NCBI RefSeq assembly: GCF_012927165.1
Contig: NZ_JABBGA010000014.1
Location: 62,001-126,000 of the forward strand
Source: Zoogloea dura
Lineage (GTDB): Bacteria > Pseudomonadota > Gammaproteobacteria > Burkholderiales > Rhodocyclaceae
Direction of reading: 5' to 3'
DNA: 64,000 nt
The stretch's first letter is position 1; the number at the start of each line of letters is the position of its first letter. Both the position numbers and the translations under genes were made by a program. The notes beneath the pieces are model-generated. The model was not told the DNA's origin. It did not search any database and worked only from the letters and a program-made list of their open reading frames with translations. Positions 1 to 64,000 of the stretch are shown here, piece by piece.

Positions 1-573
1 GGCACGGGCCTGGGCCTGGCCATCACCCGGCGCCTGGCCGAACTGATGGGTGGCAGCGCCGGTGCCAGTAGTTGCCCGGGGCAGGGCAGCACCTTCTGGT
101 TCACCGCCCGCCTGCGCAAGCACGCCGGGCCAGATGGCGACGGACCCGGCGTGGCCGGCGCCGGGGCGCAGCCCCTGTCCGCGCCCCACATCGCGGCGCA
201 GCGCCTGCTGCTGGTCGAGGACGAGCCGATCAGCCGTGAAGTGGCCTCACTGATCCTGGAGGACGCCGGCTTTGCCGTCGATGCGGCCGAAGACGGCGTT
301 CAGGCCGTCGCGCACATGGCGGCCCGCACCTACGACCTGGTCCTGATGGACATGCAGATGCCCAACATGGACGGGCTGGAAGCCACCCGGCGCATCCGCC
401 GCCTGCCGGGCTGCGACCGCGTGCCGATCATCGCCATGACCGCCAATGCCTTCGAGGAAGACCGTCTGCGCTGCCTCGAGGCCGGCATGAGCGACTTCCT
501 GCCCAAGCCGGTGGACCCGGACCGCCTGCTTGCGCTCATCGCGCGCTGGCTGCAGGCCGCCGCGGCAGGGTAG
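1..573 (+). CDS. Hybrid sensor histidine kinase, C-terminal part (5' partial)
   Basis: The reading frame is open from the first base, so the N-terminus lies outside the window. The visible part starts at the ATP-binding G2 box of a histidine kinase ([18 protein letters not shown]) and continues into a receiver domain with the acidic pair LLVEDEP, the phosphoacceptor in [13 protein letters not shown], the conserved Thr in IIAMTAN and the Lys in FLPKP. It would autophosphorylate and pass phosphate to its own receiver. The sequence is close in style to the C-terminus of the MASE3 kinase at 4573-7368, so the two are probably paralogues. The sensor domain and stimulus cannot be seen. Confidence 0.9.
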
Positions 574-575
574 CG

Positions 576-1826
576 CTAGGCGCCGTGGTAGAAGGCGTAG
601 CCCACCGCGATCGCCCCCACCAGCCCCACCAGGTCGGCGATCAGGCCGCAGGCCACGGCATGGCGCATGCGGGTGATATTGACGCTGCCGAAATACACCG
701 CCAGCACGTAGAAGGTCGTCTCCGTCGAGCCCTGGATGATGGCGGCGAGCCGGCCCTGGAATGAATCCACGCCATAGGTCGTCATCACATCCACCATCAG
801 CCCGCGGGCGCCGCTGCCGCTGAGGGTCTTCATCAGGCCCACCGGCAACGCCGGCACAAAGTCGGCATTCAGGCCCAGCGCCAGCACCACCTGGCCGATC
901 CCGGCCACCAGGTAGCCCATGCAGCCGCTGCTGCGGAACACCGAGATCGCCACCAGCATGGCGATGAGGTAGGGAATGATCTGCACGGCCACCCCGAAGC
1001 CCTCCTTGGCGCCTTCGACGAAGCTTGCATACACATCCACACGGCGCCACGCCGCCGCCCCCACGAAGAGGGCGATGAGGGAGACGATGATGCCGCTGCC
1101 CAGCAGCCCGATCATCTGCGCCATCGCCGCCGCCGGCAGGGGCGCCAGCCACGCATACAGCCCACCCATCAGCAGCGCAAAGCCGGCGAAGACAGCCAGC
1201 ACCGGGGCACACAGCAGGTTGATGCGCTGCCACGCCGCCACGGCGATCAGCCCGGCGGTGAAGGAGATGAAGGTGCTCAGCAGGGTGGGCAGGAAGATGT
1301 CCGCCGCATTGAAGCCGCTCAAGCCCTGCTGCATCGCCAGGCTCTGGCGAATTGCGATCACCGAGGTCGGAATCAGCGTGATGCCCGCCGTGTTGAGCAC
1401 CAGGAACATGATCATCGGATTGCTGGCAGTGTCCTTGCGCGGGTTGATCTCCTGCAGTTCCTGCATGGCCTTCAGGCCCAGCGGCGTCGCCGCGTTGTCC
1501 AGGCCCAGCATGTTGGCGCTCACGTTCATCACGATGCTGCCGCTGGCCGGGTGGCCGGGGGGGATGTCCGGAAACACGCGCCGGAAGAAGGGCGCCACGA
1601 GGCGTCCGAACAGCTCGATCAGGCCGCCCTTCTCGCCGATCTTCATCACCCCCAGCCACAGGCTCATCACCCCCACCAGGCCCAGGGCAATCTCGAAGCC
1701 GGCCTTCGCCGTGTCGAACAGGCCGGTGAGGACGCGGGAGAAGATCTCCAGATCCCCCTGCAGGGTCTGCACCAGGGCAGCCACGAAGCCGATGAGAACA
1801 AAAGCGACCCAGATCAGGTTGAGCAC
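576..1826 (-). CDS. SpmA/SpmB-like nucleoside-recognition domain membrane protein
   Basis: 416 aa, strongly hydrophobic, resembling the fused form of spore maturation proteins SpmA and SpmB found in many Gram-negative bacteria. Two Gate (nucleoside-recognition) halves are visible: the N-terminal half has the conserved stretch around residues 85-135 (SIVMNVSANMLGLDNAATP), and the C-terminal half begins near residue 230 after a long hydrophobic stretch and has MKTLSGSGARGLMVD. Proteobacteria of this type do not sporulate, so the Bacillus-derived name says little about function; a transport or envelope role is possible but unproven. It converges on the hybrid kinase at its 3' side with only two bases between stop codons. 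Confidence 0.8.
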   Translation of the reverse strand: MLNLIWVAFVLIGFVAALVQTLQGDLEIFSRVLTGLFDTAKAGFEIALGLVGVMSLWLGVMKIGEKGGLIELFGRLVAPFFRRVFPDIPPGHPASGSIVMNVSANMLGLDNAATPLGLKAMQELQEINPRKDTASNPMIMFLVLNTAGITLIPTSVIAIRQSLAMQQGLSGFNAADIFLPTLLSTFISFTAGLIAVAAWQRINLLCAPVLAVFAGFALLMGGLYAWLAPLPAAAMAQMIGLLGSGIIVSLIALFVGAAAWRRVDVYASFVEGAKEGFGVAVQIIPYLIAMLVAISVFRSSGCMGYLVAGIGQVVLALGLNADFVPALPVGLMKTLSGSGARGLMVDVMTTYGVDSFQGRLAAIIQGSTETTFYVLAVYFGSVNITRMRHAVACGLIADLVGLVGAIAVGYAFYHGA

Positions 1827-1911
1827 GGCGACAGGGGCGTTCCGGCGCCCTGACGGGCCGGCGCGGGGGAGGGTTGAAAGGCTGGGAGTCTATCGGCGGT
1901 GCCGGCCACTG

Positions 1912-2601
1912 TCACCGTCGCGGCAGCCCCCAGGCCTCCTGGCGCTGCGCGAAGGCGTCCAGCGGCAGCTGCACCAGCAGCGGCGCCCGGGCGCCGTCCA
2001 GCCAGCCGGCCAGTTCCCGCATGTCGGCCAGCGCCATGGCGGTGCAGCCTGCGGTGGGCGTCTCCGGCCCCGCCCACACATGCAGGAAGATGCACGACCC
2101 CGCACCCGGCAGCGCCGGCTCGACATTGTGGGCCACCACGGCACCCAGCGCGTAGCGCCCGTCTGTCCGCAGCATGTCCTCGCATGACATCCAGTCTGCC
2201 GTCACCACCGATTCATCGACGATGCAGTTGTAATGCGCCGATGCAGGGTCATCCACGCACTTGAGCCCCGGCTTTGCAGGGTGGTAGGGCAGGCGCGCTG
2301 CCGCCACCGCAGGCATGCCGGCCGGCGCATCGCCAAACAGGGCGGTGATTGCAAACACCCCGGCCGGTGCGCATCCATCCCCCTCGCGCTTGTCTCCTGT
2401 CGCGCCCGGCGCATGCAGGCCGCGCCCCCACGCCAGCCCGCCGTGCCCGAGCACCACCGGCACCTGCGTGCCCACGGCAAACCAGTCGCCGCCGGCATTG
2501 CGTTCAAAACGCTGCAGACATGCTGTGGTGGCCTCCCAGCCTGGGGCAAGGCAGAGCAGGAGTTGGGTGGAGGCGGGCGGGATCACGGGGGGCTGGGGCA
2601 T
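1912..2601 (-). CDS. L,D-transpeptidase (YkuD-type catalytic domain)
   Basis: About 229 aa. The catalytic signature is clear near the C-terminus: a His in IFLHVWAG followed by the Cys motif TPTAGCTAM, the H-(x14-17)-[ST]-x-G-C arrangement of YkuD-fold L,D-transpeptidases, which cross-link or modify peptidoglycan in the periplasm. The N-terminal half (VVLGHGGLAWGRGLH) also fits single-domain family members. No convincing signal peptide is visible. The frame is open upstream to a GTG at 2673, but the added residues are proline-rich and unlike the family, so the ATG at 2601 is preferred; neither start has a good ribosome-binding site. Confidence 0.75.
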   Translation of the reverse strand: MPQPPVIPPASTQLLLCLAPGWEATTACLQRFERNAGGDWFAVGTQVPVVLGHGGLAWGRGLHAPGATGDKREGDGCAPAGVFAITALFGDAPAGMPAVAAARLPYHPAKPGLKCVDDPASAHYNCIVDESVVTADWMSCEDMLRTDGRYALGAVVAHNVEPALPGAGSCIFLHVWAGPETPTAGCTAMALADMRELAGWLDGARAPLLVQLPLDAFAQRQEAWGLPRR

Positions 2602-2706
2602 GGATGGCAGGTCGGGCGCAGTCGGAGCCTGGAGGCGGCGGGGGATTGTTTCACACGCCCCGGGGCGGGGCACGCAGGAGGGCCCTGGTGCTTCACAATG
2701 GCCTCA

Positions 2707-2937
2707 ATATTCAACATGGGGCGGGCAATGTTCCATGTAGACGCCGATGGATCTTATGTTGACGGGGCTGGGCTCAATATAGAGGTGTCTACATCGAATG
2801 CAGCCACGTCAACATTCAATGCAGGCCGGTCTACATGCAATGTTGACGTGGCTGCATTGAGTATCGCGGCGTCTGCATTAAACATAGAGGCCGCTATGCA
2901 GCATGTTGACGCTGATGGGAAGAGCGTGGACAGGGAG
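2707..2937 (+). repeat. Degenerate 21-bp tandem repeat array, about 11 units
   Basis: Units of exactly 21 bases can be aligned from 2707, with starts at 2707, 2728, 2749, 2770 and so on to 2917. The approximate consensus is RCATTCAATGTTGACGYGG followed by CT. In the plus frame the units read as heptapeptides of the form [AT]-[LFS]-N-[VI]-[DE]-x-[AS], for example TCNVDVA and ALNIEAA. In the minus frame the array also reads as NVD-containing heptads, because the unit core is quasi-palindromic. The copies have diverged considerably. Function unknown. Confidence 0.75.
2797..2858. repeat. Perfect 20-bp inverted repeat inside the 21-bp array
   Basis: AATGCAGCCACGTCAACATT at 2797-2816 is the exact reverse complement of the 20 bases at 2839-2858, with a 22-base loop. 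It falls inside the 21-bp repeat array and probably arose because the repeat unit is partly self-complementary. There is no T-run after it, so it does not look like a normal terminator. Confidence 0.85.
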
Positions 2938-3111
2938 ATTGGGCATTTCAGGTTCGACGGGTGCTCCGGGGCGTTCCCTGTTCTCTTTTCAGCCACTTTT
3001 TTCAGTCTGGAAAAGCTGAAATTCTGTCAAACTTTATTTCGCCAGTGGTGCTGGCGCAGTACGTCGTTTGCCTTCGTCGCCGGATTGCTTTGCACTCGAA
3101 CCCATTCCACC

Positions 3112-4269
3112 ATGCATTTGCTGACGCTTAGCTTCAAAGACGACTCGCTGGAAACAAAATTCCTCCGCGCCATCCAGACGCGGACACGCCGGCAGGGGCA
3201 GTTTGCCTGCGTGGTCGGGATGATCGTGTATCTCCTGCACGGAGCCCTGGATCAATGGTTCGTTTCGCCCGATCTGATCAGCCAGATATGGGTCGCCCGC
3301 CTCACCGCCTTGTGCGTGCCTGCACTGGTCCTGCTGGTGTCGCTGACACGCTTCTTCGACCCCATTGCGCATTTGCTGCTGGCCTTGGTGGGGGCTGCTG
3401 CGGGGACCGGGCTGATTGCGATGCAGATGAATCTGCCGCTTGAAAACGCCCCTTATTACTACCCGATGATGGTCTTGGTGACCTTCTTCACCTACAACTT
3501 CATCGGGACCCGTTTCATCTACGCCTTCTGCGTGGATCTGGTGCTACTCGCCGCCTACAACCTGATGTTCTTTGCCCTGCTGGATTATCCGGTGCATGTG
3601 CTGCTGGGCCACGATTTCTTCATCGTCTCGGCCAACCTGATCGGCGGTTCGGTCGGCTACCTCACCGAGCGCCAGCGCCGTCTGCTTTACCTCCGCGAAC
3701 AGGAGCTCGAGGCGGAGCGGACCCATCATCTGCAGCGTTCCCTGCACGATCAGCTCACCGGCTTGCCCAACCGCGAGCTTCTGTACGATCGCATCAATCA
3801 GGCCGAGCTCAGTGCGCAGCGCAACCAGACGCTGCATTGTGGCTTCTTCCTGGATCTCGATGGGTTCAAGAGCGTCAATGATTCCTTCGGCCACAAGATC
3901 GGTGACCAGGCCCTCCGCGAAGTGGCCCGGCGCCTGCAGGCCACCGTCAGGGCGACCGATACGGTGGCCCGCATTGGTGGCGACGAGTTCTTCGTATTGG
4001 CCGAGAACATCGGCGACCTGTCCGCCGCCCACACCCTGGCCCACAAGCTGCTGGCCGAACTGGCTGTGCCCTTTGCCTTCCTGCCCGAGCACGCGCAGAT
4101 GGGCGCGAGTATCGGTATCTGCCCGTTTCCCTACGAGGGGATGACCGTCTCCGACCTGATCCACCGGGCCGATGAAGGGATGTATCGGGTCAAGACGTCG
4201 GGGAAGGGCCGTTTTGCGGTTGCCGACCTGTCTGGATGGCCGGACGTGGTGGTGCAGGGCGGCGGCTGA
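3112..4269 (+). CDS. Membrane-bound diguanylate cyclase (GGDEF)
   Basis: 385 aa from the chosen ATG. Residues about 28-185 form five or six hydrophobic segments, so the N-terminus is an integral membrane sensor of a type I cannot name. A short coiled linker (about 190-210) leads to a GGDEF domain with the active-site motif ARIGGDEFFVLAE near residue 287 and the substrate region DLDGFKSVNDSFGH upstream. It should synthesise cyclic di-GMP at the inner membrane. No RxxD inhibitory site is obvious before the GGDEF motif. The frame is open a long way upstream through the 21-bp repeat array; 3112 was chosen because the membrane domain begins there, but the ribosome-binding site is weak. Confidence 0.85.
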   Translation: MHLLTLSFKDDSLETKFLRAIQTRTRRQGQFACVVGMIVYLLHGALDQWFVSPDLISQIWVARLTALCVPALVLLVSLTRFFDPIAHLLLALVGAAAGTGLIAMQMNLPLENAPYYYPMMVLVTFFTYNFIGTRFIYAFCVDLVLLAAYNLMFFALLDYPVHVLLGHDFFIVSANLIGGSVGYLTERQRRLLYLREQELEAERTHHLQRSLHDQLTGLPNRELLYDRINQAELSAQRNQTLHCGFFLDLDGFKSVNDSFGHKIGDQALREVARRLQATVRATDTVARIGGDEFFVLAENIGDLSAAHTLAHKLLAELAVPFAFLPEHAQMGASIGICPFPYEGMTVSDLIHRADEGMYRVKTSGKGRFAVADLSGWPDVVVQGGG

Positions 4270-4572
4270 TGCGGAGTGACACCATGAAGACAGCGTTCAT
4301 TGTTCGGCTGCAGCATTGACGATGCACCCGCGATAGCATCAGTAATCCCGCTTCAGCTGCCATCAACAGGCCGCTTCCGTGATCGAATGCTCCAGGCCCG
4401 CGGGGCGTCTTTAACCACGTCAGCGTGATGGCTATATACTCGGCATCGGATGCTTCCGGGTCATGCTGCCGAAGGGCGCACCGAGGTTTTTCAGAGCTCT
4501 TGCAGGAATCCCCGGCGCGTCATGCATGCGACGGGTAGGTCGCGTCTATCGCCGATTCAGATCAATAGAACA
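4270..4572. other. Intergenic region upstream of the MASE3 kinase
   Basis: About 300 bases without a recognisable gene. The only clear signal is a sigma70-like promoter near 4411-4440. The sequence between it and the kinase start is open in the kinase frame from 4450, but lies at or after the expected transcription start and is not conserved in style with the family. Confidence 0.5.
4411..4440 (+). promoter_or_regulatory. Putative sigma70 promoter of the MASE3 hybrid kinase
   Basis: TTAACC (4411-4416) and TATACT (4435-4440) are separated by 18 bases. The -10 matches the consensus at five of six positions; the -35 is weaker. Transcription would begin near 4447, which argues against an ATG at 4450 and for the later start at 4573. 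Confidence 0.4.
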
Positions 4573-7368
<2,796 letters not shown>

Positions 7369-7392
7369 GGGCCGCTTGCCTGGCCACCCTTC

Positions 7393-8381
<989 letters not shown>

Positions 8382-8385
<4 letters not shown>

Positions 8386-11300
8386 GATTCGGATGTGTCC
8401 TTCCGGTAGCGGGTCTGCAGGTCGGCTAGGACCTGTCTTGCCGTATCGAAGTCAAAGGCGTCGATCGCCTGCTCGAGGGGCGCGAGGCTGGATTGTGGCA
8501 GCAGGCCCTTGACTGCGACCAGGGCGGCTTCGGCGAGCTCACCGTGCGCCAGGGCTGCGTCCAGCTCCTGCAGCATGGGGAGCAGGCTGGCGCTGTCCAC
8601 GGTTGTTGCGGTGTCTGACGTGGTGATGCTCCCGGTGCCCGGCAGGCCCAGTGTCTCGCCGACATCGATCAGCTCGTCGGCCAGGCGGTCGAGCATGGTA
8701 AGGGTTTCCTGCCGGCTGTTGTTTGCCAGTTCGCGCTCGATGCTGCCACTCAGGCTGGCCACCCGGGACAGCGCAAGGTTGCCCGCCGCGCCGCGCAGGC
8801 GATGGAGCCGGGCGGCCAGCTCTGCGGGGGTATCCAGCAGCAGGCGCAGCTGAGGGACGGACTGGCCGAAGTCGGCGAGAAACCGGTGGATCGCTTCGCG
8901 ATGGCGGTGCTCGCTCCCCCACAGGTGGCGCCCCTGTGTCCAGTCGATGACCGAGCCGCGCACGGCCACCGCGCTCTTCGGTCGGGCGGCCTCTTCAGGC
9001 TGGGGCTGGATCTTGAGCACACGGGCGATTTCCTGGCTCAGCAGGTGAATATCGACCGGCTTGCTGGCGAAGCCGTCCATCCCGGCTTTGCGTGCCGCAA
9101 TGGCGTCTTCTTCCAGGACGCTGGCGGTGAGGGCAATGATGGGGATGGGGGCGCGTCCGGTTTCGGCTTCCAGCCGGCGGATCTGCCGGCTGGCGTCCAG
9201 GCCGTTGAGGACGGGCATCTGCACGTCCATGAGCACGGCGTCGAAGTCGCCCGCGGCAAAAGCCTGCAGCGCTTCTTCGCCATTGCAGGCGGTGCTCAGG
9301 GTGTGGCCCAGGCGGCCCAGCATGAGCTGCAGCAGCTCCAGGTTCTGTGGCACATCGTCGGCCACCAGCAGCTTGAGCGGCGGGAGCCTGATGATGGGCT
9401 GTTCCTCGAAGGCGATGACCGCCTCGCCCGGGGGCAGCGGCAGTTCGACGTGGAAACTGCTGCCGACGCCGACCTGGCTTTCGACCCGGATGTGGCCCTG
9501 CATGAGCTCGATGAACTGGCGGGCGATGGTGGTGCCAAGGCCCGTCCCGCCAAAGCGGCGGCTCATCGAGGCGTCTGCCTGGGCGAAGGGGTCGAAGATG
9601 CGGGCAATGCGGTCGGCGGGGATGCCGATGCCCGTATCGCGCACGACCAGGTGAAGCATGTCCTGCCGGTGGCGGACACTGAGCGTGACCTGGCCCTTTT
9701 CGGTGAACTTGATGGCATTGCCGACCAGGTTGAGCAGGATCTGCTGGATGCGCAGGGCATCGCCCTTGAAGAACTCCGGCTCCTCGTCCGGATAGTCCAG
9801 CACCAGCGGCAGCCTTTTGGCCTGGGCATTGACGCGCAGCGAGGCCAGGGCCTGCATGCACACGTCGCGCAGGGAGAAGTCGCCGATTTCCAGCTCGATG
9901 GCGCCGCGCTCGAGCTTGGCGGTGTCGAGAATGTCGTTGAGCAGCACCATCAGCGAGCGGGCCGAATTGCGCACGGTGGTGAGGTGGCGCCGCTGTGCGT
10001 CGCTGGCGGGCTCGCTCAGGAGCACATCGGTGAAACCGATGATGGCGTTCATCGGGGTGCGGATTTCGTGGCTCATGTTGGCGAGGAAGGTGCTCTTGGC
10101 CGCCGCGGCCTGTTCGGCCCTGGCCTTGGCCTCGCGCAGATCCTGCTCCATGGCGTGACGTTCGGAGAGGTCGCTCGCAAACTTGATGATCTTGTAGGGC
10201 CGGCCGTCCGGATCGAGGATGGGGTTGTAGCTGCCGTGGATCCAGACGTCCTTGCCGTCCTTGCCGATGCGGTGGAAGTCACCGGAGGCGTAGCCGCCCT
10301 GGCGCAGGGTTTCCCAGAGTTGGCGATAGTCGCTGGAGGCCGCTTCGCTGGCGACGCAAAGTACGGAATGATGGCGTCCCACCAGTTCGTCGAGGCTGTA
10401 ACCCGTGATCCTCAGGAAGTTCTGGTTGGCATTCAGGATGGTGCCATCGAGGTCGCATTCGATCACCGCCAGTGCGTGGCCGATGGCATTGACCACCCCT
10501 TCGAATTCGGCATTGCGCCGCTTGCTGTCGGAGATGTCGATGATGACGCCGTCTATCCATTCGATTGACCCGTCTGCGCCCCGGACCCCGCTGGCACTTT
10601 CGGACACCCAGTGTTCGTTGCCGGCGCGGTCGATCAGGCGATACTCGATCATGTAGACCCGTCCGGCATTCAGTGATTCGCCGACTTCAGCGGCTATCCA
10701 GTCCCGGTCATCAGGGTGCAGCAGCCGGGCAAAAGTGATCGCGCCGGTCGTGAAGTCCTGGGGACGCCAGCCAGTCAGGCGTTCAACGGCATCGCTGATG
10801 AAGAGCATGCTCCAGTCGGCGTCGGGCCGGCAGCGGAAGGCGATGCCCGGCAGATTGCCGATCAATGAGCGGTATTGCTGCTCGCTGTTGCGCAGGGCCT
10901 CCTCCATCTGCCGGCGTTCGCTGATGTCGGTGACGAAGCCGACGAACAGCGTTTCGTCGGGCAGGGTGGCCTTGCCGAGGGCCAGTCGCAAGGGGAAGGT
11001 CGTGCCATCCTTGCGCAGACCGGTCACTTCGCGCCCCGAGCCGATGATCCTTGCGACGCCGGTATGCAGGTAGTTCCGCAGGTAGCCGTCGTGCTGGCTG
11101 CGTTCCGGTTCGGGCATCAGCAGCTTGATGTTGCGGCCGATCACTTCCCCGGCCTGCCAGCCGAAGATGGTTTCGGCTGCACTGTTGAAGGCACGGATGA
11201 TGCCCTTGCTGTCGATGGTGATGATGCCGTCGACGGCGGTTTCGACGATGGTGCGGGTGCGCGCCTCGTTCTGCACCAGGCGCTGGTAGATGCTGCGGTA

Positions 11301-11612
11301 GCGCAGCAGCACGTTGATCCCGCCGGTGATGAGGATGGCCAGGGTCGTGGCTCCGGCAATCGAGAGGGCGAAGTAGAAGTTTGACGTCGGCACCCGTGTC
11401 GCCCCGGCGGCGGGCAGGAAGCGGGCTGCCTCCATGCCTGTGTAGTGCATGCCGGAGATGGCAATTCCCAGTACCACACCGCTGAGGACATTGATCTTGT
11501 TCTGACTGAAGCGCGTGCTGGCAAGCAGTCCGGAGCGCAGCCACAAGGCCAGTACCGAGAGCGCCACGGCCACCACGAAGGAAACCGCAAAGATGAAGGG
11601 GTCGAAGAGCAT
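8382..11612 (-). CDS. Hybrid histidine kinase: partial MHYT, PAS repeats, receiver, HPt
   Basis: 1076 aa. The N-terminus carries only three or so membrane segments and a single MHYT motif (ISGMHYTGME, near residue 53), where the MHYT sensor domain normally has three. Three PAS domains follow (about 115-500), then HisKA with NMSHEIRTPMNAI near residue 512, an HATPase with GGTGLGTTIARQ (a Thr-Thr in place of the usual Leu-Ala), a receiver with VLMDVQMPVLNG near 792, and a C-terminal HPt domain with RLHRLRGAAGNL. An in-frame stop lies 12 codons upstream of the ATG, so the short sensor is not a start-site error. It is coupled to the HD-GYP regulator downstream and probably phosphorylates it. Confidence 0.9.
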
Positions 11613-11848
11613 GGGCTGGTGTTGGTTTGAACTGGAGTTGCGGGATCATCGGCGGTGTACCGCGTGTCGCACGCGGTGATGTCGAAAGCGGATTTTAGGC
11701 TTCCCGGCCTGGGGACGGCTCAGTTGCGCGCGCGGCGACGCCTGCCCGGGGCAGTCCCCCCCGGTAGGGTAATCCGGGCGTCTCTCCGGTCGGAAAAGCA
11801 TTCTTGCTACACTGCAAAGGTAAAACAGAGTGGCCCGAGAGAACTTCC

Positions 11849-12163
11849 ATGAAAAAGCAATTCACTGAGCAACAATTGACCTCCATTGTTGAGGAGGCCA
11901 TGGTTTATATGTGTGCCTGCCCTGCCCAGGTGGCCGAAGAGTTGCGGCGTCTGCGCGATTTGTACGCGTATCAGGTCAACTGCGAATCCACGCCCAACAC
12001 GGATCCGGAAGTCCATCGGATCATCGCACGGGCTGCCGTAGAGGCGCATGCCATCATGGAGGCGTGCATGGACGAGATCCTCACCCTCGAGGGATGGGAC
12101 AGGGAAACCCTGGTGATGCCGGAGGGGCTGCGCAAGATTCGTGATGATCTGATCAACGAATGA
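11849..12163 (+). CDS. Small conserved hypothetical protein
   Basis: 104 aa, mostly helical by composition, with no signal peptide or membrane segment. The sequence has two Cys in VYMCACPAQVAEELRRLRDLY and an acidic C-terminus. The ATG at 11849 is preceded by GAGAGAAC, a plausible ribosome-binding site. Thirteen bases separate it from the DUF3617-type gene downstream, so the two probably share a transcript. I do not recognise a named family. A role cannot be assigned; the neighbouring two-component genes are on the other strand and need not be related. Confidence 0.7.
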   Translation: MKKQFTEQQLTSIVEEAMVYMCACPAQVAEELRRLRDLYAYQVNCESTPNTDPEVHRIIARAAVEAHAIMEACMDEILTLEGWDRETLVMPEGLRKIRDDLINE

Positions 12164-12176
12164 CCAGGAGAGCGAC

Positions 12177-12752
12177 ATGAAGAGATTGACGATTGCTGCA
12201 TGCCTTGCCCTTGTATCCGGCGCCGTGCTGGCCGAGCCGATGACCAGGCCGGGTCTGTGGGAGATCCGCGTCGACAAGCAGATCATGGATGGCCAGGACA
12301 TGACCGCCAGGATGGCCGCCATGCAGGCCGAGATGCAGAAGCACATGGCTGGCATGACCCCGGAGCAGCGCAAGCAGATGGAGCAGGCGATGGGCGGCCG
12401 GGGCATGGGCGGTGGCGGCAGCCCGAACACCCACCGCATCTGCATCAGCCCGGAGATGGCGGCGCAGGACAAGCCGGTGATGCAGGGCGACAGCCGCTGC
12501 GAGCCCACCAAGACCACGCGCAGCGGCAACCGGGTGAGCTTCGAGATGAACTGCCCCGGCGTGGTCGGCAAGGGCGAGAGTGTCATCAACGGTGACTCGG
12601 TCGCCACCCGGATGGACATGACCATCACCGACGCCGGCGGCAAGCACACCATGCACACCGAGTCGCGCATGAGCTTCCTCGGCACCGACTGCAAGGGCAT
12701 CAAGCCGGCGGACCAGCTCGTCAAGGAGATGCAGGCCCGCCCGAAGAAGTAA
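12177..12752 (+). CDS. Periplasmic DUF3617-type protein
   Basis: 191 aa. A signal peptide is clear (MKRLTIAACLALVSGAVLAEP, cleavage after VLA). The mature part starts with the DUF3617 hallmark PGLWEIRV and contains four or so Cys (HRICISPE, SRCEPTK, FEMNCPG, GTDCKG) in the spacing of that family, with a Met/Gln-rich low-complexity stretch around residues 40-80. DUF3617 proteins are periplasmic and of unknown function. The ribosome-binding site CAGGAGAGCGAC precedes the ATG. Confidence 0.85.
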   Translation: MKRLTIAACLALVSGAVLAEPMTRPGLWEIRVDKQIMDGQDMTARMAAMQAEMQKHMAGMTPEQRKQMEQAMGGRGMGGGGSPNTHRICISPEMAAQDKPVMQGDSRCEPTKTTRSGNRVSFEMNCPGVVGKGESVINGDSVATRMDMTITDAGGKHTMHTESRMSFLGTDCKGIKPADQLVKEMQARPKK

Positions 12753-12926
12753 GCGCAGAAGATGCCGATGGGGTGGCTGGTGTCCGGGGCTGCCCCTTTG
12801 CTCATACCGCAAGGGTATTGAGTATGAAGTGATTAGGTATTGGACGGTATCAAGCTCGATTCATAGACTGGTCTCCATGCCGGGCCCTGGGGGTTTGGCG
12901 ATTCCAGACTTGATATCGAGGTAAGC
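12753..12926. other. Leader region of the meta-cleavage operon
   Basis: 174 bases without a gene. An AT-richer stretch at about 12800-12870 (around GGTATTGAGTATGAAGTGAT) is where the promoter of the dmpC operon must lie, but I cannot identify convincing -35/-10, sigma54 or HpaR-type sites in it. Confidence 0.4.
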
Positions 12927-14387
12927 ATGCGTCTCATCGAGAATTTCATCGGCGGCGAATACACCGCCGGGCAGGGCGGCAAGACCTTCGAGAAACGCTC
13001 CCCCGTGGATAACCGGGTGATCGCCCGGATCACCGAGGCCGGCCAGGCCGACGTGGATGCGGCGGTGCGCGCCGCGCGGGCGGCGCTGGAGGGCGAGTGG
13101 GGCGGGCTGACGCTGGAGCAGCGGGTGGACCTGCTGTACGGCGTGGCCGACGAGATCACCCGCCGCTTCGAGGACTTCGTGGCGGCCGAGATGGCCGACA
13201 CCGGCCAGCCTTCCCACGTCATGCGACATGTCTTCATCCCCCGCGGTGCGGCCAATTTCAAGGTCTTTGCCGACGTGGTCAAGAACGTGCCGACGGAGGC
13301 CTTCCAGATGGCCACGCCGGACGGCCGCGGCGCCCTCAACTACGGCATCCGCGTGCCCAAGGGCGTGATCGGCGTGATCAGCCCGTGGAACGCCCCCTTC
13401 CTGCTGATGACCTGGAAGGTCGGCCCGGCTCTGGCCTGTGGCAACACGGTGGTGGTGAAGCCCTCCGAGGAGTCGCCCCACACGGCGGCGCTGCTCGGCG
13501 AGGTGATGAACAGCGTGGGCATTCCCAAGGGTGTGTACAACGTGGTGCAGGGCTTCGGGCCGGATTCGGCCGGCGAATTCCTGACCCGCCATCCGGGTGT
13601 GGATGCGATCACCTTCACCGGCGAGACCCGCACCGGCGCGGCGATCATGAAGGCCGCCTCCGACGGCATGCGCGACGTGTCCTTCGAGCTGGGCGGCAAG
13701 AACGCCGGCATCGTCTTTGCTGACGCCGATTTTGACGCGGCGGTGGATGGCATCTTCCGCTCGGCCTTCCTCAACACCGGGCAGGTCTGTCTGGGCACCG
13801 AGCGGGTCTATGTGGAGCGGCCGATCTTCGAGCGCTTCGTGGCGGCCCTCAAGACCCGCGCCGAGGCCGTCAAGTACGGCCGCCCGGAGGATCACGCGGC
13901 CAACTACGGCCCGCTGATCAGCCAGGAGCACAAGCAGAAGGTCATGTCCTACTACCGCAAGGCGGTGGAGGAAGGGGCCACCGTGGTGACCGGCGGCGGC
14001 GAACCGGCGATGCCCGCCGAGCTGGCCGAAGGCGCCTGGGTGCAACCGACCATCTGGACCGGCCTGCCCGAGACGGCCTCCGTGGTGCGCGAGGAGATCT
14101 TCGGCCCGTGCTGCCACATCCGCCCCTTCGACAGCGAGGACGAGGTGGTGAAGCTGGCCAATGCCACCGACTACGGCCTGTCCACCACCGTCTGGACCAC
14201 CAACCTGGCCCGCGCCCACCGCGTCGCCGCCCGGGTCGAGGTGGGCATCACCTGGATCAACAGCTGGTTCCTGCGCGACCTGCGCACGGCCTTCGGTGGC
14301 TCCAAGCAGTCGGGTATCGGCCGCGAAGGGGGCGTGCATTCCCTCGAGTTCTACACCGAGACCCGCAACATCTGCGTGAAGCTGTGA
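12927..14387 (+). CDS. dmpC: 2-hydroxymuconic semialdehyde dehydrogenase
   Basis: 486 aa, NAD-dependent aldehyde dehydrogenase oxidising 2-hydroxymuconic semialdehyde to 4-oxalocrotonate in the catechol meta pathway. The general-base Glu is in FELGGKNAG, the nucleophilic Cys in NTGQVCLGTER, and the cofactor-binding stretch is VISPWNAPFL. Its identity as the DmpC/XylG type is supported by the following genes, which encode the next steps in order. It is the first gene of the operon; the expected extradiol dioxygenase (dmpB) upstream is absent. Confidence 0.85.
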   Translation: MRLIENFIGGEYTAGQGGKTFEKRSPVDNRVIARITEAGQADVDAAVRAARAALEGEWGGLTLEQRVDLLYGVADEITRRFEDFVAAEMADTGQPSHVMRHVFIPRGAANFKVFADVVKNVPTEAFQMATPDGRGALNYGIRVPKGVIGVISPWNAPFLLMTWKVGPALACGNTVVVKPSEESPHTAALLGEVMNSVGIPKGVYNVVQGFGPDSAGEFLTRHPGVDAITFTGETRTGAAIMKAASDGMRDVSFELGGKNAGIVFADADFDAAVDGIFRSAFLNTGQVCLGTERVYVERPIFERFVAALKTRAEAVKYGRPEDHAANYGPLISQEHKQKVMSYYRKAVEEGATVVTGGGEPAMPAELAEGAWVQPTIWTGLPETASVVREEIFGPCCHIRPFDSEDEVVKLANATDYGLSTTVWTTNLARAHRVAARVEVGITWINSWFLRDLRTAFGGSKQSGIGREGGVHSLEFYTETRNICVKL

Positions 14388-14391
14388 ATAA

Positions 14392-14500
14392 ACCTGCTGC
14401 GCGTCCCGATCCTGCGACTCCGGTGCTCGCGGTACTCCAGTACCGCTGCGCGCCTCATCGCAGCCTCGGGCCTGCTCGCGACGGTTTCTTCACCGCTTCA
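14392..14500. repeat. Palindromic intergenic repeat element between dmpC and dmpE
   Basis: A GC-rich block between dmpC and dmpE. It contains the near-perfect hairpin GCGGTACTCCAGTACCGC (14429-14446) flanked by GCTGCGCG-type sequence on both sides. The style (TGCTCGCGGTACTCCAGTACCGC) is that of extragenic palindromes scattered in betaproteobacterial genomes. A shorter, degenerate relative with GAAGGTACTCCAGTG lies just before the tmoF start at 35235. It may affect read-through or stability of the operon mRNA. Confidence 0.5.
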
Positions 14501-14538
14501 GCCTCTTATCAATGAACCCAAGATCAATCAGGGCAATC

Positions 14539-15336
14539 ATGAACGAAGACAAGATCCAGCATTACGGCGACGCGCTGTATGACGCGTGGCGGGAGCGTCG
14601 CACGATTGCGCCGCTGCTTGAACAGGAGCCGGACATCACCCTGGCCGATGCCTACCGCATCCAGCTGCGCTACATCGAGCGCCGCGTGGCAGCCGGCGAA
14701 AGCATCGTTGGCAAGAAGATCGGCGTCACCAGCAAGCCGGTGCAGGACTTCCTGGGCGTGTTCCAGCCGGACTTCGGCCAGCTCACCTCGGGCATGGTCT
14801 ACCAGGAGGGCGACACCATCGACCTGGGCAGCCTGATCCAGCCCAAGGCCGAGGCCGAGCTGGCCTTCGTGCTCAAGGAGGATCTGCAGGGGCCGGGCGT
14901 CACCGCGATGGACGTGATCCGCGCCACCGACTACGTGCTGCCGTGCTTCGAGATCGTCGACTCACGCATCACCGACTGGAAGATCAAGATCCAGGACACC
15001 GTGGCCGACAACGCCTCCTGCGGTGTGTACGTGCTGGGCAAGACCAAGGGCGACCCGCGCAAGCTGGACATCACCCTGGCCGGCATGGTGCTGGAGAAGA
15101 ACGGCGAGATCTTCTCCACCGGCGTCGGTGCCGCGGTGCAGGGGTCGCCTGCCAACGCGGTGGCCTGGCTGGCCAATACCCTGGGCGAGCTGGGGATTCC
15201 CTTCAAAGCCGGCGAGGTGATCCTGTCCGGCTCCCAATCGGCCCTGGTGCCGGTCGTCGATGGTGATGAACTGGTATGTACCGTGGGCGGCCTCGGCAGC
15301 TGCCGGGTGAAGTTCGCCGGAAGGAGCGCAGCATGA
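14539..15336 (+). CDS. dmpE: 2-oxopent-4-enoate hydratase
   Basis: 265 aa, hydratase/decarboxylase family of the fumarylacetoacetate hydrolase-like fold. It adds water to 2-hydroxypenta-2,4-dienoate to give 4-hydroxy-2-oxovalerate. Family features are visible: GKKIGVTSKPVQ near residue 60, the metal-site region PKAEAELAFVL near 105, and VLPCFEIVDSRI. The ATG at 14539 is preferred over 14512 because it follows an AGGGCAATC spacing. The stop overlaps the next start (ATGA), the usual coupling of the hydratase with the decarboxylase, which form a complex in characterised systems. Confidence 0.9.
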   Translation: MNEDKIQHYGDALYDAWRERRTIAPLLEQEPDITLADAYRIQLRYIERRVAAGESIVGKKIGVTSKPVQDFLGVFQPDFGQLTSGMVYQEGDTIDLGSLIQPKAEAELAFVLKEDLQGPGVTAMDVIRATDYVLPCFEIVDSRITDWKIKIQDTVADNASCGVYVLGKTKGDPRKLDITLAGMVLEKNGEIFSTGVGAAVQGSPANAVAWLANTLGELGIPFKAGEVILSGSQSALVPVVDGDELVCTVGGLGSCRVKFAGRSAA

Positions 15337-16148
15337 GCATGGACCAGACTCTTACTCTTACGCTGTCCCGTGAAGACATCGTCCGTCTCTGCGAGCGGGT
15401 CGAAGGGGCCCAGACCCGGGCCTACGCCATCCCCAAGCTCACCGACGAATATCCGGCCATGACCATCGCCGACGGCTACGCCGTGCAGCTGGAGCTGCGC
15501 CGCCGCTTCCTCGCCGCCGGTCACAAGCAGGTCGGCTGGAAGGCCGGGCTGACGTCGCGGGCCAAGATGAAGCAGATGGGCGTCGATGTGCCGTCCATCG
15601 GCTTCCTCACCGACCGCATGGCGCGGCCCGAGAACTCGGCCATCTCCACCCACGACCTGGTGCATCCGCGGGTCGAGTGCGAAGTGGCCTTCGTCACCCG
15701 CAAGGATCTGCAGGGCCCAGGCTGCACCCGCCAGGACGTGCTGGATGCCACCGACTACGTGCTGCCGGCGGTCGAGATCATCGATTCGCGCTTCTCCGGC
15801 TTCAAGTTCGACCTGCCCAGCGTGGTGGCCGACAACGGCTCGTCGGCGCGCTTCGTCGGCGGCGGACGGCCGCGCTACGTGGAAGACCTGGACCTGCCGA
15901 CGCTGGGGGTGGTGATGGAGAAGAACGGCGAGACCGTCGCCGGTGCCGCCGCCGCCGCCGTACTGGGTCACCCGGCCGAGGCCATCGCGATGCTGGTGAA
16001 CATCCTCGCCGAGCTGGGCGAGGGCCTGCCCGCCGGCAGTTTCGTGATGAGCGGCGGCATCACCGAAGCCGTGCCGGTCAAGGCCGGTGACAGCGTGATC
16101 GCCCGCTTCCAGGAGCTGGGCAGCGTGTCCATGCGCTTCGTCGAATGA
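15333..16148 (+). CDS. dmpH: 4-oxalocrotonate decarboxylase
   Basis: 271 aa, same fold family as the preceding hydratase, with KQVGWKAGLTSRAKM, HPRVECEVAFVT and the metal-site Glu residues in the expected places. It decarboxylates the keto form of 4-oxalocrotonate to 2-oxopent-4-enoate, Mg-dependent, and in known systems is physically associated with the hydratase. The ribosome-binding site AAGGAGCGCAGC lies inside the end of dmpE, and the start overlaps its stop by four bases. Confidence 0.9.
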   Translation: MSMDQTLTLTLSREDIVRLCERVEGAQTRAYAIPKLTDEYPAMTIADGYAVQLELRRRFLAAGHKQVGWKAGLTSRAKMKQMGVDVPSIGFLTDRMARPENSAISTHDLVHPRVECEVAFVTRKDLQGPGCTRQDVLDATDYVLPAVEIIDSRFSGFKFDLPSVVADNGSSARFVGGGRPRYVEDLDLPTLGVVMEKNGETVAGAAAAAVLGHPAEAIAMLVNILAELGEGLPAGSFVMSGGITEAVPVKAGDSVIARFQELGSVSMRFVE

Positions 16149-16172
16149 TCCCAACCCCCGTGGAGAGACCCC

Positions 16173-16388
16173 ATGCCGATTATTGAAATGCACATGATGG
16201 TGGGCCGCACCACCGAACAGAAGCACAAGGTGGCGGCGGCGGTGACCGAAGCCGTGGCCCGCAGTCTCGAATGCAGCGCCGACACGGTACGCATCCTCAT
16301 CACCGAACACGCCACCGACGGCTTCTACGTCGCCGGCCAGACCATGGCCCAGCGCGCCGCCGCCCGGGCCCAGGAGAAGACAGCATGA
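16173..16388 (+). CDS. dmpI: 4-oxalocrotonate tautomerase
   Basis: 71 aa, the short-chain 4-OT type. The catalytic Pro follows the initiator Met (MPIIEMHMM), and the rest has the expected size for a hexameric tautomerase, including the Arg-containing segment VRILITE. It converts the enol to the keto form of 4-oxalocrotonate. It lies 24 bases after dmpH, with a ribosome-binding site GGAGAGACCCC, and overlaps dmpF by four bases. Confidence 0.93.
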
Positions 16389-17374
16389 AGAAGATCCGTT
16401 GCGCCCTGATCGGCTCGGGCAACATCGGCACCGACCTGATCTACAAGATCCAGCGCAGCCCGGTGCTCGAGCCGGTGTGGATGGTGGGTATCGACCCCGC
16501 CTCCGAAGGCCTCGCCCGGGCCCGCGAGATGGGCCTCAAGACCACCGCCGACGGAGTCGATGGCCTGCTGCCGCACGTGCTCGCCGACAACATCCAGATC
16601 GCCTTCGACGCCACCAGCGCCTATGTGCATGCGGAGAACAGCCGCAAGCTCAACGAGCTGGGGGTGATGATGATCGACCTGACCCCGGCCGCCATCGGGC
16701 CCCTCTGCGTGCCGCCGGTGAACCTGCGCCAGCATGCCGATCAGCTGTCGTCGGGCCGCTCCCAAGACAGCTCGGCCCCCTCGGGGGGCAGCGAACGCAG
16801 TGAGCGTGGGGGCCTTGGCTCTCAGATGAACGTCAACATGATCTCCTGCGCCGGCCAGGCGACCATCCCCATCGTCAGCGCCGTGTCGAGCATCCAGAGC
16901 GTGGCCTACGCCGAAATCGTCGCCAGCCTGGCCTCCAAGTCGGTCGGCCCGGGCACCCGCGCCAATCTGGACGAATTCACCTACACCACCTCCGGCGCCA
17001 TCGAGAAGGTGGGCGGTGCGCGCAAGGGCAAGGCCCTGGCCATCATCAACCCGGCCGAGCCGCCGATGATCATGCGCAATACGATCTCCTGCCTCACCGA
17101 CGACGCGCCCGACCAGGCCCGCATCACCGCGTCCATCCTGCAGATGATCAAGGAGGTGCAGAAGTACGTGCCCGGCTACCGCCTGGTCAACGGGCCCATC
17201 TACGAGGCCAACAAGGTGCAGGTCTTCATGGAGGTGGCGGGGCTGGGCGACTACCTGCCCAAGTACGCCGGCAACCTCGACATCATGACCGCCGCCGCCA
17301 CCCGCACCGCCGAGATGTTCGCCGAGGAGATCCTCGCCGGCCGCATCACGCTGCGCGCGGTGGAGCCGGCGTAG
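16385..17374 (+). CDS. dmpF: Acetaldehyde dehydrogenase (acylating), with internal insertion
   Basis: 329 aa. It oxidises acetaldehyde to acetyl-CoA with NAD and CoA and channels with DmpG. The nucleotide-binding GSGNIGTDL is at the N-terminus and the catalytic Cys lies in [12 protein letters not shown]. Compared with the DmpF family, 27 extra residues rich in Ser, Gly and Arg sit between ADQL and MNVNM-type sequence, just before the catalytic loop; they are encoded by a palindromic repeat-like 81-bp segment (16748-16828). The reading frame and all other family blocks are intact. Whether the enzyme is active with this insert cannot be told from sequence. Confidence 0.9.
16748..16828 (+). repeat. 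In-frame 81-bp palindromic repeat insertion in dmpF
   Basis: This segment of exactly 27 codons is absent from the DmpF family pattern. It contains a GGCCCCCTCGGGGGGC hairpin (about 16774-16789), followed by AGCGAACGCAGTGAGCGTG and GGGGGCC, so the arms can also pair outside the hairpin. The GGGGGGCAGCGAACGCAGTG style is that of abundant short extragenic palindromes I associate with betaproteobacterial genomes. It therefore looks like a repeat that entered a coding region in a length divisible by three. Confidence 0.65.
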
Positions 17375-17410
17375 CCGAAGCCGCCCCAACACAAGAAAAC
17401 GGAGAAACCC

Positions 17411-18454
17411 ATGGATCTCAAAGGCAAGAAAGTCATCCTGCACGACATGTGCCTGCGTGACGGCATGCACGCCAAGCGTGAGCAGATCAGCATCGACCAG
17501 ATGGTCAAGGTGGCCACGGCCCTCGACGAGGCGGGCGTGCCCTATGTGCAGGTGACCCACGGCGCCGGCCTGGGCGGCAACTCCCTGCAGCATGGTTTCG
17601 CACCGCACAGCAACGAGGATTACATCTCCACGGTGGCCGCCAGGATGAAGCAGGCCAAGGTCTCGGTGCTGCTCATCCCCGGCCTTGGCACCATGCGCGA
17701 GCTGCAGTCCGCCTACGACTGCGGCGCCCGCAGCGTGCATGTGGCGACCCACTGCACCGAGGCCGACACCTCGCCCCAGCACATTGCCTTCGCCCGCAAG
17801 CTGGGCATGGACACCACCGGCTTCCTGATGATGGCCCATCTCAACGACCCCGCTGGCGTGGCCCAGCAGGGCAAGCTGATGGAGAGCTATGGCGCCCAGA
17901 CCGTGTACGTGACCGACTCGGCCGGCTACATGCTGCCCGGCGACGTGATCGCCCGCATCCAGGCCTTGCGCGACGTGCTCAGGCCGGAGACCGAGATCGG
18001 CTTCCACGGCCATCACAACCTGGGCATGGGCATCGCCAACTCGATCGCCGCCATCGAAGCCGGGGCCACCCGTATCGACGGATCGGTGGGCGGCCTGGGG
18101 GCCGGGGCTGGCAATACGCCGCTGGAGGTCTTCGCTGCGGTCTGCGAGCGCATGGGCATCGACACCGGGGTGGATCTCTTCAAGCTGATGGACATGGCCG
18201 AGGAGATCATCGTGCCGATGATGGAGCACGTGGTGCGGGTGGACCGCGAGTCCCTGACCCTCGGTTTCGCCGGCGTGTATTCCACCTTCCTCCTGCATTC
18301 AAAGCGCGCTGCCGAACGCTTTGGCGTGCCGGCCCGGGATATCCTCGTGGAACTGGGCCGCAAGAAGATGATCGGTGGCCAGGAAGACATGATCATGGAC
18401 ACCGCCATGACCATGGCCCGGGAGCGCGGCCTGCTGCAGCACGTGGCAGCCTGA
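17411..18454 (+). CDS. dmpG: 4-hydroxy-2-oxovalerate aldolase
   Basis: 347 aa, DRE-TIM metallolyase. It cleaves 4-hydroxy-2-oxovalerate to pyruvate and acetaldehyde and passes the latter to DmpF. The N-terminal metal and substrate motif [13 protein letters not shown] is clear, as is [10 protein letters not shown], whose His residues complete the Mn site, and [11 protein letters not shown] near the C-terminal half. Length is normal. The ribosome-binding site GGAGAAACCC precedes the ATG. This is the last canonical step of the pathway; two non-canonical genes follow. Confidence 0.93.
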
Positions 18455-18493
18455 GCGCCAGGGGCAGGGCGGTACATATAACAAGGAGACAGC

Positions 18494-19249
18494 ATGCAGG
18501 AACGTGAAGAGCTGGCCGTGGTGGTGGGTGCCACCGGGGCCTTCGGCAATGCCATGGTCGATCGCCTGGCCGCGGCCGGCCTCGGTGTGGTGGCGGTGGC
18601 GCGCAGCACCGAGGCGCTGGCCGCCCTGCGCGAGCGGGTCCCGGGCCTGATCGCCTGTGCCGCGGACATCTCCTCGGATTCGGCCATCGAGGCCATCTCC
18701 GGGGTGGTGGACCGGCCGGTGCGGATGGTGGTGCACGGGCCCGGTGTGGGTGTCGCGGGGGGCATCCTGACGGCGCCGACGGCGACCATGGTGGATGCGG
18801 TGAACATCAAGGTGGGTGGCCTGTTGCGCCTGTGCCGGGCGGTGGATGGCCTGCTCTCGGCGGGCTCGCGCATCGTCGCCATCGGCGGCCACTATGGCTT
18901 CGAGCCGACTGCCTACGCGGCGTCGGCGGGCGTCGCCAATGCGGCCCTGGTGAACGTGGTGCGCCAGCTCAGCCTGGCCTACGGCCCCCGCGGCGTGACC
19001 GCCCACCTGATCGCCCCAGGCCCCGCCGACACCGAGCGCCTGCACCGGGTGGCCGCCGACCGTGCCGCCCAGCGCGGCATCACGGTGGAGGACGTGCTGG
19101 GCGAGATGCTGGCCGAGTCCTCCATCGGCCGCTTCACCACCCCCGAGCAGGTGGCCTGGGCCGTGTCGGTGCTGCTGGCCCCCGAGGCGGATGCCATGAC
19201 CGGCTCCAGCCTGATGCTCGATTCCGGCCGCCGTCGCGGCCTGCCCTGA
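18494..19249 (+). CDS. Short-chain dehydrogenase/reductase with atypical active site
   Basis: 251 aa, classical-length SDR. The nucleotide motif is present (VVGATGAFGNAM), and so is a Tyr at the expected place (PTAYAASAGVANAA), but the residue four positions later, normally Lys, is Ala, and the upstream catalytic Ser position reads IGGHYGF. It is therefore SDR-fold but may lack normal oxidoreductase chemistry. It starts 40 bases after dmpG with AAGGAGACAGC as ribosome-binding site and is followed within 15 bases by the tautomerase, so it is part of the operon. Substrate unknown. Confidence 0.8.
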   Translation: MQEREELAVVVGATGAFGNAMVDRLAAAGLGVVAVARSTEALAALRERVPGLIACAADISSDSAIEAISGVVDRPVRMVVHGPGVGVAGGILTAPTATMVDAVNIKVGGLLRLCRAVDGLLSAGSRIVAIGGHYGFEPTAYAASAGVANAALVNVVRQLSLAYGPRGVTAHLIAPGPADTERLHRVAADRAAQRGITVEDVLGEMLAESSIGRFTTPEQVAWAVSVLLAPEADAMTGSSLMLDSGRRRGLP

Positions 19250-19263
19250 CCGGAGATACCACC

Positions 19264-19689
19264 ATGCCCATCGTCAATTTCCACCTGGTTGAAGGCCTGA
19301 GCACGCCGGAGCAGGACGAAGCCCTGCTCATCGGCGCCTGCAAGCTCTACGCAGAAGTGCTCAAGGCCCCCACCGACCGTATCCGGGCCTTCATCACACC
19401 CCACCGGCCCGGCCAGTTTGCCGTGGGGGGCGAGCTGGTGTCCCGCAACGGCCTGCATGCGCCCTGGTTCGACTGCATCGTGCTCGACGGACGCTCCCTC
19501 GAGGACCGCCACCGCCTGCTGGCCGGTTTCACCGACCTGCTGGTGGACTGCCTGGGCGTGCAGCGGGCGCTGGTCCGCGGCTGCTGCCGGCGCGTGCCGC
19601 CCGAGGACTGGGCTATCGCCGGCGTGCCTGCCAGCGATGTGCGCAGGGACGAGATCGAAGCCCGCGCCCGCGCCGCCGCCGCCGACTGA
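19264..19689 (+). CDS. Tautomerase-superfamily protein, 141-aa class
   Basis: 141 aa. It starts MPIVNFHLVEG, so a Pro follows the initiator Met as in the 4-OT superfamily, and its length is that of two fused beta-alpha-beta units, like the cis-CaaD or MSAD subgroups. Arg residues are abundant (DRIRAFITPHRPG, CCRRVPPEDW), but I cannot map the cis-CaaD catalytic set on it. It is the last gene of the meta operon, before a strong terminator. A role in isomerising an unusual ring-fission product, perhaps with the preceding SDR, is a guess. Confidence 0.75.
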   Translation: MPIVNFHLVEGLSTPEQDEALLIGACKLYAEVLKAPTDRIRAFITPHRPGQFAVGGELVSRNGLHAPWFDCIVLDGRSLEDRHRLLAGFTDLLVDCLGVQRALVRGCCRRVPPEDWAIAGVPASDVRRDEIEARARAAAAD

Positions 19690-19773
19690 AGCCGGCGCCA
19701 GCCGCTGCATCCGACGTTTACTCCCTCGACCGACAACCCTCCCTCTCCTCTCCGGATGGTCGGTCGTATCTTG

Positions 19774-19813
19774 GCCCCTTCGCTACGGCGGCGTCGCGAA
19801 GGGGCATTTTTTT
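19774..19813 (+). terminator. Rho-independent terminator of the meta-cleavage operon
   Basis: A perfect 10-bp stem, GCCCCTTCGC (19774-19783) and GCGAAGGGGC (19796-19805), with a 12-base loop is followed by ATTTTTTT. It lies 85 bases after the tautomerase gene and separates the meta operon from the flavoprotein gene. Confidence 0.9.
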
Positions 19814-19862
19814 GAACGAGCAACACAGCCTGTCTGCGCTCCCGTTCTCCCGGAGTCATCAC

Positions 19863-20588
19863 ATGAATGTACTGATCGTCTTTGCCCACAACGAGCCGCG
19901 CTCCTTCAACGCAGCCATGAAGGATCTGTCGGTGAACACCCTGGAGGCGGCGGGTCACGCGGTGCAGGTGTCCGACCTGTACGCGATGGGCTTCAATCCG
20001 GTGGCCAGCGCCGCCGATTTCAGCGAACGGGCCAACCCCGATTACCTGGTGTATGCCCTTGAGCAACGCCACGCCTACGGCAAGGGTGCCCTGGCGCCGG
20101 ACATCGCGGCCGAGGTGGACAAGGTGAAATGGGCCGACCTGATCATCTTCAACTTCCCGATCTATTGGTACGGCATGCCCGCCATCATGAAGGGCTGGAT
20201 CGACCGGGTCTTCATTTCGGGCCTGTGCTACGGCGGCCGGCGCATCTACGACCGCGGCGGGCTGAAGGGCAAGTCGGCGCTGCTGGCCATCTCCCTTGGC
20301 GGCCAGGCGCACATGTTCGGCCCCGGCGCGGTGCATGGCGAACTGGAGGTGATGCTGCAGCCCATCCTGCGCGGCATGCTGGCCTACGTGGGCCTGCGCG
20401 TGCTGCCGCCCTATGTGGCCTACCACGTGCCCTACCTGGAGGAGGCCGAGCGGCGCAGCATCCTCGAGGGTTATGGCCTTCACCTGCAGGGCCTGGATCA
20501 GCTGGAGGCGCTGCGCTTTCCGTCACTGGACGATTTCGACGAAACCCTCAGGCCCTGCGTCAATGCAGCATCCACAGCAGCGCGCTGA
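19863..20588 (+). CDS. NAD(P)H dehydrogenase (quinone), flavodoxin-2 fold
   Basis: 241 aa, NQO1/KefF/MdaB-like flavoprotein. The FMN/FAD-binding N-terminus is MNVLIVFAHNEPRSFNAAM, and the family block LIIFNFPIYWYGMPAIMKG is at residues about 98-116, followed by DRVFISGLCYGG. It would reduce quinones by two electrons in the cytosol; next to aromatic catabolism this would detoxify catechol-derived quinones. Its 3' end overlaps the convergent AEC transporter gene by 29 bases. Confidence 0.85.
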   Translation: MNVLIVFAHNEPRSFNAAMKDLSVNTLEAAGHAVQVSDLYAMGFNPVASAADFSERANPDYLVYALEQRHAYGKGALAPDIAAEVDKVKWADLIIFNFPIYWYGMPAIMKGWIDRVFISGLCYGGRRIYDRGGLKGKSALLAISLGGQAHMFGPGAVHGELEVMLQPILRGMLAYVGLRVLPPYVAYHVPYLEEAERRSILEGYGLHLQGLDQLEALRFPSLDDFDETLRPCVNAASTAAR

Positions 20589-21489
20589 TGGTGAAGAAAG
20601 ACAGGGTAGTGGCGCCCACCAGGGCCGCGGCGCTGACCCCTTCCTGGCCGAATTTCTGGCTCAGCAGCGGATAGACGCTGAACATCGGCATCGCCGCATT
20701 GAGGATGGCGGCGGTGGCGACGTGGGGATCCGCCGCGGGCAGGGCCAGCAGCACCAGGAACATGCACAGGGGGTGGAGCAGCAGCTTGCCGGCCACGATG
20801 AAACTGATATCGCCCAGCATGCCGCGCATGCTGAGCCCGGCCAGGGTGCCGCCGATGCAGAACAGGGCCACCGGCGCCGAGGCGGCGGCGAGCATGTCCA
20901 GCATCTTGCCGACAGGCAGGGGCAGGGGGATGCCGGTCGCCGACCACGCTGCGCCGCCGGCGATGGCCAGCACGAAGGGATTGCGCGACAGGCGGCGGAG
21001 GGCTTCGCGCAGCACATGGGTCCAGTGCCCGCCGTTGCTGCCGGCGGCTTCGGCGATGGTCAGGGTGAGGGGCATCATCACCATCGATTCGACCAGCGCG
21101 AACACCGCCAGGGCACCGGCGGCTGACGGGCCGAAGAGCTGCAGGGCGATGGGGTAGCCGATGAAGGCGCTGTTGGAGGTGGCCATGCCCAGCGCCTGGA
21201 CGGCCCCGACCTGCAGGCTGCGGCCGCGCAGCAGGCAACTGGCCGCCAGGCCCAGGCCTGCGGCGAGCAGGGAGCCGAGCACATACACCGGCATCAGGTG
21301 GCCGCCCACCACGTCGGCCAGGCTGCGCTCGCTCATCGACCTGAAGAACAGGGCGGGCAGGGCCACGTGGATCACGAAGACGCCGAGGGGACGCATCTCC
21401 GCCCGGCTGAGCAGGCCATGGCGAACGACGGCGAAGCCGATCGCGATGAGCATGAAGATGGGGCCGGTGATGCTCAGGATGGTCAGCAA
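20560..21489 (-). CDS. AEC (auxin efflux carrier) family permease
   Basis: 309 aa, ten or so hydrophobic segments across the full length, with the AEC-type halves (N-terminal ITGPIFMLIAIGFAVVRHG, C-terminal AAILNAAMPMFSVYPLL). Members move organic anions such as malonate, malate or aromatic acids across the inner membrane. The substrate cannot be told. It converges on and overlaps the flavoprotein gene, so the pair may interfere transcriptionally. Confidence 0.85.
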   Translation of the reverse strand: MLTILSITGPIFMLIAIGFAVVRHGLLSRAEMRPLGVFVIHVALPALFFRSMSERSLADVVGGHLMPVYVLGSLLAAGLGLAASCLLRGRSLQVGAVQALGMATSNSAFIGYPIALQLFGPSAAGALAVFALVESMVMMPLTLTIAEAAGSNGGHWTHVLREALRRLSRNPFVLAIAGGAAWSATGIPLPLPVGKMLDMLAAASAPVALFCIGGTLAGLSMRGMLGDISFIVAGKLLLHPLCMFLVLLALPAADPHVATAAILNAAMPMFSVYPLLSQKFGQEGVSAAALVGATTLSFFTISALLWMLH

Positions 21490-21709
21490 GGGGGGCTCGA
21501 CGATAAGGGGAGGGCGGGGATTCTAGCGATGCAGCCCGCCGGGATAAACGGCTGGAGGGCGCTTCACTGTTTCATGCACGCAGATAGTCGCGGGTCCGGG
21601 GCGTCATCCGTGTATGCCGAAGCTCCGATGGGGGCGGGAGTGGTAGCATTGCGGCGCGATTGTTAAATTTTGATATCTATCCACATTAGCTTGAGGAGGG
21701 CGCAGATCC

Positions 21710-22216
21710 ATGACAAAAAAAACGGTTTTTTCGCGAGTGGCCATTGCGGCAGGACTGACGCTGGGTTGGCAGGCTGCTGCCGTGGCTCAGTCGATTGGTT
21801 ATGTTCCTGATGTGCAGACCCCGGTACCGACCCTGTCCGAGTGGGGCATGATCGTGCTGTCAGTCCTGCTGGCACTGGTCGCCATCCAGACCGCGCGCAA
21901 GGGTGGCAGCCGGCTCCTGTCTGCGCTCCTGGCGGTCGGCGCGCTGGCCACCGGGATGGGGGTCGAGCAGACGATGTTGAAGACAGCGCAGGCCACCGCG
22001 CTTGAGCAGATGTCGATCGGATCGGGCGGCACGGTTGATCTTTCCGGTTATTCGACCGGAACGGAGGTGCCGGTGCAGGGGCACCCGACCATCCCCATGC
22101 GCATCATCAGCGTGAGCCCAAGCAGTGACACGACGGTCCAGTCTCCCACCTGTACGGTCGGTCTGGCCGTGCCGGCGGGCGGTGTCTGCTACTACAGGGT
22201 GCCTGGCCTGGGTTGA
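21710..22216 (+). CDS. Midcut-by-XrtH family protein (first copy)
   Basis: 168 aa. A signal peptide (about 1-28, ending AAAVAQS) is followed by the XrtH-type sorting motif VPTLSEWGMIVLSVLLAL with its hydrophobic stretch and basic stop (TARKGGSR). Unlike normal IPTL-CTERM proteins, this motif is in the middle, and a further 100 residues follow. The C-terminal domain contains GGTVDLS, VPVQGHPTIPMRIISVSP and a pair of Cys (PTCTVGLAVP, GVCYYRV). The family is thought to be cut internally by exosortase/archaeosortase XrtH; no xrtH gene is in the window. A paralogue lies at 23279-23776. Confidence 0.8.
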   Translation: MTKKTVFSRVAIAAGLTLGWQAAAVAQSIGYVPDVQTPVPTLSEWGMIVLSVLLALVAIQTARKGGSRLLSALLAVGALATGMGVEQTMLKTAQATALEQMSIGSGGTVDLSGYSTGTEVPVQGHPTIPMRIISVSPSSDTTVQSPTCTVGLAVPAGGVCYYRVPGLG

Positions 22217-22253
22217 TCCGGTCTGGCCTGTAACGGGCCTGAAGGCAGCACGA

Positions 22254-22279
22254 GGGCTTCGGGTGACCGAAGCCCTTTT
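22254..22279 (+). terminator. Rho-independent terminator after the first midcut gene
   Basis: GGGCTTCGG (22254-22262) pairs with CCGAAGCCC (22267-22275) and is followed by TTTTCC. It lies about 40 bases after the stop codon of the first midcut-by-XrtH gene. Confidence 0.8.
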
Positions 22280-22348
22280 CCTTGCAGGATCCGGGAGGCG
22301 CGTGGCGGCTTCCGGCTGTGTTAAACAAGTAATCGCGGAGCGTACACC

Positions 22349-23149
22349 ATGGAAATGCCGGTCAACCTGTTCAAGCAGCGCCTGCTCGCCGGGGAACTGC
22401 AATACGGGCTGTGGCTGGGCCTGTCGGAGACCTTCAGCGCCGAGATCTGTGCCGGAGCGGGCTTCGACTGGCTGCTGATCGATGCGGAACACGGCCCGAA
22501 CGACCTGCGCACCATCTTTGCGCAACTGCAGGCCATCGCCCCCTATCCCTCCCAGCCGGTGGTGCGGCCGCCCCAGGGCGACCACGTGCTGATCAAGCAA
22601 TTGCTGGAGACGGGAGTGCAGACCCTGCTGATCCCGATGGTCGAGTCCGCAGATCAGGCCGCCCACCTGGTGCAGGCGATGCGCTACCCGCCCCAGGGTA
22701 TCCGCGGGGTGGGCAGCTCGATCGCCCGGGCGTCCCGCTGGGGGCGCATCGGCGACTATGCCGAGCAGGCCAACGACGCCATGTGCCTGCTGGTGCAGGT
22801 CGAAACCCGTATCGGCATGGCGGCGCTTGATGCCATCCTGGCCGTGGATGGCGTGGACGGGGTGTTCTTCGGCGCCGCTGATCTGGCAGCGTCCTTCGAT
22901 CTGCTCGGCGAGCCCAACCATCCGGACATCGTGGCCATGATCGAGGATGGTCTGACCCGGGTGGCCCGTGCCGGCAAGGCCGGTGGCGTGCTGTGCGGTG
23001 ATCAGCCGCTGGTGCGGCGCTACAGGGATGCGGGGGCCCGCTTCATCGCGGTGGGCGTCGACTCGATGTTGCTGGCGGCGGCCACCACCAGCCTGGCGAC
23101 GGCCTACAGGACGGGGGGCGAGGTGAATGTTCCGGGGGGGAGTTATTGA
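22349..23149 (+). CDS. HpaI/HpcH-type class II aldolase (first copy)
   Basis: 266 aa. It closely follows the HpaI pattern of pyruvate-dependent, metal-requiring class II aldolases: FDWLLIDAEHGPND, QPVVRPP, LLIPMVESADQA and YPPQGIRGVGSS, with the metal ligands Glu in VQVETR and Asp in FGAADLAAS. It would split 4-hydroxy-2-oxo-acids into pyruvate and an aldehyde. A second copy closes the hpa operon at 61911-62708. This copy stands alone between two sorting-motif proteins, so it may act on another 2-keto-acid. The ribosome-binding site GGAGCGTACACC precedes the ATG. Confidence 0.85.
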   Translation: MEMPVNLFKQRLLAGELQYGLWLGLSETFSAEICAGAGFDWLLIDAEHGPNDLRTIFAQLQAIAPYPSQPVVRPPQGDHVLIKQLLETGVQTLLIPMVESADQAAHLVQAMRYPPQGIRGVGSSIARASRWGRIGDYAEQANDAMCLLVQVETRIGMAALDAILAVDGVDGVFFGAADLAASFDLLGEPNHPDIVAMIEDGLTRVARAGKAGGVLCGDQPLVRRYRDAGARFIAVGVDSMLLAAATTSLATAYRTGGEVNVPGGSY

Positions 23150-23278
23150 GACGGGGGGCAGATGCAACGGCCCTGGATGCCTGAATTGGGTATGGTCTTT
23201 ATTCCTCCAACATGGTGTTAGGGTATAGATTCTTTTATTTCTCGCTCGTCCATTTTCTTGCTAAGGGGGGTTTGGTTC

Positions 23279-23776
23279 ATGAAGATCAACGTACACGTTC
23301 CCAGGTTGGCGCTTGCTGGTGCTCTTGCGGTGGGGCTTCCCACTTCGGCCTTCGCGCAGGTGATCGTCTATGCACCGGCTGCGACCTCGGTGCCGACCCT
23401 GTCCCAGTGGGGCATGCTGGTCCTGGCGGTGTTGCTGGCGATGGCTGCGGTTTACATGGGGCGGAAGTCGGGTAATCGCCTGTTGTCCGGGTTGCTCGTG
23501 GTGGCTGCGCTGGGTGTGGGGGCGCAAGGGGCTTCCGTCGGCAATGTTCAGGCCATTCCGCTGCCGACCATGGCGAACAATACCGGGGGTACCGTCGATC
23601 TCAGCGAACTGGGCGGTTTGCTGATCGATGTGCCGGTCAATGGCCATCCAAGCATCCCCATGCAGATCATCAGCGTGACGCCGCCGAGTTCGCCGACGAC
23701 CTCAACCCCGACCTGCGCTGTGGGTCTGATCGTTCAGCCCGGGCAGACCTGCTACTACTCCGAGAATCCGGTCTAG
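23279..23776 (+). CDS. Midcut-by-XrtH family protein (second copy)
   Basis: 165 aa from an ATG preceded by AAGGGGGGTTTGGTTC. A signal peptide (ending TSAFAQ) is followed by the internal sorting motif VPTLSQWGMLVLAVLLAM and basic RKSGNR. The C-terminal domain matches the first copy in its landmarks: GGTVDLS, VPVNGHPSIPMQIISVTP, the Cys in PTCAVGLIV and TCYYSE near the end. The two copies are separated only by the HpaI-like gene. Expected to be secreted and processed at the inner membrane by an XrtH-type enzyme encoded elsewhere. Confidence 0.8.
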   Translation: MKINVHVPRLALAGALAVGLPTSAFAQVIVYAPAATSVPTLSQWGMLVLAVLLAMAAVYMGRKSGNRLLSGLLVVAALGVGAQGASVGNVQAIPLPTMANNTGGTVDLSELGGLLIDVPVNGHPSIPMQIISVTPPSSPTTSTPTCAVGLIVQPGQTCYYSENPV

Positions 23777-23846
23777 CCGTTTTTGCACGCGGCGGAGGAT
23801 TCCGCCGGAAGCGTGTTGCGCGGAACAGGTGCAGGACGCGGTTGAA

Positions 23847-24392
23847 TCAAGCCTCCGCCGTTCCCCGGCGGGGGCTTCGTTTTTTCTTGTCGGATGTTGC
23901 TGCGGCAGAAGGTGCTGCGGCAGAAGGCGCTGCACGTTCCGGCAGGGTGATCCGCTCCACGGGGGCGTGGGGGCCGGTGATGACCTTGTCCAGCACGGTA
24001 TAGAGCTCGTCGATCAGCTCACGACCGAGGGATGCCTCGAGGTTGCGGTACTGGGCCTGGATGAGCGGGGCGATCTCGGCCACCAGGTCGGTGCCCTTGG
24101 GGCTCAGGCGCACGATGACCCGGCGCTGGTCTTCCGGCACGCGGGCGCGGCTGATCACCCCCATGTCGTCCATGCGTGACAGCACGCCGGCCAGGCTGGG
24201 GCTCAAGATCTGGCAGATGTCGCAGATCTCCCAGGGCTCGAGCTGCTCCCGTTCGCTGAGTACGCGCAGGATGCGCCACTGTTGCTCGGTGAGACCGAAG
24301 TGGTTGAGGATAGGGCGGAAATGGCAGATCAGCTCCTCCCGGGCTTTCAGGAAAAGCTGGGGCAGGTTGCGGTAGGAAATCCTGCTCTGCAT
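23847..24392 (-). CDS. hpaR: MarR-family repressor of homoprotocatechuate degradation
   Basis: 181 aa from the ATG at 24392, which has AGGAG eleven bases upstream and matches the N-terminus of HpaR proteins; the frame is open further upstream, but that sequence lies across the operator. The winged-helix region is typical: FRPILNHFGLTEQQWRILRVL, then SPSLAGVLSRMDDMGVISR and the wing RVPEDQRRVIVRLSPKG. HpaR represses hpa genes and is released by pathway aromatics. The last 30 residues are an Ala/Ser/Lys tail encoded partly by 15-bp tandem repeats (GCTGCGGCAGAAGG type), which E. coli HpaR lacks. It is divergent from hpaA. Confidence 0.9.
   Translation of the reverse strand: MQSRISYRNLPQLFLKAREELICHFRPILNHFGLTEQQWRILRVLSEREQLEPWEICDICQILSPSLAGVLSRMDDMGVISRARVPEDQRRVIVRLSPKGTDLVAEIAPLIQAQYRNLEASLGRELIDELYTVLDKVITGPHAPVERITLPERAAPSAAAPSAAATSDKKKRSPRRGTAEA
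23851..23886. terminator. Terminator hairpin at the hpaR/midcut convergent end
   Basis: GCCTCCGCCG (23851-23860) pairs with CGGCGGGGGC (23866-23875) and is followed by TTCGTTTTTTC on the plus strand. It serves the second midcut gene and overlaps the last codons of the convergent hpaR gene. Confidence 0.75.
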
Positions 24393-24444
24393 GGACGGTC
24401 GAACTCCTGTGGTGGGGGAGGGGGCCTCCCGGGTGGATTCCTCA

Positions 24445-24479
24445 ATGATACCTGTTGACTCGCTAACATCGAAGTGATC
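24445..24479. promoter_or_regulatory. hpaR/hpaA intergenic operator with promoter elements
   Basis: TTGACTCGCTAACATCGAAG followed by TGATC (24455-24479) has the same layout as the operators at 45196 and 56638: a TTGACT -35-like box with the CGCTAACATCGAAGTGA element as spacer. On the minus strand a TATCAT -10-like box (24445-24450) lies beside it, so HpaR bound here would block its own promoter. This is inferred from the shared motif. Confidence 0.6.
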
Positions 24480-24489
24480 TTCTTGCGGG

Positions 24490-25446
24490 ATGTCCACCTT
24501 CGACATTCCGGGGCCCGCCGATCCGCGGGGCCAGCCCTCCGCCCAGGCCATTCCCGACATTTACATCACCCGCATCTACGAGGGTGATCCGGACTGTGAC
24601 GTCCACTACGAGACCTTCGGCCGGCTGGCCGAGATCTTCGGCCGCAACACGCCGGCCCATCGCCATTCCCTGTTCTACCAGGTGCATGTGCTGACCCGTG
24701 GCAGTATCCGCCTGCAGCTCGATGACCAGGCCTACTTCGGTGAAGCGCCGCTGGTCTTCATCACGCCTCCGGCGATTCCCCATGCCTTCTATTCCGACGA
24801 GGATACGGACGGCCATGTGATCACCGTGCGCCAGGAGGTGGTGCGCAGCTGGTATGCATCGCTGCCGGGGTTGTGGCCCGACGCCCAGCTGCGCGAGGCG
24901 GCCTTCCTGCCCCTGGGCGGGGCCGAGGAGGGGGGGCAGGGAGAGGTGGCGCGCCTGCTGCAACTGGCGGAGCTGTTGCGCCAGGAGTTCGGCGGCCGCA
25001 ACAAGGGGCGCTCGGCGGCGGTGCGGGCGCTGGGGCTGTGCTTCTTCATCAGCCTGCACCGGTTGCTCGCCACCCACACCCCGGCCAGTTCCCTGAAACG
25101 CGAGCGGGGCGAGGATCTGCGCATCTTCCTGAACTTCTGCGACCTGGTGGAAGCCCACTTCCGCGACCACCTCACGCTGCCCGACTACGCCCGCCAGCTC
25201 AGCGTCACCGAGGCGCGCCTCAACGATGTGTGCCGGCGCATGGCCAACCTGGCCTCCAAGGAGGTGGTGCACGACCGCCTGCTGCAGGAGGCGCGCCGCC
25301 TGCTGCGCTTTTCCACTACGCCGGTGGGCGAACTGTCTTACGCCCTGGGTTTTGCCGACCCGGCCTACTTCTCCCGCTTCTTCACCCGCCGCACCGGGCT
25401 GACGCCCAGCCAGTTCCGCATCCAGCACCAGGATCAAGTCCGCTGA
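24490..25446 (+). CDS. hpaA: AraC-family activator HpaA
   Basis: 318 aa. The N-terminal cupin domain includes HRHSLFYQVHVLTRGSIRLQ and HAFYSDEDTDGHVITV, as in HpaA, the regulator of 4-hydroxyphenylacetate hydroxylase genes in enterobacteria. The C-terminal AraC domain has two helix-turn-helix units, the first around LPDYARQLSVTEARLNDVCR and the second with FADPAYFSRFFTRRTGLTP. It is divergent from hpaR and directly upstream of the phenol hydroxylase operon, not of hpaBC, which is absent here. That placement suggests it controls the dmp genes. Confidence 0.85.
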   Translation: MSTFDIPGPADPRGQPSAQAIPDIYITRIYEGDPDCDVHYETFGRLAEIFGRNTPAHRHSLFYQVHVLTRGSIRLQLDDQAYFGEAPLVFITPPAIPHAFYSDEDTDGHVITVRQEVVRSWYASLPGLWPDAQLREAAFLPLGGAEEGGQGEVARLLQLAELLRQEFGGRNKGRSAAVRALGLCFFISLHRLLATHTPASSLKRERGEDLRIFLNFCDLVEAHFRDHLTLPDYARQLSVTEARLNDVCRRMANLASKEVVHDRLLQEARRLLRFSTTPVGELSYALGFADPAYFSRFFTRRTGLTPSQFRIQHQDQVR

Positions 25447-25498
25447 TCGCTCCATCAGTGCGGCTTTGAAAAGTACAAGCCAAGGCGCTGATCGTCCA

Positions 25499-25523
25499 TT
25501 CACTAACATCTTAATGTTTGGTG
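25499..25523. promoter_or_regulatory. HpaR-like operator upstream of phenol hydroxylase
   Basis: TTCACTAACATCTTAATGTT (25499-25518) matches the element TCACTAACATCGTAGTGATG found over the TRAP and hpa promoters at nearly all positions, and forms an imperfect palindrome with the following TGGTG. It lies 100 bases upstream of dmpK. No good sigma70 or sigma54 (TGGCAC-N5-TTGC) promoter could be identified beside it. Confidence 0.55.
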
Positions 25524-25622
25524 CAATGACGTCTCACCGAACACGCCGGTGGGGGCCATCCGGGCCCTGAAGCGTCCGACCGCCGCGCCTCGATGCCGGC
25601 GGCGCAAAGACCAGGAGGAGCC

Positions 25623-25874
25623 ATGACAGAGAACCGTTTCGACGTGACCCGCAAGTTCGTGCGCGTCACCGGCCGGCGCGATAACGGCATGGTGGAGTTC
25701 GAGTTCTCGGTGGGCGAGCCGGAAGTGGCCGTCGAACTGATCATGCCCGAAGCCGCCTTCCAGTCCTTCTGCGCCGAGCACCACGTGATTTTCCTGGAGA
25801 CCCCGGATGTCCCCCGTCCGCAGGGTGATTTCGCCTGGAATCTCCACGCTGCCACTCACCAGCGCTTTCGCTGA
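25623..25874 (+). CDS. dmpK: Phenol hydroxylase assembly subunit
   Basis: 83 aa, DmpK/PhhK family, the small protein encoded first in multicomponent phenol hydroxylase operons. In Pseudomonas it is needed for insertion of iron into the oxygenase and is not part of the active enzyme. The family block VRVTGRRDNGMVEFEFS and the segment PEAAFQSFCAEHHV are visible. The ATG at 25623 is preceded by an excellent AGGAGGAG. First of six genes in the standard KLMNOP order. Confidence 0.9.
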   Translation: MTENRFDVTRKFVRVTGRRDNGMVEFEFSVGEPEVAVELIMPEAAFQSFCAEHHVIFLETPDVPRPQGDFAWNLHAATHQRFR

Positions 25875-25922
25875 GCGGGCAGGGCAGACCCACACCAAGA
25901 ACCTGAGGAGAAGGAGCACACA

Positions 25923-26915
25923 ATGAGCATGGACCTTCGCACCATCACCATCCAGCCCCTGCGCCAGACTTTCGGCCACCTGGCCCGCCGCATGGGCGCG
26001 GACAAGCCGGCGTCCCGCTACATGGAGGCCACGATGGACCTGCAGCCGATGGAGAACTACCACTACCGGCCCACCTGGGATCCGTCCCACGACATCTTCG
26101 ATCCGAAGCGCTCGCGCATCACCATGAAGGACTGGTACGCGCTGAAGGATCCGCGCCAGTTCTTCTACGGCGCCTGGACGCTGGCCCGCGGCCGCATGCA
26201 GGAGACTGCCAGCGCCGACTTCGACATGGCCGACGAACTGGGCCTCGCCACCGGCTACCCGGCCGAGGGCAAGAAGGTGGTCAATGAGGTGCTGCTGCCC
26301 CTGCGCCACGTGGCCTGGGGTTCCAACATCAACAATTCGTACATCGCCGCCTACAGCTACGGCATCGCCATCTCCCAGGCGACCGCCTATGCCTGCATGG
26401 ATCAGCTCGGCATTGCCCAGTTCATCACCCGCCTGGGCATCTCTCTCGACGAGATCGACGCCCTCGCCGAGGCCAAGCAGGCCTGGCTGGCGGCGCCGGT
26501 GTGGCAGGGCCTGCGCCATTACGTCGAAGACCAGATGGTCATGGAGGACTGGTTCGAGCTCTTCGTGGCGCAGAACTTCGCCCTCGAAGGCCTGCTGTAC
26601 CCGCTGATCTACGACAAGCTCAACGACCGCCTCAACGCTGCCCACGGCCCGGTGCTGACCATGCTCACCCGCTTCCAGCGCGAGTGGTTCGCCGAGAACG
26701 TGAAGTGGGTGGATGCGGTGCTGAAGGCCGCCGCCGCCGACAACCCGGCCAACAAGGCCCTGCTCGCCGAATGGATCGCCGCGGCCCGCCAGCGTTCGGT
26801 CGAGGTGCTCGCACCGGTGGCCGAGCTGGCCTTCGGTGCCGAGGGTGCCGCCGTCCTGGACGAGGTCGTCCAGCAACTCAATGCCCGTGCCGCCAAGGCC
26901 GGCATCCCCGTCTGA
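25923..26915 (+). CDS. dmpL: Phenol hydroxylase oxygenase beta subunit
   Basis: 330 aa, the P1 component, structural beta subunit of the soluble diiron monooxygenase. It has the ferritin-like fold but lacks a full diiron ligand set, as expected. The family stretch NYHYRPTWDPSHDIFD and the following KDPRQFFYG are visible near residues 40-80. With DmpN and DmpO it forms the (alpha-beta-gamma)2 hydroxylase acting on phenol to give catechol. The ribosome-binding site GAGGAGAAGGAG precedes the ATG. Confidence 0.93.
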   Translation: MSMDLRTITIQPLRQTFGHLARRMGADKPASRYMEATMDLQPMENYHYRPTWDPSHDIFDPKRSRITMKDWYALKDPRQFFYGAWTLARGRMQETASADFDMADELGLATGYPAEGKKVVNEVLLPLRHVAWGSNINNSYIAAYSYGIAISQATAYACMDQLGIAQFITRLGISLDEIDALAEAKQAWLAAPVWQGLRHYVEDQMVMEDWFELFVAQNFALEGLLYPLIYDKLNDRLNAAHGPVLTMLTRFQREWFAENVKWVDAVLKAAAADNPANKALLAEWIAAARQRSVEVLAPVAELAFGAEGAAVLDEVVQQLNARAAKAGIPV

Positions 26916-26926
26916 AAGCCGTCGCC

Positions 26927-27199
26927 ATGACATCCAACGCCTTCATCGCCTTCCAGAAGAACGAAGAGACCCGCTGCATCGTCGAGGCCATCGTGGACGA
27001 CAACCCCGACGCCGTGGTGGTGGATCAGCCCGCCATGGTCAAGGTGGACGTGCCCGGCCGGCTGGTCATCAAGCGCGCCACCGTGGAAGAAAAGATGGGT
27101 CGCGACTTCGACCTGCAGGAGCTGCAGCTGCACCTGATCACCATCTCCGGCCACCTGGACGAGAGCGACGACGAGTTCGTCCTGTCCTGGCAGAGCTGA
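26927..27199 (+). CDS. dmpM: Phenol hydroxylase activator (effector) protein
   Basis: 90 aa, P2 component, the cofactorless effector that binds the oxygenase and is required for catalysis, equivalent to MmoB or TmoD. The conserved block FIAFQKNEETRCIVEAI and a C-terminal acidic tail are visible. The ATG at 26927 lies 12 bases after the dmpL stop, with only a weak ribosome-binding site, so translation is probably coupled to dmpL. Confidence 0.92.
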   Translation: MTSNAFIAFQKNEETRCIVEAIVDDNPDAVVVDQPAMVKVDVPGRLVIKRATVEEKMGRDFDLQELQLHLITISGHLDESDDEFVLSWQS

Positions 27200-27222
27200 C
27201 CCGACACCCAAGGAGAGACACC

Positions 27223-28767
27223 ATGGACATGAAAGTTTCGAAGAAGCTCGGCCTCAAGGAGCGCTACACCATGATGACCCGGGACCTGGCCTGGGACACC
27301 ACCTTCCAGCCGATGGACAAGGTCTTCCCGCAGGTCGGCTACGAAGGCATCAAGATCCACGACTGGGATCAGTGGGAAGACCCCTTCCGCCTGACCATGG
27401 ACGCCTACTGGAAATACCAGGCCGAGAAGGAACGCAAGCTCTACGCCATCCTCGACGCCTTCAACCAGAACAACGGCCACCTGTCGGTCACCGACGCACG
27501 TTACATGAACGTGCTCAAGCTCTTCCTCGGCTCCACCCCGCCCCTCGAGCTGATGGCCGCCCGCGGCTTCAGCATGGTGGCCCGCCAGATGGTCGGCGCC
27601 GGCCCGCGCGTGGCCTGCATGATGCAGTCGGTGGACGAGTACCGCCACTTCCAGACCCAGATCCACTCGATCAGCAACTACAACCGTTTCTACAACGGGA
27701 TGGACGAGTTCGCCCATCAGCAGTCGCGCATGTGGTACCTGTCGGACGGCAAGTCCTTCTTCGACGACGCCATCACCGCCGGCCCCTTCGAGTTCATGGT
27801 GGCCATCGGCTTCGCCTTCGAGTACGTGCTCACCAACATCCTGTTCGTGCCCTTCATCTCCGGTGCTGCCTACAACGGCGACATGGCGGCGATGACGGTC
27901 GGCTTCTCGGCCCAGTCCGACGAGGCCCGCCACATGACGCTCGGCCTCGAGTGCATCAAGTTCATGCTCGAGCAGGACCCGGACAACCTGCCCATCGTGC
28001 AGCGCTGGATCGACAAGTGGACCTGGCGCGGCACCCGCAAGCTGGCCTCGGTCGGCATGATGATGGACTACATGCTGCCCAAGCGGATCATGAGCTTCAA
28101 GGAAGCCTGGGAGATCTACTTCGAGCAGAACGGCTCGGCCCTCTTCAACGACCTGGCCCGCTACGGCGTAAAGGTGCCCAAGTGCTTCGCCCAGACCATC
28201 GAGGAGAAGGAGCACATCACCCACCAGTCGTGGATCGGCTTCTACATGAAGCCCGACGCCTGCCCCTTCCACACCTGGATCCCGGCGCCCGACGAGCTGG
28301 ACTGGCTGTCCGAGAAGTATCCCAACACCTTCGACAAGTACTACCGCCCGGTGCTGGAGCATTTCGACAAGCAGGAAAAGGCCGGCAACCGCTTCAACAA
28401 CAAGACCCAGCCCATGAACTGCCAGGTCTGCGTGTCCACCATCAAGTTCAACGAGCCGGGCGACCCGATGGAGATGTGCTTCCGCGAGACGGTGTACAAG
28501 GGCGAGAAATTCCACTTCTGCTCCGACCACTGCAAGGAGATCTTCGAGGACGAACCCGAGAAGTACGTGCAGACCTTCATCTCCTCCCACGCCGCCCTGC
28601 AGGGCAAGTGCGAGCCCGAAGGCACCGACGTGAATGCCCACGACTACCGTCCCGGCGCGCGGATGCACGCCTACTGGCGCATGGACAAGCGGGCCAGCGG
28701 CGACTTCAACGGCTCGGAAGACCAGAAGAACTTTGCCCAGTGGCGCGACCAGGCCACCAAGAACTGA
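27223..28767 (+). CDS. dmpN: Phenol hydroxylase oxygenase alpha subunit (diiron)
   Basis: 514 aa, P3 component with the catalytic carboxylate-bridged diiron centre. Both ExxH iron-binding motifs are intact: VDEYRHFQTQ in the first helix pair and SDEARHMTLG in the second, with the bridging Glu in GFAFEYVLTN. The C-terminal region has four Cys (NCQVCVST, FCSDHCKEIF), the zinc-binding element seen in phenol hydroxylases. It hydroxylates phenol and methylphenols to catechols. Normal length. Confidence 0.95.
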   Translation: MDMKVSKKLGLKERYTMMTRDLAWDTTFQPMDKVFPQVGYEGIKIHDWDQWEDPFRLTMDAYWKYQAEKERKLYAILDAFNQNNGHLSVTDARYMNVLKLFLGSTPPLELMAARGFSMVARQMVGAGPRVACMMQSVDEYRHFQTQIHSISNYNRFYNGMDEFAHQQSRMWYLSDGKSFFDDAITAGPFEFMVAIGFAFEYVLTNILFVPFISGAAYNGDMAAMTVGFSAQSDEARHMTLGLECIKFMLEQDPDNLPIVQRWIDKWTWRGTRKLASVGMMMDYMLPKRIMSFKEAWEIYFEQNGSALFNDLARYGVKVPKCFAQTIEEKEHITHQSWIGFYMKPDACPFHTWIPAPDELDWLSEKYPNTFDKYYRPVLEHFDKQEKAGNRFNNKTQPMNCQVCVSTIKFNEPGDPMEMCFRETVYKGEKFHFCSDHCKEIFEDEPEKYVQTFISSHAALQGKCEPEGTDVNAHDYRPGARMHAYWRMDKRASGDFNGSEDQKNFAQWRDQATKN

Positions 28768-28778
28768 GGAGCGCCACC

Positions 28779-29141
28779 ATGACCCTGCTGAAAACCCTCG
28801 CCCCCTACGATTTCCCCTCCAGCGACGCGGTGGAGAACTACAAGGGCCGCCAGCTGCTGTACGTCAACTGGGAGCGCCACCGCATGTTCTCGCGGCCCTT
28901 CGTGCTGGCCCTGCCGCCGGAGACGCCCTTCGCCGAGATCATCGACAAGCACATGACCGACTGCTTCAGCTATCACCCGGACTGGGCGCAGATCGACTGG
29001 AGCAAGGTCGAGTGGCTCAACGGCCCGCGGCCCTTCACCCCGGACCGGGACAAGAGCCTGGCCGACAACGGCATCGGCCACAAGGACCTGATCCGCTTCA
29101 TCACACCCGGCCTCGACGGCATTGCCGGCTCCGGCTACTGA
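28779..29141 (+). CDS. dmpO: Phenol hydroxylase oxygenase gamma subunit
   Basis: 120 aa, P4 component, the small structural subunit of the hydroxylase core. The family block YVNWERHRMFSRPFVLALP and WLNGPRPFTPDRDKSL are visible. It lies 11 bases after dmpN with GAGGAGCGCCACC before the ATG. A GC-rich hairpin separates it from dmpP. Confidence 0.92.
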   Translation: MTLLKTLAPYDFPSSDAVENYKGRQLLYVNWERHRMFSRPFVLALPPETPFAEIIDKHMTDCFSYHPDWAQIDWSKVEWLNGPRPFTPDRDKSLADNGIGHKDLIRFITPGLDGIAGSGY

Positions 29142-29160
29142 CCCGCTGACAGAACAAGAA

Positions 29161-29186
29161 GGCCCGTCCGCTCCGGCGGACCGGCC
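29161..29186 (+). other. Intercistronic hairpin between dmpO and dmpP
   Basis: GGCCCGTCCGC (29161-29171) pairs with GCGGACCGGCC (29176-29186) around a TCCG loop, with one C-C mismatch. There is no T-run. It sits just before the ribosome-binding site of the reductase gene and could slow read-through or protect the upstream mRNA, lowering reductase relative to oxygenase. Confidence 0.6.
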
Positions 29187-29204
29187 TGCCCAAGGAGAGA
29201 AACG

Positions 29205-30266
29205 ATGAGCTACGCGCTCACCATCGAGCCCCTCGGCCGCAGCATCGAGGTCGAAGAGGGCCAGACCATCCTGGATGCGGCCCTGCGCGCCGGCATCTTC
29301 CTGCCCCACGCCTGCGGGCAAGGCTATTGCGCCACCTGCAAGGTCACCGTGACCGACGGCGAGGTGGACCAGGGCAATGCCTCCAACTTCGCCCTGATGG
29401 ACTACGAACGGGACGAAGGCAAGGTGCTGGCCTGCTGCGCCAAACTCGAATCCGACCTGGTCATCGAGGTCGAGATCGAGACCGACGAGGACGCCCGCGA
29501 CATCCCGGTGCGCGACTACCACGGCGTGGTCAGCCGCATCGAGGACCTCACCCCCACCATCAAGGGCATCTGGATCAAGCTGGACGAGGGCGAGACCCTG
29601 GATTTCCAGGCCGGCCAGTACATCAACCTCAACCTGCCCGGCGAGCTGGGCTTCCGCGCCTTCTCCCTGGCCAATGCGCCATCCGCCGGCAACGAGATCG
29701 AGCTGAACATCCGCATCGTGCCCGGTGGCGCCGGCACCACCTGGATCCACAACGAGCTCAAGGCGGGCGACCGCTTGAGCCTCACCGGGCCCTACGGACG
29801 CTTCCTGGTGCACCGCTCGGCGGGCGTTCCGTCATTGTTCATGGCCGGCGGCTCGGGCCTGTCCAGCCCGCGCTCGATGATCCTCGACCTGCTGGAGGAG
29901 GGCTCGACCCTGCCCATCACCCTGGTTTACGGCGCCCGCAACCAGGCTGAGCTGTACTACCACCAGGAGTTTGTAGAGCTGGCGGCCCGGCATTCCCACT
30001 TCAGCTACGTGCCGGCGCTCTCCGACGAGCCGGCCGACAGCGACTGGCAGGGTTTCCGCGGCTATGTGCACGAGGCCGCCAAGGCCCACTTCGACAACGA
30101 CTTCCGCGGCCGCAAGGCCTACCTGTGCGGCCCGCCGCTGATGATCGAGGCCTGCATCTCCACGCTCATGCAGGGCCGCCTGTTCGAGCGCGACATCTAC
30201 ACCGAGAAGTTTTTCTCTGCCGCCGACGCCCAGCAGGTGCGCAGCCCGCTGTTCAAGCGGGTTTAA
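29205..30266 (+). CDS. dmpP: Phenol hydroxylase ferredoxin-NAD(P)H reductase
   Basis: 353 aa, P5 component. An N-terminal plant-type [2Fe-2S] domain carries the ligands in HACGQGYCATCKV and a fourth Cys in KVLACCAKLES. The FAD-binding block is FRAFSLANAP and the NAD-binding part has FMAGGSGLSSPRSM and AYLCGPPLMIEA. It delivers electrons from NAD(P)H to DmpN. Last gene of the operon; the toxin-antitoxin pair on the other strand follows 40 bases later. Confidence 0.95.
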   Translation: MSYALTIEPLGRSIEVEEGQTILDAALRAGIFLPHACGQGYCATCKVTVTDGEVDQGNASNFALMDYERDEGKVLACCAKLESDLVIEVEIETDEDARDIPVRDYHGVVSRIEDLTPTIKGIWIKLDEGETLDFQAGQYINLNLPGELGFRAFSLANAPSAGNEIELNIRIVPGGAGTTWIHNELKAGDRLSLTGPYGRFLVHRSAGVPSLFMAGGSGLSSPRSMILDLLEEGSTLPITLVYGARNQAELYYHQEFVELAARHSHFSYVPALSDEPADSDWQGFRGYVHEAAKAHFDNDFRGRKAYLCGPPLMIEACISTLMQGRLFERDIYTEKFFSAADAQQVRSPLFKRV

Positions 30267-30291
30267 GCCGGCATCGCCGGGTTGGAGGAAT

Positions 30292-30317
30292 GGCTCGGGG
30301 AGGGCTCAGCCCGAGCC
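30292..30317. terminator. GC-rich hairpin between dmpP and the RES toxin gene
   Basis: GGCTCGGG (30292-30299) pairs with CCCGAGCC (30310-30317), overlapping the end of the toxin gene. A second palindrome, ACAGGCGCC/GGCGCCTGT, follows at about 30319-30344. Neither has a T-run, so termination is uncertain; the place fits a convergent end. Confidence 0.4.
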
Positions 30318-30779
30318 CGACAGGCGCCCAAACAGGCGCCTGTCCCAGATGACGGGTTCAGCGCTTGAAAGCGTCATCCGCATGGCATCCGGGTGTGCCG
30401 GGTTGACCAGGGCGTTCCATTCCAGCTTGGCGACCACCGAGGGCACGAGCAAAACGGCGCTCCGCGCCTCACTCAGCCACAGATCACCAAAAATCCTCGC
30501 TGCCGTGCTGGCCTCGGCGTCCCATCCAGAGGGCAGCATTTCCGGATCGCGACGTTCGACCTTCACGTCATCGGGCAGGTCGGCCATCACATATCGATGC
30601 GTAGTCGGAATGCGGCCGATATTGGCATGAACCAATATTTCAAGCATCGCGCAGGCGTAGGTCAACGAGCCATAGATGACCGGACGACCGGGACTGTTCC
30701 AGCGTCCGCCAACCAGCGCGGCACCTGTTCCGTCCCAGAGCGGGTGCCGGCCGTCTCCAATCCGGTATATCCGCATCAC
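30306..30779 (-). CDS. RES-domain toxin (NAD-degrading type)
   Basis: 157 aa, RES family. Landmarks are RIYRIGDGRHPLWDGTGA, GGRWNSPGRPVIYGS with the conserved Arg, Tyr and Ser, then LEILVHANI. Characterised RES toxins deplete cellular NAD by phosphorolysis or hydrolysis and are neutralised by an Xre/ParS-type antitoxin. The ATG overlaps the antitoxin stop (ATGA), so the pair is translationally coupled with antitoxin first, the normal order. Full length, no frame damage. Confidence 0.9.
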   Translation of the reverse strand: MMRIYRIGDGRHPLWDGTGAALVGGRWNSPGRPVIYGSLTYACAMLEILVHANIGRIPTTHRYVMADLPDDVKVERRDPEMLPSGWDAEASTAARIFGDLWLSEARSAVLLVPSVVAKLEWNALVNPAHPDAMRMTLSSAEPVIWDRRLFGRLSGSG

Positions 30780-31204
30780 GCGGCAATGCCGTAATACAAG
30801 CGCCAGAGAAGCTCTTCAACCCGTCGCGCGCCAAGCTCCGTCATGGAGACATCCAGCGGCCGACGGTCCTGGAGCATTGAATGCGGTGCATTCAAGAATG
30901 ACCTGGCATCCTCCTCCGAATCCCAGACATAGGCCGCAGTGGCAAAGATCCGGGCAAGACGTTCAACCCGCGCGGACTCTTCGGCAGACAAGCTCTCGCG
31001 TCGCCGCTTGTAGGTGGCCTCCGGAACGATGCGATACAGGAGTTGCTTCCTGTCTTCCGCGCTCACGTGGACATGATCGATGCTGGCTTTCAGGGCACCC
31101 TTGGGAAGACCCTTTGAAACCATTTCATCAAGCTCGGCGAACGAGTGGGGGGCGGGCACAAGCGCCATGATCGACGCAATCCTCTCGGGGGTTACGAGTA
31201 CCAC
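30776..31204 (-). CDS. Xre/MbcA/ParS-type antitoxin of the RES toxin
   Basis: 142 aa from the GTG at 31204, chosen because AAGGAG lies eight bases upstream; the ATG at 31240 falls inside the palindromic operator and has no ribosome-binding site. The C-terminal toxin-binding domain (DUF2384/MbcA-ParS) is seen in ARIFATAAYVWDSEEDARSFL, LNAPHSMLQDRRPLDV and GARRVEELLWRLYYGIAA. The middle part (LSAEESARVERL, YRIVPEATYKRRR) is the Xre-like DNA-binding region. It should bind the palindrome upstream and repress its own operon. Confidence 0.88.
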   Translation of the reverse strand: MVLVTPERIASIMALVPAPHSFAELDEMVSKGLPKGALKASIDHVHVSAEDRKQLLYRIVPEATYKRRRESLSAEESARVERLARIFATAAYVWDSEEDARSFLNAPHSMLQDRRPLDVSMTELGARRVEELLWRLYYGIAA

Positions 31205-31214
31205 GATCGAGACT

Positions 31215-31263
31215 CCTTGAGTATCAAGTGATTTGATCATATCAGATCATGTGATACTCAAGG
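31215..31263. promoter_or_regulatory. 49-bp palindromic operator of the toxin-antitoxin operon
   Basis: CCTTGAGTATCA (31215-31226) is the exact reverse complement of TGATACTCAAGG (31252-31263). The inner part (GTGATTTGATCATATCAGAT region) is also symmetrical around 31239 with few mismatches, so the whole 49 bases form one long imperfect palindrome. It overlaps the antitoxin ribosome-binding site, consistent with autoregulation. Confidence 0.8.
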
Positions 31264-31316
31264 TCAAAGACAAGCCATGACCGCTGCGCAGCCCGTGGCG
31301 CTGGCACGTCCCCGCT

Positions 31317-31352
31317 CTAAACCTTCGTCTAATATCGCCACCCATCGTTTCC
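31317..31352 (+). promoter_or_regulatory. Putative tod-box-like sites upstream of tmoA
   Basis: CTAAACCTTCGTCTAA (31317-31332) matches the TodT/TmoT box ATAAAC-N4-GTTTAT well (both half-sites with one or two changes). Twenty bases further, CCCATCGTTT (31341-31350) matches the right half of such a box. They lie about 145 bases before tmoA. The known tod promoter has two full boxes and one half box; the linked TodS/TodT pair makes this assignment reasonable. Confidence 0.5.
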
Positions 31353-31477
31353 TTATAACTTTGGGCCATACGGATTGCCGCTGAATACCGGCGGGCCGTG
31401 TGACCCGGGCGACACAGAGCGCCTGCCGCGTGACGGGGCCATCGGGCTCCCGCATCCCGCCAAATAAGGAGACATTG

Positions 31478-32983
31478 ATGGCTGTACTCAATCGGATGGA
31501 CTGGTATGACCTGGCCAGGTCAACCAACTGGACGCCCACCTACGTAACGGAAGACGAACTGTTTCCGCCCCAGCTCGCCGGTGCCTTCGGCCTGCCGCAG
31601 AATGCCTGGGAGAAATACGACGAGCCCTACAAGCAGACTTATCCGGAATACGTGAAGGTCCAGCGCGACAAGGACGCCGGGGCCTATTCGGTCAAGGCGG
31701 CGCTGGAGCGCAGCCGTATTTTCGAGAATGCCGATCCGGGCTGGAAATCGGTGATGAAGGCGCATTACGGCGCGATCGCCCGCGGCGAATATGCGGCGGC
31801 CAGCGCCGAGGCCCGCATGATGCGTTTCTCCAAGGCGCCGGGCATGCGCAACATGTCCACCCTGGGCTGCCTGGACGAGATCCGGCATGGCCAGATGCAG
31901 CTCTATTTTCCCCACGAGCACGTGTCCAAGGACCGCCAGATGGACTGGGCCTTCAAGGCCTACGACACCAATGAATGGGCCATGATCGCCGCCCGTCATT
32001 TCTTCGACGACATCATGATGACCCGGGACGCCATCAGCGTCTCGATCATGCTCACCTTCAGTTTCGAGACCGGCTTCACCAACATGCAGTTCCTCGGCCT
32101 GGCGGCCGACGCGGCGGAGGCGGGGGATCACACCTTCGCCAACCTGATCTCGAGCATCCAGACGGACGAATCCCGTCACGCCCAGATCGGCGGCCCGGCG
32201 CTCAAGATCCTGATCGAGAACGGCCAGAAGGCCGAAGCCCAGAAGCGCGTGGATATCGCCGTGTGGGGGGCGTGGAAGCTGTTTTCGGTGCTGACCGGCC
32301 CGATCATGGATTACTACACCCCGCTGGAGCATCGCAAACAGTCCTTCAAGGAATTCATGGAGGAGTGGATCGTCGCCCAGTTCGAGCGCGCCCTGACCGA
32401 CATGGGCCTCGAATTGCCCTGGTATTGGGACATCTTCCTCAAGGACATCGGCGACACCCACCACGGCATGCATCTCGGCTCCTATTTCTGGCGCCCGACC
32501 GTGTGGTGGAACCCGGCCGCCGGCGTCACCCCGGCCGAGCGGGATTGGCTGGAGGAGAAATACCCGGGGTGGAACGACACCTGGGGCCAGTGCTGGGACG
32601 TGATCATCGACAACGTGGTCGATGGAAACATGGCCATGGCCTACCCGGAAACCCTGCCTTACGTCTGCAACATGTGCCAGCTGCCGATCCTGGGCACCCC
32701 GGGAAAGAACTGGAATGTCAAGGACTACCCCCTCGAGTACAAGGGGCGCCTGTATCACTTTGGCTCCGAAGTGGATCGCTGGGTATTTGAGCAGGAGCCC
32801 GAGCGCTATGCCGGCCATCTGAGCATCGTCGATCGCTTCCTGGCCGGGATGATCCAGCCGATGAACCTGGAAGGTGCCCTGGCCTATATGAACATCGCCC
32901 CCGGCGAAATGGGCGACGACGCCCACAACTATGCCTGGGCCGAAGTCTACCGGGCCCTGCGCGAAACCCGCAAAGCCGGCTGA
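31478..32983 (+). CDS. tmoA: Toluene monooxygenase oxygenase alpha subunit (diiron)
   Basis: 501 aa, TmoA/TbuA1/TouA family. The diiron ligands are intact: CLDEIRHGQMQ and TDESRHAQIG give the two ExxH motifs, with the intermediate Glu in FSFETGFTN. The N-terminus MAVLNRMDWYDLARSTNW is the family's. With TmoB and TmoE it forms the hydroxylase that converts toluene to cresols (regiospecificity cannot be read from sequence with confidence). The ribosome-binding site AAGGAGACATTG precedes the ATG. Confidence 0.95.
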   Translation: MAVLNRMDWYDLARSTNWTPTYVTEDELFPPQLAGAFGLPQNAWEKYDEPYKQTYPEYVKVQRDKDAGAYSVKAALERSRIFENADPGWKSVMKAHYGAIARGEYAAASAEARMMRFSKAPGMRNMSTLGCLDEIRHGQMQLYFPHEHVSKDRQMDWAFKAYDTNEWAMIAARHFFDDIMMTRDAISVSIMLTFSFETGFTNMQFLGLAADAAEAGDHTFANLISSIQTDESRHAQIGGPALKILIENGQKAEAQKRVDIAVWGAWKLFSVLTGPIMDYYTPLEHRKQSFKEFMEEWIVAQFERALTDMGLELPWYWDIFLKDIGDTHHGMHLGSYFWRPTVWWNPAAGVTPAERDWLEEKYPGWNDTWGQCWDVIIDNVVDGNMAMAYPETLPYVCNMCQLPILGTPGKNWNVKDYPLEYKGRLYHFGSEVDRWVFEQEPERYAGHLSIVDRFLAGMIQPMNLEGALAYMNIAPGEMGDDAHNYAWAEVYRALRETRKAG

Positions 32984-32996
32984 CGGATAAGGAAAC

Positions 32997-33021
32997 GGCC
33001 ATCCGCGCAAAGGCGGTGGCC
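32997..33021 (+). other. Intercistronic hairpin between tmoA and tmoB
   Basis: GGCCATCCGC (32997-33006) pairs with GCGGTGGCC (33013-33021), with a one-base bulge and a short loop. No T-run follows. It resembles in position and type the dmpO-dmpP hairpin and could stabilise the long tmoA message or reduce expression of downstream genes. Confidence 0.45.
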
Positions 33022-33073
33022 GCCTTCGGCAAATAGCCGAGGAATAGTCGAAGAATAGAGAGGAGATCTGAAA

Positions 33074-33340
33074 ATGGCATTGTTTCCATTGACGTCCAAT
33101 TTCGAGGGTGACTTCGTCCTGCAACTGGTCGCCGTCGATACCGAAAACACCATGGACGAGGTGGCCGCCGCCGCCGCCGTGCATTCCGTGGGCCGCCGCG
33201 TGCGGGCCCGGCCCGGGCACATCCTGCGGATCCGCCGGCAGGGGGCTGACGAATTCCTGCCCCGTACCATGAAGGTGGCCGAGTCCGGTCTCAAGCCGAC
33301 CGAGACGGTGGAAGTCATCTGGCAGATGCCGCACGGCTGA
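33074..33340 (+). CDS. tmoB: Toluene monooxygenase oxygenase gamma subunit
   Basis: 88 aa, TmoB family, small structural subunit of the hydroxylase with a ubiquitin-like fold in known structures. It begins MALFPLTSNFEGDFVLQLV as expected and ends shortly after VEVIWQM. The ribosome-binding site GAGGAGATCTGAAA precedes the ATG. Confidence 0.92.
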   Translation: MALFPLTSNFEGDFVLQLVAVDTENTMDEVAAAAAVHSVGRRVRARPGHILRIRRQGADEFLPRTMKVAESGLKPTETVEVIWQMPHG

Positions 33341-33357
33341 AGAGCGGGGAGCCGAGC

Positions 33358-33693
33358 ATGAGTTTCACCAAGGTATGCAGTGTCGACGAGCTGTGGGAAG
33401 GGGAGATGGAGCCCCACACCGTCAATGGCCACGACATTCTCGTGGTCTGCGCCGAGGGCGGCGCGATCAAGGCCTTCCAGGGCATCTGCCCGCACCAGGA
33501 CATCGCCCTCTCGGAGGGCAAGTTCGACGGCGAAAAGATCATCTGTCGCGCCCACCTGTGGCAGTTCGATGCTGCCACCGGCAAGGGCATCAACCCCGAC
33601 GACTGCGCCCTCGCCGAGTATCCGGTGCGGGTGGAGGGGGACGCGGTGTACGTGAGCACGGAAGGCGTCGAGCCCCTGTTCGCGCATTCCTGA
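33358..33693 (+). CDS. tmoC: Toluene monooxygenase Rieske ferredoxin
   Basis: 111 aa. The Rieske [2Fe-2S] ligands are visible in ICPHQDIAL (Cys-x-His) and ICRAHLWQFD (Cys-x2-His), spaced as in TmoC. It carries electrons from the reductase to the hydroxylase; phenol hydroxylases lack this component, which distinguishes the two operons. Starts 17 bases after tmoB. Confidence 0.94.
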   Translation: MSFTKVCSVDELWEGEMEPHTVNGHDILVVCAEGGAIKAFQGICPHQDIALSEGKFDGEKIICRAHLWQFDAATGKGINPDDCALAEYPVRVEGDAVYVSTEGVEPLFAHS

Positions 33694-33737
33694 CCTCTGA
33701 CAGCCGAACCGCCTGACGACACACAAGGAGAACAACG

Positions 33738-34052
33738 ATGAGCACTGCAAGTTCCGCCCAGGCCTATCACAACAACATGGTCGGCCCGGTGATGCGGGCC
33801 GGTGACCTGGCCCTCGCGGTGATCGAGGCCGCCCGCATCGACAACCCGGGCAAGGAAGTCTTTGTCGAGGACAAGCGGGCCTACGTCCGCATCCACACCG
33901 AGCAGGAAATGATCCTGCGCCGGGAAACCATCGAAGAGGAATTGGGCCGTCCGTTCCGCATGAACGACCTGGAGGTGGATCTGAGCTCTTTTGCCGGCCA
34001 GATCGAAAGCCTGGACGAAGCGGTGCGTTTCTATTTCGCCAAAAAGCTCTGA
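33738..34052 (+). CDS. tmoD: Toluene monooxygenase effector protein
   Basis: 104 aa, TmoD family, the cofactorless coupling protein that binds the hydroxylase and shapes its active site. The segments [18 protein letters not shown] and [17 protein letters not shown] are the family's. It is separated from tmoC by 44 bases and preceded by AAGGAGAACAACG. Confidence 0.92.
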
Positions 34053-34109
34053 CGGGGTTCGCCCGACACGCGACCCGACCAGACAGAAAAGAATATCGAG
34101 GAGACAAGA

Positions 34110-35096
34110 ATGTCCGAAGTTCAAGTGCTGAAGCCGCAGAAGACCTGGAGCCATCTGGCCGCGCGGCGCCGCAAGCCGAGCGAGTACGAGATCGTCAGCG
34201 CCAACCTGCATTACAACGACCGCGATCCGGATTCCCCCTATGAGCTGTCGCCGGGCATGTTCATGAACGAGTGGTACAAGAAGAATACCTTCGGTACCGC
34301 CCTCAAGCATGCCGACTGGAACGCCTTCCGCGACCCGGACGAGGTGGTCTACCGCACCTACAACATGATGCAGGACGGCCAGGAGACCTACGTCTTCGGC
34401 CTATTCGACCAGTTCAACCAGCGCGAGCACGACATCGCCCTGGACGCGCGCTGGGCGGGCACCCTGGCCCGCCTGTACACCCCGGCCCGCTACCTCTTCC
34501 ATACGGTGCAGATGGCCTCGGCCTACGTGGGGCAGGTGTCGCCGGCCAGCACCATCACCAACTGCAACTACTTCCAGATGGCCGACAGCCTGCGCTGGCT
34601 CAGCCACACCGCCTACCGTACCAAGGAGTTGTCCCTGGCCTTCCCCGACAAGGGCTTCGGCAGTGACGAGCGCCATTACTGGGAGAACGACGTGGCCTGG
34701 CAGGGCTTCCGCGAGCTGATGGAGCGGGCGCTGACGGTGTGGGATTGGGGCGAGGCCATCGTCGTCCTCAACCTGGTCGCCAAGCCGGCCATCGAGGAGT
34801 CGGTGCTGCGGGCGCTGGGCGAGTCGGCCCGGCACAACGGTGACACCCTGCTGGGGCTGCTCACCGACGCCCAACTGATCGATTCGGCCCGCCATCGGCG
34901 CTGGTTGGCGGCCTTCCTGCGCATGGCCGGGGAGACGTCGGGCAACCTGGAGCTCATCCGGGAATGGGTCGCCCGCTGGGAGCCGCTGGCTGACAAGGCC
35001 ATCGAGGCCTACTGCGGGGCCCTGCCCGATGTGCCGGATGCGGTGACCGCCACGAAGCTGGCCACCCGCGAGTTCCGCCGGTCGCTGGGCCTCTGA
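34110..35096 (+). CDS. tmoE: Toluene monooxygenase oxygenase beta subunit
   Basis: 328 aa, structural beta subunit of the diiron hydroxylase, paralogous to TmoA but without the iron ligands. The N-terminal stretch KTWSHLAARRRKPSEYEIVS and FALYTPARYLFHT-like segment (LARLYTPARYLFHTVQM) are family features. The ribosome-binding site GAGGAGACAAGA precedes the ATG. Confidence 0.93.
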   Translation: MSEVQVLKPQKTWSHLAARRRKPSEYEIVSANLHYNDRDPDSPYELSPGMFMNEWYKKNTFGTALKHADWNAFRDPDEVVYRTYNMMQDGQETYVFGLFDQFNQREHDIALDARWAGTLARLYTPARYLFHTVQMASAYVGQVSPASTITNCNYFQMADSLRWLSHTAYRTKELSLAFPDKGFGSDERHYWENDVAWQGFRELMERALTVWDWGEAIVVLNLVAKPAIEESVLRALGESARHNGDTLLGLLTDAQLIDSARHRRWLAAFLRMAGETSGNLELIREWVARWEPLADKAIEAYCGALPDVPDAVTATKLATREFRRSLGL

Positions 35097-35234
35097 CGCC
35101 ACAGCCTCTCCACAGGGGTGGTCCGGCGCCCGGACGGGCCGGCCAGCCCGCCCCTGCAGGCGAGCTTCCATGAGCGCTGCGCCGGGCTGCCCCAGGCAAG
35201 CTCGCATCGCAGTGCGCAGCACGAAGGTACTCCA

Positions 35235-36251
35235 GTGAACACTCCAGTCATTCTGAATGAGCGGGACGGGTCCCGCTTCGAGCAGCGCGACGGCGACACC
35301 ATCCTGCGGGCGGCCTTGCGGGCCGGTGTCGGCCTTTCCTATGAATGCAATTCCGGCGGCTGCGGCGGCTGCAAGTTCGACCTGCTCAGCGGTGAGGTCG
35401 ACACCCTGTGGGCTGACGCCCCCGGCCTGACCGCGCGGGACCGCCAGCGCGGGCGTCATCTGGCCTGTCAGTGCCGCGCCCGCGGGGCCGTCAGCATCAA
35501 GGCAGCCAGCGCGGCGGAGTACGTGCCGCTGCGCACTCCCCGGCGGCGGCAGGCGTGGCTGACCGGCGTCTCCGAGATCACCCACGACCTGCGCGAATTC
35601 CGCTTCCGTACCGATGGCGTCGCCGACTTCCTGCCCGGCCAGTACGCCATGCTGGACCTGCCGGGGGTGGGCGCGTCGCGCGCCTATTCGCTCTCCAACA
35701 CGCCCAACGAGGAGGGCGAGTGGCACTTCCAGATCCGCCGCGTGCCGCACGGCCAGGGCACCCATGCGCTCTTCGACCGCCTGGCCTGTGGTGACGAGAT
35801 CGGGCTGGACGGCCCGTACGGCGTGGCCTGGCTGCGCACCGCGGCACCGCGGGACATCGTCTGCGTGGCCGGCGGCTCGGGGCTGGCGCCGATGATCTCG
35901 ATCGCCCGCGGCGCCGCCGAGGCCGGCATGCTCGAGACCCGCAAGCTGTACTTCTTCTACGGCGCCCGCACGCCGCGGGATGTGTGCGGCCAGGCCATGC
36001 TCGAAAAGCTGGAAGGCTTCGGCGAGCGCATCCACTACATCCCCGTCGTCTCCCTGCCGGGCGAGGACGGGGCCTGGCCGGGCGAGACCGGCTATGTGCA
36101 TGACGCGCTGGCGCGGAGTCTGCCGGGGGGGCTGCCCGGCTTCGAGTTCTACTTTGCTGGACCTCCGCCGATGACCCAGGCCCTGCAGGAGATGCTGATG
36201 GTCGGCCATCGAGTGCCGTTCGAGCAGATCCATTTTGACCGGTTCTTCTGA
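35235..36251 (+). CDS. tmoF: Toluene monooxygenase ferredoxin-NADH reductase
   Basis: 338 aa from a GTG start with GAAGG seven bases upstream. The plant-type [2Fe-2S] ligands are in YECNSGGCGGCKF, with a fourth Cys in HLACQCRAR; the FAD block is SRAYSLSNTPN and the NAD block CVAGGSGLAPMIS. It passes electrons from NADH to TmoC. It is separated from tmoE by about 140 bases of GC-rich, palindrome-containing sequence, and its start lies directly in GGTACTCCAGTG, similar to the repeat between dmpC and dmpE. Confidence 0.92.
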   Translation: MNTPVILNERDGSRFEQRDGDTILRAALRAGVGLSYECNSGGCGGCKFDLLSGEVDTLWADAPGLTARDRQRGRHLACQCRARGAVSIKAASAAEYVPLRTPRRRQAWLTGVSEITHDLREFRFRTDGVADFLPGQYAMLDLPGVGASRAYSLSNTPNEEGEWHFQIRRVPHGQGTHALFDRLACGDEIGLDGPYGVAWLRTAAPRDIVCVAGGSGLAPMISIARGAAEAGMLETRKLYFFYGARTPRDVCGQAMLEKLEGFGERIHYIPVVSLPGEDGAWPGETGYVHDALARSLPGGLPGFEFYFAGPPPMTQALQEMLMVGHRVPFEQIHFDRFF

Positions 36252-36310
36252 ACCTCCTGCGACGACAGGGGAAGGAAGCGCCAGGCAGCAATTCCACCAA
36301 AGGGGAAGAC

Positions 36311-37687
36311 ATGACAAGAATGAAGATCGTATCGGCCGCGGTGGCCCTGGCCTGCCTGGGCATGGCGCAAGTGGCCTGTGCCACCGACGTGTTCCGCCTT
36401 GAGGGCTTTGGCGCGGTATCGCGGGCCATGGGCGGCGTGGCCACGGCCATCGACACCGGCGCGGCCGGCATGATGACCAACCCGGCGACCCTGTCGCTGA
36501 TGAAGGAGGGCAGCGAGGTGATGGCGGGCCTCGACCTGGTGACCACCGACATCGAGGTGCGCAACAAGGCCACCGGCGAGTCGGCCTCCTCGGGCGGCCA
36601 TTCCAGAAACCGGGGGCCCTACGCCGCCCCCGAGGCCGCCTTCACCCGACGGGTCGGCGAATGGGCCTTCGGCGTGGGCGCCTTCGCCCAGGGGGGCCTG
36701 GGCACGGAGTATGGCCGCTCCAGCTTCCTGTCCCGGGCCAGCGGCGGGCTCGATACCGGGCTCGACAACTCCAGCCGGCTGCTGGTGCTGAACATTCCCT
36801 TCGCCGCCAGTTTCAAGGCCACCGAGAAGCTGTCCATCGGCGGCAGCATCGATGCCATGTGGCAGGGCCTGAACCTGAATCTGCTGCTGGGAGCCGACCA
36901 GGTTGGCAGCCTGATCGGTTCGGGGCGGGCCACCGGCTCGCTGATCCCGGTGCTGGGCGGGCTCCCCGACCTGCGCGGGGCCCATTTCAGCCTGACCAAG
37001 AACCAGCCCCTGGCCAGCGGGGTGGATGCCTGGGGCTATACCGGGCGCCTCGGCTTCGTCTACAAGGCCACCGACACCACCACCCTGGGCGCGGCCTACA
37101 CCAGCAAGAGCCACCTGGCCGACATGAGCGGCCGGGCGACGCTCACGGCGATCGATGGCGCGGCGGGGCAGATCCCCCTGGCGGGCAAGATCCGCATCCA
37201 GGACTTCCAGATGCCGGCCACCCTCAATCTCGGGGTCAGCCAGCGGGTCACGGAGCGGCTGCTGCTTGCCGCCGACGTGTCGCAGGTGTATTGGAAGAGT
37301 GTCATGAAGGACATCAAGGTGGCTTTCGAGGCCGATTCGGGGGGCGATCTGCAGATCCGCCTGCCCCAGGACTACAAGGACCAGACCATCCTGGCCCTGG
37401 GCGGCGCCTACCAGGTCAATGAGCAGCTGACCCTGCGCGCCGGGCTGCGCTACGCCACCCAGGCCCTGCGCTCCTCGACCCTGTTTGCCGTTATCCCGGC
37501 CACGCCTAGAAAGCACCTGTCCGCGGGGGTGGGCTATGCCTTCTCCCCGGCCAGCCGGTTGGACTTTGCGTGGTCCCATGCCTTCAGTGATGGCATGGAC
37601 AACAGCAGCCTGCCCAATACCTCCGCGCCGATGCATGTGAGCCATTCCCAGGACAATGCGACCCTCAACTACACCTACCGCTTCTGA
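36311..37687 (+). CDS. tbuX: FadL/TodX-family outer-membrane aromatic hydrocarbon channel
   Basis: 458 aa. A signal peptide (about 1-24, ending VACA) precedes FRLEGFGAVSRAMGGVATAI, the N-terminal hatch region of the FadL family with the NPATLS motif (MTNPATLSLMK). The C-terminus ends in a beta-strand with terminal aromatic (LNYTYRF), typical of outer-membrane barrels. The TodX/TbuX subgroup takes up toluene and similar hydrocarbons. The last 32 bases overlap the start of the sensor kinase gene, so uptake and sensing are co-expressed. Confidence 0.9.
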   Translation: MTRMKIVSAAVALACLGMAQVACATDVFRLEGFGAVSRAMGGVATAIDTGAAGMMTNPATLSLMKEGSEVMAGLDLVTTDIEVRNKATGESASSGGHSRNRGPYAAPEAAFTRRVGEWAFGVGAFAQGGLGTEYGRSSFLSRASGGLDTGLDNSSRLLVLNIPFAASFKATEKLSIGGSIDAMWQGLNLNLLLGADQVGSLIGSGRATGSLIPVLGGLPDLRGAHFSLTKNQPLASGVDAWGYTGRLGFVYKATDTTTLGAAYTSKSHLADMSGRATLTAIDGAAGQIPLAGKIRIQDFQMPATLNLGVSQRVTERLLLAADVSQVYWKSVMKDIKVAFEADSGGDLQIRLPQDYKDQTILALGGAYQVNEQLTLRAGLRYATQALRSSTLFAVIPATPRKHLSAGVGYAFSPASRLDFAWSHAFSDGMDNSSLPNTSAPMHVSHSQDNATLNYTYRF

Positions 37688-40562
37688 TCCGCTCCGCGCC
37701 GGCGCAGGACGTTCTTCCGTAAGGGGGGTCGTCCTCGACGCCGGCGATGCCCCCGATGTGCGCCGCCAGAAGATGGCCAGGATCATCCTGGACTCGATGT
37801 ACCAGTTCCTCGGCCTGCTGGATGTGGATGGCACCGTGCTTGAGATCAACCGGGCCGCCCTCGACGGGGCGGGCCTGTGCCTCGAGCAGGTGGTGGGCAG
37901 GCCCTTCTGGCATGCCCGCTGGTGGGAGGTGTCGGAGGAGGTGCGCGTCCGCGTCCGCGAGATGATCGCCGAGGCGCGGGAAGGGCGCTTCGTGCGCTGC
38001 GACTTCGAGGTCTATGGTGAGCAGCACGGCGAGAAGACCATCTCCATCGACTTCTCCCTGACGCCCATCATGAACGATGCCGGCGAGGTGGCCTTCCTGC
38101 TGCCCGAGGGGCGGAACATCACCGAGAAGATTGCGATCAGCGCCGAGCTGACACGCAAGAATGGCGAACTGCAGAACGCCCTGGAGCGGCTGAAGCAGAT
38201 CGACGGCTTCAAGACCAAATTCTTCGCCAACGTCAGCCACGAATTGCGCACCCCACTGGCGCTGATCCTGGGGCCGGTGGACCAGTTGCTCAAGGAGGGC
38301 ATGGCCCTGGGCGAGCGGGAGAGGTTCCGCCTCAAGACCATCAAGCACAATGCCCAGTCGCTCTTGCAGCAGGTCAATGACCTGCTCGACCTGGCCCGCA
38401 TCGATGCCGACCGGATGCCCATGGCCTATGTCTGCGCCAACATCACCGCCATGGCCCGGGACATCGCCGCAAGTTTTGCCGAGATTGCCGAGGAGCGCTC
38501 GATCACGCTGCGGGTGCGGGGCGAGAGCGAGCTGTACGCCGATGTGGACCGGGTCAAGTTTGTCCGGGTGCTGGTCAACCTGCTTGCCAATGCCTTCAAG
38601 TTCACGCCGCCCGGGGGGCGCATCAGCTGCACCCTGGAGCGCATCCAGGACGCCCGCTTCCTGGTCAGCGTCCAGGATACCGGGCCGGGCGTTGCCGACC
38701 CGATGAAGCCGCAGATCTTCGACCGCTTCACCCAGGCCGAGGCCGGGCAGGGCACCATGGGCAGCGGCCTCGGCTTGAACATCGTCAAGGAGTTCGTCGA
38801 ACTCCACGGCGGCACCGTGGTGGTGGTGGACGCCCCCGGCGGCGGGGCGATCTTCCAGGTGGAGATCCCGATCCGGGCGCCCAATGGCGCCTTCGTGCGG
38901 GAGTCCGGGGAGGAGCCTCTGCTGCATGCGGACTATCGCCACGGCACTGCCAGCATGCCGGACATGCACCTGCCGGCCAACCGGGCCGGTCGGCCGCGGG
39001 TGCTGGTGGTGGAGGACAATCCCGACCTGCGCCTGTTCCTCTTCGACGTGCTGATCGACGAGTACAACGTGAGCCTCGAGGAGGACGGCGCCGCCGCCCT
39101 GGCCTCGGCGCTGGCCGATCCGCCGGACCTGATCATCACCGACCTGATGATGCCGCGCTTCGACGGCGAACGCTTCATCCGTGCCCTGCGTGGCACGCCG
39201 GACTTTCCCCGGGTGCCGATCCTGGTGCTGTCGGCCCGCGCCGACGACGTGCTGCGCGAGAGCCTGCTCGAGGCGCTGGTCCAGGACTACGTCACCAAAC
39301 CCTTCTCACCCCAGGAGCTGCGGGCCCGGGTGCGCAACCTGGTGGCGGTGAAATGCACCGTGGACATCCTGCAGAAGGAGCTGAACACCCAGGCTTCGGA
39401 CATCTGCGAGCTGACCAACGGCCTGGTGGACAGCCGCAAGACCCTGCAGAAGAGCCTGCTGGCCTTGCAGGTGTCCGAGCGCCGCTGGCTGGGCCTGTAC
39501 GAGAACACCGCCGTCGGCATCGCCCTGGCCGACCGGGACGGCCGCATCCTCAGCGCCAACCCCGCCCTTCAGGAGATGCTGGGCTACTCCCGCAGCGAGA
39601 TCCTGGGGGTCAACCTGATCGAGATCACCGAAGAATCCCAGCGCTCCCGGACCGAGATGAACGTGCAGGGGCTGTTCGACGGCGTGCGCCCCAGCTACCA
39701 GATCCAGAAGCGCTACGAGAAGAAGTGCGGTGGATTCCTGTGGGCCAATGTCTGCGCCTCGCGGATCCCCGCGGTGGACCAGGAGGGCCCGATGCTGGCG
39801 GTGATCGTCGAGGACATCACGGCCAGGAAGGAGGGCGAGCAGTCCCTTGCCGCGACCCGCTCCGAGCTGGCCCGGGTGTCGCGCTTCACCACCATGGGCG
39901 AACTGGTGGCCTCCATCGCCCACGAGGTCAACCAGCCGCTGTCCGCGGTCATCACCAACAGCGACGCGGCCCTGCGCTGGCTGTCCCTGGCCGAGCCCAA
40001 CCATGACGAGGTGGTGGCCGCGCTGCACCGGGTCAACCGCGACGCGACCCTGGCGGCCGGGGTGATCACCCGCATCCGCAAGTTCCTGCGGGCCGGCGAG
40101 ATCAAGCGAGAACGGATCGTCGTGGCGCGCCTGCTGAACGAGCTGCTGTTGATGCTGCAGACTGTGTTGCTGGATGCGGGGGTCGAAGTCGATGTGAGTC
40201 TGCCTGCCGACCTGCCCGAACTGCAGGCGGATGCTGTCCAGCTGCAGCAGGTCATCCTGAATCTGATCGTCAATGCCGTCGATGCCATGCGCGAGCAGCC
40301 CGGCGGCGCCCACCGGCTGCTCGTCGAGGTGAAGGAGGACGCCGCGTCGGGCATGCTCTTCGCGGTGCACGACGACGGCCCGGGGGTGCCGGCCGGGGCG
40401 CGGGACAAACTCTTCGATGCCTTCTTCTCCACCAAGCAGGATGGGCTGGGCATGGGCCTGGCCATCAGCCGGACCATCGTCGAGAACCACGGCGGGCGGC
40501 TGTGGCTGGATGCGGCCGTCCCGTCGGGCGCCCGCTTTGTCTTCAACATTCCGGCGGCCTGA
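37656..40562 (+). CDS. TodS-type double histidine kinase (aromatic sensor)
   Basis: 968 aa with the rare TodS architecture: PAS1 (about 45-155), HisKA with NVSHELRTPLALI near residue 195, HATPase with GSGLGLNIVKEF, a receiver with LIITDLMMPRFDG near 495, PAS2 (about 605-735), a second HisKA with SIAHEVNQPLSAV near 755, and a second HATPase with GLGMGLAISRT. In TodS the first PAS binds toluene. The start ATG lies inside tbuX with AGGACA upstream and gives an N-terminus the same length as TodS. It should phosphorylate the adjacent response regulator. Confidence 0.92.
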   Translation: MRPSTTPTASDPLRAGAGRSSVRGVVLDAGDAPDVRRQKMARIILDSMYQFLGLLDVDGTVLEINRAALDGAGLCLEQVVGRPFWHARWWEVSEEVRVRVREMIAEAREGRFVRCDFEVYGEQHGEKTISIDFSLTPIMNDAGEVAFLLPEGRNITEKIAISAELTRKNGELQNALERLKQIDGFKTKFFANVSHELRTPLALILGPVDQLLKEGMALGERERFRLKTIKHNAQSLLQQVNDLLDLARIDADRMPMAYVCANITAMARDIAASFAEIAEERSITLRVRGESELYADVDRVKFVRVLVNLLANAFKFTPPGGRISCTLERIQDARFLVSVQDTGPGVADPMKPQIFDRFTQAEAGQGTMGSGLGLNIVKEFVELHGGTVVVVDAPGGGAIFQVEIPIRAPNGAFVRESGEEPLLHADYRHGTASMPDMHLPANRAGRPRVLVVEDNPDLRLFLFDVLIDEYNVSLEEDGAAALASALADPPDLIITDLMMPRFDGERFIRALRGTPDFPRVPILVLSARADDVLRESLLEALVQDYVTKPFSPQELRARVRNLVAVKCTVDILQKELNTQASDICELTNGLVDSRKTLQKSLLALQVSERRWLGLYENTAVGIALADRDGRILSANPALQEMLGYSRSEILGVNLIEITEESQRSRTEMNVQGLFDGVRPSYQIQKRYEKKCGGFLWANVCASRIPAVDQEGPMLAVIVEDITARKEGEQSLAATRSELARVSRFTTMGELVASIAHEVNQPLSAVITNSDAALRWLSLAEPNHDEVVAALHRVNRDATLAAGVITRIRKFLRAGEIKRERIVVARLLNELLLMLQTVLLDAGVEVDVSLPADLPELQADAVQLQQVILNLIVNAVDAMREQPGGAHRLLVEVKEDAASGMLFAVHDDGPGVPAGARDKLFDAFFSTKQDGLGMGLAISRTIVENHGGRLWLDAAVPSGARFVFNIPAA

Positions 40563-40575
40563 GAGGGAGGTACGC

Positions 40576-41187
40576 GTGAATACCGCTCCAGACACCGTCT
40601 TCGTCGTCGATGACGACCTCTCCATCCGCGAAGCCTTGAGCAGCCTGATCCGCTCGGTGGGCCTGCGCGTCGAGACCTTCCCGTCCGCCGCCGACTTCCT
40701 GCAGCATCCCCGCCCGCCGGGCAACGCCTGCCTGGTGCTGGACGTGCGCATGCCGGGCCTGTCGGGGCTGGACCTGCAGGCCGAATTCGCCAGGGCCGGA
40801 GAGCCGATTCCGATCATCTTCATCACCGGCCACGGGGACATCCCCATGGCGGTGAGGGCCATGAAGGCCGGTGCCGTGGAGTTCCTGTCCAAGCCCTTCC
40901 GTGACGAGGACCTGCTGGAGGCCATCCGCCACGCCCTCGAGCAGGGCAGGGTGGCCCACGACGAGGCCGCCGAGGTGGGGGAGGTGAGAAGCAAGTACGC
41001 ATCCCTCACCGGCCGCGAGCGCGAGGTCATCACCTTCATGATTGCCGGCGCCCTCAACAAGCAGGCGGCGGCCGAGCTCGGCGTCTCGGAGATGACCATC
41101 AAGGTCCACCGCCACAACATCATGCGCAAGATGAAGGTCCGCTCCCTGCCGGACCTGGTGCGGATGATGGAGCGGCTGGGAAGCTGA
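40576..41187 (+). CDS. TodT/StyR-type response regulator
   Basis: 203 aa from a GTG preceded by GGGAGG. The receiver has VFVVDDDLSIREALS, the phosphoacceptor in LVLDVRMPGLSG and FLSKPF; the C-terminal LuxR-type helix-turn-helix is LTGREREVITFMIAG with AAAELGVSEMTIKVHRHNI. Together with the TodS-like kinase 13 bases upstream it should activate the toluene monooxygenase promoter, where tod-box-like sites are present. Confidence 0.92.
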   Translation: MNTAPDTVFVVDDDLSIREALSSLIRSVGLRVETFPSAADFLQHPRPPGNACLVLDVRMPGLSGLDLQAEFARAGEPIPIIFITGHGDIPMAVRAMKAGAVEFLSKPFRDEDLLEAIRHALEQGRVAHDEAAEVGEVRSKYASLTGREREVITFMIAGALNKQAAAELGVSEMTIKVHRHNIMRKMKVRSLPDLVRMMERLGS

Positions 41188-41219
41188 TGCAGGCCCGGCG
41201 CCTTGGTGCGGTCAAAAGT

Positions 41220-41825
41220 CTAGTGTTCTCCACCTCTCCCGGTCGATCGCCGCTCCATCAGGACCAGGTAGGCGCCGAGCCCGGCCAGTAATAGTCCGGG
41301 TGACATGGGTTCCGGCACGGAGTGTTCGCTGCTTCCGCGAATCGCGACCTGCAGGTCCTCCGTCGCAATCGCAATGTCGTTGAAGCTGGAATCAAGGAAC
41401 AGGAGGTCAGAGAGCGACAAATTGCTAATCCCCTCGGTGAGAGCCTCGAATCTTACGGTCGCAAGACTGCCACTGCCGCTGGCGCCGACTATGGCCCCTA
41501 GCAGGGCGTCGCCTGTGAATACAACTCCCCCGGCCATATCGTCGATGAAGCCCGGTATGAAGAAGGTAGAGCCGGCGCTCGGTAACAGCGAACCTTCATT
41601 GACCGATACGGCGCGAATCAGCGTCGGGTTGTAGCTCAGCGTAAAGTTGAACGCGTACAGATCCAGAAAATCCTTGCCGATTACATCGACTTTGAAGCTG
41701 CCACCGACCGCGGGGCTCGTTGGTACCGCTTGAAGATGCACCAGTGGGGCTGCCTGCCCTGGACCGGCTTGAATGGCGGTCAGCAGGGTGCCTACAGCGA
41801 GAATTTTGTGCAAGAGCTTGAACAC
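41220..41825 (-). CDS. PEP-CTERM surface protein with cohesin-like domain
   Basis: 201 aa from a GTG with GGAG seven bases upstream. A signal peptide (about 1-26) is followed by a single domain of about 140 residues with the cohesin type I / CBM-like pattern: an opening VGGSFKVDVIGKDFLDLYAF, FNFTLSYNPTLIRAVSV, then GSGSLATVRFEAL. The C-terminus is a PEP-CTERM sorting signal: VPEPMSPG, a hydrophobic helix and basic residues (ERRSTGR). It would be exported and processed by an exosortase, which is not in the window. The next gene upstream encodes a dockerin-tailed protein, 17 bases away. Confidence 0.85.
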   Translation of the reverse strand: MFKLLHKILAVGTLLTAIQAGPGQAAPLVHLQAVPTSPAVGGSFKVDVIGKDFLDLYAFNFTLSYNPTLIRAVSVNEGSLLPSAGSTFFIPGFIDDMAGGVVFTGDALLGAIVGASGSGSLATVRFEALTEGISNLSLSDLLFLDSSFNDIAIATEDLQVAIRGSSEHSVPEPMSPGLLLAGLGAYLVLMERRSTGRGGEH

Positions 41826-41842
41826 TAGCTTCTCCTATTCCT

Positions 41843-44338
41843 TCAATTACAAATGGTGCCGACCGGAACTTGTCGGGCGACTTGAGCTAGGTCGCGCGCA
41901 TCAACGATGCCATTGATGTCGATGTCCACCGTGGGATTGAAGGCTGGCTGGCCGGCGCGCTTGCCGAAAGATGCCTTCACCAAGCCGAGGTCATCGCAGT
42001 CCACCCGGCCATCGCGGTTGACGTCGCCCACGGCGGGGGGCGCGATGACTTGGCTGCTGAGCACGGCGAAGTTCCGGACATCGTTGCGCGTGACGCTCTC
42101 CGCGGAGAATGTCAGCGTGTCTATCGTGCCGACGCTTGTGGTGGTCGGGGGTGTGAGGTCGACCTTCACGATCGTACTGGCTCCGGTGGCCAGTGAGGCA
42201 ACCGAAGGCGTGACGCTGGTCAGATAGGGCCTGTCATCCAGTGCGGTGAACTTGAATGAATCCGCCGGTCCATCGTTCTGGACCTTGAACATATAGCTCG
42301 TCGTTTGGCCTACAGGAAGGTTGACCGCCGTTGGTGCGACGACGGAGACCTCCTGGGGAATGAAACCGCTTGACAGCAGCCGCTGGAATTTCGCGCCGTT
42401 GCCGTCTTCTCCCAACGCATATACGAAGAAGCGGCTGGAGGGGACAACAACCTTTCCGGTCTGGACAGTGGCTTCGGCAGGGGCGTTGTTGGTCAGAGTG
42501 AAGCTCTGTAAAACTTTACCACTGCGACTTCTGAACTCGAACACGACGTTCTTGGCGGTTTCGGTGAAATCCGCGAGCGCATCAACAGTTTGGCCCGGTG
42601 CAGGCAATCCCGTGACCGGGAATGCTCCCTGGTGGCCGGGGCGTCCACGCGTTTGGACGAAGCGGAACTCGTCAAGAGAGAGCTTGCTTTGGCCGTTCAC
42701 CAGGATTGAGAAGGTTCCGGCTCCCTCGACCGTTATCGTCCACTCGCCCACCTGGGGGCGCTCGATGGAATAGATTGAGGCGGCGCTGACAGGCACCCGC
42801 GTAACGCCTCCGTCCGTCTCGCTTACCACCGAACCATCGGGACGGATAATCCTTACGCTGTGAGCCTCTGTCGCCGAAACGGAGATCGTCAAGCGCGTGG
42901 TCTGTGTATCTACTGGGAATACGTAGTTCTTTGGGCTTGCGCTCAGCGCATCGCCTATCGACAGGATGTCTACGGTATCGCTCCGCGAAATAAGGTCAGA
43001 GAATTCGGCAATCGAGCTGGCTTCTGATTGATTGAGAATGAACACCTGCCCTCCGGTGTTCTCGGCCAGATAGAAATAGGCCGGGTCATAGGGCGAGCAA
43101 CTGCCGAATAGCGAGAAGAACAGTTTCGTCTTCTTCTTAGTCGCCAGGCTTAGTACGCTCCCTGCCAATCCGGCGTCTTTGGCGCTCGCATCGGTGAAGA
43201 GGTAGAGCTCTCCACCATCATCCGAGGCCGACAGGGCGCCGAAGACCCCTGTCATCGCCAGTTCGGGGCAATCCCCGCCGTCGTCTGCGTACAGAGCACC
43301 GAGTGCCGACTTGAAGGCGCTACCGTCGCTTGTTACGGTAGTCGGACCGGAGAATGGGTCGTTGAATGGCGTTAATACATACTTTGACGGTTCCTGATCC
43401 GTGCCGAGCCGCGAGTTGACGATGTTGGTCGAGGTGGCTCGGACGCCGGCGATCACCGAGCCCATGCTGCCCGTGGTATCGATGGAGAACGCGAGGGTAG
43501 GTCCAACGCCCAGCAGGTTCTTGAACTCACGATCGCTTAGTTTCGCCTTCACATCTTTGAAGACTTGATAGGTTGCCAGTACTGCCAGGTCTGCGGCCTG
43601 AGGATGGTGATCGTGATGTGGCGAGTCAAATAGACCGGCCGCCACCGTCCCGGTGCATACGGACATGTCCTTGTTGATCCCACCGAAACCCGGTGATTTG
43701 TCGAAGAACCCGCCGTGGCGGCACTTGCCGGCCGGCCTCGTACGGTCTTGACCGCTATAGTAGCCACTGGTGAGCATGCTGGTGGTCAAGTTGCCCTTGA
43801 AACAAGACTGTCCTGCCGGGGCCTCAATGCAGGTGTTTGCGCCTGCTGGTGCGACATTGCTCACGAATTCGGATTTTCCTATCTCCGGATGGACCCCCCT
43901 GTTCCCAAGCTCAATCCAGTTGCTGTGGCTGTAGAAATCCTGCAGGGTGTGGAGTGCTCGGCCAAGTGCTTCGCGGGCTGCCTCGACGTTGTCTCCCTGG
44001 GTATGCGTCACGACGTCCCGGAGTTCGGCCAGGATGACGAGATTGCAGCCACTCAGGTTTTCAGCATCGCAGTGACGGGCGGTGTGGGCAGGGAAGTCAT
44101 CATCCACGCTGGCATTTGCGTCAAGAATGGTCTGCCGGGCCTTCTTCATCGACTTGGTGACATTGCGGAGGCCTAGGTCGTCATAAACCAGTTGTACCGC
44201 ATCCTTCGTGATCGCTGCGTGGGAGTCGCCTGGTGTGATTGCGCCCAAGCTGACGCTTGGTACGAACGCCTGCGTTGACGGTAGATAGCTGCCGAGAAAT
44301 GCGATAAGCATGCAATGCGAAAGCGGCTTCCTTTTCAT
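41843..44338 (-). CDS. Secreted HET-C/VWA-domain protein with C-terminal dockerin
   Basis: 831 aa. After a signal peptide (about 1-24) comes a HET-C-like region with HAAITKDAV and LHTLQDFYSHSNWIELG, the His/Asp pattern of that predicted metal-binding family. A VWA domain follows near residue 280 with the metal site FSIDTTGSMGSV, as in VWA7/hemicentin-type proteins. Beta-rich, probably Ig-like, domains fill 430-760. The C-terminus is a type I dockerin: two calcium loops, DVNRDGRVDCDDL and DIDINGIVDARDL, each with D1, D/N3, N/D5, D9 and D12 in place. Ribosome-binding site AAGGGAGC. Secreted; partner is probably the adjacent cohesin protein. The block is visibly less GC-rich than its neighbours. 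Confidence 0.85.
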   Translation of the reverse strand: MKRKPLSHCMLIAFLGSYLPSTQAFVPSVSLGAITPGDSHAAITKDAVQLVYDDLGLRNVTKSMKKARQTILDANASVDDDFPAHTARHCDAENLSGCNLVILAELRDVVTHTQGDNVEAAREALGRALHTLQDFYSHSNWIELGNRGVHPEIGKSEFVSNVAPAGANTCIEAPAGQSCFKGNLTTSMLTSGYYSGQDRTRPAGKCRHGGFFDKSPGFGGINKDMSVCTGTVAAGLFDSPHHDHHPQAADLAVLATYQVFKDVKAKLSDREFKNLLGVGPTLAFSIDTTGSMGSVIAGVRATSTNIVNSRLGTDQEPSKYVLTPFNDPFSGPTTVTSDGSAFKSALGALYADDGGDCPELAMTGVFGALSASDDGGELYLFTDASAKDAGLAGSVLSLATKKKTKLFFSLFGSCSPYDPAYFYLAENTGGQVFILNQSEASSIAEFSDLISRSDTVDILSIGDALSASPKNYVFPVDTQTTRLTISVSATEAHSVRIIRPDGSVVSETDGGVTRVPVSAASIYSIERPQVGEWTITVEGAGTFSILVNGQSKLSLDEFRFVQTRGRPGHQGAFPVTGLPAPGQTVDALADFTETAKNVVFEFRSRSGKVLQSFTLTNNAPAEATVQTGKVVVPSSRFFVYALGEDGNGAKFQRLLSSGFIPQEVSVVAPTAVNLPVGQTTSYMFKVQNDGPADSFKFTALDDRPYLTSVTPSVASLATGASTIVKVDLTPPTTTSVGTIDTLTFSAESVTRNDVRNFAVLSSQVIAPPAVGDVNRDGRVDCDDLGLVKASFGKRAGQPAFNPTVDIDINGIVDARDLAQVARQVPVGTICN

Positions 44339-44356
44339 GGCTTGCTCCCTTGGGCG

Positions 44357-44920
44357 TTATGGTTGCTTTCTTCTGGTTGTGGTGTCGCTGTGGTGCTCGA
44401 CTTCGATGTTTATCCGGATGGCAGAAAGATCTGAGGCGCGTTGGGCCCGGTAGAAGTCGATCCCCGCCTCTACGCAAGGCAGCGCCTTGGGACCGAAGCG
44501 CAGAAGCACGCCGCTGGCCAAGCCGAGTTCACCACTCCCCAGCTCCCCCGATCCGATCAGGCTGACCAGAATCGGAACGTCGATCACATCCATTGCACTG
44601 AACGCGGCATCAATGTCGCTTTGTACTGACAGCCGCTTGGGAAAGACGTGGTGTGGCGCTCCCTGCCAATGGATGTTGGTGTTAAGTACCTGACGTATCA
44701 GTTGGGCTCGATCCCATTCCAGAGGTACTCGCTGCAACAGCGTCCGGCAGGATTCGATGTTGCTTGTTGCAGCGGACACCTCAGCCGCAAGGGGGGGGGC
44801 TGAAGCGGATGGGGCTGTTTGGCTGGTGTGCCCGGCGGTGCTCCGCTGGCCTCGTTCATCACATGCGACCGATGTGCCCAGGACACACACCATGAGAATG
44901 ACGGTCGGGATCTTTGACAT
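44357..44920 (-). CDS. Putative lipoprotein of the cohesin-dockerin operon
   Basis: 187 aa. The N-terminus is a lipoprotein signal peptide with lipobox VLGTSVAC, so the mature protein starts at Cys20 and is membrane anchored. A Ser/Ala/Pro-rich linker (about 25-55) precedes a helical domain with LLQRVPLEWDRAQLIRQVL and a short internal repeat GSGELGSGELG. I do not recognise the domain. It lies 18 bases upstream of the HET-C/VWA gene, so the three minus-strand genes look like one operon. Confidence 0.7.
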   Translation of the reverse strand: MSKIPTVILMVCVLGTSVACDERGQRSTAGHTSQTAPSASAPPLAAEVSAATSNIESCRTLLQRVPLEWDRAQLIRQVLNTNIHWQGAPHHVFPKRLSVQSDIDAAFSAMDVIDVPILVSLIGSGELGSGELGLASGVLLRFGPKALPCVEAGIDFYRAQRASDLSAIRINIEVEHHSDTTTRRKQP

Positions 44921-45282
44921 GGGTAAGAGCCGTCAGTCAGAACGGCGGGCATGCTAAGCCGAATATCCGTTTGGCATGATAAGTGGCAAGGCCTGTCGGT
45001 GACCGTTGTTCGTTCATCTTACTTCCTGGCCTTGGTGTATAAATGTCAAAATAATATTCAATATGACTATTCTGATAGTAGATTTGGCTGTGTCTCTCGT
45101 CAAGCCGGATGAGTGAATCCTCCCTGGGCTGGCTTGAGGACCCTTCAACTGAGTCCCTCCCGTTTTCGTACCATCCTTTTTCATGCTCCTGTCTATTGAC
45201 TCACTAACATCGTAGTGATGTAATCGCTAACATATTAGTGAGAGCACTCCGGTTCATCACGCACACAGAGGAGAGACGAGAC
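44921..45282. other. Divergent intergenic region with HpaR-type operators
   Basis: About 360 bases. The left part (about 45030-45100) is markedly AT-rich and probably carries the promoter of the lipoprotein operon, though no good -35/-10 pair could be fixed. The right part holds the TRAP promoter and its double operator, described separately. Confidence 0.6.
45196..45243 (+). promoter_or_regulatory. TRAP operon promoter overlapped by a double operator
   Basis: TTGACT (45196-45201) and TGTAAT (45219-45224) are separated by exactly 17 bases and match sigma70 consensus well. The spacer and flanks form the palindrome TCACTAACATCGTAGTGA (45201-45218); a second one, CGCTAACATATTAGTG (45225-45240), covers the expected transcription start. 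The whole 48 bases are nearly repeated at 56638-56687. A repressor here would fully block the promoter; HpaR is the obvious candidate. Confidence 0.75.
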
Positions 45283-46308
45283 ATGAAAACCACAATCAAG
45301 CTGTTCGCCGTGGCAGGCACCCTGGCGGCGTCCGTATCGGTCCAGGCCCAGGAAGTGACCTTCAAGATCGCCCACTTCCTGCCCTCCGCCGCCCCCACCC
45401 AGCAGCGCGTGCTGCAGCCCTGGTGCGATGAGCTGAAGAAGGATTCCGGCGGCCGCATCGCCTGCCAGTTCTTCCCTGCCATGCAGCTGGGCGGCACCCC
45501 GGCGCAGCTGGCCGACCAGGTCAAGAACGGCGTGGCCGACGTGGTATGGACCGGCCCGGGCTACTCCGCCGGGCGCTTCCCGGCCATCGAGGCCTTCGAG
45601 CTGCCCTTCATGGTCACGGACTCCACCAGCTCCAGCAAGGCGCTGTGGAAGTTCTACCAGCAGCACGCCCAGCAGGAATTCGCGGCCTACAAGGTGCTGG
45701 CCTTTCATACCGACGGCGGCCAGGCCGTGCATACCTCCAAGAAGGCGGTCACCGGTCTGACCGGCTTCACCGGCATGAAGCTGCGCACCTCCACCCGGGT
45801 TGGCGCCAGGACCCTGGCCGCCCTCGGCGGCTCGCCGGTAGCCATGCCGCCGGCCCAGGTGACCGAGGCCATCGCCAAGGGGGTGGTGGACGGCTCGCTC
45901 GGCGCCTGGGAGCTGGTCTTCCCGACCAAGCTTTCCGAGGTCACCAAGTTCCATGCCCAGCCGGCGATGGGGGTCGCCTATCCCACCGCCACCGTGCTCA
46001 CGGTGCTGATGAACAAGCAGAAGTACGACGCCCTGCCGGCCGACCTCAAGGCCGTCGTCGACAAGCACAGCGGCGAAGCTCTGGTGGCCAGGTTCGGTGC
46101 GGTGTTCGACGACGAGGCCGCCAAGGCCCGCAAGAAGGTGGCCGAGATCGGCAACCAGGTCACCACCTTCAGTGCCGTCGAAGTGGCCGCGATGAAGCGC
46201 GCCACCGCCGGGGTGGAGGAGGAGTGGGCCAAGCAGGTCGGCGACAAGGGCCTGGATGGCAAGAAGCTGATCTCCGCCGCCCGCGAGCTGACCGGCACCA
46301 ACAAGTAA
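45283..46308 (+). CDS. TRAP transporter solute-binding protein (DctP family)
   Basis: 341 aa. A signal peptide (about 1-22, ending VQAQ) is followed by the DctP fold: FKIAHFLPSAAPTQQRVL, GRIACQFFPAMQLGG, LRTSTRVGARTLAALGGSPV with the substrate-binding Arg, and LSEVTKFH. It binds an organic acid in the periplasm for the DctQM permease encoded next. The shared operator with the hpa operon suggests 4-hydroxyphenylacetate or a related aromatic acid, but this is inference. Confidence 0.92.
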   Translation: MKTTIKLFAVAGTLAASVSVQAQEVTFKIAHFLPSAAPTQQRVLQPWCDELKKDSGGRIACQFFPAMQLGGTPAQLADQVKNGVADVVWTGPGYSAGRFPAIEAFELPFMVTDSTSSSKALWKFYQQHAQQEFAAYKVLAFHTDGGQAVHTSKKAVTGLTGFTGMKLRTSTRVGARTLAALGGSPVAMPPAQVTEAIAKGVVDGSLGAWELVFPTKLSEVTKFHAQPAMGVAYPTATVLTVLMNKQKYDALPADLKAVVDKHSGEALVARFGAVFDDEAAKARKKVAEIGNQVTTFSAVEVAAMKRATAGVEEEWAKQVGDKGLDGKKLISAARELTGTNK

Positions 46309-46333
46309 GCGGCCCGGCGAGGAGGCAAGAATC

Positions 46334-46876
46334 ATGCATGATCCCATGGGGCTTCCCCACGAGCTGGTGGAGCACGACCCGGTCGAACACTGGCTGATCC
46401 TGGCCGGCAAGGCGATGGCGGTGTCGGGCGGGGTGCTCTTCATTGCACTCATCGGCATGTCGCTGGTGTCCATCGTCGGGCGCAAGCTCGGCTTTGGCTC
46501 GGTGAATGGCGACATCGAACTGATGCAGGCCGGTACGGCCGTGGCGGCCACGGCCTTCCTGCCCTACTGCACCCTGCTGGGCGAGCACATCAAGGTGGAT
46601 TTCTTCACCGAAGGCATGCGCGACTCCCTCAAGCGGCCCATCGATGGCGTCACCGAGATCCTCCTCGCCGTCATCGCCTGGACGCTGGCCTGGCGCACGA
46701 TACTGGCCGCCATCTCGGCCCACGAGTCCCAGGAGGTCACCACCCTGGTGTCCCTGCCGGTGTGGATCCCCACCGCGCTACTGGTGCCCGGGCTGGTGCT
46801 GATGGGCGTCTGCGCCCTGTACCGGGCCTACGCCTCCTTCCATCCGAGCAAGAAGCTTCCCGGAGCACACAAATGA
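46334..46876 (+). CDS. TRAP transporter small permease (DctQ family)
   Basis: 180 aa with four hydrophobic segments, as expected for DctQ. Family features include SIVGRKLGFGSVNGDIELMQ and the segment CTLLGEHIKVDFFTEGM. It is preceded by GAGGAGGCAAGAATC, 25 bases after dctP, and its stop overlaps the DctM start by four bases. Confidence 0.9.
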   Translation: MHDPMGLPHELVEHDPVEHWLILAGKAMAVSGGVLFIALIGMSLVSIVGRKLGFGSVNGDIELMQAGTAVAATAFLPYCTLLGEHIKVDFFTEGMRDSLKRPIDGVTEILLAVIAWTLAWRTILAAISAHESQEVTTLVSLPVWIPTALLVPGLVLMGVCALYRAYASFHPSKKLPGAHK

Positions 46877-48201
46877 GCGGTACCACCATCGGCCTCGTCG
46901 GCTTTGGCTGCCTGCTGTCCATGCTGGCCATCCGGGTGCACATCGCCATGGCGATGTTCGTCACCGGGGCGGGCATCTACATGGTCATGAACCACGGAGA
47001 AACCTCGGGCCTGCTGTACACCCTCAACAACCTGGTGTATGCGCGGGTGTCCAACTACGACCTGGCGGTCATCCCGCTGTTCATCCTGATGGGGCAGTTC
47101 GCCACCCACGGCGGCCTGTCGAAGGCCTTGTTCAAGGCGGCTGGCACCCTCATCGGGCACTGGCGTGGCGGTCTCGCGATGGCTTCCACGGCGGCCTGCG
47201 CGGCCTTCGGGGCGATCTGCGGCTCGTCCCTGGCCACCGCCGCCACCATGGGCCAGGTGGCCCTGCCAGAGTTGCGCAGCCATGGTTATTCCGGCCGCCT
47301 GGCCACCGCCACCCTGGCGGCCAGCGGCACCCTGGGCATCCTCATCCCGCCCTCGGTGCCCCTGGTGATCTACGCGGTGCTGACCCAGGAATCCATCGGC
47401 AAGCTCTTTGTGGCGGCCGTGGTGCCGGGCATCATCGCCGCGCTGGGCTACCTGTTGGTCATCGCCCTGATCGTCCGCAAGGACCCCAAGGCGGGTCCCG
47501 CTGGCAAGAAGGTGCCCTTCGCCGAGATGGTCCGCGCCCAGATCAACATCATTCCGGTGCTGCTGGTCTTCCTGGTGGTGATCGTCGGCATCTACGGCGG
47601 CTGGGCCAACCCCACCGAGGCGGCCTCCATCGGCGCTGCGGCCTGCGGCGTGATCGCGGTGGTCTCCGGCGGTCTGCGCACCCGGGGCTTCCTCGACAGC
47701 ATCTACGGCACGGCCCACGCCACCGGCATGATCTTCATGGTGCTGATCGGCGCCGACCTGCTCAACTCCAGCCTGGCCCTGTCGCAGATGCCCGGCGAGC
47801 TGGCCGCCTGGGTGCGCGACAGCGGCATGCCGCCGCTGCTGGTGCTGGGCTCCATCCTGGTGATCTACATCCTGCTCGGCTGCGTGATGGACTCGCTGGC
47901 GATGATCCTGCTGACCATCCCCATCTTCTATCCGATGATCATGGGCCTGGACTTCTTCGGCATGAGCCCGGAAGACAAGTCGGTGTGGTTCGGCATCCTG
48001 GCCCTGATGGTGGTGGAGATCGGGCTGGTCCACCCGCCGGTGGGGATGAACCTCTACGTCATCAACAAGCTCGCCAAGGATGTACCGATGAAGGAAACCG
48101 CGCTCGGTGTGATGCCCTTCCTGGCTTCCGACTTCCTGCGCATCATCGCCCTGGTCTTCCTGCCGGGCATGTGCCTGGGGCTGGTGCACTTCCTGGGCTG
48201 A
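46873..48201 (+). CDS. TRAP transporter large permease (DctM family)
   Basis: 442 aa, about twelve hydrophobic segments, the sodium-coupled transport subunit. Landmarks are AIPLFILMG-like LAVIPLFILMGQFATHGG, GAICGSSLATAATMG, ASGTLGILIPPSVPLVIY and the C-terminal EIGLVHPPVGMNLYVIN. The ATGA overlap with dctQ couples translation. A terminator follows. Confidence 0.93.
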   Translation: MSGTTIGLVGFGCLLSMLAIRVHIAMAMFVTGAGIYMVMNHGETSGLLYTLNNLVYARVSNYDLAVIPLFILMGQFATHGGLSKALFKAAGTLIGHWRGGLAMASTAACAAFGAICGSSLATAATMGQVALPELRSHGYSGRLATATLAASGTLGILIPPSVPLVIYAVLTQESIGKLFVAAVVPGIIAALGYLLVIALIVRKDPKAGPAGKKVPFAEMVRAQINIIPVLLVFLVVIVGIYGGWANPTEAASIGAAACGVIAVVSGGLRTRGFLDSIYGTAHATGMIFMVLIGADLLNSSLALSQMPGELAAWVRDSGMPPLLVLGSILVIYILLGCVMDSLAMILLTIPIFYPMIMGLDFFGMSPEDKSVWFGILALMVVEIGLVHPPVGMNLYVINKLAKDVPMKETALGVMPFLASDFLRIIALVFLPGMCLGLVHFLG

Positions 48202-48221
48202 GCGTCCGGATACAGCTCGGC

Positions 48222-48260
48222 AGGCCGGCCGTCGCCCTTCGGGGCGCAGCCGGCTTTTTC
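48222..48260 (+). terminator. Rho-independent terminator of the TRAP operon
   Basis: GCCGGCCGTCGCCC pairs with GGGCGCAGCCGGC around a TTCG loop and is followed by TTTTTCC. It begins about 20 bases after the DctM stop codon. Confidence 0.8.
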
Positions 48261-48352
48261 CATGCATGGGCGGCCTCGGGTAGGATGCATGGATTCGCCG
48301 CCGGCTGTCCGTCAAGAGATGCCGCGCATGCATGGAGAGGAGGAGAGCCGCC

Positions 48353-49330
48353 ATGATCATCGATTCCCGTAGTCAGCCCGCTCCGCCGGGGGCCGTCCTG
48401 CCGTTCACCCCGGGGGGGCACCTCGTCACGTCACCCGGCGCCTGGCTTGATGCGGTCAGCCAGGGCTTCCTGCCGCTCGAGGTCGAACCGGCCCACGGGC
48501 GGGATTTCTGGGGGCGCATCGATAGCCGCGATCTGGGCAGCACGCGCCTGGCCCTGGTCAGCAGTCAGGCCCATGCGGTGCGACGTACCGATGCACAGGC
48601 CGAAAGCTCCGAGCAGAACCATCTCAAGGCCTTGTGGCTGACCGGAGGGCGCTGCGAGGTGGAGCAGGGGGGCAACCGCTCGGTGCTGGACGCCGGGCAA
48701 TGGGCGGTCTATGAAACGGGGCGCCCCTACACCATCCGCTTTGCCGACGACTCCCGTTTTGCGGTGGCGCTGCTGCCCATCGAGGTGTGCGCCGACTGGT
48801 GCGCCTTCGGCCAGCAGCTGTGCGCGCGGGCCTTCGAGGCCGATCCGGCGTCCCGGGCGGCCTTCCATACCCTGCTGTCCACCTTCGAATCGGTCTGTGC
48901 GGCGGGTGAGGCCGGTTTCGATGCGGTGGGGCGGGCGATGGCCATGCTGCTGTCCGACTCCCTGACCGCCCGGGCCGGCGCCCTGCAGCCCCTCGACCGT
49001 GCCGACCGGCGGCTGCGGGATGTCCGGCGGATCGTGGCGGCGCGCCTGGATGATCCGGCCCTCGGCCCCCGTGAGCTGGCCGAGGCCATGCACCTGTCCC
49101 TGCGTTCGGTCTACGCCTTGTTCCGCCAGCTTGGCACCACGCCGGCGGGCTACATCCAGGATGCCCGGCTTGATCGCTGCAAGGCCGAGCTGGCCGATCC
49201 AGCGCGGCGCCGGCGCAGCATCACCGAGATCGCCCTGGCCCACGGCTTCGGCGACAGCGCCCACTTCAGCCGCCTGTTCAAGGCCCGCTTCGGCGAAACC
49301 CCCAGCGCCTGGCGCCAGCGCGCCGGCTGA
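48353..49330 (+). CDS. AraC-family regulator (FeaR-like N-terminal domain)
   Basis: 325 aa from the ATG at 48353, which follows an excellent AGGAGGAGAGCC. The N-terminal half is the AraC-binding-like domain of FeaR-type regulators (LKALWLTGGRCEVEQGG, GQWAVYETGRPYTI). The C-terminal AraC DNA-binding part has LAEAMHLSLRSVYALFRQLG and ITEIALAHGFGDSAHFSRLFKA. FeaR relatives respond to aromatic amines or aldehydes. It precedes an aldehyde dehydrogenase gene on the same strand, its likely target. Confidence 0.85.
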   Translation: MIIDSRSQPAPPGAVLPFTPGGHLVTSPGAWLDAVSQGFLPLEVEPAHGRDFWGRIDSRDLGSTRLALVSSQAHAVRRTDAQAESSEQNHLKALWLTGGRCEVEQGGNRSVLDAGQWAVYETGRPYTIRFADDSRFAVALLPIEVCADWCAFGQQLCARAFEADPASRAAFHTLLSTFESVCAAGEAGFDAVGRAMAMLLSDSLTARAGALQPLDRADRRLRDVRRIVAARLDDPALGPRELAEAMHLSLRSVYALFRQLGTTPAGYIQDARLDRCKAELADPARRRRSITEIALAHGFGDSAHFSRLFKARFGETPSAWRQRAG

Positions 49331-49486
49331 GAGGCGGGCTCCGGCAGGCCGGCCCACCGGAGTGCACTCTCGTCCTGGCATGTGTGCACTGGGGATCAAG
49401 CCCGGGCCTGGTCGGCCGCGCACACTGGCGGCCTACGCCCGGATGAGCCGGGGGTCTTTGCGAATCCCGCCGACAGGAGTCTCCCC

Positions 49487-50911
49487 ATGCAGACCTTCAA
49501 CATGATCATCGACGGTGCCCCGGTGCAGTCCGGCCGCCTCATCGAAGTCGTCAACCCGGCCACTGGCCAACCCTTCGCCAGCGTCGCCGCCGGTGACGCC
49601 AGCCACGTGGACCAGGCCGTGGCCGCCGCCCGGGCCGCCTTCCCGGCCTGGAGCGCCCTGTCCGACGCCAATCGGCGGGCATACGTGATGCAGCTGGCCG
49701 ACCTCCTGGAGGCCAACATGCCCGAGTTCATGGCGCTGGTCACCCAGGAGACCGGCAAGCCCATGGGCGGCCTCAACAACGTCGGCTCCGGCATGGAGGT
49801 GGGCGGCGCCATCGCGTGGACCCGGGTCACCGCCAGCCTCGACATCCCGGTGGACGTAATCCAGGACAACGCCGATGCGCGCATCGAAGTGCATCGCAAG
49901 CCGCTGGGCGTGGTGGGCTCCATCACCCCCTGGAACTGGCCGCTGATGATCTGCATCTGGCACGTCATGCCAGCCCTGCGGGCGGGCAACACCGTGGTGC
50001 TCAAGCCGGCCTCCCTGACCCCGGTGGCGACCCTGCGCTTCGTCGAGCTGGCCAACAGCGTGCTGCCGAAGGGCGTGCTCAACGTGGTCACCGGCGACGC
50101 CGACGTCGGCACCGCCATGTCCGGCCACCCGGGCATCGCCAAGATGGTGTTCACCGGCTCCACTCCCACCGGCCGCCACATCATGCGCAACGCCGCCGCC
50201 ACCCTGAAGCGGCTGACCCTCGAGCTGGGCGGCAACGACGCCGGCATCGTGCTGCCCGACGCCGACCCGAAGACGGTGGCGCCCAAGCTCTTCGGCGTGG
50301 CCTTCCACAACAACGGGCAGACCTGCGCCTGCCTCAAGCGCCTCTACGTGCCCGACGCCCTCTACGAAGAGCTGTGCGCCGAGCTGGCCCGCCTGGCCGG
50401 CGAAGTGAAGGTGGGCAACGGCCTCGACCCTGCCACCCAGCTCGGCCCCATCCAGAACCCGGCCCAGCGCAAGCTCGTGGCGGCGCTGGTGGACGATGCC
50501 CGGGAGAAGGGCGCCCGCATCCTCGCCGGCGGCCATGCGCTGGAGGGCGACGGCTATTTCTACGCCCCGACCATCATCGCCGACGCCCGCGCCGGCATGC
50601 GCGTGGTGGACGAGGAGCAGTTCGGCCCGGCGCTGCCGGTGATCCGCTACGCCGACCTGGAGGACGCCATCGCCCAGGCCAACGCCAGCGACAACGGCCT
50701 TGGCGGCTCCATCTGGTCGCCGGATACCGCCCGCGCCGCGGCCCTGGCCCTGCGCCTGGAATGCGGCAGCGTGTGGATCAACGAACACGGCGCCGTCCAG
50801 CCCGATGCGCCCTTTGGCGGCGTCAAGCAGTCCGGCGTCGGCGTCGAGTTCGGTCTTTACGGCCTGGAGGAGTACCTGTCCCTGCAGACGGTGAAGATCA
50901 TGAAGGGCTGA
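49487..50911 (+). CDS. NAD(P)-dependent aldehyde dehydrogenase
   Basis: 474 aa, class of medium-length ALDHs. The cofactor stretch is GSITPWNWPLMI, the general base is in TLELGGNDAG and the nucleophilic Cys in NNGQTCACLKR. The ribosome-binding site ACAGGAGTCTCCCC precedes the ATG. Substrate uncertain; next to FeaR- and AraC-type regulators and the hpa genes an aromatic aldehyde such as 4-hydroxyphenylacetaldehyde is plausible. A strong terminator follows, so it is the last gene of its transcript. Confidence 0.85.
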   Translation: MQTFNMIIDGAPVQSGRLIEVVNPATGQPFASVAAGDASHVDQAVAAARAAFPAWSALSDANRRAYVMQLADLLEANMPEFMALVTQETGKPMGGLNNVGSGMEVGGAIAWTRVTASLDIPVDVIQDNADARIEVHRKPLGVVGSITPWNWPLMICIWHVMPALRAGNTVVLKPASLTPVATLRFVELANSVLPKGVLNVVTGDADVGTAMSGHPGIAKMVFTGSTPTGRHIMRNAAATLKRLTLELGGNDAGIVLPDADPKTVAPKLFGVAFHNNGQTCACLKRLYVPDALYEELCAELARLAGEVKVGNGLDPATQLGPIQNPAQRKLVAALVDDAREKGARILAGGHALEGDGYFYAPTIIADARAGMRVVDEEQFGPALPVIRYADLEDAIAQANASDNGLGGSIWSPDTARAAALALRLECGSVWINEHGAVQPDAPFGGVKQSGVGVEFGLYGLEEYLSLQTVKIMKG

Positions 50912-50966
50912 GCCTTACGCTCATTGGATCGTCTTTCCCTGTGCCGGGGTGCCTCCCGGACATTTG

Positions 50967-50997
50967 CCCGGCCGTCGATGGATGGCCGGGTTTTTTT
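50967..50997 (+). terminator. Rho-independent terminator after the aldehyde dehydrogenase
   Basis: CCCGGCC (50967-50973) pairs with GGCCGGG (50984-50990), followed by seven T residues. Confidence 0.9.
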
Positions 50998-51116
50998 ATT
51001 TTGGGAAGGTACTGGAAACTACTCTTGCGCATTGAGCCCGTTCTGGGAGAATCCAGGTTCGGAAATTACCCTTGATTCCCGATCATCAAATAAAAATGGA
51101 GCCCCGGGGGTTGGTG

Positions 51117-52097
51117 ATGCGCAATCATATTCAGACCCGAGATTTCGATCTGGCCGTTGATGCGGTCCGCGAGGTCTATTGTCCTCACCAATTACGTCTC
51201 GGGCGGCGAGCGTCGGGACTGAATACCTGTCTTTCCGTCACGGGGGCGGATAACTGGCCCGTGGTGCAATTACGCTACGGCGCCGAGGTCAAGGTGGACG
51301 CGGGCAATTTCCGCGATCTCTTCCTGGTCATGCGGGGCCGCTCCGGCGCGGCCCGGGTCCGCCAGGGCCTGGCGGAAGCCACCTGGGGGGCGGGGCAGAC
51401 CATGGTGGTGTCGGCCAACCTGGCCACCACCTTCGATTTCGATGCGGAGTTCTCCCAGACCAGCCTGCGCTTCGACCGGGAACGCCTGGAAAGCCTGTGC
51501 AGCCGCTGGCTCGGGCGGCCCCTGGAGGACGATCTGCGCTTCGATCTGGCGCCTTTCCCGGCTCATCTCGAAGCCACCTGGAGCGCCCTGCTGCAGCTCA
51601 TCGAGAGCGGCTCCGAGGCCTTGCCGGCCCCCGCCGCGGCGTCGCTCGAGGAGTTCGTGCTCACCACCGTGTTGCGCGGCGTACCCCACAACTTCAGCAC
51701 CGAACTCGAGCGCCCGCAGGCGCGACTGCCCTCGCGCCTGATCCGCCGGGCCGAGGAATTCGTGCGTGAAAGCCTGGCCGGCGGGCAATTCGGGCCGGCG
51801 GGATTTTCTATTTCCGAAATGGCCGCCCATCTGGGCGTGGGCGTGCGCACCCTGGAGATCGCATTCCAGGAATGGTGCGGCATGACCCCCTCGGCTTATT
51901 TGCGGGAATTGCGCCTGAAGAGGGTGAGGGAATTCCTGCAGAAAGCCGGCGAGGGCGATTCGGTGACCGATATCGCCCTTGCCAACGGCTTTTTCCATCT
52001 GGGCCGATTTTCCCGCTATTACCGCGAGCGTTTCGGCGAAAGTCCCTCCGCGACGCTCATCAATGCCCAGCGGGCGCGTCGCGGCGGGAGCAGGTAA
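51117..52097 (+). CDS. AraC-family transcriptional regulator
   Basis: About 326 aa. The N-terminal AraC-binding-like region includes FRDLFLVMRGRSGAARVRQG and SFDRERLESLC-type sequence (LRFDRERLESLCSRWLG). The DNA-binding domain is at the C-terminus: ISEMAAHLGVGVRTLEIAFQ and VTDIALANGFFHLGRFSRYY. In-frame ATGs at 51072, 51096 and 51117 are all possible; the last is chosen because it leaves the family N-terminus and has GGGGG upstream, but this is uncertain. The gene converges on the GMC oxidoreductase with eight bases between stops, and may regulate it and the divergent ALDH. Confidence 0.82.
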   Translation: MRNHIQTRDFDLAVDAVREVYCPHQLRLGRRASGLNTCLSVTGADNWPVVQLRYGAEVKVDAGNFRDLFLVMRGRSGAARVRQGLAEATWGAGQTMVVSANLATTFDFDAEFSQTSLRFDRERLESLCSRWLGRPLEDDLRFDLAPFPAHLEATWSALLQLIESGSEALPAPAAASLEEFVLTTVLRGVPHNFSTELERPQARLPSRLIRRAEEFVRESLAGGQFGPAGFSISEMAAHLGVGVRTLEIAFQEWCGMTPSAYLRELRLKRVREFLQKAGEGDSVTDIALANGFFHLGRFSRYYRERFGESPSATLINAQRARRGGSR

Positions 52098-52105
52098 AGA
52101 CGGCG

Positions 52106-53833
52106 TCAGGCCTTGAGGATCTCGGCCATCCGCTCGCCGATCAGCACGCAGGGGGCCATGGTGTTGCCGGTGGTCACCCGCGGCATGATCGAGCCGTCTG
52201 CGATGCGCAGCCCCTCGATGCCATAGACCTTCAGTTTCGCATCGACCACCGACATGCTGTCGCGGCCCATCTTGGCCGTGCAGGTCTGGTGGAAGTAGGA
52301 CACCGCCCCGTTGCGGATGAATTCGTCCAGCTCCTTGCCCTTGATCGGGCCCGGCATCACCTCCCGCTTCACAAAGGGCTTCATGGCCGCCGAGTTGCCC
52401 AGCTCGCGGCAGATCTCCACGCCCCGGCGCAGGGCCTTCAGGTCGTCCGGGTGCTGCAGGGTGTTGGCGTGGATCTCGACCATGGCCTTCGGGTCGGCGG
52501 AGGTGAGGCGCAGGAAACCGCGGCTCTTGGGGCGCACGATGCCCGGGTTGATCACCCAGGCGCCGGGCGCCGCATTTTTTGCGTGGACCTCCGAGGCATA
52601 GGGCACCTCGATCTGGAATGGCTGCAGATCGGGCGTGTCGAGGCTCGGGTCGCTCTTCCAGAAGAAGGTCGCCTCGGCGGAGTTGTTGCGGGCGGCGATG
52701 GGTTCCCGCGGCTCCCACATGCAGGCGCCGATCATGGTGTGGTCCTGGAAGTTCTGGCCGACACCGGGCAGGTGCATCACCGTGGCGATGCCCAGGCGCT
52801 TCAGCTCGGCGGCGTCGCCGATGCCCGACAGCATCAGGATCCGCGGCGTGTGGATGGCCCCGGTGCTGAGGATGACCTCCCGGCTGGCGCGGATCCGGCG
52901 AATCTGGCCGTCCCACTCGAACTCGACGCCGGCGGCCCGCTTGCCGTCCATGACCAGGCGGTTGACGTGGGCGCGGGTCAGCACGGTCAGGTTGGGCTGG
53001 GCCATCACCGGGTGCAGGTAGTCGGTGGGGACGTTGAGTCGCCGGTTGTCGCGCAGCCGCACGTTGGCTACCGCACAGCCGCCATCGCCTTCCATGATCG
53101 CACCGTTGTGATCGGCCACGCCGGGAATGCCGATTGATGCGGCGGCCTCGACCATGGCTGGAGCCAGCGGGCTGGGATTGGGCGCCGGCTGGATGTAGAG
53201 CAAGCCGCCCTTGCCGCGGCGGGCGGGGTCGGGCACGCCCTGCCAGTCCTCGATGCGCTTGTAGATCTCGAGCGCATGGGCATAGCCCCATGAGGCGTCG
53301 CCGGCTTCGCGGGCCCACATCTCGAAGTCGTTCTTGTGGCCGCGGGCCCAGATCATCGCGTTGATGCTGGAGCCGCCGCCCAGGGCCTTGCCCATCGGGG
53401 ACAGGATGGTCCGGTTGTTGATGCCCTCGAAGGGCTGGACCTTGTAGCCCCAGTCGAAGGGGCCGCCGATGTTGGTGTACCACACCGATGGGTTGAGGAT
53501 GCTCGGCGCGTCGTCGGTGCCGCCGGCCTCCAGCAGCAGCACCTTCACGTCCGGGTTTTCGGCCAGGCGCCGGGCCACCACCGACCCGGACGAGCCGGCG
53601 CCGCAGACGATGTAGTCGTAGCTGCCGCGCAAGGCCTCGCGCAGGGCCTTCTGGTTGTCGGCGATGGCGAAGGCCTGGTCCACCTTGAGGCTGGCGGCGG
53701 CGAGGCCGAGGCCCAGGGCGGTGGCCTGGCGGATGAAGCCACGGCGGTCCACCCGGCCGCTCATGGCCAGGGCTTCGAGCCGGTCGAGGCGGTCGCCGGC
53801 CTCGAGGGAGGGGGGAATGTTCTTGTCGGTCAT
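52106..53833 (-). CDS. GMC-family FAD-dependent alcohol oxidoreductase
   Basis: 575 aa from the ATG at 53833 with GAAGGAG upstream. A twin-arginine-like signal (DRRGFIRQATALGLGLAAAS, about residues 29-48) precedes the FAD-binding motif YDYIVCGAGSSGSVVARRL. The GMC signatures are GKALGGGSSINAMIWARGH and the second GAIHTPRILMLSGIG; the catalytic His/Asn region near the C-terminus is SYFHQTCTAKMG and the closing MPRVTTGNTMAPCVLIGE. It would oxidise a primary alcohol to an aldehyde, probably at or outside the cytoplasmic membrane. It is divergent from an ALDH gene, so alcohol to acid conversion is likely. Confidence 0.88.
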   Translation of the reverse strand: MTDKNIPPSLEAGDRLDRLEALAMSGRVDRRGFIRQATALGLGLAAASLKVDQAFAIADNQKALREALRGSYDYIVCGAGSSGSVVARRLAENPDVKVLLLEAGGTDDAPSILNPSVWYTNIGGPFDWGYKVQPFEGINNRTILSPMGKALGGGSSINAMIWARGHKNDFEMWAREAGDASWGYAHALEIYKRIEDWQGVPDPARRGKGGLLYIQPAPNPSPLAPAMVEAAASIGIPGVADHNGAIMEGDGGCAVANVRLRDNRRLNVPTDYLHPVMAQPNLTVLTRAHVNRLVMDGKRAAGVEFEWDGQIRRIRASREVILSTGAIHTPRILMLSGIGDAAELKRLGIATVMHLPGVGQNFQDHTMIGACMWEPREPIAARNNSAEATFFWKSDPSLDTPDLQPFQIEVPYASEVHAKNAAPGAWVINPGIVRPKSRGFLRLTSADPKAMVEIHANTLQHPDDLKALRRGVEICRELGNSAAMKPFVKREVMPGPIKGKELDEFIRNGAVSYFHQTCTAKMGRDSMSVVDAKLKVYGIEGLRIADGSIMPRVTTGNTMAPCVLIGERMAEILKA

Positions 53834-54097
53834 GGGTGTCTCCTTCCTGTTTCTGGGTGGAATGCAACGCGCCGGCAGGGGCGTGCCGGGAGGAGTGTCG
53901 GCCAGCGTCCATCCACCCGGATATCCGTAATCCGAATCGCTGTCCGCATCACGAATCGCCTTGTTCGCCTGGCGCAGCTGGTTGCGGATAGCGGATAGGC
54001 GCGCGGACTTCGGATAGCTCGTTGGCGGGGGCGCCACCACCATCCGCCGAACCCCGACCCAGCGGGGCCCACCACCCAGAACGAGGAGATCCCCATC
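53834..54097. promoter_or_regulatory. Divergent promoter region with GCGGATA direct repeats
   Basis: 264 bases between the GMC oxidoreductase and the divergent ALDH. It contains a palindrome CGGATATCCG (53918-53927), AATCCG (53929-53934), two adjacent GCGGATA copies (53984-53997) and CGGATAG (54011-54017). AraC proteins bind paired direct repeats, so these are candidate sites for the regulator at 51117-52097. Core promoters could not be fixed. Confidence 0.45.
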
Positions 54098-55585
54098 ATG
54101 AGTACTGCCCAAGACCTGGCGCTACAGAGCCGCTACGGAGCTTTCATCGACAACGTCTTCCAGCCGGTGGCCGGCGAGGTCTTCCCGGCCGTCGGCGCCG
54201 CCACCGGCGAGCATCTGGCCGACATCGCCCGCTGCGGCGCGGTCGAAGTGGATGCCGCGGTGCAGGCCGCCCGGCGCGCCCTGCCGGGCTGGAAAGCGCT
54301 GCAGCCCGAAGAGCGGTCCGCCATGCTGCTGGCCCTGGCCGATTCGCTGGCCGCCGACGCCGACCGCCTGGCCCGGGTCGATGCCGTGGATATCGGCCGG
54401 CGCCTGTGGGAAACGTCGAAGGACCACGCCATCGCCGTCGCCCAGTACCGCTACTTCGCCGCCGCGGTGGTCACCCACGAGGGCTTCGGTCGGCCCATCC
54501 CCAACGGCTACCTGGTGGCCAAGCGCGAGCCCTATGGCGTGTGCGGCCTGATCATCCCGTGGAACGTGCCGGCCATCATGGCCGCCTTCAAGATCGCCCC
54601 GGCCGTCGCGGCGGGTAATACCGTGGTGCTCAAGCCGGACGAGAACGCCTCCCTGAGCACCCTGGAACTGTGCCGGCACGTGGCGAAGATCTTCCCGCCG
54701 GGCGTCATCAACGTGGTACCCGGCCACGGCGATGAAGCTGGCGCCGCCCTGACCGCCCACCCGGACGTGGCCAAGCTGTCCTTCACCGGCAGCCCGGAGG
54801 TGGGGCGCATCATCGCCGCCGCCGGCGCCCGGCGACTGGTACCGGCCTCCCTGGAACTGGGTGGCAAGAGCCCCAACATCGTTTTCCCGGACATCGATGA
54901 CCTGGACGCGGTGGTGGATAACGCCATGTTCGCCACCCTGTACTGCAACGGCCAGTCCTGCCTGGCCGGCACCCGCCTGTTCGTCCATGACGGCATCTAC
55001 GACCGCTTCATCGACCGCCTGGTGGCCGGCATGGAGCGGGTCCGGGTCGGTGGGCCGCTGGCGGAGGACACCACCCTGTCCAGCCTGGTGTCGGCCGAGC
55101 AGGGGCGCCGGGTCATGGACTACATCGGGATCGGCAAGGCCGAGGGCGCCAATCTGCTGTGCGGTGGCAAGCGCGTGGCAGTGGACGGCAACGAGGCCGG
55201 CCACTTCATCGCGCCCACGGTGTTCGAGGCCAACAGCAACATGCGCATCGCCCAGGAGGAGATCTTCGGCCCGGTGCTGTCGGTGATCCGCTGGAGCGAC
55301 TACGAGGACATGCTGCGCCAGGCCAATGGCGTGCGCTATGGCCTCGCCGCCGGCCTGTACACCACCAACCTGGCCCGGGCGCTGGAGACTGCCGACCGCC
55401 TGGAGGCCGGCTCGGTGTGGATCAACAGCTACTTCAACCTGGCCAGCGGCTCGCCCTTCGGTGGCTTCAAGGAAAGCGGCATCGGCAGCGAGTACTGCCG
55501 CGAGACCCTGAACATGTACACCCACCTCAAGGCCATCACCCTGCAGAACCGCCCCGGCCCGGCGTGGTTTGCCCCGGCGGCCTGA
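54098..55585 (+). CDS. NAD(P)-dependent aldehyde dehydrogenase
   Basis: 495 aa, phenylacetaldehyde/betaine aldehyde dehydrogenase-like. The cofactor stretch is GLIIPWNVPAIMAAFKIAP, the general base is in SLELGGKSPN and the nucleophilic Cys in NGQSCLAGTR. The ribosome-binding site GAGGAGATCCCC precedes the ATG. Divergent from the GMC oxidoreductase and followed by an outer-membrane transporter gene, so the group looks like a complete alcohol-to-acid uptake and oxidation module feeding the hpa pathway. Confidence 0.88.
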   Translation: MSTAQDLALQSRYGAFIDNVFQPVAGEVFPAVGAATGEHLADIARCGAVEVDAAVQAARRALPGWKALQPEERSAMLLALADSLAADADRLARVDAVDIGRRLWETSKDHAIAVAQYRYFAAAVVTHEGFGRPIPNGYLVAKREPYGVCGLIIPWNVPAIMAAFKIAPAVAAGNTVVLKPDENASLSTLELCRHVAKIFPPGVINVVPGHGDEAGAALTAHPDVAKLSFTGSPEVGRIIAAAGARRLVPASLELGGKSPNIVFPDIDDLDAVVDNAMFATLYCNGQSCLAGTRLFVHDGIYDRFIDRLVAGMERVRVGGPLAEDTTLSSLVSAEQGRRVMDYIGIGKAEGANLLCGGKRVAVDGNEAGHFIAPTVFEANSNMRIAQEEIFGPVLSVIRWSDYEDMLRQANGVRYGLAAGLYTTNLARALETADRLEAGSVWINSYFNLASGSPFGGFKESGIGSEYCRETLNMYTHLKAITLQNRPGPAWFAPAA

Positions 55586-55647
55586 CGCCATCCTCCCGGG
55601 CTGGCGTGCCGGCCCGGGATATCCCGAGAATTCCAACGGAGACAGAC

Positions 55648-56487
55648 ATGAACAAGCACTTTTCCCTGGCCGTGGCCCTGGCCTGCGCCGCCACGTCCGC
55701 CCATGCCGACGTGAAGCCCGATGCCGGCGACTACCAAGCCGCCCCGCCGGGCACCCGGCTGGCCCTGCTGTACACCCAGCACCACACCGCCGACACCCTC
55801 AACGCGGGAGGCCGCAAGGTCGCCGGCGACCTGGGGCTGACCCTCGACCTGGCCCTGCTGCGTTATGTGCATTTCACCAAGTGGGGTGACTACATCGTCG
55901 ACCCGCAGATCATCGTGCCGGTGGGCCGCCAGAAGATCGGCCTGGCCGACAAGGAGACTTCGGGGATCGGTGACGTGATCTTCGGCGGCACCCTGTGGAC
56001 CCTTGCCGACTTCGAAAAGGGCGAGCACCTGGGCTGGACTGTGCTGGTCACGGCGCCTACCGGCAGCGACAAGAACCAGGGCTTCGCCCTGAGCAACAAC
56101 CGCTGGGCCACCGACTTCCAGGTGGGCTATGTGCGCCGGTTTGCGCCGAAGTGGTCGCTGGACGTGATCGGCGAGACCGAGTTCTACCAGGACCAGCGGG
56201 ACACCGGCGCCCGCCGCGACCCGCTGCTGCAGGCCCACACCCACCTGCGCTACCACGTCTCCGACGCCACCCACCTGAGTGTGTCCTACCGCCACAGCTG
56301 GGGCGCCAAGGACACGCTGAACGGGGTGACCCTGGCCGACAACCGCAACAACGGCAACCTGACCCTGTCGGCAGCGAGCTTCCTGGCGCCCGATTGGCAG
56401 CTCATCGTGCAGTACAGCCACGACACCCAGGTCCAGGACGGCCCGGTGACGCGGGGTATCCAGACGCGGCTGCTGAAGGTGTTCTGA
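55648..56487 (+). CDS. Outer-membrane transporter, phenol MetA-type family
   Basis: 279 aa. A clear signal peptide (about 1-21, ending SAHA) is followed by a beta-rich domain with alternating aromatic strands, as in the MetA-pathway phenol-degradation transporter family: LRYVHFTKWGDYIVDPQ, FGGTLWTLADF, VTAPTGSDKNQGFALSN. The C-terminus ends in Phe (RLLKVF), typical of outer-membrane proteins. It probably lets an aromatic substrate cross the outer membrane. Preceded by GGAGACAGAC and followed by a strong terminator. Confidence 0.85.
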   Translation: MNKHFSLAVALACAATSAHADVKPDAGDYQAAPPGTRLALLYTQHHTADTLNAGGRKVAGDLGLTLDLALLRYVHFTKWGDYIVDPQIIVPVGRQKIGLADKETSGIGDVIFGGTLWTLADFEKGEHLGWTVLVTAPTGSDKNQGFALSNNRWATDFQVGYVRRFAPKWSLDVIGETEFYQDQRDTGARRDPLLQAHTHLRYHVSDATHLSVSYRHSWGAKDTLNGVTLADNRNNGNLTLSAASFLAPDWQLIVQYSHDTQVQDGPVTRGIQTRLLKVF

Positions 56488-56533
56488 CGTTCGAGCGCGG
56501 GGGCGGGTGCCCCCGCTGCCGCCCTGCAGGCAT

Positions 56534-56577
56534 GGCCCCGGCGCCCCCGTGATTTCTTGGGGGGGCCGGGGCTTTTG
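56534..56577 (+). terminator. Rho-independent terminator before the hpa operon
   Basis: GGCCCCGGCGCCCCC pairs with GGGGGGGCCGGGGC around a loop GTGATTTCTT and is followed by TTTTGC. It lies about 50 bases after the outer-membrane transporter gene. Confidence 0.8.
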
Positions 56578-56637
56578 CGTGGACCGGCGCGGGGAGAGCG
56601 GGGGCATGCCACATCGGCACTTTGCCATTTCTGGCTA

Positions 56638-56687
56638 TTGACTTACTAATATCGTAGTGATCAAATTACTACTATGTTAGTGAATGA
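56638..56687 (+). promoter_or_regulatory. hpa operon promoter overlapped by a double operator
   Basis: TTGACT (56638-56643) and TCAAAT (56661-56666) are 17 bases apart. The spacer holds TTACTAATATCGTAGTGA and the downstream half TTACTACTATGTTAGTGAA, the same two-palindrome arrangement as at 45196-45243, with only about ten differences over 48 bases. It lies about 120 bases upstream of hpaG1. HpaR is the likely repressor. Confidence 0.75.
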
Positions 56688-56786
56688 ATCCGGTTCATGA
56701 TGTGCCCCTGGGCACGCAGGACCGCAGAACTGAATTCCCGCACCCGGCCGCCGTCGCGCAGACGGCGCCGAACAGCCTAGGAGAGA

Positions 56787-57458
56787 GTGGTGGAAGCTCA
56801 CAAGCCCGCAGTCAGCGGAGCGGTTTACGGCGTCATCCTGAACGACCGGGATAGCCTCGGACGGATGGGGGCGGCCCTGGCCGATGCGCCTTACAAGGGG
56901 GTGCCCAAGGCGCCTGTCCTTTACATCAAGCCCGCCGGCACCGTGGTGGGCAGCGGCGCCGTGGTAAGCCTGCCGGCTGGCGAGTCCGCTGTCGAGGTGG
57001 GGGCCACGCTCGGCATCGTGTTCGGCCAGGGCGCCGCGCGCCTGGCGCCGGAGGCGGTGCCCGCTGCCATTGCCGGCTACGTGGTGGTGGCCGACCTGAG
57101 CCTGCCCCATGTCAGCTATTACCGCCCGGCCATCCGCGAGAAGTGCTTCGACGGCGCCTGCCCGGTGGGCAGCCGGGTCGTGCCGGCCGCGGAGGTGGGC
57201 GACCTGGCGTCGATCAGCCTGCGCACCTATGTCGATGGCAGCCTGGTGCACACCCGCAGCCTGGCCGACCTGGTGCGCGATGTGCCGACCCTGGTGGCCG
57301 ATGTGTCCGAATTCATGACCCTGCGGCGCGGCGACACCCTGCTGGTGGGTGTCACCTGGCAGGCCGCCCAGGCCCGTACCGGTTCCCGCGTGCGGGTCGA
57401 GGCCGATCGTGTGGGTTCCGTGGAATTCGAGATTGCAGCCGGGGAGGGCGCAGCATGA
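56787..57458 (+). CDS. hpaG1: 5-oxopent-3-ene-1,2,5-tricarboxylate decarboxylase, subunit 1
   Basis: 223 aa, corresponding to the N-terminal half of E. coli HpaG. Landmarks are VYGVILNDRDSLGRMG, YKGVPKAPVLYIKPAGT, VADLSLPHVSYYRPAIREK and LLVGVTWQA. In E. coli the bifunctional HpaG decarboxylates and isomerises the pathway intermediate; here the two halves are separate genes. The start is one of two adjacent GTG codons (56787 or 56790) after AGGAGAGA. The stop overlaps the hpaG2 ATG by four bases. Confidence 0.88.
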   Translation: MVEAHKPAVSGAVYGVILNDRDSLGRMGAALADAPYKGVPKAPVLYIKPAGTVVGSGAVVSLPAGESAVEVGATLGIVFGQGAARLAPEAVPAAIAGYVVVADLSLPHVSYYRPAIREKCFDGACPVGSRVVPAAEVGDLASISLRTYVDGSLVHTRSLADLVRDVPTLVADVSEFMTLRRGDTLLVGVTWQAAQARTGSRVRVEADRVGSVEFEIAAGEGAA

Positions 57459-58219
57459 AGTTCGGACGCATCGCCTGGCAGGGCGCCATCCATGAAGTCA
57501 CCCCGGGCAGCGACGCCAAGGTCCGCCTGGCCGATGGCCGCGAGATTGCCGAAGGGCAATTCACCTGGCTGCCGCCGGTGGAGGTGGGCACGGTGTTCGC
57601 CCTCGGCCTCAACTATGCCGACCACGCCAAAGAGCTGGCCTTCAAGGCCCCCGAGACCCCGCTGGTCTTCCTCAAGGGGCCCAATGCCATCACCGGGCAC
57701 AAGGCCTTCAGCCGCCGGCCGGCCGACGCAACCTACATGCACTACGAGTGCGAGCTGGCGGTGGTGATCGGCAAGACCGGCTACCGCATCGCCAAGGAAG
57801 ACGCCATGGACCACGTCGCCGGCTACAGCGTGGCCAACGACTACGCCATCCGCGACTACCTGGAAAACTACTACCGGCCCAACCTGCGGGTGAAGAACCG
57901 CGACGCCTGCACGCCGCTGGGCCCCTGGCTGGTGACCCGGGACGAGATCGCCGACCCGATGAAGCTGGCCCTGAGCACCCGGGTGAATGGCAAGACCACC
58001 CAGCAGGGCACCACCGCCGACATGATCTTCGACATCCCGACCCTCATCGCCTACCTGTCGTCCTTCATGACCCTCAACCCCGGCGACGTGATCCTGACCG
58101 GCACCCCCGAGGGCCTGGCCGACGTGAAGGCCGGCGACGTGGTCGAAACCGAGATCGAGGGCGTCGGCTGCCTCATCAACACCATCGTCGATGACCAGAC
58201 CTGGTCCGCCACCGCATAA
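57455..58219 (+). CDS. hpaG2: 5-oxopent-3-ene-1,2,5-tricarboxylate decarboxylase, subunit 2
   Basis: 254 aa, corresponding to the C-terminal half of HpaG, fumarylacetoacetase-like fold. The metal ligands lie in MHYECELAVVIGKTG, and further family blocks are GYSVANDYAIRDYLENYYRP, CTPLGPWLVT and GDVILTGTPEGLADVKAGD. Acts with HpaG1 on the dehydrogenase product to give 2-hydroxyhepta-2,4-diene-1,7-dioate. Translationally coupled to hpaG1. Confidence 0.92.
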   Translation: MKFGRIAWQGAIHEVTPGSDAKVRLADGREIAEGQFTWLPPVEVGTVFALGLNYADHAKELAFKAPETPLVFLKGPNAITGHKAFSRRPADATYMHYECELAVVIGKTGYRIAKEDAMDHVAGYSVANDYAIRDYLENYYRPNLRVKNRDACTPLGPWLVTRDEIADPMKLALSTRVNGKTTQQGTTADMIFDIPTLIAYLSSFMTLNPGDVILTGTPEGLADVKAGDVVETEIEGVGCLINTIVDDQTWSATA

Positions 58220-58234
58220 GAAAGCGAGCACAGC

Positions 58235-59689
58235 ATGATCAAACACATCATCAACGGCCAGCAGGTCGAGAGCAGCAAGACCTTCCAGACCATCAACCCG
58301 GCCACCGGCGAAGTGATCGCCGAGGTGGCCAGCGGTGGCGAAGCCGAGATCAACGCCGCCGTGGCTGCCGCCAAGGCCGCCTTCCCGGGCTGGGCCGCCA
58401 CTCCGGTCAAGGAGCGCGCCCGCCTGGTGCGCAAGCTGGGCGACCTGATCGCAGCCAACGTGGCCGAGATCGCCGACCTGGAGACCGCCGACTGCGGCCA
58501 GGTCACCAACCAGACCAAGCGCGTGCTGATCCCCCGCGCCTCGGACAACTTCTACTACTTCGCCGAGCTGATCCAGCACATGCACGGCGAGACCTACGAC
58601 TCCGACACCGGCCACCTCAACTACACCCTGTGGCAGCCGGTGGGCGTGTGCGCGCTGATCTCCCCGTGGAACGTGCCCTTCATGACCGCCACCTGGAAGA
58701 CCGCGCCCTGCCTGGCCTTCGGCAACACGGCGGTGATGAAGATGTCCGAGCTGTCGCCCCTCACCGCCCACCGCCTCGGCGAGCTGGCCCTCGAGGCCGG
58801 CATCCCGCCGGGCGTCTTCAACGTGGTGCAGGGCTTCGGCGACACCGCCGGCGAGCCGCTGGTGTCGCACCCGGACGTGCGCTCGATCTCCTTCACCGGC
58901 TCCACCGCCACCGGCAACCGCATCGTCAAGGCCGCCGGCCTGAAGAAGTTCTCGATGGAGCTGGGCGGCAAGTCGCCCTTCATCATCTTCGATGACGCCG
59001 ACTACGAGCGCGCCCTCGACGCGGCCATCTTCATGATCTTCTCGAACAACGGCGAGCGCTGCACCGCCGGCTCGCGGATCATCGTGCAGGCCGGCATCTA
59101 CGACAAATTCGTCGCCGACTTCGCCGCCCGCGCCGCCCGCCTCACCGTCGGCGACCCGATGGACCCGAACACCGTGATCGGCCCGATGATCTCCAAGGGC
59201 CACCAGGACAAGGTCAATTACTACATCGAGCTGGGCAAGCAGGAGGGCGCCGAGGTGGTCTTCGGCGGCGGCACCCCGGTGGTCGGTGAGCGCTTCAAGA
59301 ACGGCTTCTGGGTCCAGCCCACCGTCTTTGCCAACGTGGACAACAAGATGCGCATCGCCCAGGAGGAGATCTTCGGCCCGGTGCCCTGCATCATCCGCTT
59401 CAAGACCGAGGAAGAGGCCGTGGCCATCGCCAACGACACCATCTACGGCCTGTCGTCCTACCTGTGGACCAACAACACCGGCCGCGCCATCCGCCTGGCC
59501 AAGGCCATCGAATCGGGCATGACCTTCGTCAACAGCCAGAACGTCCGCGACCTGCGCCAGCCCTTCGGCGGCAGCAAGGCCTCGGGCACCGGCCGGGAAG
59601 GCAATCACTACAGCTACGAGGTGTTCTGCGAAGCCAAGAACATTGCCGTGTCCTACGGTGAGCACCACATCCCGCGCTGGGGCGTCTGA
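58235..59689 (+). CDS. hpaE: 5-carboxymethyl-2-hydroxymuconate semialdehyde dehydrogenase
   Basis: 484 aa. It oxidises the ring-fission product of homoprotocatechuate with NAD. The cofactor block is ALISPWNVPFMTATWK, the general base is in SMELGGKSPF and the Cys in NNGERCTAGSR. The hpa identity comes from its place between hpaG and hpaD and from the HpaE-like N-terminus (VTNQTKRVLIPRASDNF). Lies 15 bases after hpaG2. Confidence 0.93.
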   Translation: MIKHIINGQQVESSKTFQTINPATGEVIAEVASGGEAEINAAVAAAKAAFPGWAATPVKERARLVRKLGDLIAANVAEIADLETADCGQVTNQTKRVLIPRASDNFYYFAELIQHMHGETYDSDTGHLNYTLWQPVGVCALISPWNVPFMTATWKTAPCLAFGNTAVMKMSELSPLTAHRLGELALEAGIPPGVFNVVQGFGDTAGEPLVSHPDVRSISFTGSTATGNRIVKAAGLKKFSMELGGKSPFIIFDDADYERALDAAIFMIFSNNGERCTAGSRIIVQAGIYDKFVADFAARAARLTVGDPMDPNTVIGPMISKGHQDKVNYYIELGKQEGAEVVFGGGTPVVGERFKNGFWVQPTVFANVDNKMRIAQEEIFGPVPCIIRFKTEEEAVAIANDTIYGLSSYLWTNNTGRAIRLAKAIESGMTFVNSQNVRDLRQPFGGSKASGTGREGNHYSYEVFCEAKNIAVSYGEHHIPRWGV

Positions 59690-59809
59690 CCGAAACCCAG
59701 GGGGCCAGGGCAGGCGCACGAGAACCCGCCCGGCACCCGTCTCCGGCAGAGAGCCGTCCCTAAGCCTTAGCGGACCCACCCACACCACCGGAATTTGAAG
59801 GAGAACACC

Positions 59810-60658
59810 ATGGGCACACTCGCCCTCGCCGCCAAGATCACCCACGTGCCGTCCATGTACCTGTCGGAGATGGAAGGCGAACACAAGGGCTGCCGTCAGG
59901 CCGCCATCGACGGCCATATCGAGATCGGCCGCCGCTGCCGCGAGCTGGGCGTGGACACCATCGTGGTGTTCGACACCCACTGGCTGGTCAACTCGGGCTA
60001 CCACGTCAATTGCGCGCCGAAGTTCGAGGGCGTCTACACCAGCAACGAGCTGCCCCACTTCATCAAGAACCTGCCCTTCGCCTACGACGGCAACCCGGCC
60101 CTCGGCCACCTGCTGGCCGATGCCGCCACGGCCGCCGGCGTGCGCACCCGTGCCCACTCCGACACCAGCCTCGCGCCCGAGTACGGCACCCTGGTGCCAA
60201 TGCGCTACATGAACGCCGACCGCCACTTCAAGGTGGTGTCGGTGTCGGCCCTGTGCACGGTGCACAACCTCGACGACTCGGTCCGCCTGGGGGCCGCCAT
60301 GGCCAAGGCCGTCAAGGAGCAGTACGACGGCAAGGTGGCCTTCCTGGCCTCCGGCTCGCTGTCCCACCGTTTTGCGCAGAACGGCGTGTCCGAGCAGTTC
60401 CTGCACAAGATGTGGAGCCCCTTCCTCGAGACCGTCGATCACACCGTGGTCGAGATGTGGAAGAACGGTGACTGGCAGACCTTCTGCGCCATGCTCCCCG
60501 AGTACGCCGACAAGTGCCACGGCGAAGGCAACATGCACGACACCGCGATGCTGCTGGGCGCCCTCGGCTGGGACGCCTACCAGGGCAAGGTCGAGGTCGT
60601 GACCCCCTTCTTCCCCAGTTCCGGCACCGGCCAGATCAACGCGATCTTCCCGGTCTGA
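59810..60658 (+). CDS. hpaD: 3,4-dihydroxyphenylacetate 2,3-dioxygenase
   Basis: 282 aa, very close to E. coli HpaD over its length, class III extradiol dioxygenase with non-haem Fe(II). Visible blocks are LALAAKITHVPSMYLSEMEG (iron-ligand His), VDTIVVFDTHWLVNSGYHVN, ASGSLSHRFAQNGV and YADKCHGEGNMHDT. It opens the ring of homoprotocatechuate between carbons 2 and 3. It is the only ring-cleavage dioxygenase in the window. The ribosome-binding site AAGGAGAACACC precedes the ATG; 120 bases of non-coding sequence separate it from hpaE. Confidence 0.95.
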   Translation: MGTLALAAKITHVPSMYLSEMEGEHKGCRQAAIDGHIEIGRRCRELGVDTIVVFDTHWLVNSGYHVNCAPKFEGVYTSNELPHFIKNLPFAYDGNPALGHLLADAATAAGVRTRAHSDTSLAPEYGTLVPMRYMNADRHFKVVSVSALCTVHNLDDSVRLGAAMAKAVKEQYDGKVAFLASGSLSHRFAQNGVSEQFLHKMWSPFLETVDHTVVEMWKNGDWQTFCAMLPEYADKCHGEGNMHDTAMLLGALGWDAYQGKVEVVTPFFPSSGTGQINAIFPV

Positions 60659-60679
60659 CCCCTTTCCAGGAGCCGCGCG

Positions 60680-61069
60680 ATGCCGCACCTCATCTACGAA
60701 TACACCGACAACCTGAAGGCGGAGGGGGACATCCCCGGCCTGCTGCGCAAGACCAACCAGGTCGTCCTGGCCCAGGGTGGGGTGTTCCCCATCGGCGGCA
60801 TCCGCGCCCGTGCCATCTGCCTCACCGACTACTGCGTGGCCGATGGCTCGGCCGACGACGCCTTCGTGCACCTCACCTTCAAGATGGGGGCGGGGCGCAC
60901 GGCCGAGGAGAAGCAGAAGGTGGGCGATGAGCTCTTCGCGATGCTGAAGGATCACTTCGCCGAACTCTTCGCCCGCCGCGGCCTGGCCCTCTCGATGGAG
61001 ATCGTCGAGTTCTCCGAAGCCGGGACCTGGAAGCACAACAACATCCACGCCCGCTACAAGAAAAGCTGA
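60680..61069 (+). CDS. hpaF: 5-carboxymethyl-2-hydroxymuconate delta-isomerase
   Basis: 129 aa, CHMI family, tautomerase superfamily. The catalytic Pro follows the Met (MPHLIYEYTDNL), and the family blocks RARAICLTDYCVADG and FSEAGTWKHNNIHARYK are complete. It isomerises 5-carboxymethyl-2-hydroxymuconate. Preceded by AGGAGCCGCG. Confidence 0.95.
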   Translation: MPHLIYEYTDNLKAEGDIPGLLRKTNQVVLAQGGVFPIGGIRARAICLTDYCVADGSADDAFVHLTFKMGAGRTAEEKQKVGDELFAMLKDHFAELFARRGLALSMEIVEFSEAGTWKHNNIHARYKKS

Positions 61070-61093
61070 GCGACGCCACAAGGAGAACCCGAC

Positions 61094-61894
61094 ATGCTGA
61101 GCCCCGACATCCACCTCGACCTGGCGCGCCAACTGCACGCCGCCGAACAGACCCGCGAGCAGATTCTCGCCCCGTCCCTGCAGCATCCGGACATCACCAT
61201 CGAAGACGCCTACGCCGTCCAGAAGACCTGGATCGGGCTCAAGCTCGCCGAAGGCCGGGTCATCAAGGGCCACAAGATCGGCCTCACCTCCCGCGCCATG
61301 CAGCAGTCGTCGCAGATCGATGAGCCCGACTACGGCACCTTGCTGGACGACATGTTCTTCCACGACGGCTCCGACATCCCCGCCCGCTTCATCGCCCCGA
61401 TGGTGGAGGTGGAGCTGGCCTTCGTGCTCGGCAAGCGCCTCGAGGGCACCGAGCTGACCCTGCTCGACGTGCTCTCGGCCACCGACTACGTGATCCCGGC
61501 CATCGAGATCATCGATGCCCGCTGCCACCGGGTGGACCCCACCACCAAGCGCCCGCGCAAGGTCTTCGACACCATCTCCGACAACGCCGCCAACGCCGGC
61601 ATCGTGATGGGCGGCCGGCCGATCAAGCCCATGGACGTGGACCTGCGCTGGGTATCGGCGCTGCTCTACCGCAACGGCGTGATCGAGGAGACCGGCGTCG
61701 CCGCCGGGGTGCTCAACCACCCGGCCAACGGCATCGCCTGGCTGGCCCGCAAGTTCGCCCCCCACGGGGTGGCCCTGGAGGCGGGGCAGGTGATCCTCGC
61801 CGGGTCCTTCACCCGCCCGGTACCGGCCCGCCCCGGCGACACCTTCCACGCCGACTACGGCCCCCTTGGCGCCATCACCTGCCGCTTCGCCTGA
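61094..61894 (+). CDS. hpaH: 2-oxohept-3-ene-1,7-dioate hydratase
   Basis: 266 aa, hydratase family related to DmpE and DmpH of the meta operon. Landmarks are [36 protein letters not shown] and [14 protein letters not shown]. It hydrates 2-oxohept-3-ene-1,7-dioate to 4-hydroxy-2-oxoheptanedioate. Preceded by AAGGAGAACCCGAC, 24 bases after hpaF. Confidence 0.94.
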
Positions 61895-61910
61895 GCCCCG
61901 GAGACCCGCC

Positions 61911-62708
61911 ATGCAGATGCCCCGCAACACCTTCAAGCGCGCCCTCCAGGCCGGCGAGACCCAGATCGGCGTCTTCCTCGGCCTGTGCGACCCGTACTCC
62001 GCCGAAGTCATGGCCGGCACCGGCTTCGACTGGCTGCTGATCGACGGCGAGCACGCCCCCAACACCCCCGAGAGCGTGATGCGCCAGCTCCAGGCCATCG
62101 CCGCCTACCCGGTGCGCCCGGTGGTCCGCACCGTCGACCACGACCCCGCGCGGATCAAGCAATACCTCGACGTGGGCGTGCAGACCCTGCTGGTGCCGAT
62201 GGTCGAATCGGCCGACGAGGCACGCGCCCTGGTGCGCGCCATGCGCTATCCGCCCAGCGGCATCCGCGGCGTGGGCACCGCCCTGGCCCGGGCCGCCCGC
62301 TGGAACGGGGTGGACGGCTACTTCGCCGAGTCCGACGCCGAGATGTGCCTGATCGTGCAGGTCGAGTCCCGTGCCGGCCTGGCCGCGGTGGACGAGATCC
62401 TCGCCGTGGAGGGCGTCGATGCCGTGTTCATCGGCCCGGCCGACCTGGCCGCCTCCCTCGGCCACCTGGGCAACCCGGGGCACGAGGAGGTCAAGGCAGT
62501 GATCGCCGACACCCTGGCGCGCATCCGCCAGTCCGGCAAGGCGGCCGGCGTGTTCTCGGCCGACCCGGCAGCGGCAGCGCGCTACCTCGACAGCGGCGCC
62601 TCCTTCATCGCCGTCGGCGTGGACACCCTGCTGCTGCGCAATGCCGCCGTGAAGCTGGCCGCCAGCTTCAAGGATGCCGGCGCAGGCAAGGCCGGCGCCG
62701 CTTACTGA
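61911..62708 (+). CDS. hpaI: 4-hydroxy-2-oxoheptanedioate aldolase
   Basis: 265 aa, class II pyruvate aldolase. Blocks [64 protein letters not shown] and metal ligands in VQVESR and [10 protein letters not shown] match HpaI. It splits the intermediate into pyruvate and succinic semialdehyde. A second aldolase of the same family is at 22349-23149; this one is in the pathway context and keeps the GEHAPN sequence of HpaI. Confidence 0.94.
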
Positions 62709-62754
62709 TTCTGACCAAGAATCCAAACAAGACAGCCACATCAAGGACAGCCCC

Positions 62755-64000
62755 ATGCTCGACCTCAAGGACCCCTCCCTGCTGCGGCAGGCCTGCTACA
62801 TCGACGGCCAGTGGGTCGGCGCCGACAGCGGCGAGACCTTCCCGGTGACCAACCCGGCCGGTGGCGCGGTGATCGCCCATGTGCCGCGCTGCGGCGCCGC
62901 CGAGACCGAGCGCGCCTTCCAGGCCGCCGACCGGGCCTTCGCCACCTGGCGCGAGACCACCGCCGCCGAGCGCGCGCGCATCCTGCGCCGCTGGTTCGAC
63001 CTGATGCTGACCCACCAGGACGACCTGGCCCGCATCATGACCCTGGAGCAGGGCAAGCCCCTGGCCGAGGCCAAGGGCGAGATCGCCTACGCCGCGGCCT
63101 ACGTCGAATGGTTCGCCGAGGAAGCACGCCGGGCCTATGGCGACGTGATTCCCTCGCCCGCCCGCGACCGCCAGATCGTCGTCACCAAGGAGCCGGTCGG
63201 CGTCTGCGCTGCCATCACTCCGTGGAACTTCCCCTCGGCGATGATCACCCGCAAGGTGGCACCGGCCCTCGCCGCCGGCTGCACCATCGTGCTAAAGCCG
63301 GCCGAGCAGACCCCCTTGTCGGCCCTCGCCCTGGCCGAGCTGGCAGCCCGCGCCGGTGTGCCGGCCGGGGTGTTCAGCGTGGTCACCGGCCGCGCCAGCG
63401 CCATCGGCGGCGTGATGACCGGCAGCCCGCTAGTGCGCAAGCTCACCTTCACCGGCTCCACCGGGGTCGGCCGCCTGCTCATGGCGCAGTGCGCCCCCAC
63501 CATCAAGAAGCTGTCCCTGGAGCTGGGCGGCAACGCCCCCTTCATCGTCTTCGACGACGCCGACCTGGACGCCGCGGTGGCCGGCGCCATCGCCTCCAAG
63601 TACCGCAACGCCGGGCAGACCTGCGTGTGCAGCAACCGCTTCCTGGTGCAGGACGGCGTCTACGACCAGTTCGCCGAAAAGCTCGCCGCCGCGGTGGCCC
63701 TGCTGAAGGTGGGCGGCGGTCTGGAGGAGGGCGTGACCCAGGGCCCGCTGATCGACGAGCCGGCCATCGCCAAGGTGGAGAGCCTGGTTGAGGACGCCAT
63801 CGCCAAGGGCGCCCGGGTCGTCTCCGGCGGCAAGCGCCATGCCCTCGGCGGCACCTGGTACGAACCCACCGTGCTGGCCGACGTGAGCCGCGACATGGAG
63901 GTGGCGCGGGAGGAGATCTTCGGCCCGGTGGCCCCCCTGTTCCGCTTCAAGACCGAGGACGAGGCCATCGCCATCGCCAACGACACCGAGTTCGGCCTGG
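62755..64000 (+). CDS. gabD: Succinate-semialdehyde dehydrogenase (3' partial)
   Basis: The frame is open from the ATG at 62755 to the window edge (415 codons visible). It is an aldehyde dehydrogenase of the GabD type: IMTLEQGKPLAEAKGEI, CAAITPWNFPSAMITRK, general base in SLELGGNAPF, and the Cys motif NAGQTCVCSNR, which contains the two Cys typical of SSADHs. It would oxidise succinic semialdehyde from HpaI to succinate, closing the pathway into the TCA cycle. Starts 46 bases after hpaI. Confidence 0.92.
   Translation, partial: MLDLKDPSLLRQACYIDGQWVGADSGETFPVTNPAGGAVIAHVPRCGAAETERAFQAADRAFATWRETTAAERARILRRWFDLMLTHQDDLARIMTLEQGKPLAEAKGEIAYAAAYVEWFAEEARRAYGDVIPSPARDRQIVVTKEPVGVCAAITPWNFPSAMITRKVAPALAAGCTIVLKPAEQTPLSALALAELAARAGVPAGVFSVVTGRASAIGGVMTGSPLVRKLTFTGSTGVGRLLMAQCAPTIKKLSLELGGNAPFIVFDDADLDAAVAGAIASKYRNAGQTCVCSNRFLVQDGVYDQFAEKLAAAVALLKVGGGLEEGVTQGPLIDEPAIAKVESLVEDAIAKGARVVSGGKRHALGGTWYEPTVLADVSRDMEVAREEIFGPVAPLFRFKTEDEAIAIANDTEFGL

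Follow-up and report, generated by a model that had tools for sequence, protein, structure and literature searches.

A sole cohesin with a PEP-CTERM-like tail and a dockerin-tailed VWA7/Het-C-type protein, encoded side by side in Zoogloea dura, may form a surface docking pair

The window, a 64,000-nucleotide stretch of a Zoogloea dura contig, holds a three-gene cassette on the minus strand (41220-44920) whose composition is foreign: its GC content is 58.6%, and its GC3 amounts to 65-69% compared with 90-94% in four neighbouring genes. A sequence-only reading of this DNA had described two of the genes, and both their positions and their strand proved correct. They encode a 201-aa protein (41220-41825, start codon GTG) and an 831-aa protein (41843-44338), with 17 bases in between. 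A further gene (44357-44920, minus strand), which that reading had overlooked, belongs to the same unit. Its product of 187 aa is a small secreted or lipoprotein-like protein that a Pfam scan placed in no family. In BLASTP it matches the product of the gene at the same place in a related locus of a Methylococcales MAG (L014) with an E value of 2e-8 and 27% identity over 86 aa.

The 201-aa protein is a predicted secreted protein with a single cohesin. Its residues 37-140 (41406-41717, minus strand) match Pfam Cohesin (PF00963) with 34.1 bits (E 3.6e-8), above the curated cut-off of 24.1. The cohesin-like domain proposed earlier is thus borne out by a profile search in which the lack of a hit had been named as the outcome that would speak against it. 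A profile made of the window's cohesin and two relatives (A4) retrieved 19 PDB sequences at E<=0.1, the best being 3l8q (E 9.3e-6). Since every one of these is a cohesin, scaffoldin or anchoring-protein entry, the similarity is not due to chance, and the profile links the domain with cohesins of known structure but with no other fold. The three-sequence profile was required for this result; single-sequence phmmer against the PDB returned UmuD alone, at chance level (E 0.14-0.31). An AlphaFold2 model of the protein as a single chain (A5, two sequences) was of unusable quality, with a mean pLDDT of 46.1.

At its C-terminus the cohesin protein has SVPEP followed by a hydrophobic stretch and RR. 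This PEP-CTERM-like sorting tail (VPEP to RR, approximately residues 169-193; 41247-41321, minus strand) is evident by eye and scores 15.4 bits with TIGR02595, marginally below the cut-off of 16, and a scan with Pfam PEP-CTERM (PF07589) gave no match. The genome encodes one exosortase, which is of type A (XrtA, 275.7 bits, cut-off 208).

The neighbouring 831-aa protein is a predicted secreted VWA7/Het-C-type protein with a C-terminal dockerin. From the amino terminus it comprises, all on the minus strand, a VWA7_N/Het-C-like domain (residues 45-272; 43523-44206; PF25107, 166.1 bits, cut-off 27.5), a von Willebrand A domain (VWA_4; residues 282-436; 43031-43495; PF25106, 146.2 bits, cut-off 27), a hemicentin GBD-like domain (GBD_Hemicentin; residues 465-552; 42683-42946; PF23560, 45.9 bits) and an Ig-like domain of VWA7 (Ig_VWA7; residues 677-764; 42047-42310; PF23619, 39.0 bits). 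The Het-C family is matched with 24.0 bits (cut-off 21). The protein had been described as a HET-C/VWA protein with Ig-like repeats; its 'HET-C' portion is a VWA7-type N-terminal domain, a point missed in that description. This domain contains the metal-site motifs HxxxDxxxH (130-138), NxxE (140-143) and HxD (241-243), corresponding to the set HxxxDxxxH, HxD and Nxx[DE] given for Het-C in PMC3482391, where hydrolase activity is a prediction. The residues H130/D134/H138, N140/E143 and H241/D243 are invariant between the two sequences compared, the 831-aa protein (P0002) and P0004.

The type I dockerin (residues 771-830; 41849-42028, minus strand) matches Dockerin_1 (PF00404, residues 771-823) with 31.8 bits, above the cut-off of 22.9, and it does possess two calcium loops, DVNRDGRVDCDDL and DIDINGIVDARDL, as the sequence-only reading had stated. 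When a profile built from the window's dockerin plus two related ones (A2) was run against the PDB, 26 sequences matched at E<=0.01. The best is 2y3n_B, a dockerin from a cellulosome (E 1.6e-9); chains of calmodulin type come in from E 0.0019 upwards. Cys781, a loop-1 residue, and Cys830, close to the C-terminal end, have counterparts in 3/3 dockerins of the window's branch, a conservation compatible with a predicted disulfide that would clasp the dockerin. With the profile of the whole cargo (A3), 14 PDB sequences were obtained at E<=1, 13 of them at the dockerin end, and no structure matched the Het-C/VWA part; the fourteenth, PTB-like (E 0.72), was rejected as chance level. The single-chain AlphaFold2 model of this protein (A3, two sequences) was likewise unusable (mean pLDDT 38.8).

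In the 5.83-Mb genome one cohesin match was found at E<=1, and likewise one with profile A4 at E<=1e-4. The dockerin family gave four matches at E<=1, one of them over the cut-off, and the genes for this dockerin and the sole cohesin found are adjacent. Among 14 control genomes searched at E<=1, two match the cohesin family (one over the cut-off) and nine the dockerin family (two over the cut-off), so that weak matches to either family carry little meaning.

At the Methylococcales locus all three genes are present in the same order, and the cargo is 52% identical to that of the window. Its cohesin is N-terminal in a protein that continues with PATR repeats and the beta-domain of an autotransporter, and this fusion is, as read from its domains, a surface anchor of a different kind. 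Because the locus was located via its cargo, it is not an independent draw. A locus search that starts from a single protein reaches close relatives only. Cohesin-profile searches of genomes, which start from a first-look screening and may miss members, yielded six further non-secretin cohesins (G056, G029, G284, G911, G946 and G922, the last two nearly identical). Four are encoded directly downstream of a gene whose product ends in a dockerin or a dockerin-like tail, and two directly upstream of a giant gene in which the dockerin lies internally. Another pair (G193) came from the dockerin-side search. In 7/9 loci the two genes share a strand and the dockerin gene comes first, about 2-95 bp ahead of the cohesin gene, as measured with start codons that we chose in the relatives' genomes. 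Several of the relatives' cohesins score below the Pfam cut-off (G193, 15.6 bits; G284, 20.1; G911, 22.0), and a Pfam Cohesin scan of G946 and G922 gave no match.

The proteins bearing the dockerin differ from pair to pair: a reprolysin (M12 peptidase) in G056, a C25 (gingipain-type) peptidase in G193, a multihaem cytochrome in G946 and G922, whose cohesins carry VPLPA-CTERM and whose genomes belong to the same order as the Methylococcales MAG, and a TSP3 protein in G911. The dockerin-like tail of the latter was assigned by eye alone, as neither Pfam Dockerin_1 nor the dockerin profile matched it. The divergence of the cohesins correlates with that of the dockerins (r 0.744 for six pairs, a value reached by 4 of 720 permutations when the observed one is counted; r 0.883 for seven pairs, reached by 2 of 5040), though n is small and linkage of neighbouring DNA could produce such a correlation. 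The two cohesin/dockerin branches cut across two host orders. This variety of plug-borne proteins among related pairs suggests that the pair is a reusable device for attaching secreted proteins to the cell surface.

From domain content and the comparison of loci, we consider it likely that the cohesin, sorted to the surface, acts there as a socket for dockerin-tailed cargo, the two forming a display module on a mobile cassette. A signal peptide would export the VWA7/Het-C protein with the dockerin at its end. The small cohesin protein would be exported as well, exosortase A would process its PEP-CTERM-like tail, and the processed tail would fix the cohesin at the outer membrane, further out or within the layer of exopolysaccharide. 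Because the calcium-loaded dockerin would bind the cohesin, the large multidomain cargo, which has no recognised sorting tail of its own, would be held non-covalently at the cell surface, where its Het-C domain may work as an active metal-dependent hydrolase. The sequence-only reading had anticipated such an arrangement. Both of its domain assignments pass profile tests, and the putative role of the cohesin as a sorted socket gains strong comparative support from the sole adjacent copies, the unrelated cargoes, the swapped anchors, including an autotransporter, and the correlated divergence.

The binding could instead take place in the periplasm or at the inner membrane, with the cohesin acting as a chaperone for assembly or secretion and not as a surface anchor. 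Such a role would accord with Haft et al. 2006 (PMC1569441), where the final location of processed PEP-CTERM proteins is put forward as a proposal and not as an established fact. We regard it as unlikely, however, as the same cohesin type heads an autotransporter in L014, which would put it outside, and cargoes elsewhere resemble exoenzymes and a multihaem cytochrome.

It is also conceivable that the two domains do not bind each other at all. The small protein would then be a PEP-CTERM matrix protein with a beta-sandwich of cohesin-like type, and the dockerin would do no more than cap the C-terminus of the VWA7 protein, stabilised by calcium. Each domain is also seen where no partner is evident. 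Secretin-type proteins account for 26 of the 30 A4 matches inspected, and all five that were scanned contain Pfam Secretin (126-145 bits) together with Cohesin above the cut-off (29-45 bits); we know of no dockerin partner for such secretin-borne cohesins. At 23 of 28 dockerin places no clear cohesin was seen within the inspected stretch of up to about 20 kb, some stretches being cut by a contig end, and so dockerin-like domains often occur without a cohesin. Five of the giant frames (L086, L088, L090, L106 and L107) extend past the inspected stretch at one end or both, so that it takes in no neighbouring gene there. Against a lack of binding stand the other profile-found non-secretin cohesins, 6/6 of which adjoin a dockerin or dockerin-like gene with differing cargoes, and the adjacency of the sole genome copies of the cohesin and the above-cut-off dockerin; this explanation appears quite unlikely to us. 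A mini-cellulosome for polysaccharide breakdown would employ the same two domains, but it is highly improbable given a single cohesin, a cassette whose domain content contradicts it by having neither glycoside hydrolase nor carbohydrate-binding module, and a genome search that found no second cohesin or above-cut-off dockerin.

Two observations from the dockerin-side loci may be recorded here. In G118 and G157 a PEP-CTERM gene, in which Pfam finds no cohesin, directly follows a giant dockerin gene, an arrangement that counts as no more than a lead. At L102 (G193:C1) the dockerin protein itself contains a stretch faintly resembling a cohesin: the whole frame scores 21.5 bits and the best stretch 13.8.

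Cohesins and dockerins outside cellulosomes were reportedly treated by Peer et al. in 2009. As here, the domains of this non-cellulosomal kind lie on separate proteins, outside cellulose degradation, with apparent transfer between clades. The window's locus and its relatives differ from this known kind in their Gram-negative two-gene unit, in a cohesin with a putative exosortase sorting tail or an autotransporter, and in the exchange of cargo. Known examples are a pair in Archaeoglobus fulgidus (PMC9705933) and proteins of ANME archaea and their partner sulfate reducers (PMC9012536, PMC10553843). Our literature search found no paper combining PEP-CTERM with either dockerin or cohesin; cohesin and exosortase co-occurred in one paper, an ANME review, in the available text of which they are not linked. 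The clostridial cellulosome shares the cohesin and type I dockerin domains, whereas by Pfam the three cassette proteins comprise no multi-cohesin scaffoldin, glycoside hydrolase or carbohydrate-binding module. With the PEP-CTERM/exosortase system (Haft et al. 2006, PMC1569441) the locus has in common the PEP motif, hydrophobic stretch, basic end and exosortase A. It differs in its three-gene unit, a single-gene operon being usual there, and in that its sorted protein apparently serves as the receptor of a second secreted protein; the main text of that paper uses neither 'cohesin' nor 'dockerin'. Like VWA7/Het-C proteins (PMC3482391) and the VWA7 Pfam models, the cargo has the Het-C-type motif residues and the VWA, GBD and Ig_VWA7 domains, but it is bacterial, ends in a dockerin and adjoins a cohesin gene. 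The L014 layout is that of an engineered autodisplay system in E. coli, in which an autotransporter-displayed cohesin catches dockerin-tagged proteins (PMC9705933), except that L014 is a natural case whose cohesin type and cargo are its own and whose binding is putative.

Beyond the single locus, these comparisons lead us to lean towards the view that in Gram-negatives a mobile, reusable cassette of dockerin tail and sorted cohesin (PEP-CTERM, VPLPA-CTERM or autotransporter) provides an all-purpose docking site at the surface, whose cargo changes from one lineage to another: Het-C/VWA7 hydrolase, peptidases of the M12 and C25 types, or multihaem cytochrome. If so, it would be the natural counterpart to engineered cohesin autodisplay, and what the window's cassette holds at the surface would be a Het-C protein predicted to be a metal-dependent hydrolase. 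With the sole cohesin and the above-cut-off dockerin side by side, the locus makes the cohesin/dockerin and PEP-CTERM roles testable. Confirmation would mean that exosortase-sorted proteins can be receptors holding other secreted proteins, among them the multihaem cytochromes of two genomes from the order of the Methylococcales MAG. Surface display in Gram-negatives would then have docking pairs ready for use.

No tRNA was found within the window, and no repeat flanking the cassette on both sides stood out there. No match to a sigma-54-like pattern (our own consensus, one mismatch) was found in the intergenic sequence ahead of the unit, a further difference from the PEP-CTERM/exosortase system of Haft et al. 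Searches of PHROGs and PADLOC (E<=0.001) gave no matches, and a defence-system reading was, like the cellulosomal one, dropped on domain content. The large cassette gene was absent from the search results in two genomes of the same genus. In a phage collection the 831-aa protein had no match at E<=1e-5, and in a plasmid collection the cohesin protein had none at E<=1e-3. The 831-aa protein matched four records of the plasmid collection, each covering 13-22%.

The adjacent minus-strand genes at 41220-41825 and 41843-44338, which the sequence-only reading had placed 17 bases apart, were both confirmed as open reading frames. The first starts with GTG and encodes a 201-aa protein. Profile searches bore out its claimed cohesin domain (Pfam Cohesin, 34.1 bits; cut-off 24.1) as well as the claimed dockerin end of the second, 831-aa product (Dockerin_1, 31.8 bits; cut-off 22.9). 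The PEP-CTERM-like tail of the cohesin protein scores 15.4 bits against a cut-off of 16. In the dockerin-tailed protein, Pfam recognizes VWA7_N (166 bits), VWA_4 (146 bits), GBD_Hemicentin (46 bits) and Ig_VWA7 (39 bits), and a Het-C match marginally above the cut-off (24.0 versus 21 bits). At E<=0.1, a three-cohesin profile matched 19 PDB sequences, all of them cohesin, scaffoldin or anchoring-protein entries; the top match of the dockerin profile was a cellulosomal dockerin (E 1.6e-9), with calmodulin-type chains from E 0.0019 upwards.

We consider it likely that these genes encode a non-cellulosomal cohesin-dockerin pair, composed of a sorted socket and an exchangeable dockerin-tailed cargo. 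Non-cellulosomal pairs are a known kind, of which the sorted-socket arrangement with swapped cargo appears to be a new variant. Our literature search returned no co-mention of dockerin or cohesin with PEP-CTERM, and cohesin and exosortase were co-mentioned only in an ANME review. Peer et al. 2009, reportedly the main survey of non-cellulosomal modules, lay outside the scope of this search and may mention such a case.

In the Zoogloea dura genome (5.83 Mb in 83 contigs), one cohesin was matched by the Pfam model (E<=1) and one by A4 (E<=1e-4), a profile of the cohesins from Z. dura, genome G056 and locus L014. The dockerin model gave four matches at E<=1, but only that of the 831-aa protein exceeds the cut-off. 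The single exosortase found is exosortase A (275.7 bits; cut-off 208). Thus, in a genome bearing this sorting enzyme, the one cohesin identified lies next to the one dockerin identified above the cut-off. Among 14 control genomes, cohesin matches at E<=1 occurred in two (above cut-off in one) and dockerin matches in nine (above cut-off in two).

A search of genome contigs for related loci yielded a sole relative, L014, in a Methylococcales MAG (isolate LacPavin; G856). Its gene order equals that of the Z. dura cassette: a gene for a 299-aa protein similar to the product of the third cassette gene (BLASTP 2e-8), a VWA7-dockerin gene (52% identity at the protein level) and, beginning 2 bases past it, a cohesin gene. 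The 964-aa product of the latter combines an N-terminal cohesin (33.1 bits) with PATR repeats and an autotransporter beta-domain (159.5 bits). Judged by sequence, the cohesin is retained between the two loci and its anchor exchanged. An engineered version of the L014 layout, a cohesin on an autotransporter, exists (PMC9705933).

With the Pfam model, 398 genomes of the phylum gave cohesin matches at E<=1e-4 in Z. dura and G056 only. At the same threshold, A4 found 37 places in 35 of 399 genomes of the order. Thirty of these were fetched and classed, the other seven (open frames of 649-825 aa) lying outside the count; 26 of the 30 (L021-L043, L045, L047, L048) are homologous to a secretin-type protein with a C-terminal cohesin, leaving Z. 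dura, G056, G029 and G284. In each of the five secretin-type proteins scanned, Pfam matches both Secretin (126-145 bits) and, above the cut-off, Cohesin (29-45 bits). Prepilin-like genes adjoin the secretin-type gene in two closely read loci, L021 and L022. Across 91 genomes of the order of L014, A4 matched four (G856, G911, G946, G922), so that the surveys total eight non-secretin cohesins. Since Z. dura provided the query and L014 was reached via its cargo, six (G056, G029, G284, G911, G946, G922) were found independently of any dockerin; G946 and G922 are near-identical (98% cargo identity).

Five of the eight (Z. dura, G056, G856, G946, G922) lie directly 3' of a Pfam-confirmed dockerin gene. 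The G911 cohesin directly follows a gene whose dockerin-like tail was assigned by eye, Pfam matching only TSP_3 there. In G029 and G284, the cohesin gene is immediately followed by a giant LEPR-XLL frame (in G029 at 85055-127222, 14,056 codons), with an internal dockerin about 25 kb further on. A ninth pair, in G193, came from the dockerin-side search, which gave 28 places in 19 of 300 genomes, five of them with a cohesin (Z. dura, G056, G193, G029, G284). The other 23 showed no clear cohesin in the stretches examined, several of which were cut short inside a giant frame or by the end of a contig; one, L102, has a weak cohesin signal inside the dockerin protein itself. Pfam scores fall below the cut-off for the cohesins of G193 (15.6 bits), G284 (20.1 bits) and G911 (22.0 bits), and Pfam Cohesin gives no match in those of G946 and G922; these five calls rest on A4 or a five-sequence profile.

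The cargoes comprise VWA7/Het-C proteins (two loci), a reprolysin M12B, a Peptidase C25 with propeptide, MtrC/MtrF-like multihaem cytochromes with BACON and Big_9 (two near-identical loci), a TSP3 protein and giant LEPR-XLL proteins (two loci, named by eye from sequence). Six cohesins end in PEP-CTERM (marginal in Z. dura), two in VPLPA-CTERM (27.3 bits; cut-off 25.35) and one in an autotransporter. Dockerin-tailed cytochrome genes precede the VPLPA-CTERM cohesin genes at L125:8016-11414 (minus strand, G946) and L126:5426-8821 (plus strand, G922); these pairs, in the order of the Methylococcales MAG, may dock an electron carrier at the surface. At L085:8417-11714 (minus strand, G193), the cohesin-like PEP-CTERM gene comes after one for a gingipain-type Peptidase C25 that bears a propeptide and a dockerin. 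Giant open frames of about 4,300-14,056 aa with internal dockerin-like calcium repeats occur in G029 (C2), G284 (C17), G055, G140, G118, G157 and G160; the two whose start was read, G029 and G284, are by eye of the LEPR-XLL type. In G118 and G157, a giant dockerin gene is immediately followed by a PEP-CTERM gene (L098:8753-9400, minus strand, and L105:10440-11114, plus strand, respectively) that has no Pfam cohesin match and perhaps encodes a diverged cohesin. G417 has two proteins with dockerin tails ending in Cys (L109:4898-6010, L110:9408-10847), one with a VWA-like start by eye, and a 1358-aa frame with VWA7_N (L008).

Cohesin and dockerin distance matrices correlate over seven pairs (r 0.883; 2 of 5040 permutations as good, observed included) and over six when the near-duplicate G922 is dropped (r 0.744; 4 of 720, observed included); G029 and G284 were left out, and the G911 dockerin stretch was picked by eye. 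Two branches emerge, Z. dura with G856 and G056, and G193 with G946 and G922, both mixing the order of Z. dura with that of the MAG, and cargoes differ within each. The Z. dura and G056 cargoes lack BLASTP similarity at E<=0.01, and between those of G193 and G946/G922 similarity at this threshold is confined to about 60 aa. Stretches of 35-79 aa that the G911 cargo has in common with these cargoes are probably its TSP3 repeats. Because linkage of neighbouring DNA could yield an equal correlation, this result supports co-inheritance of dockerin and cohesin as a putative unit and is no proof of binding.

Het-C is a predicted metal-dependent hydrolase whose relatives include zinc phospholipase C and S1-P1 nuclease; its motifs are HxxxDxxxH, HxD and Nxx[DE] (PMC3482391). 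The 831-aa protein has the corresponding residues H130-x3-D134-x3-H138, N140-x2-E143 and H241-x-D243, all invariant in its L014 counterpart, and may hydrolyse phospholipid or nucleic acid while held at the surface. Since a PEP-CTERM protein has been tied to floc formation and bound exopolymer (PMC9850573), retention in the matrix is as possible as retention in the membrane.

The three-gene cassette (41220-44920, minus strand; third gene 44357-44920) is foreign by composition, with a GC content of 58.6% and a GC3 of 65-69% in its genes versus 90-94% in four neighbours. The same-genus genome G756 is collinear with 34120-41178 (about 75-85% nucleotide identity), and the match stops inside the final codons of a regulator gene, 41 bases ahead of the cohesin gene; the stretch compared covers one flank, so one border is placed. 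As sole query against 101 genomes of the family (E<=1e-5), the 831-aa protein was found in Z. dura only, with no match in the two same-genus genomes of the set, and gave two partial matches in G692 (44.5 and 28.6 bits). VWA7_N occurs in one of 300 genomes of the order (Z. dura) and three of 398 in the phylum sample (Z. dura, G417, G543). Upstream of the cassette, the intergenic region 44921-45237 has a GC content of only 46%. Promoter-like matches there include minus-strand 45103-45075 and 44989-44962 (three observed; 1.4 expected, sd 1.3). The segments 26836-32983 (plus strand) and 49382-59689 hold what we take, by eye, to be multicomponent monooxygenase subunits and several aldehyde dehydrogenases; by such gene names, the region flanking the cassette looks like one for degradation of aromatic or alkyl compounds.
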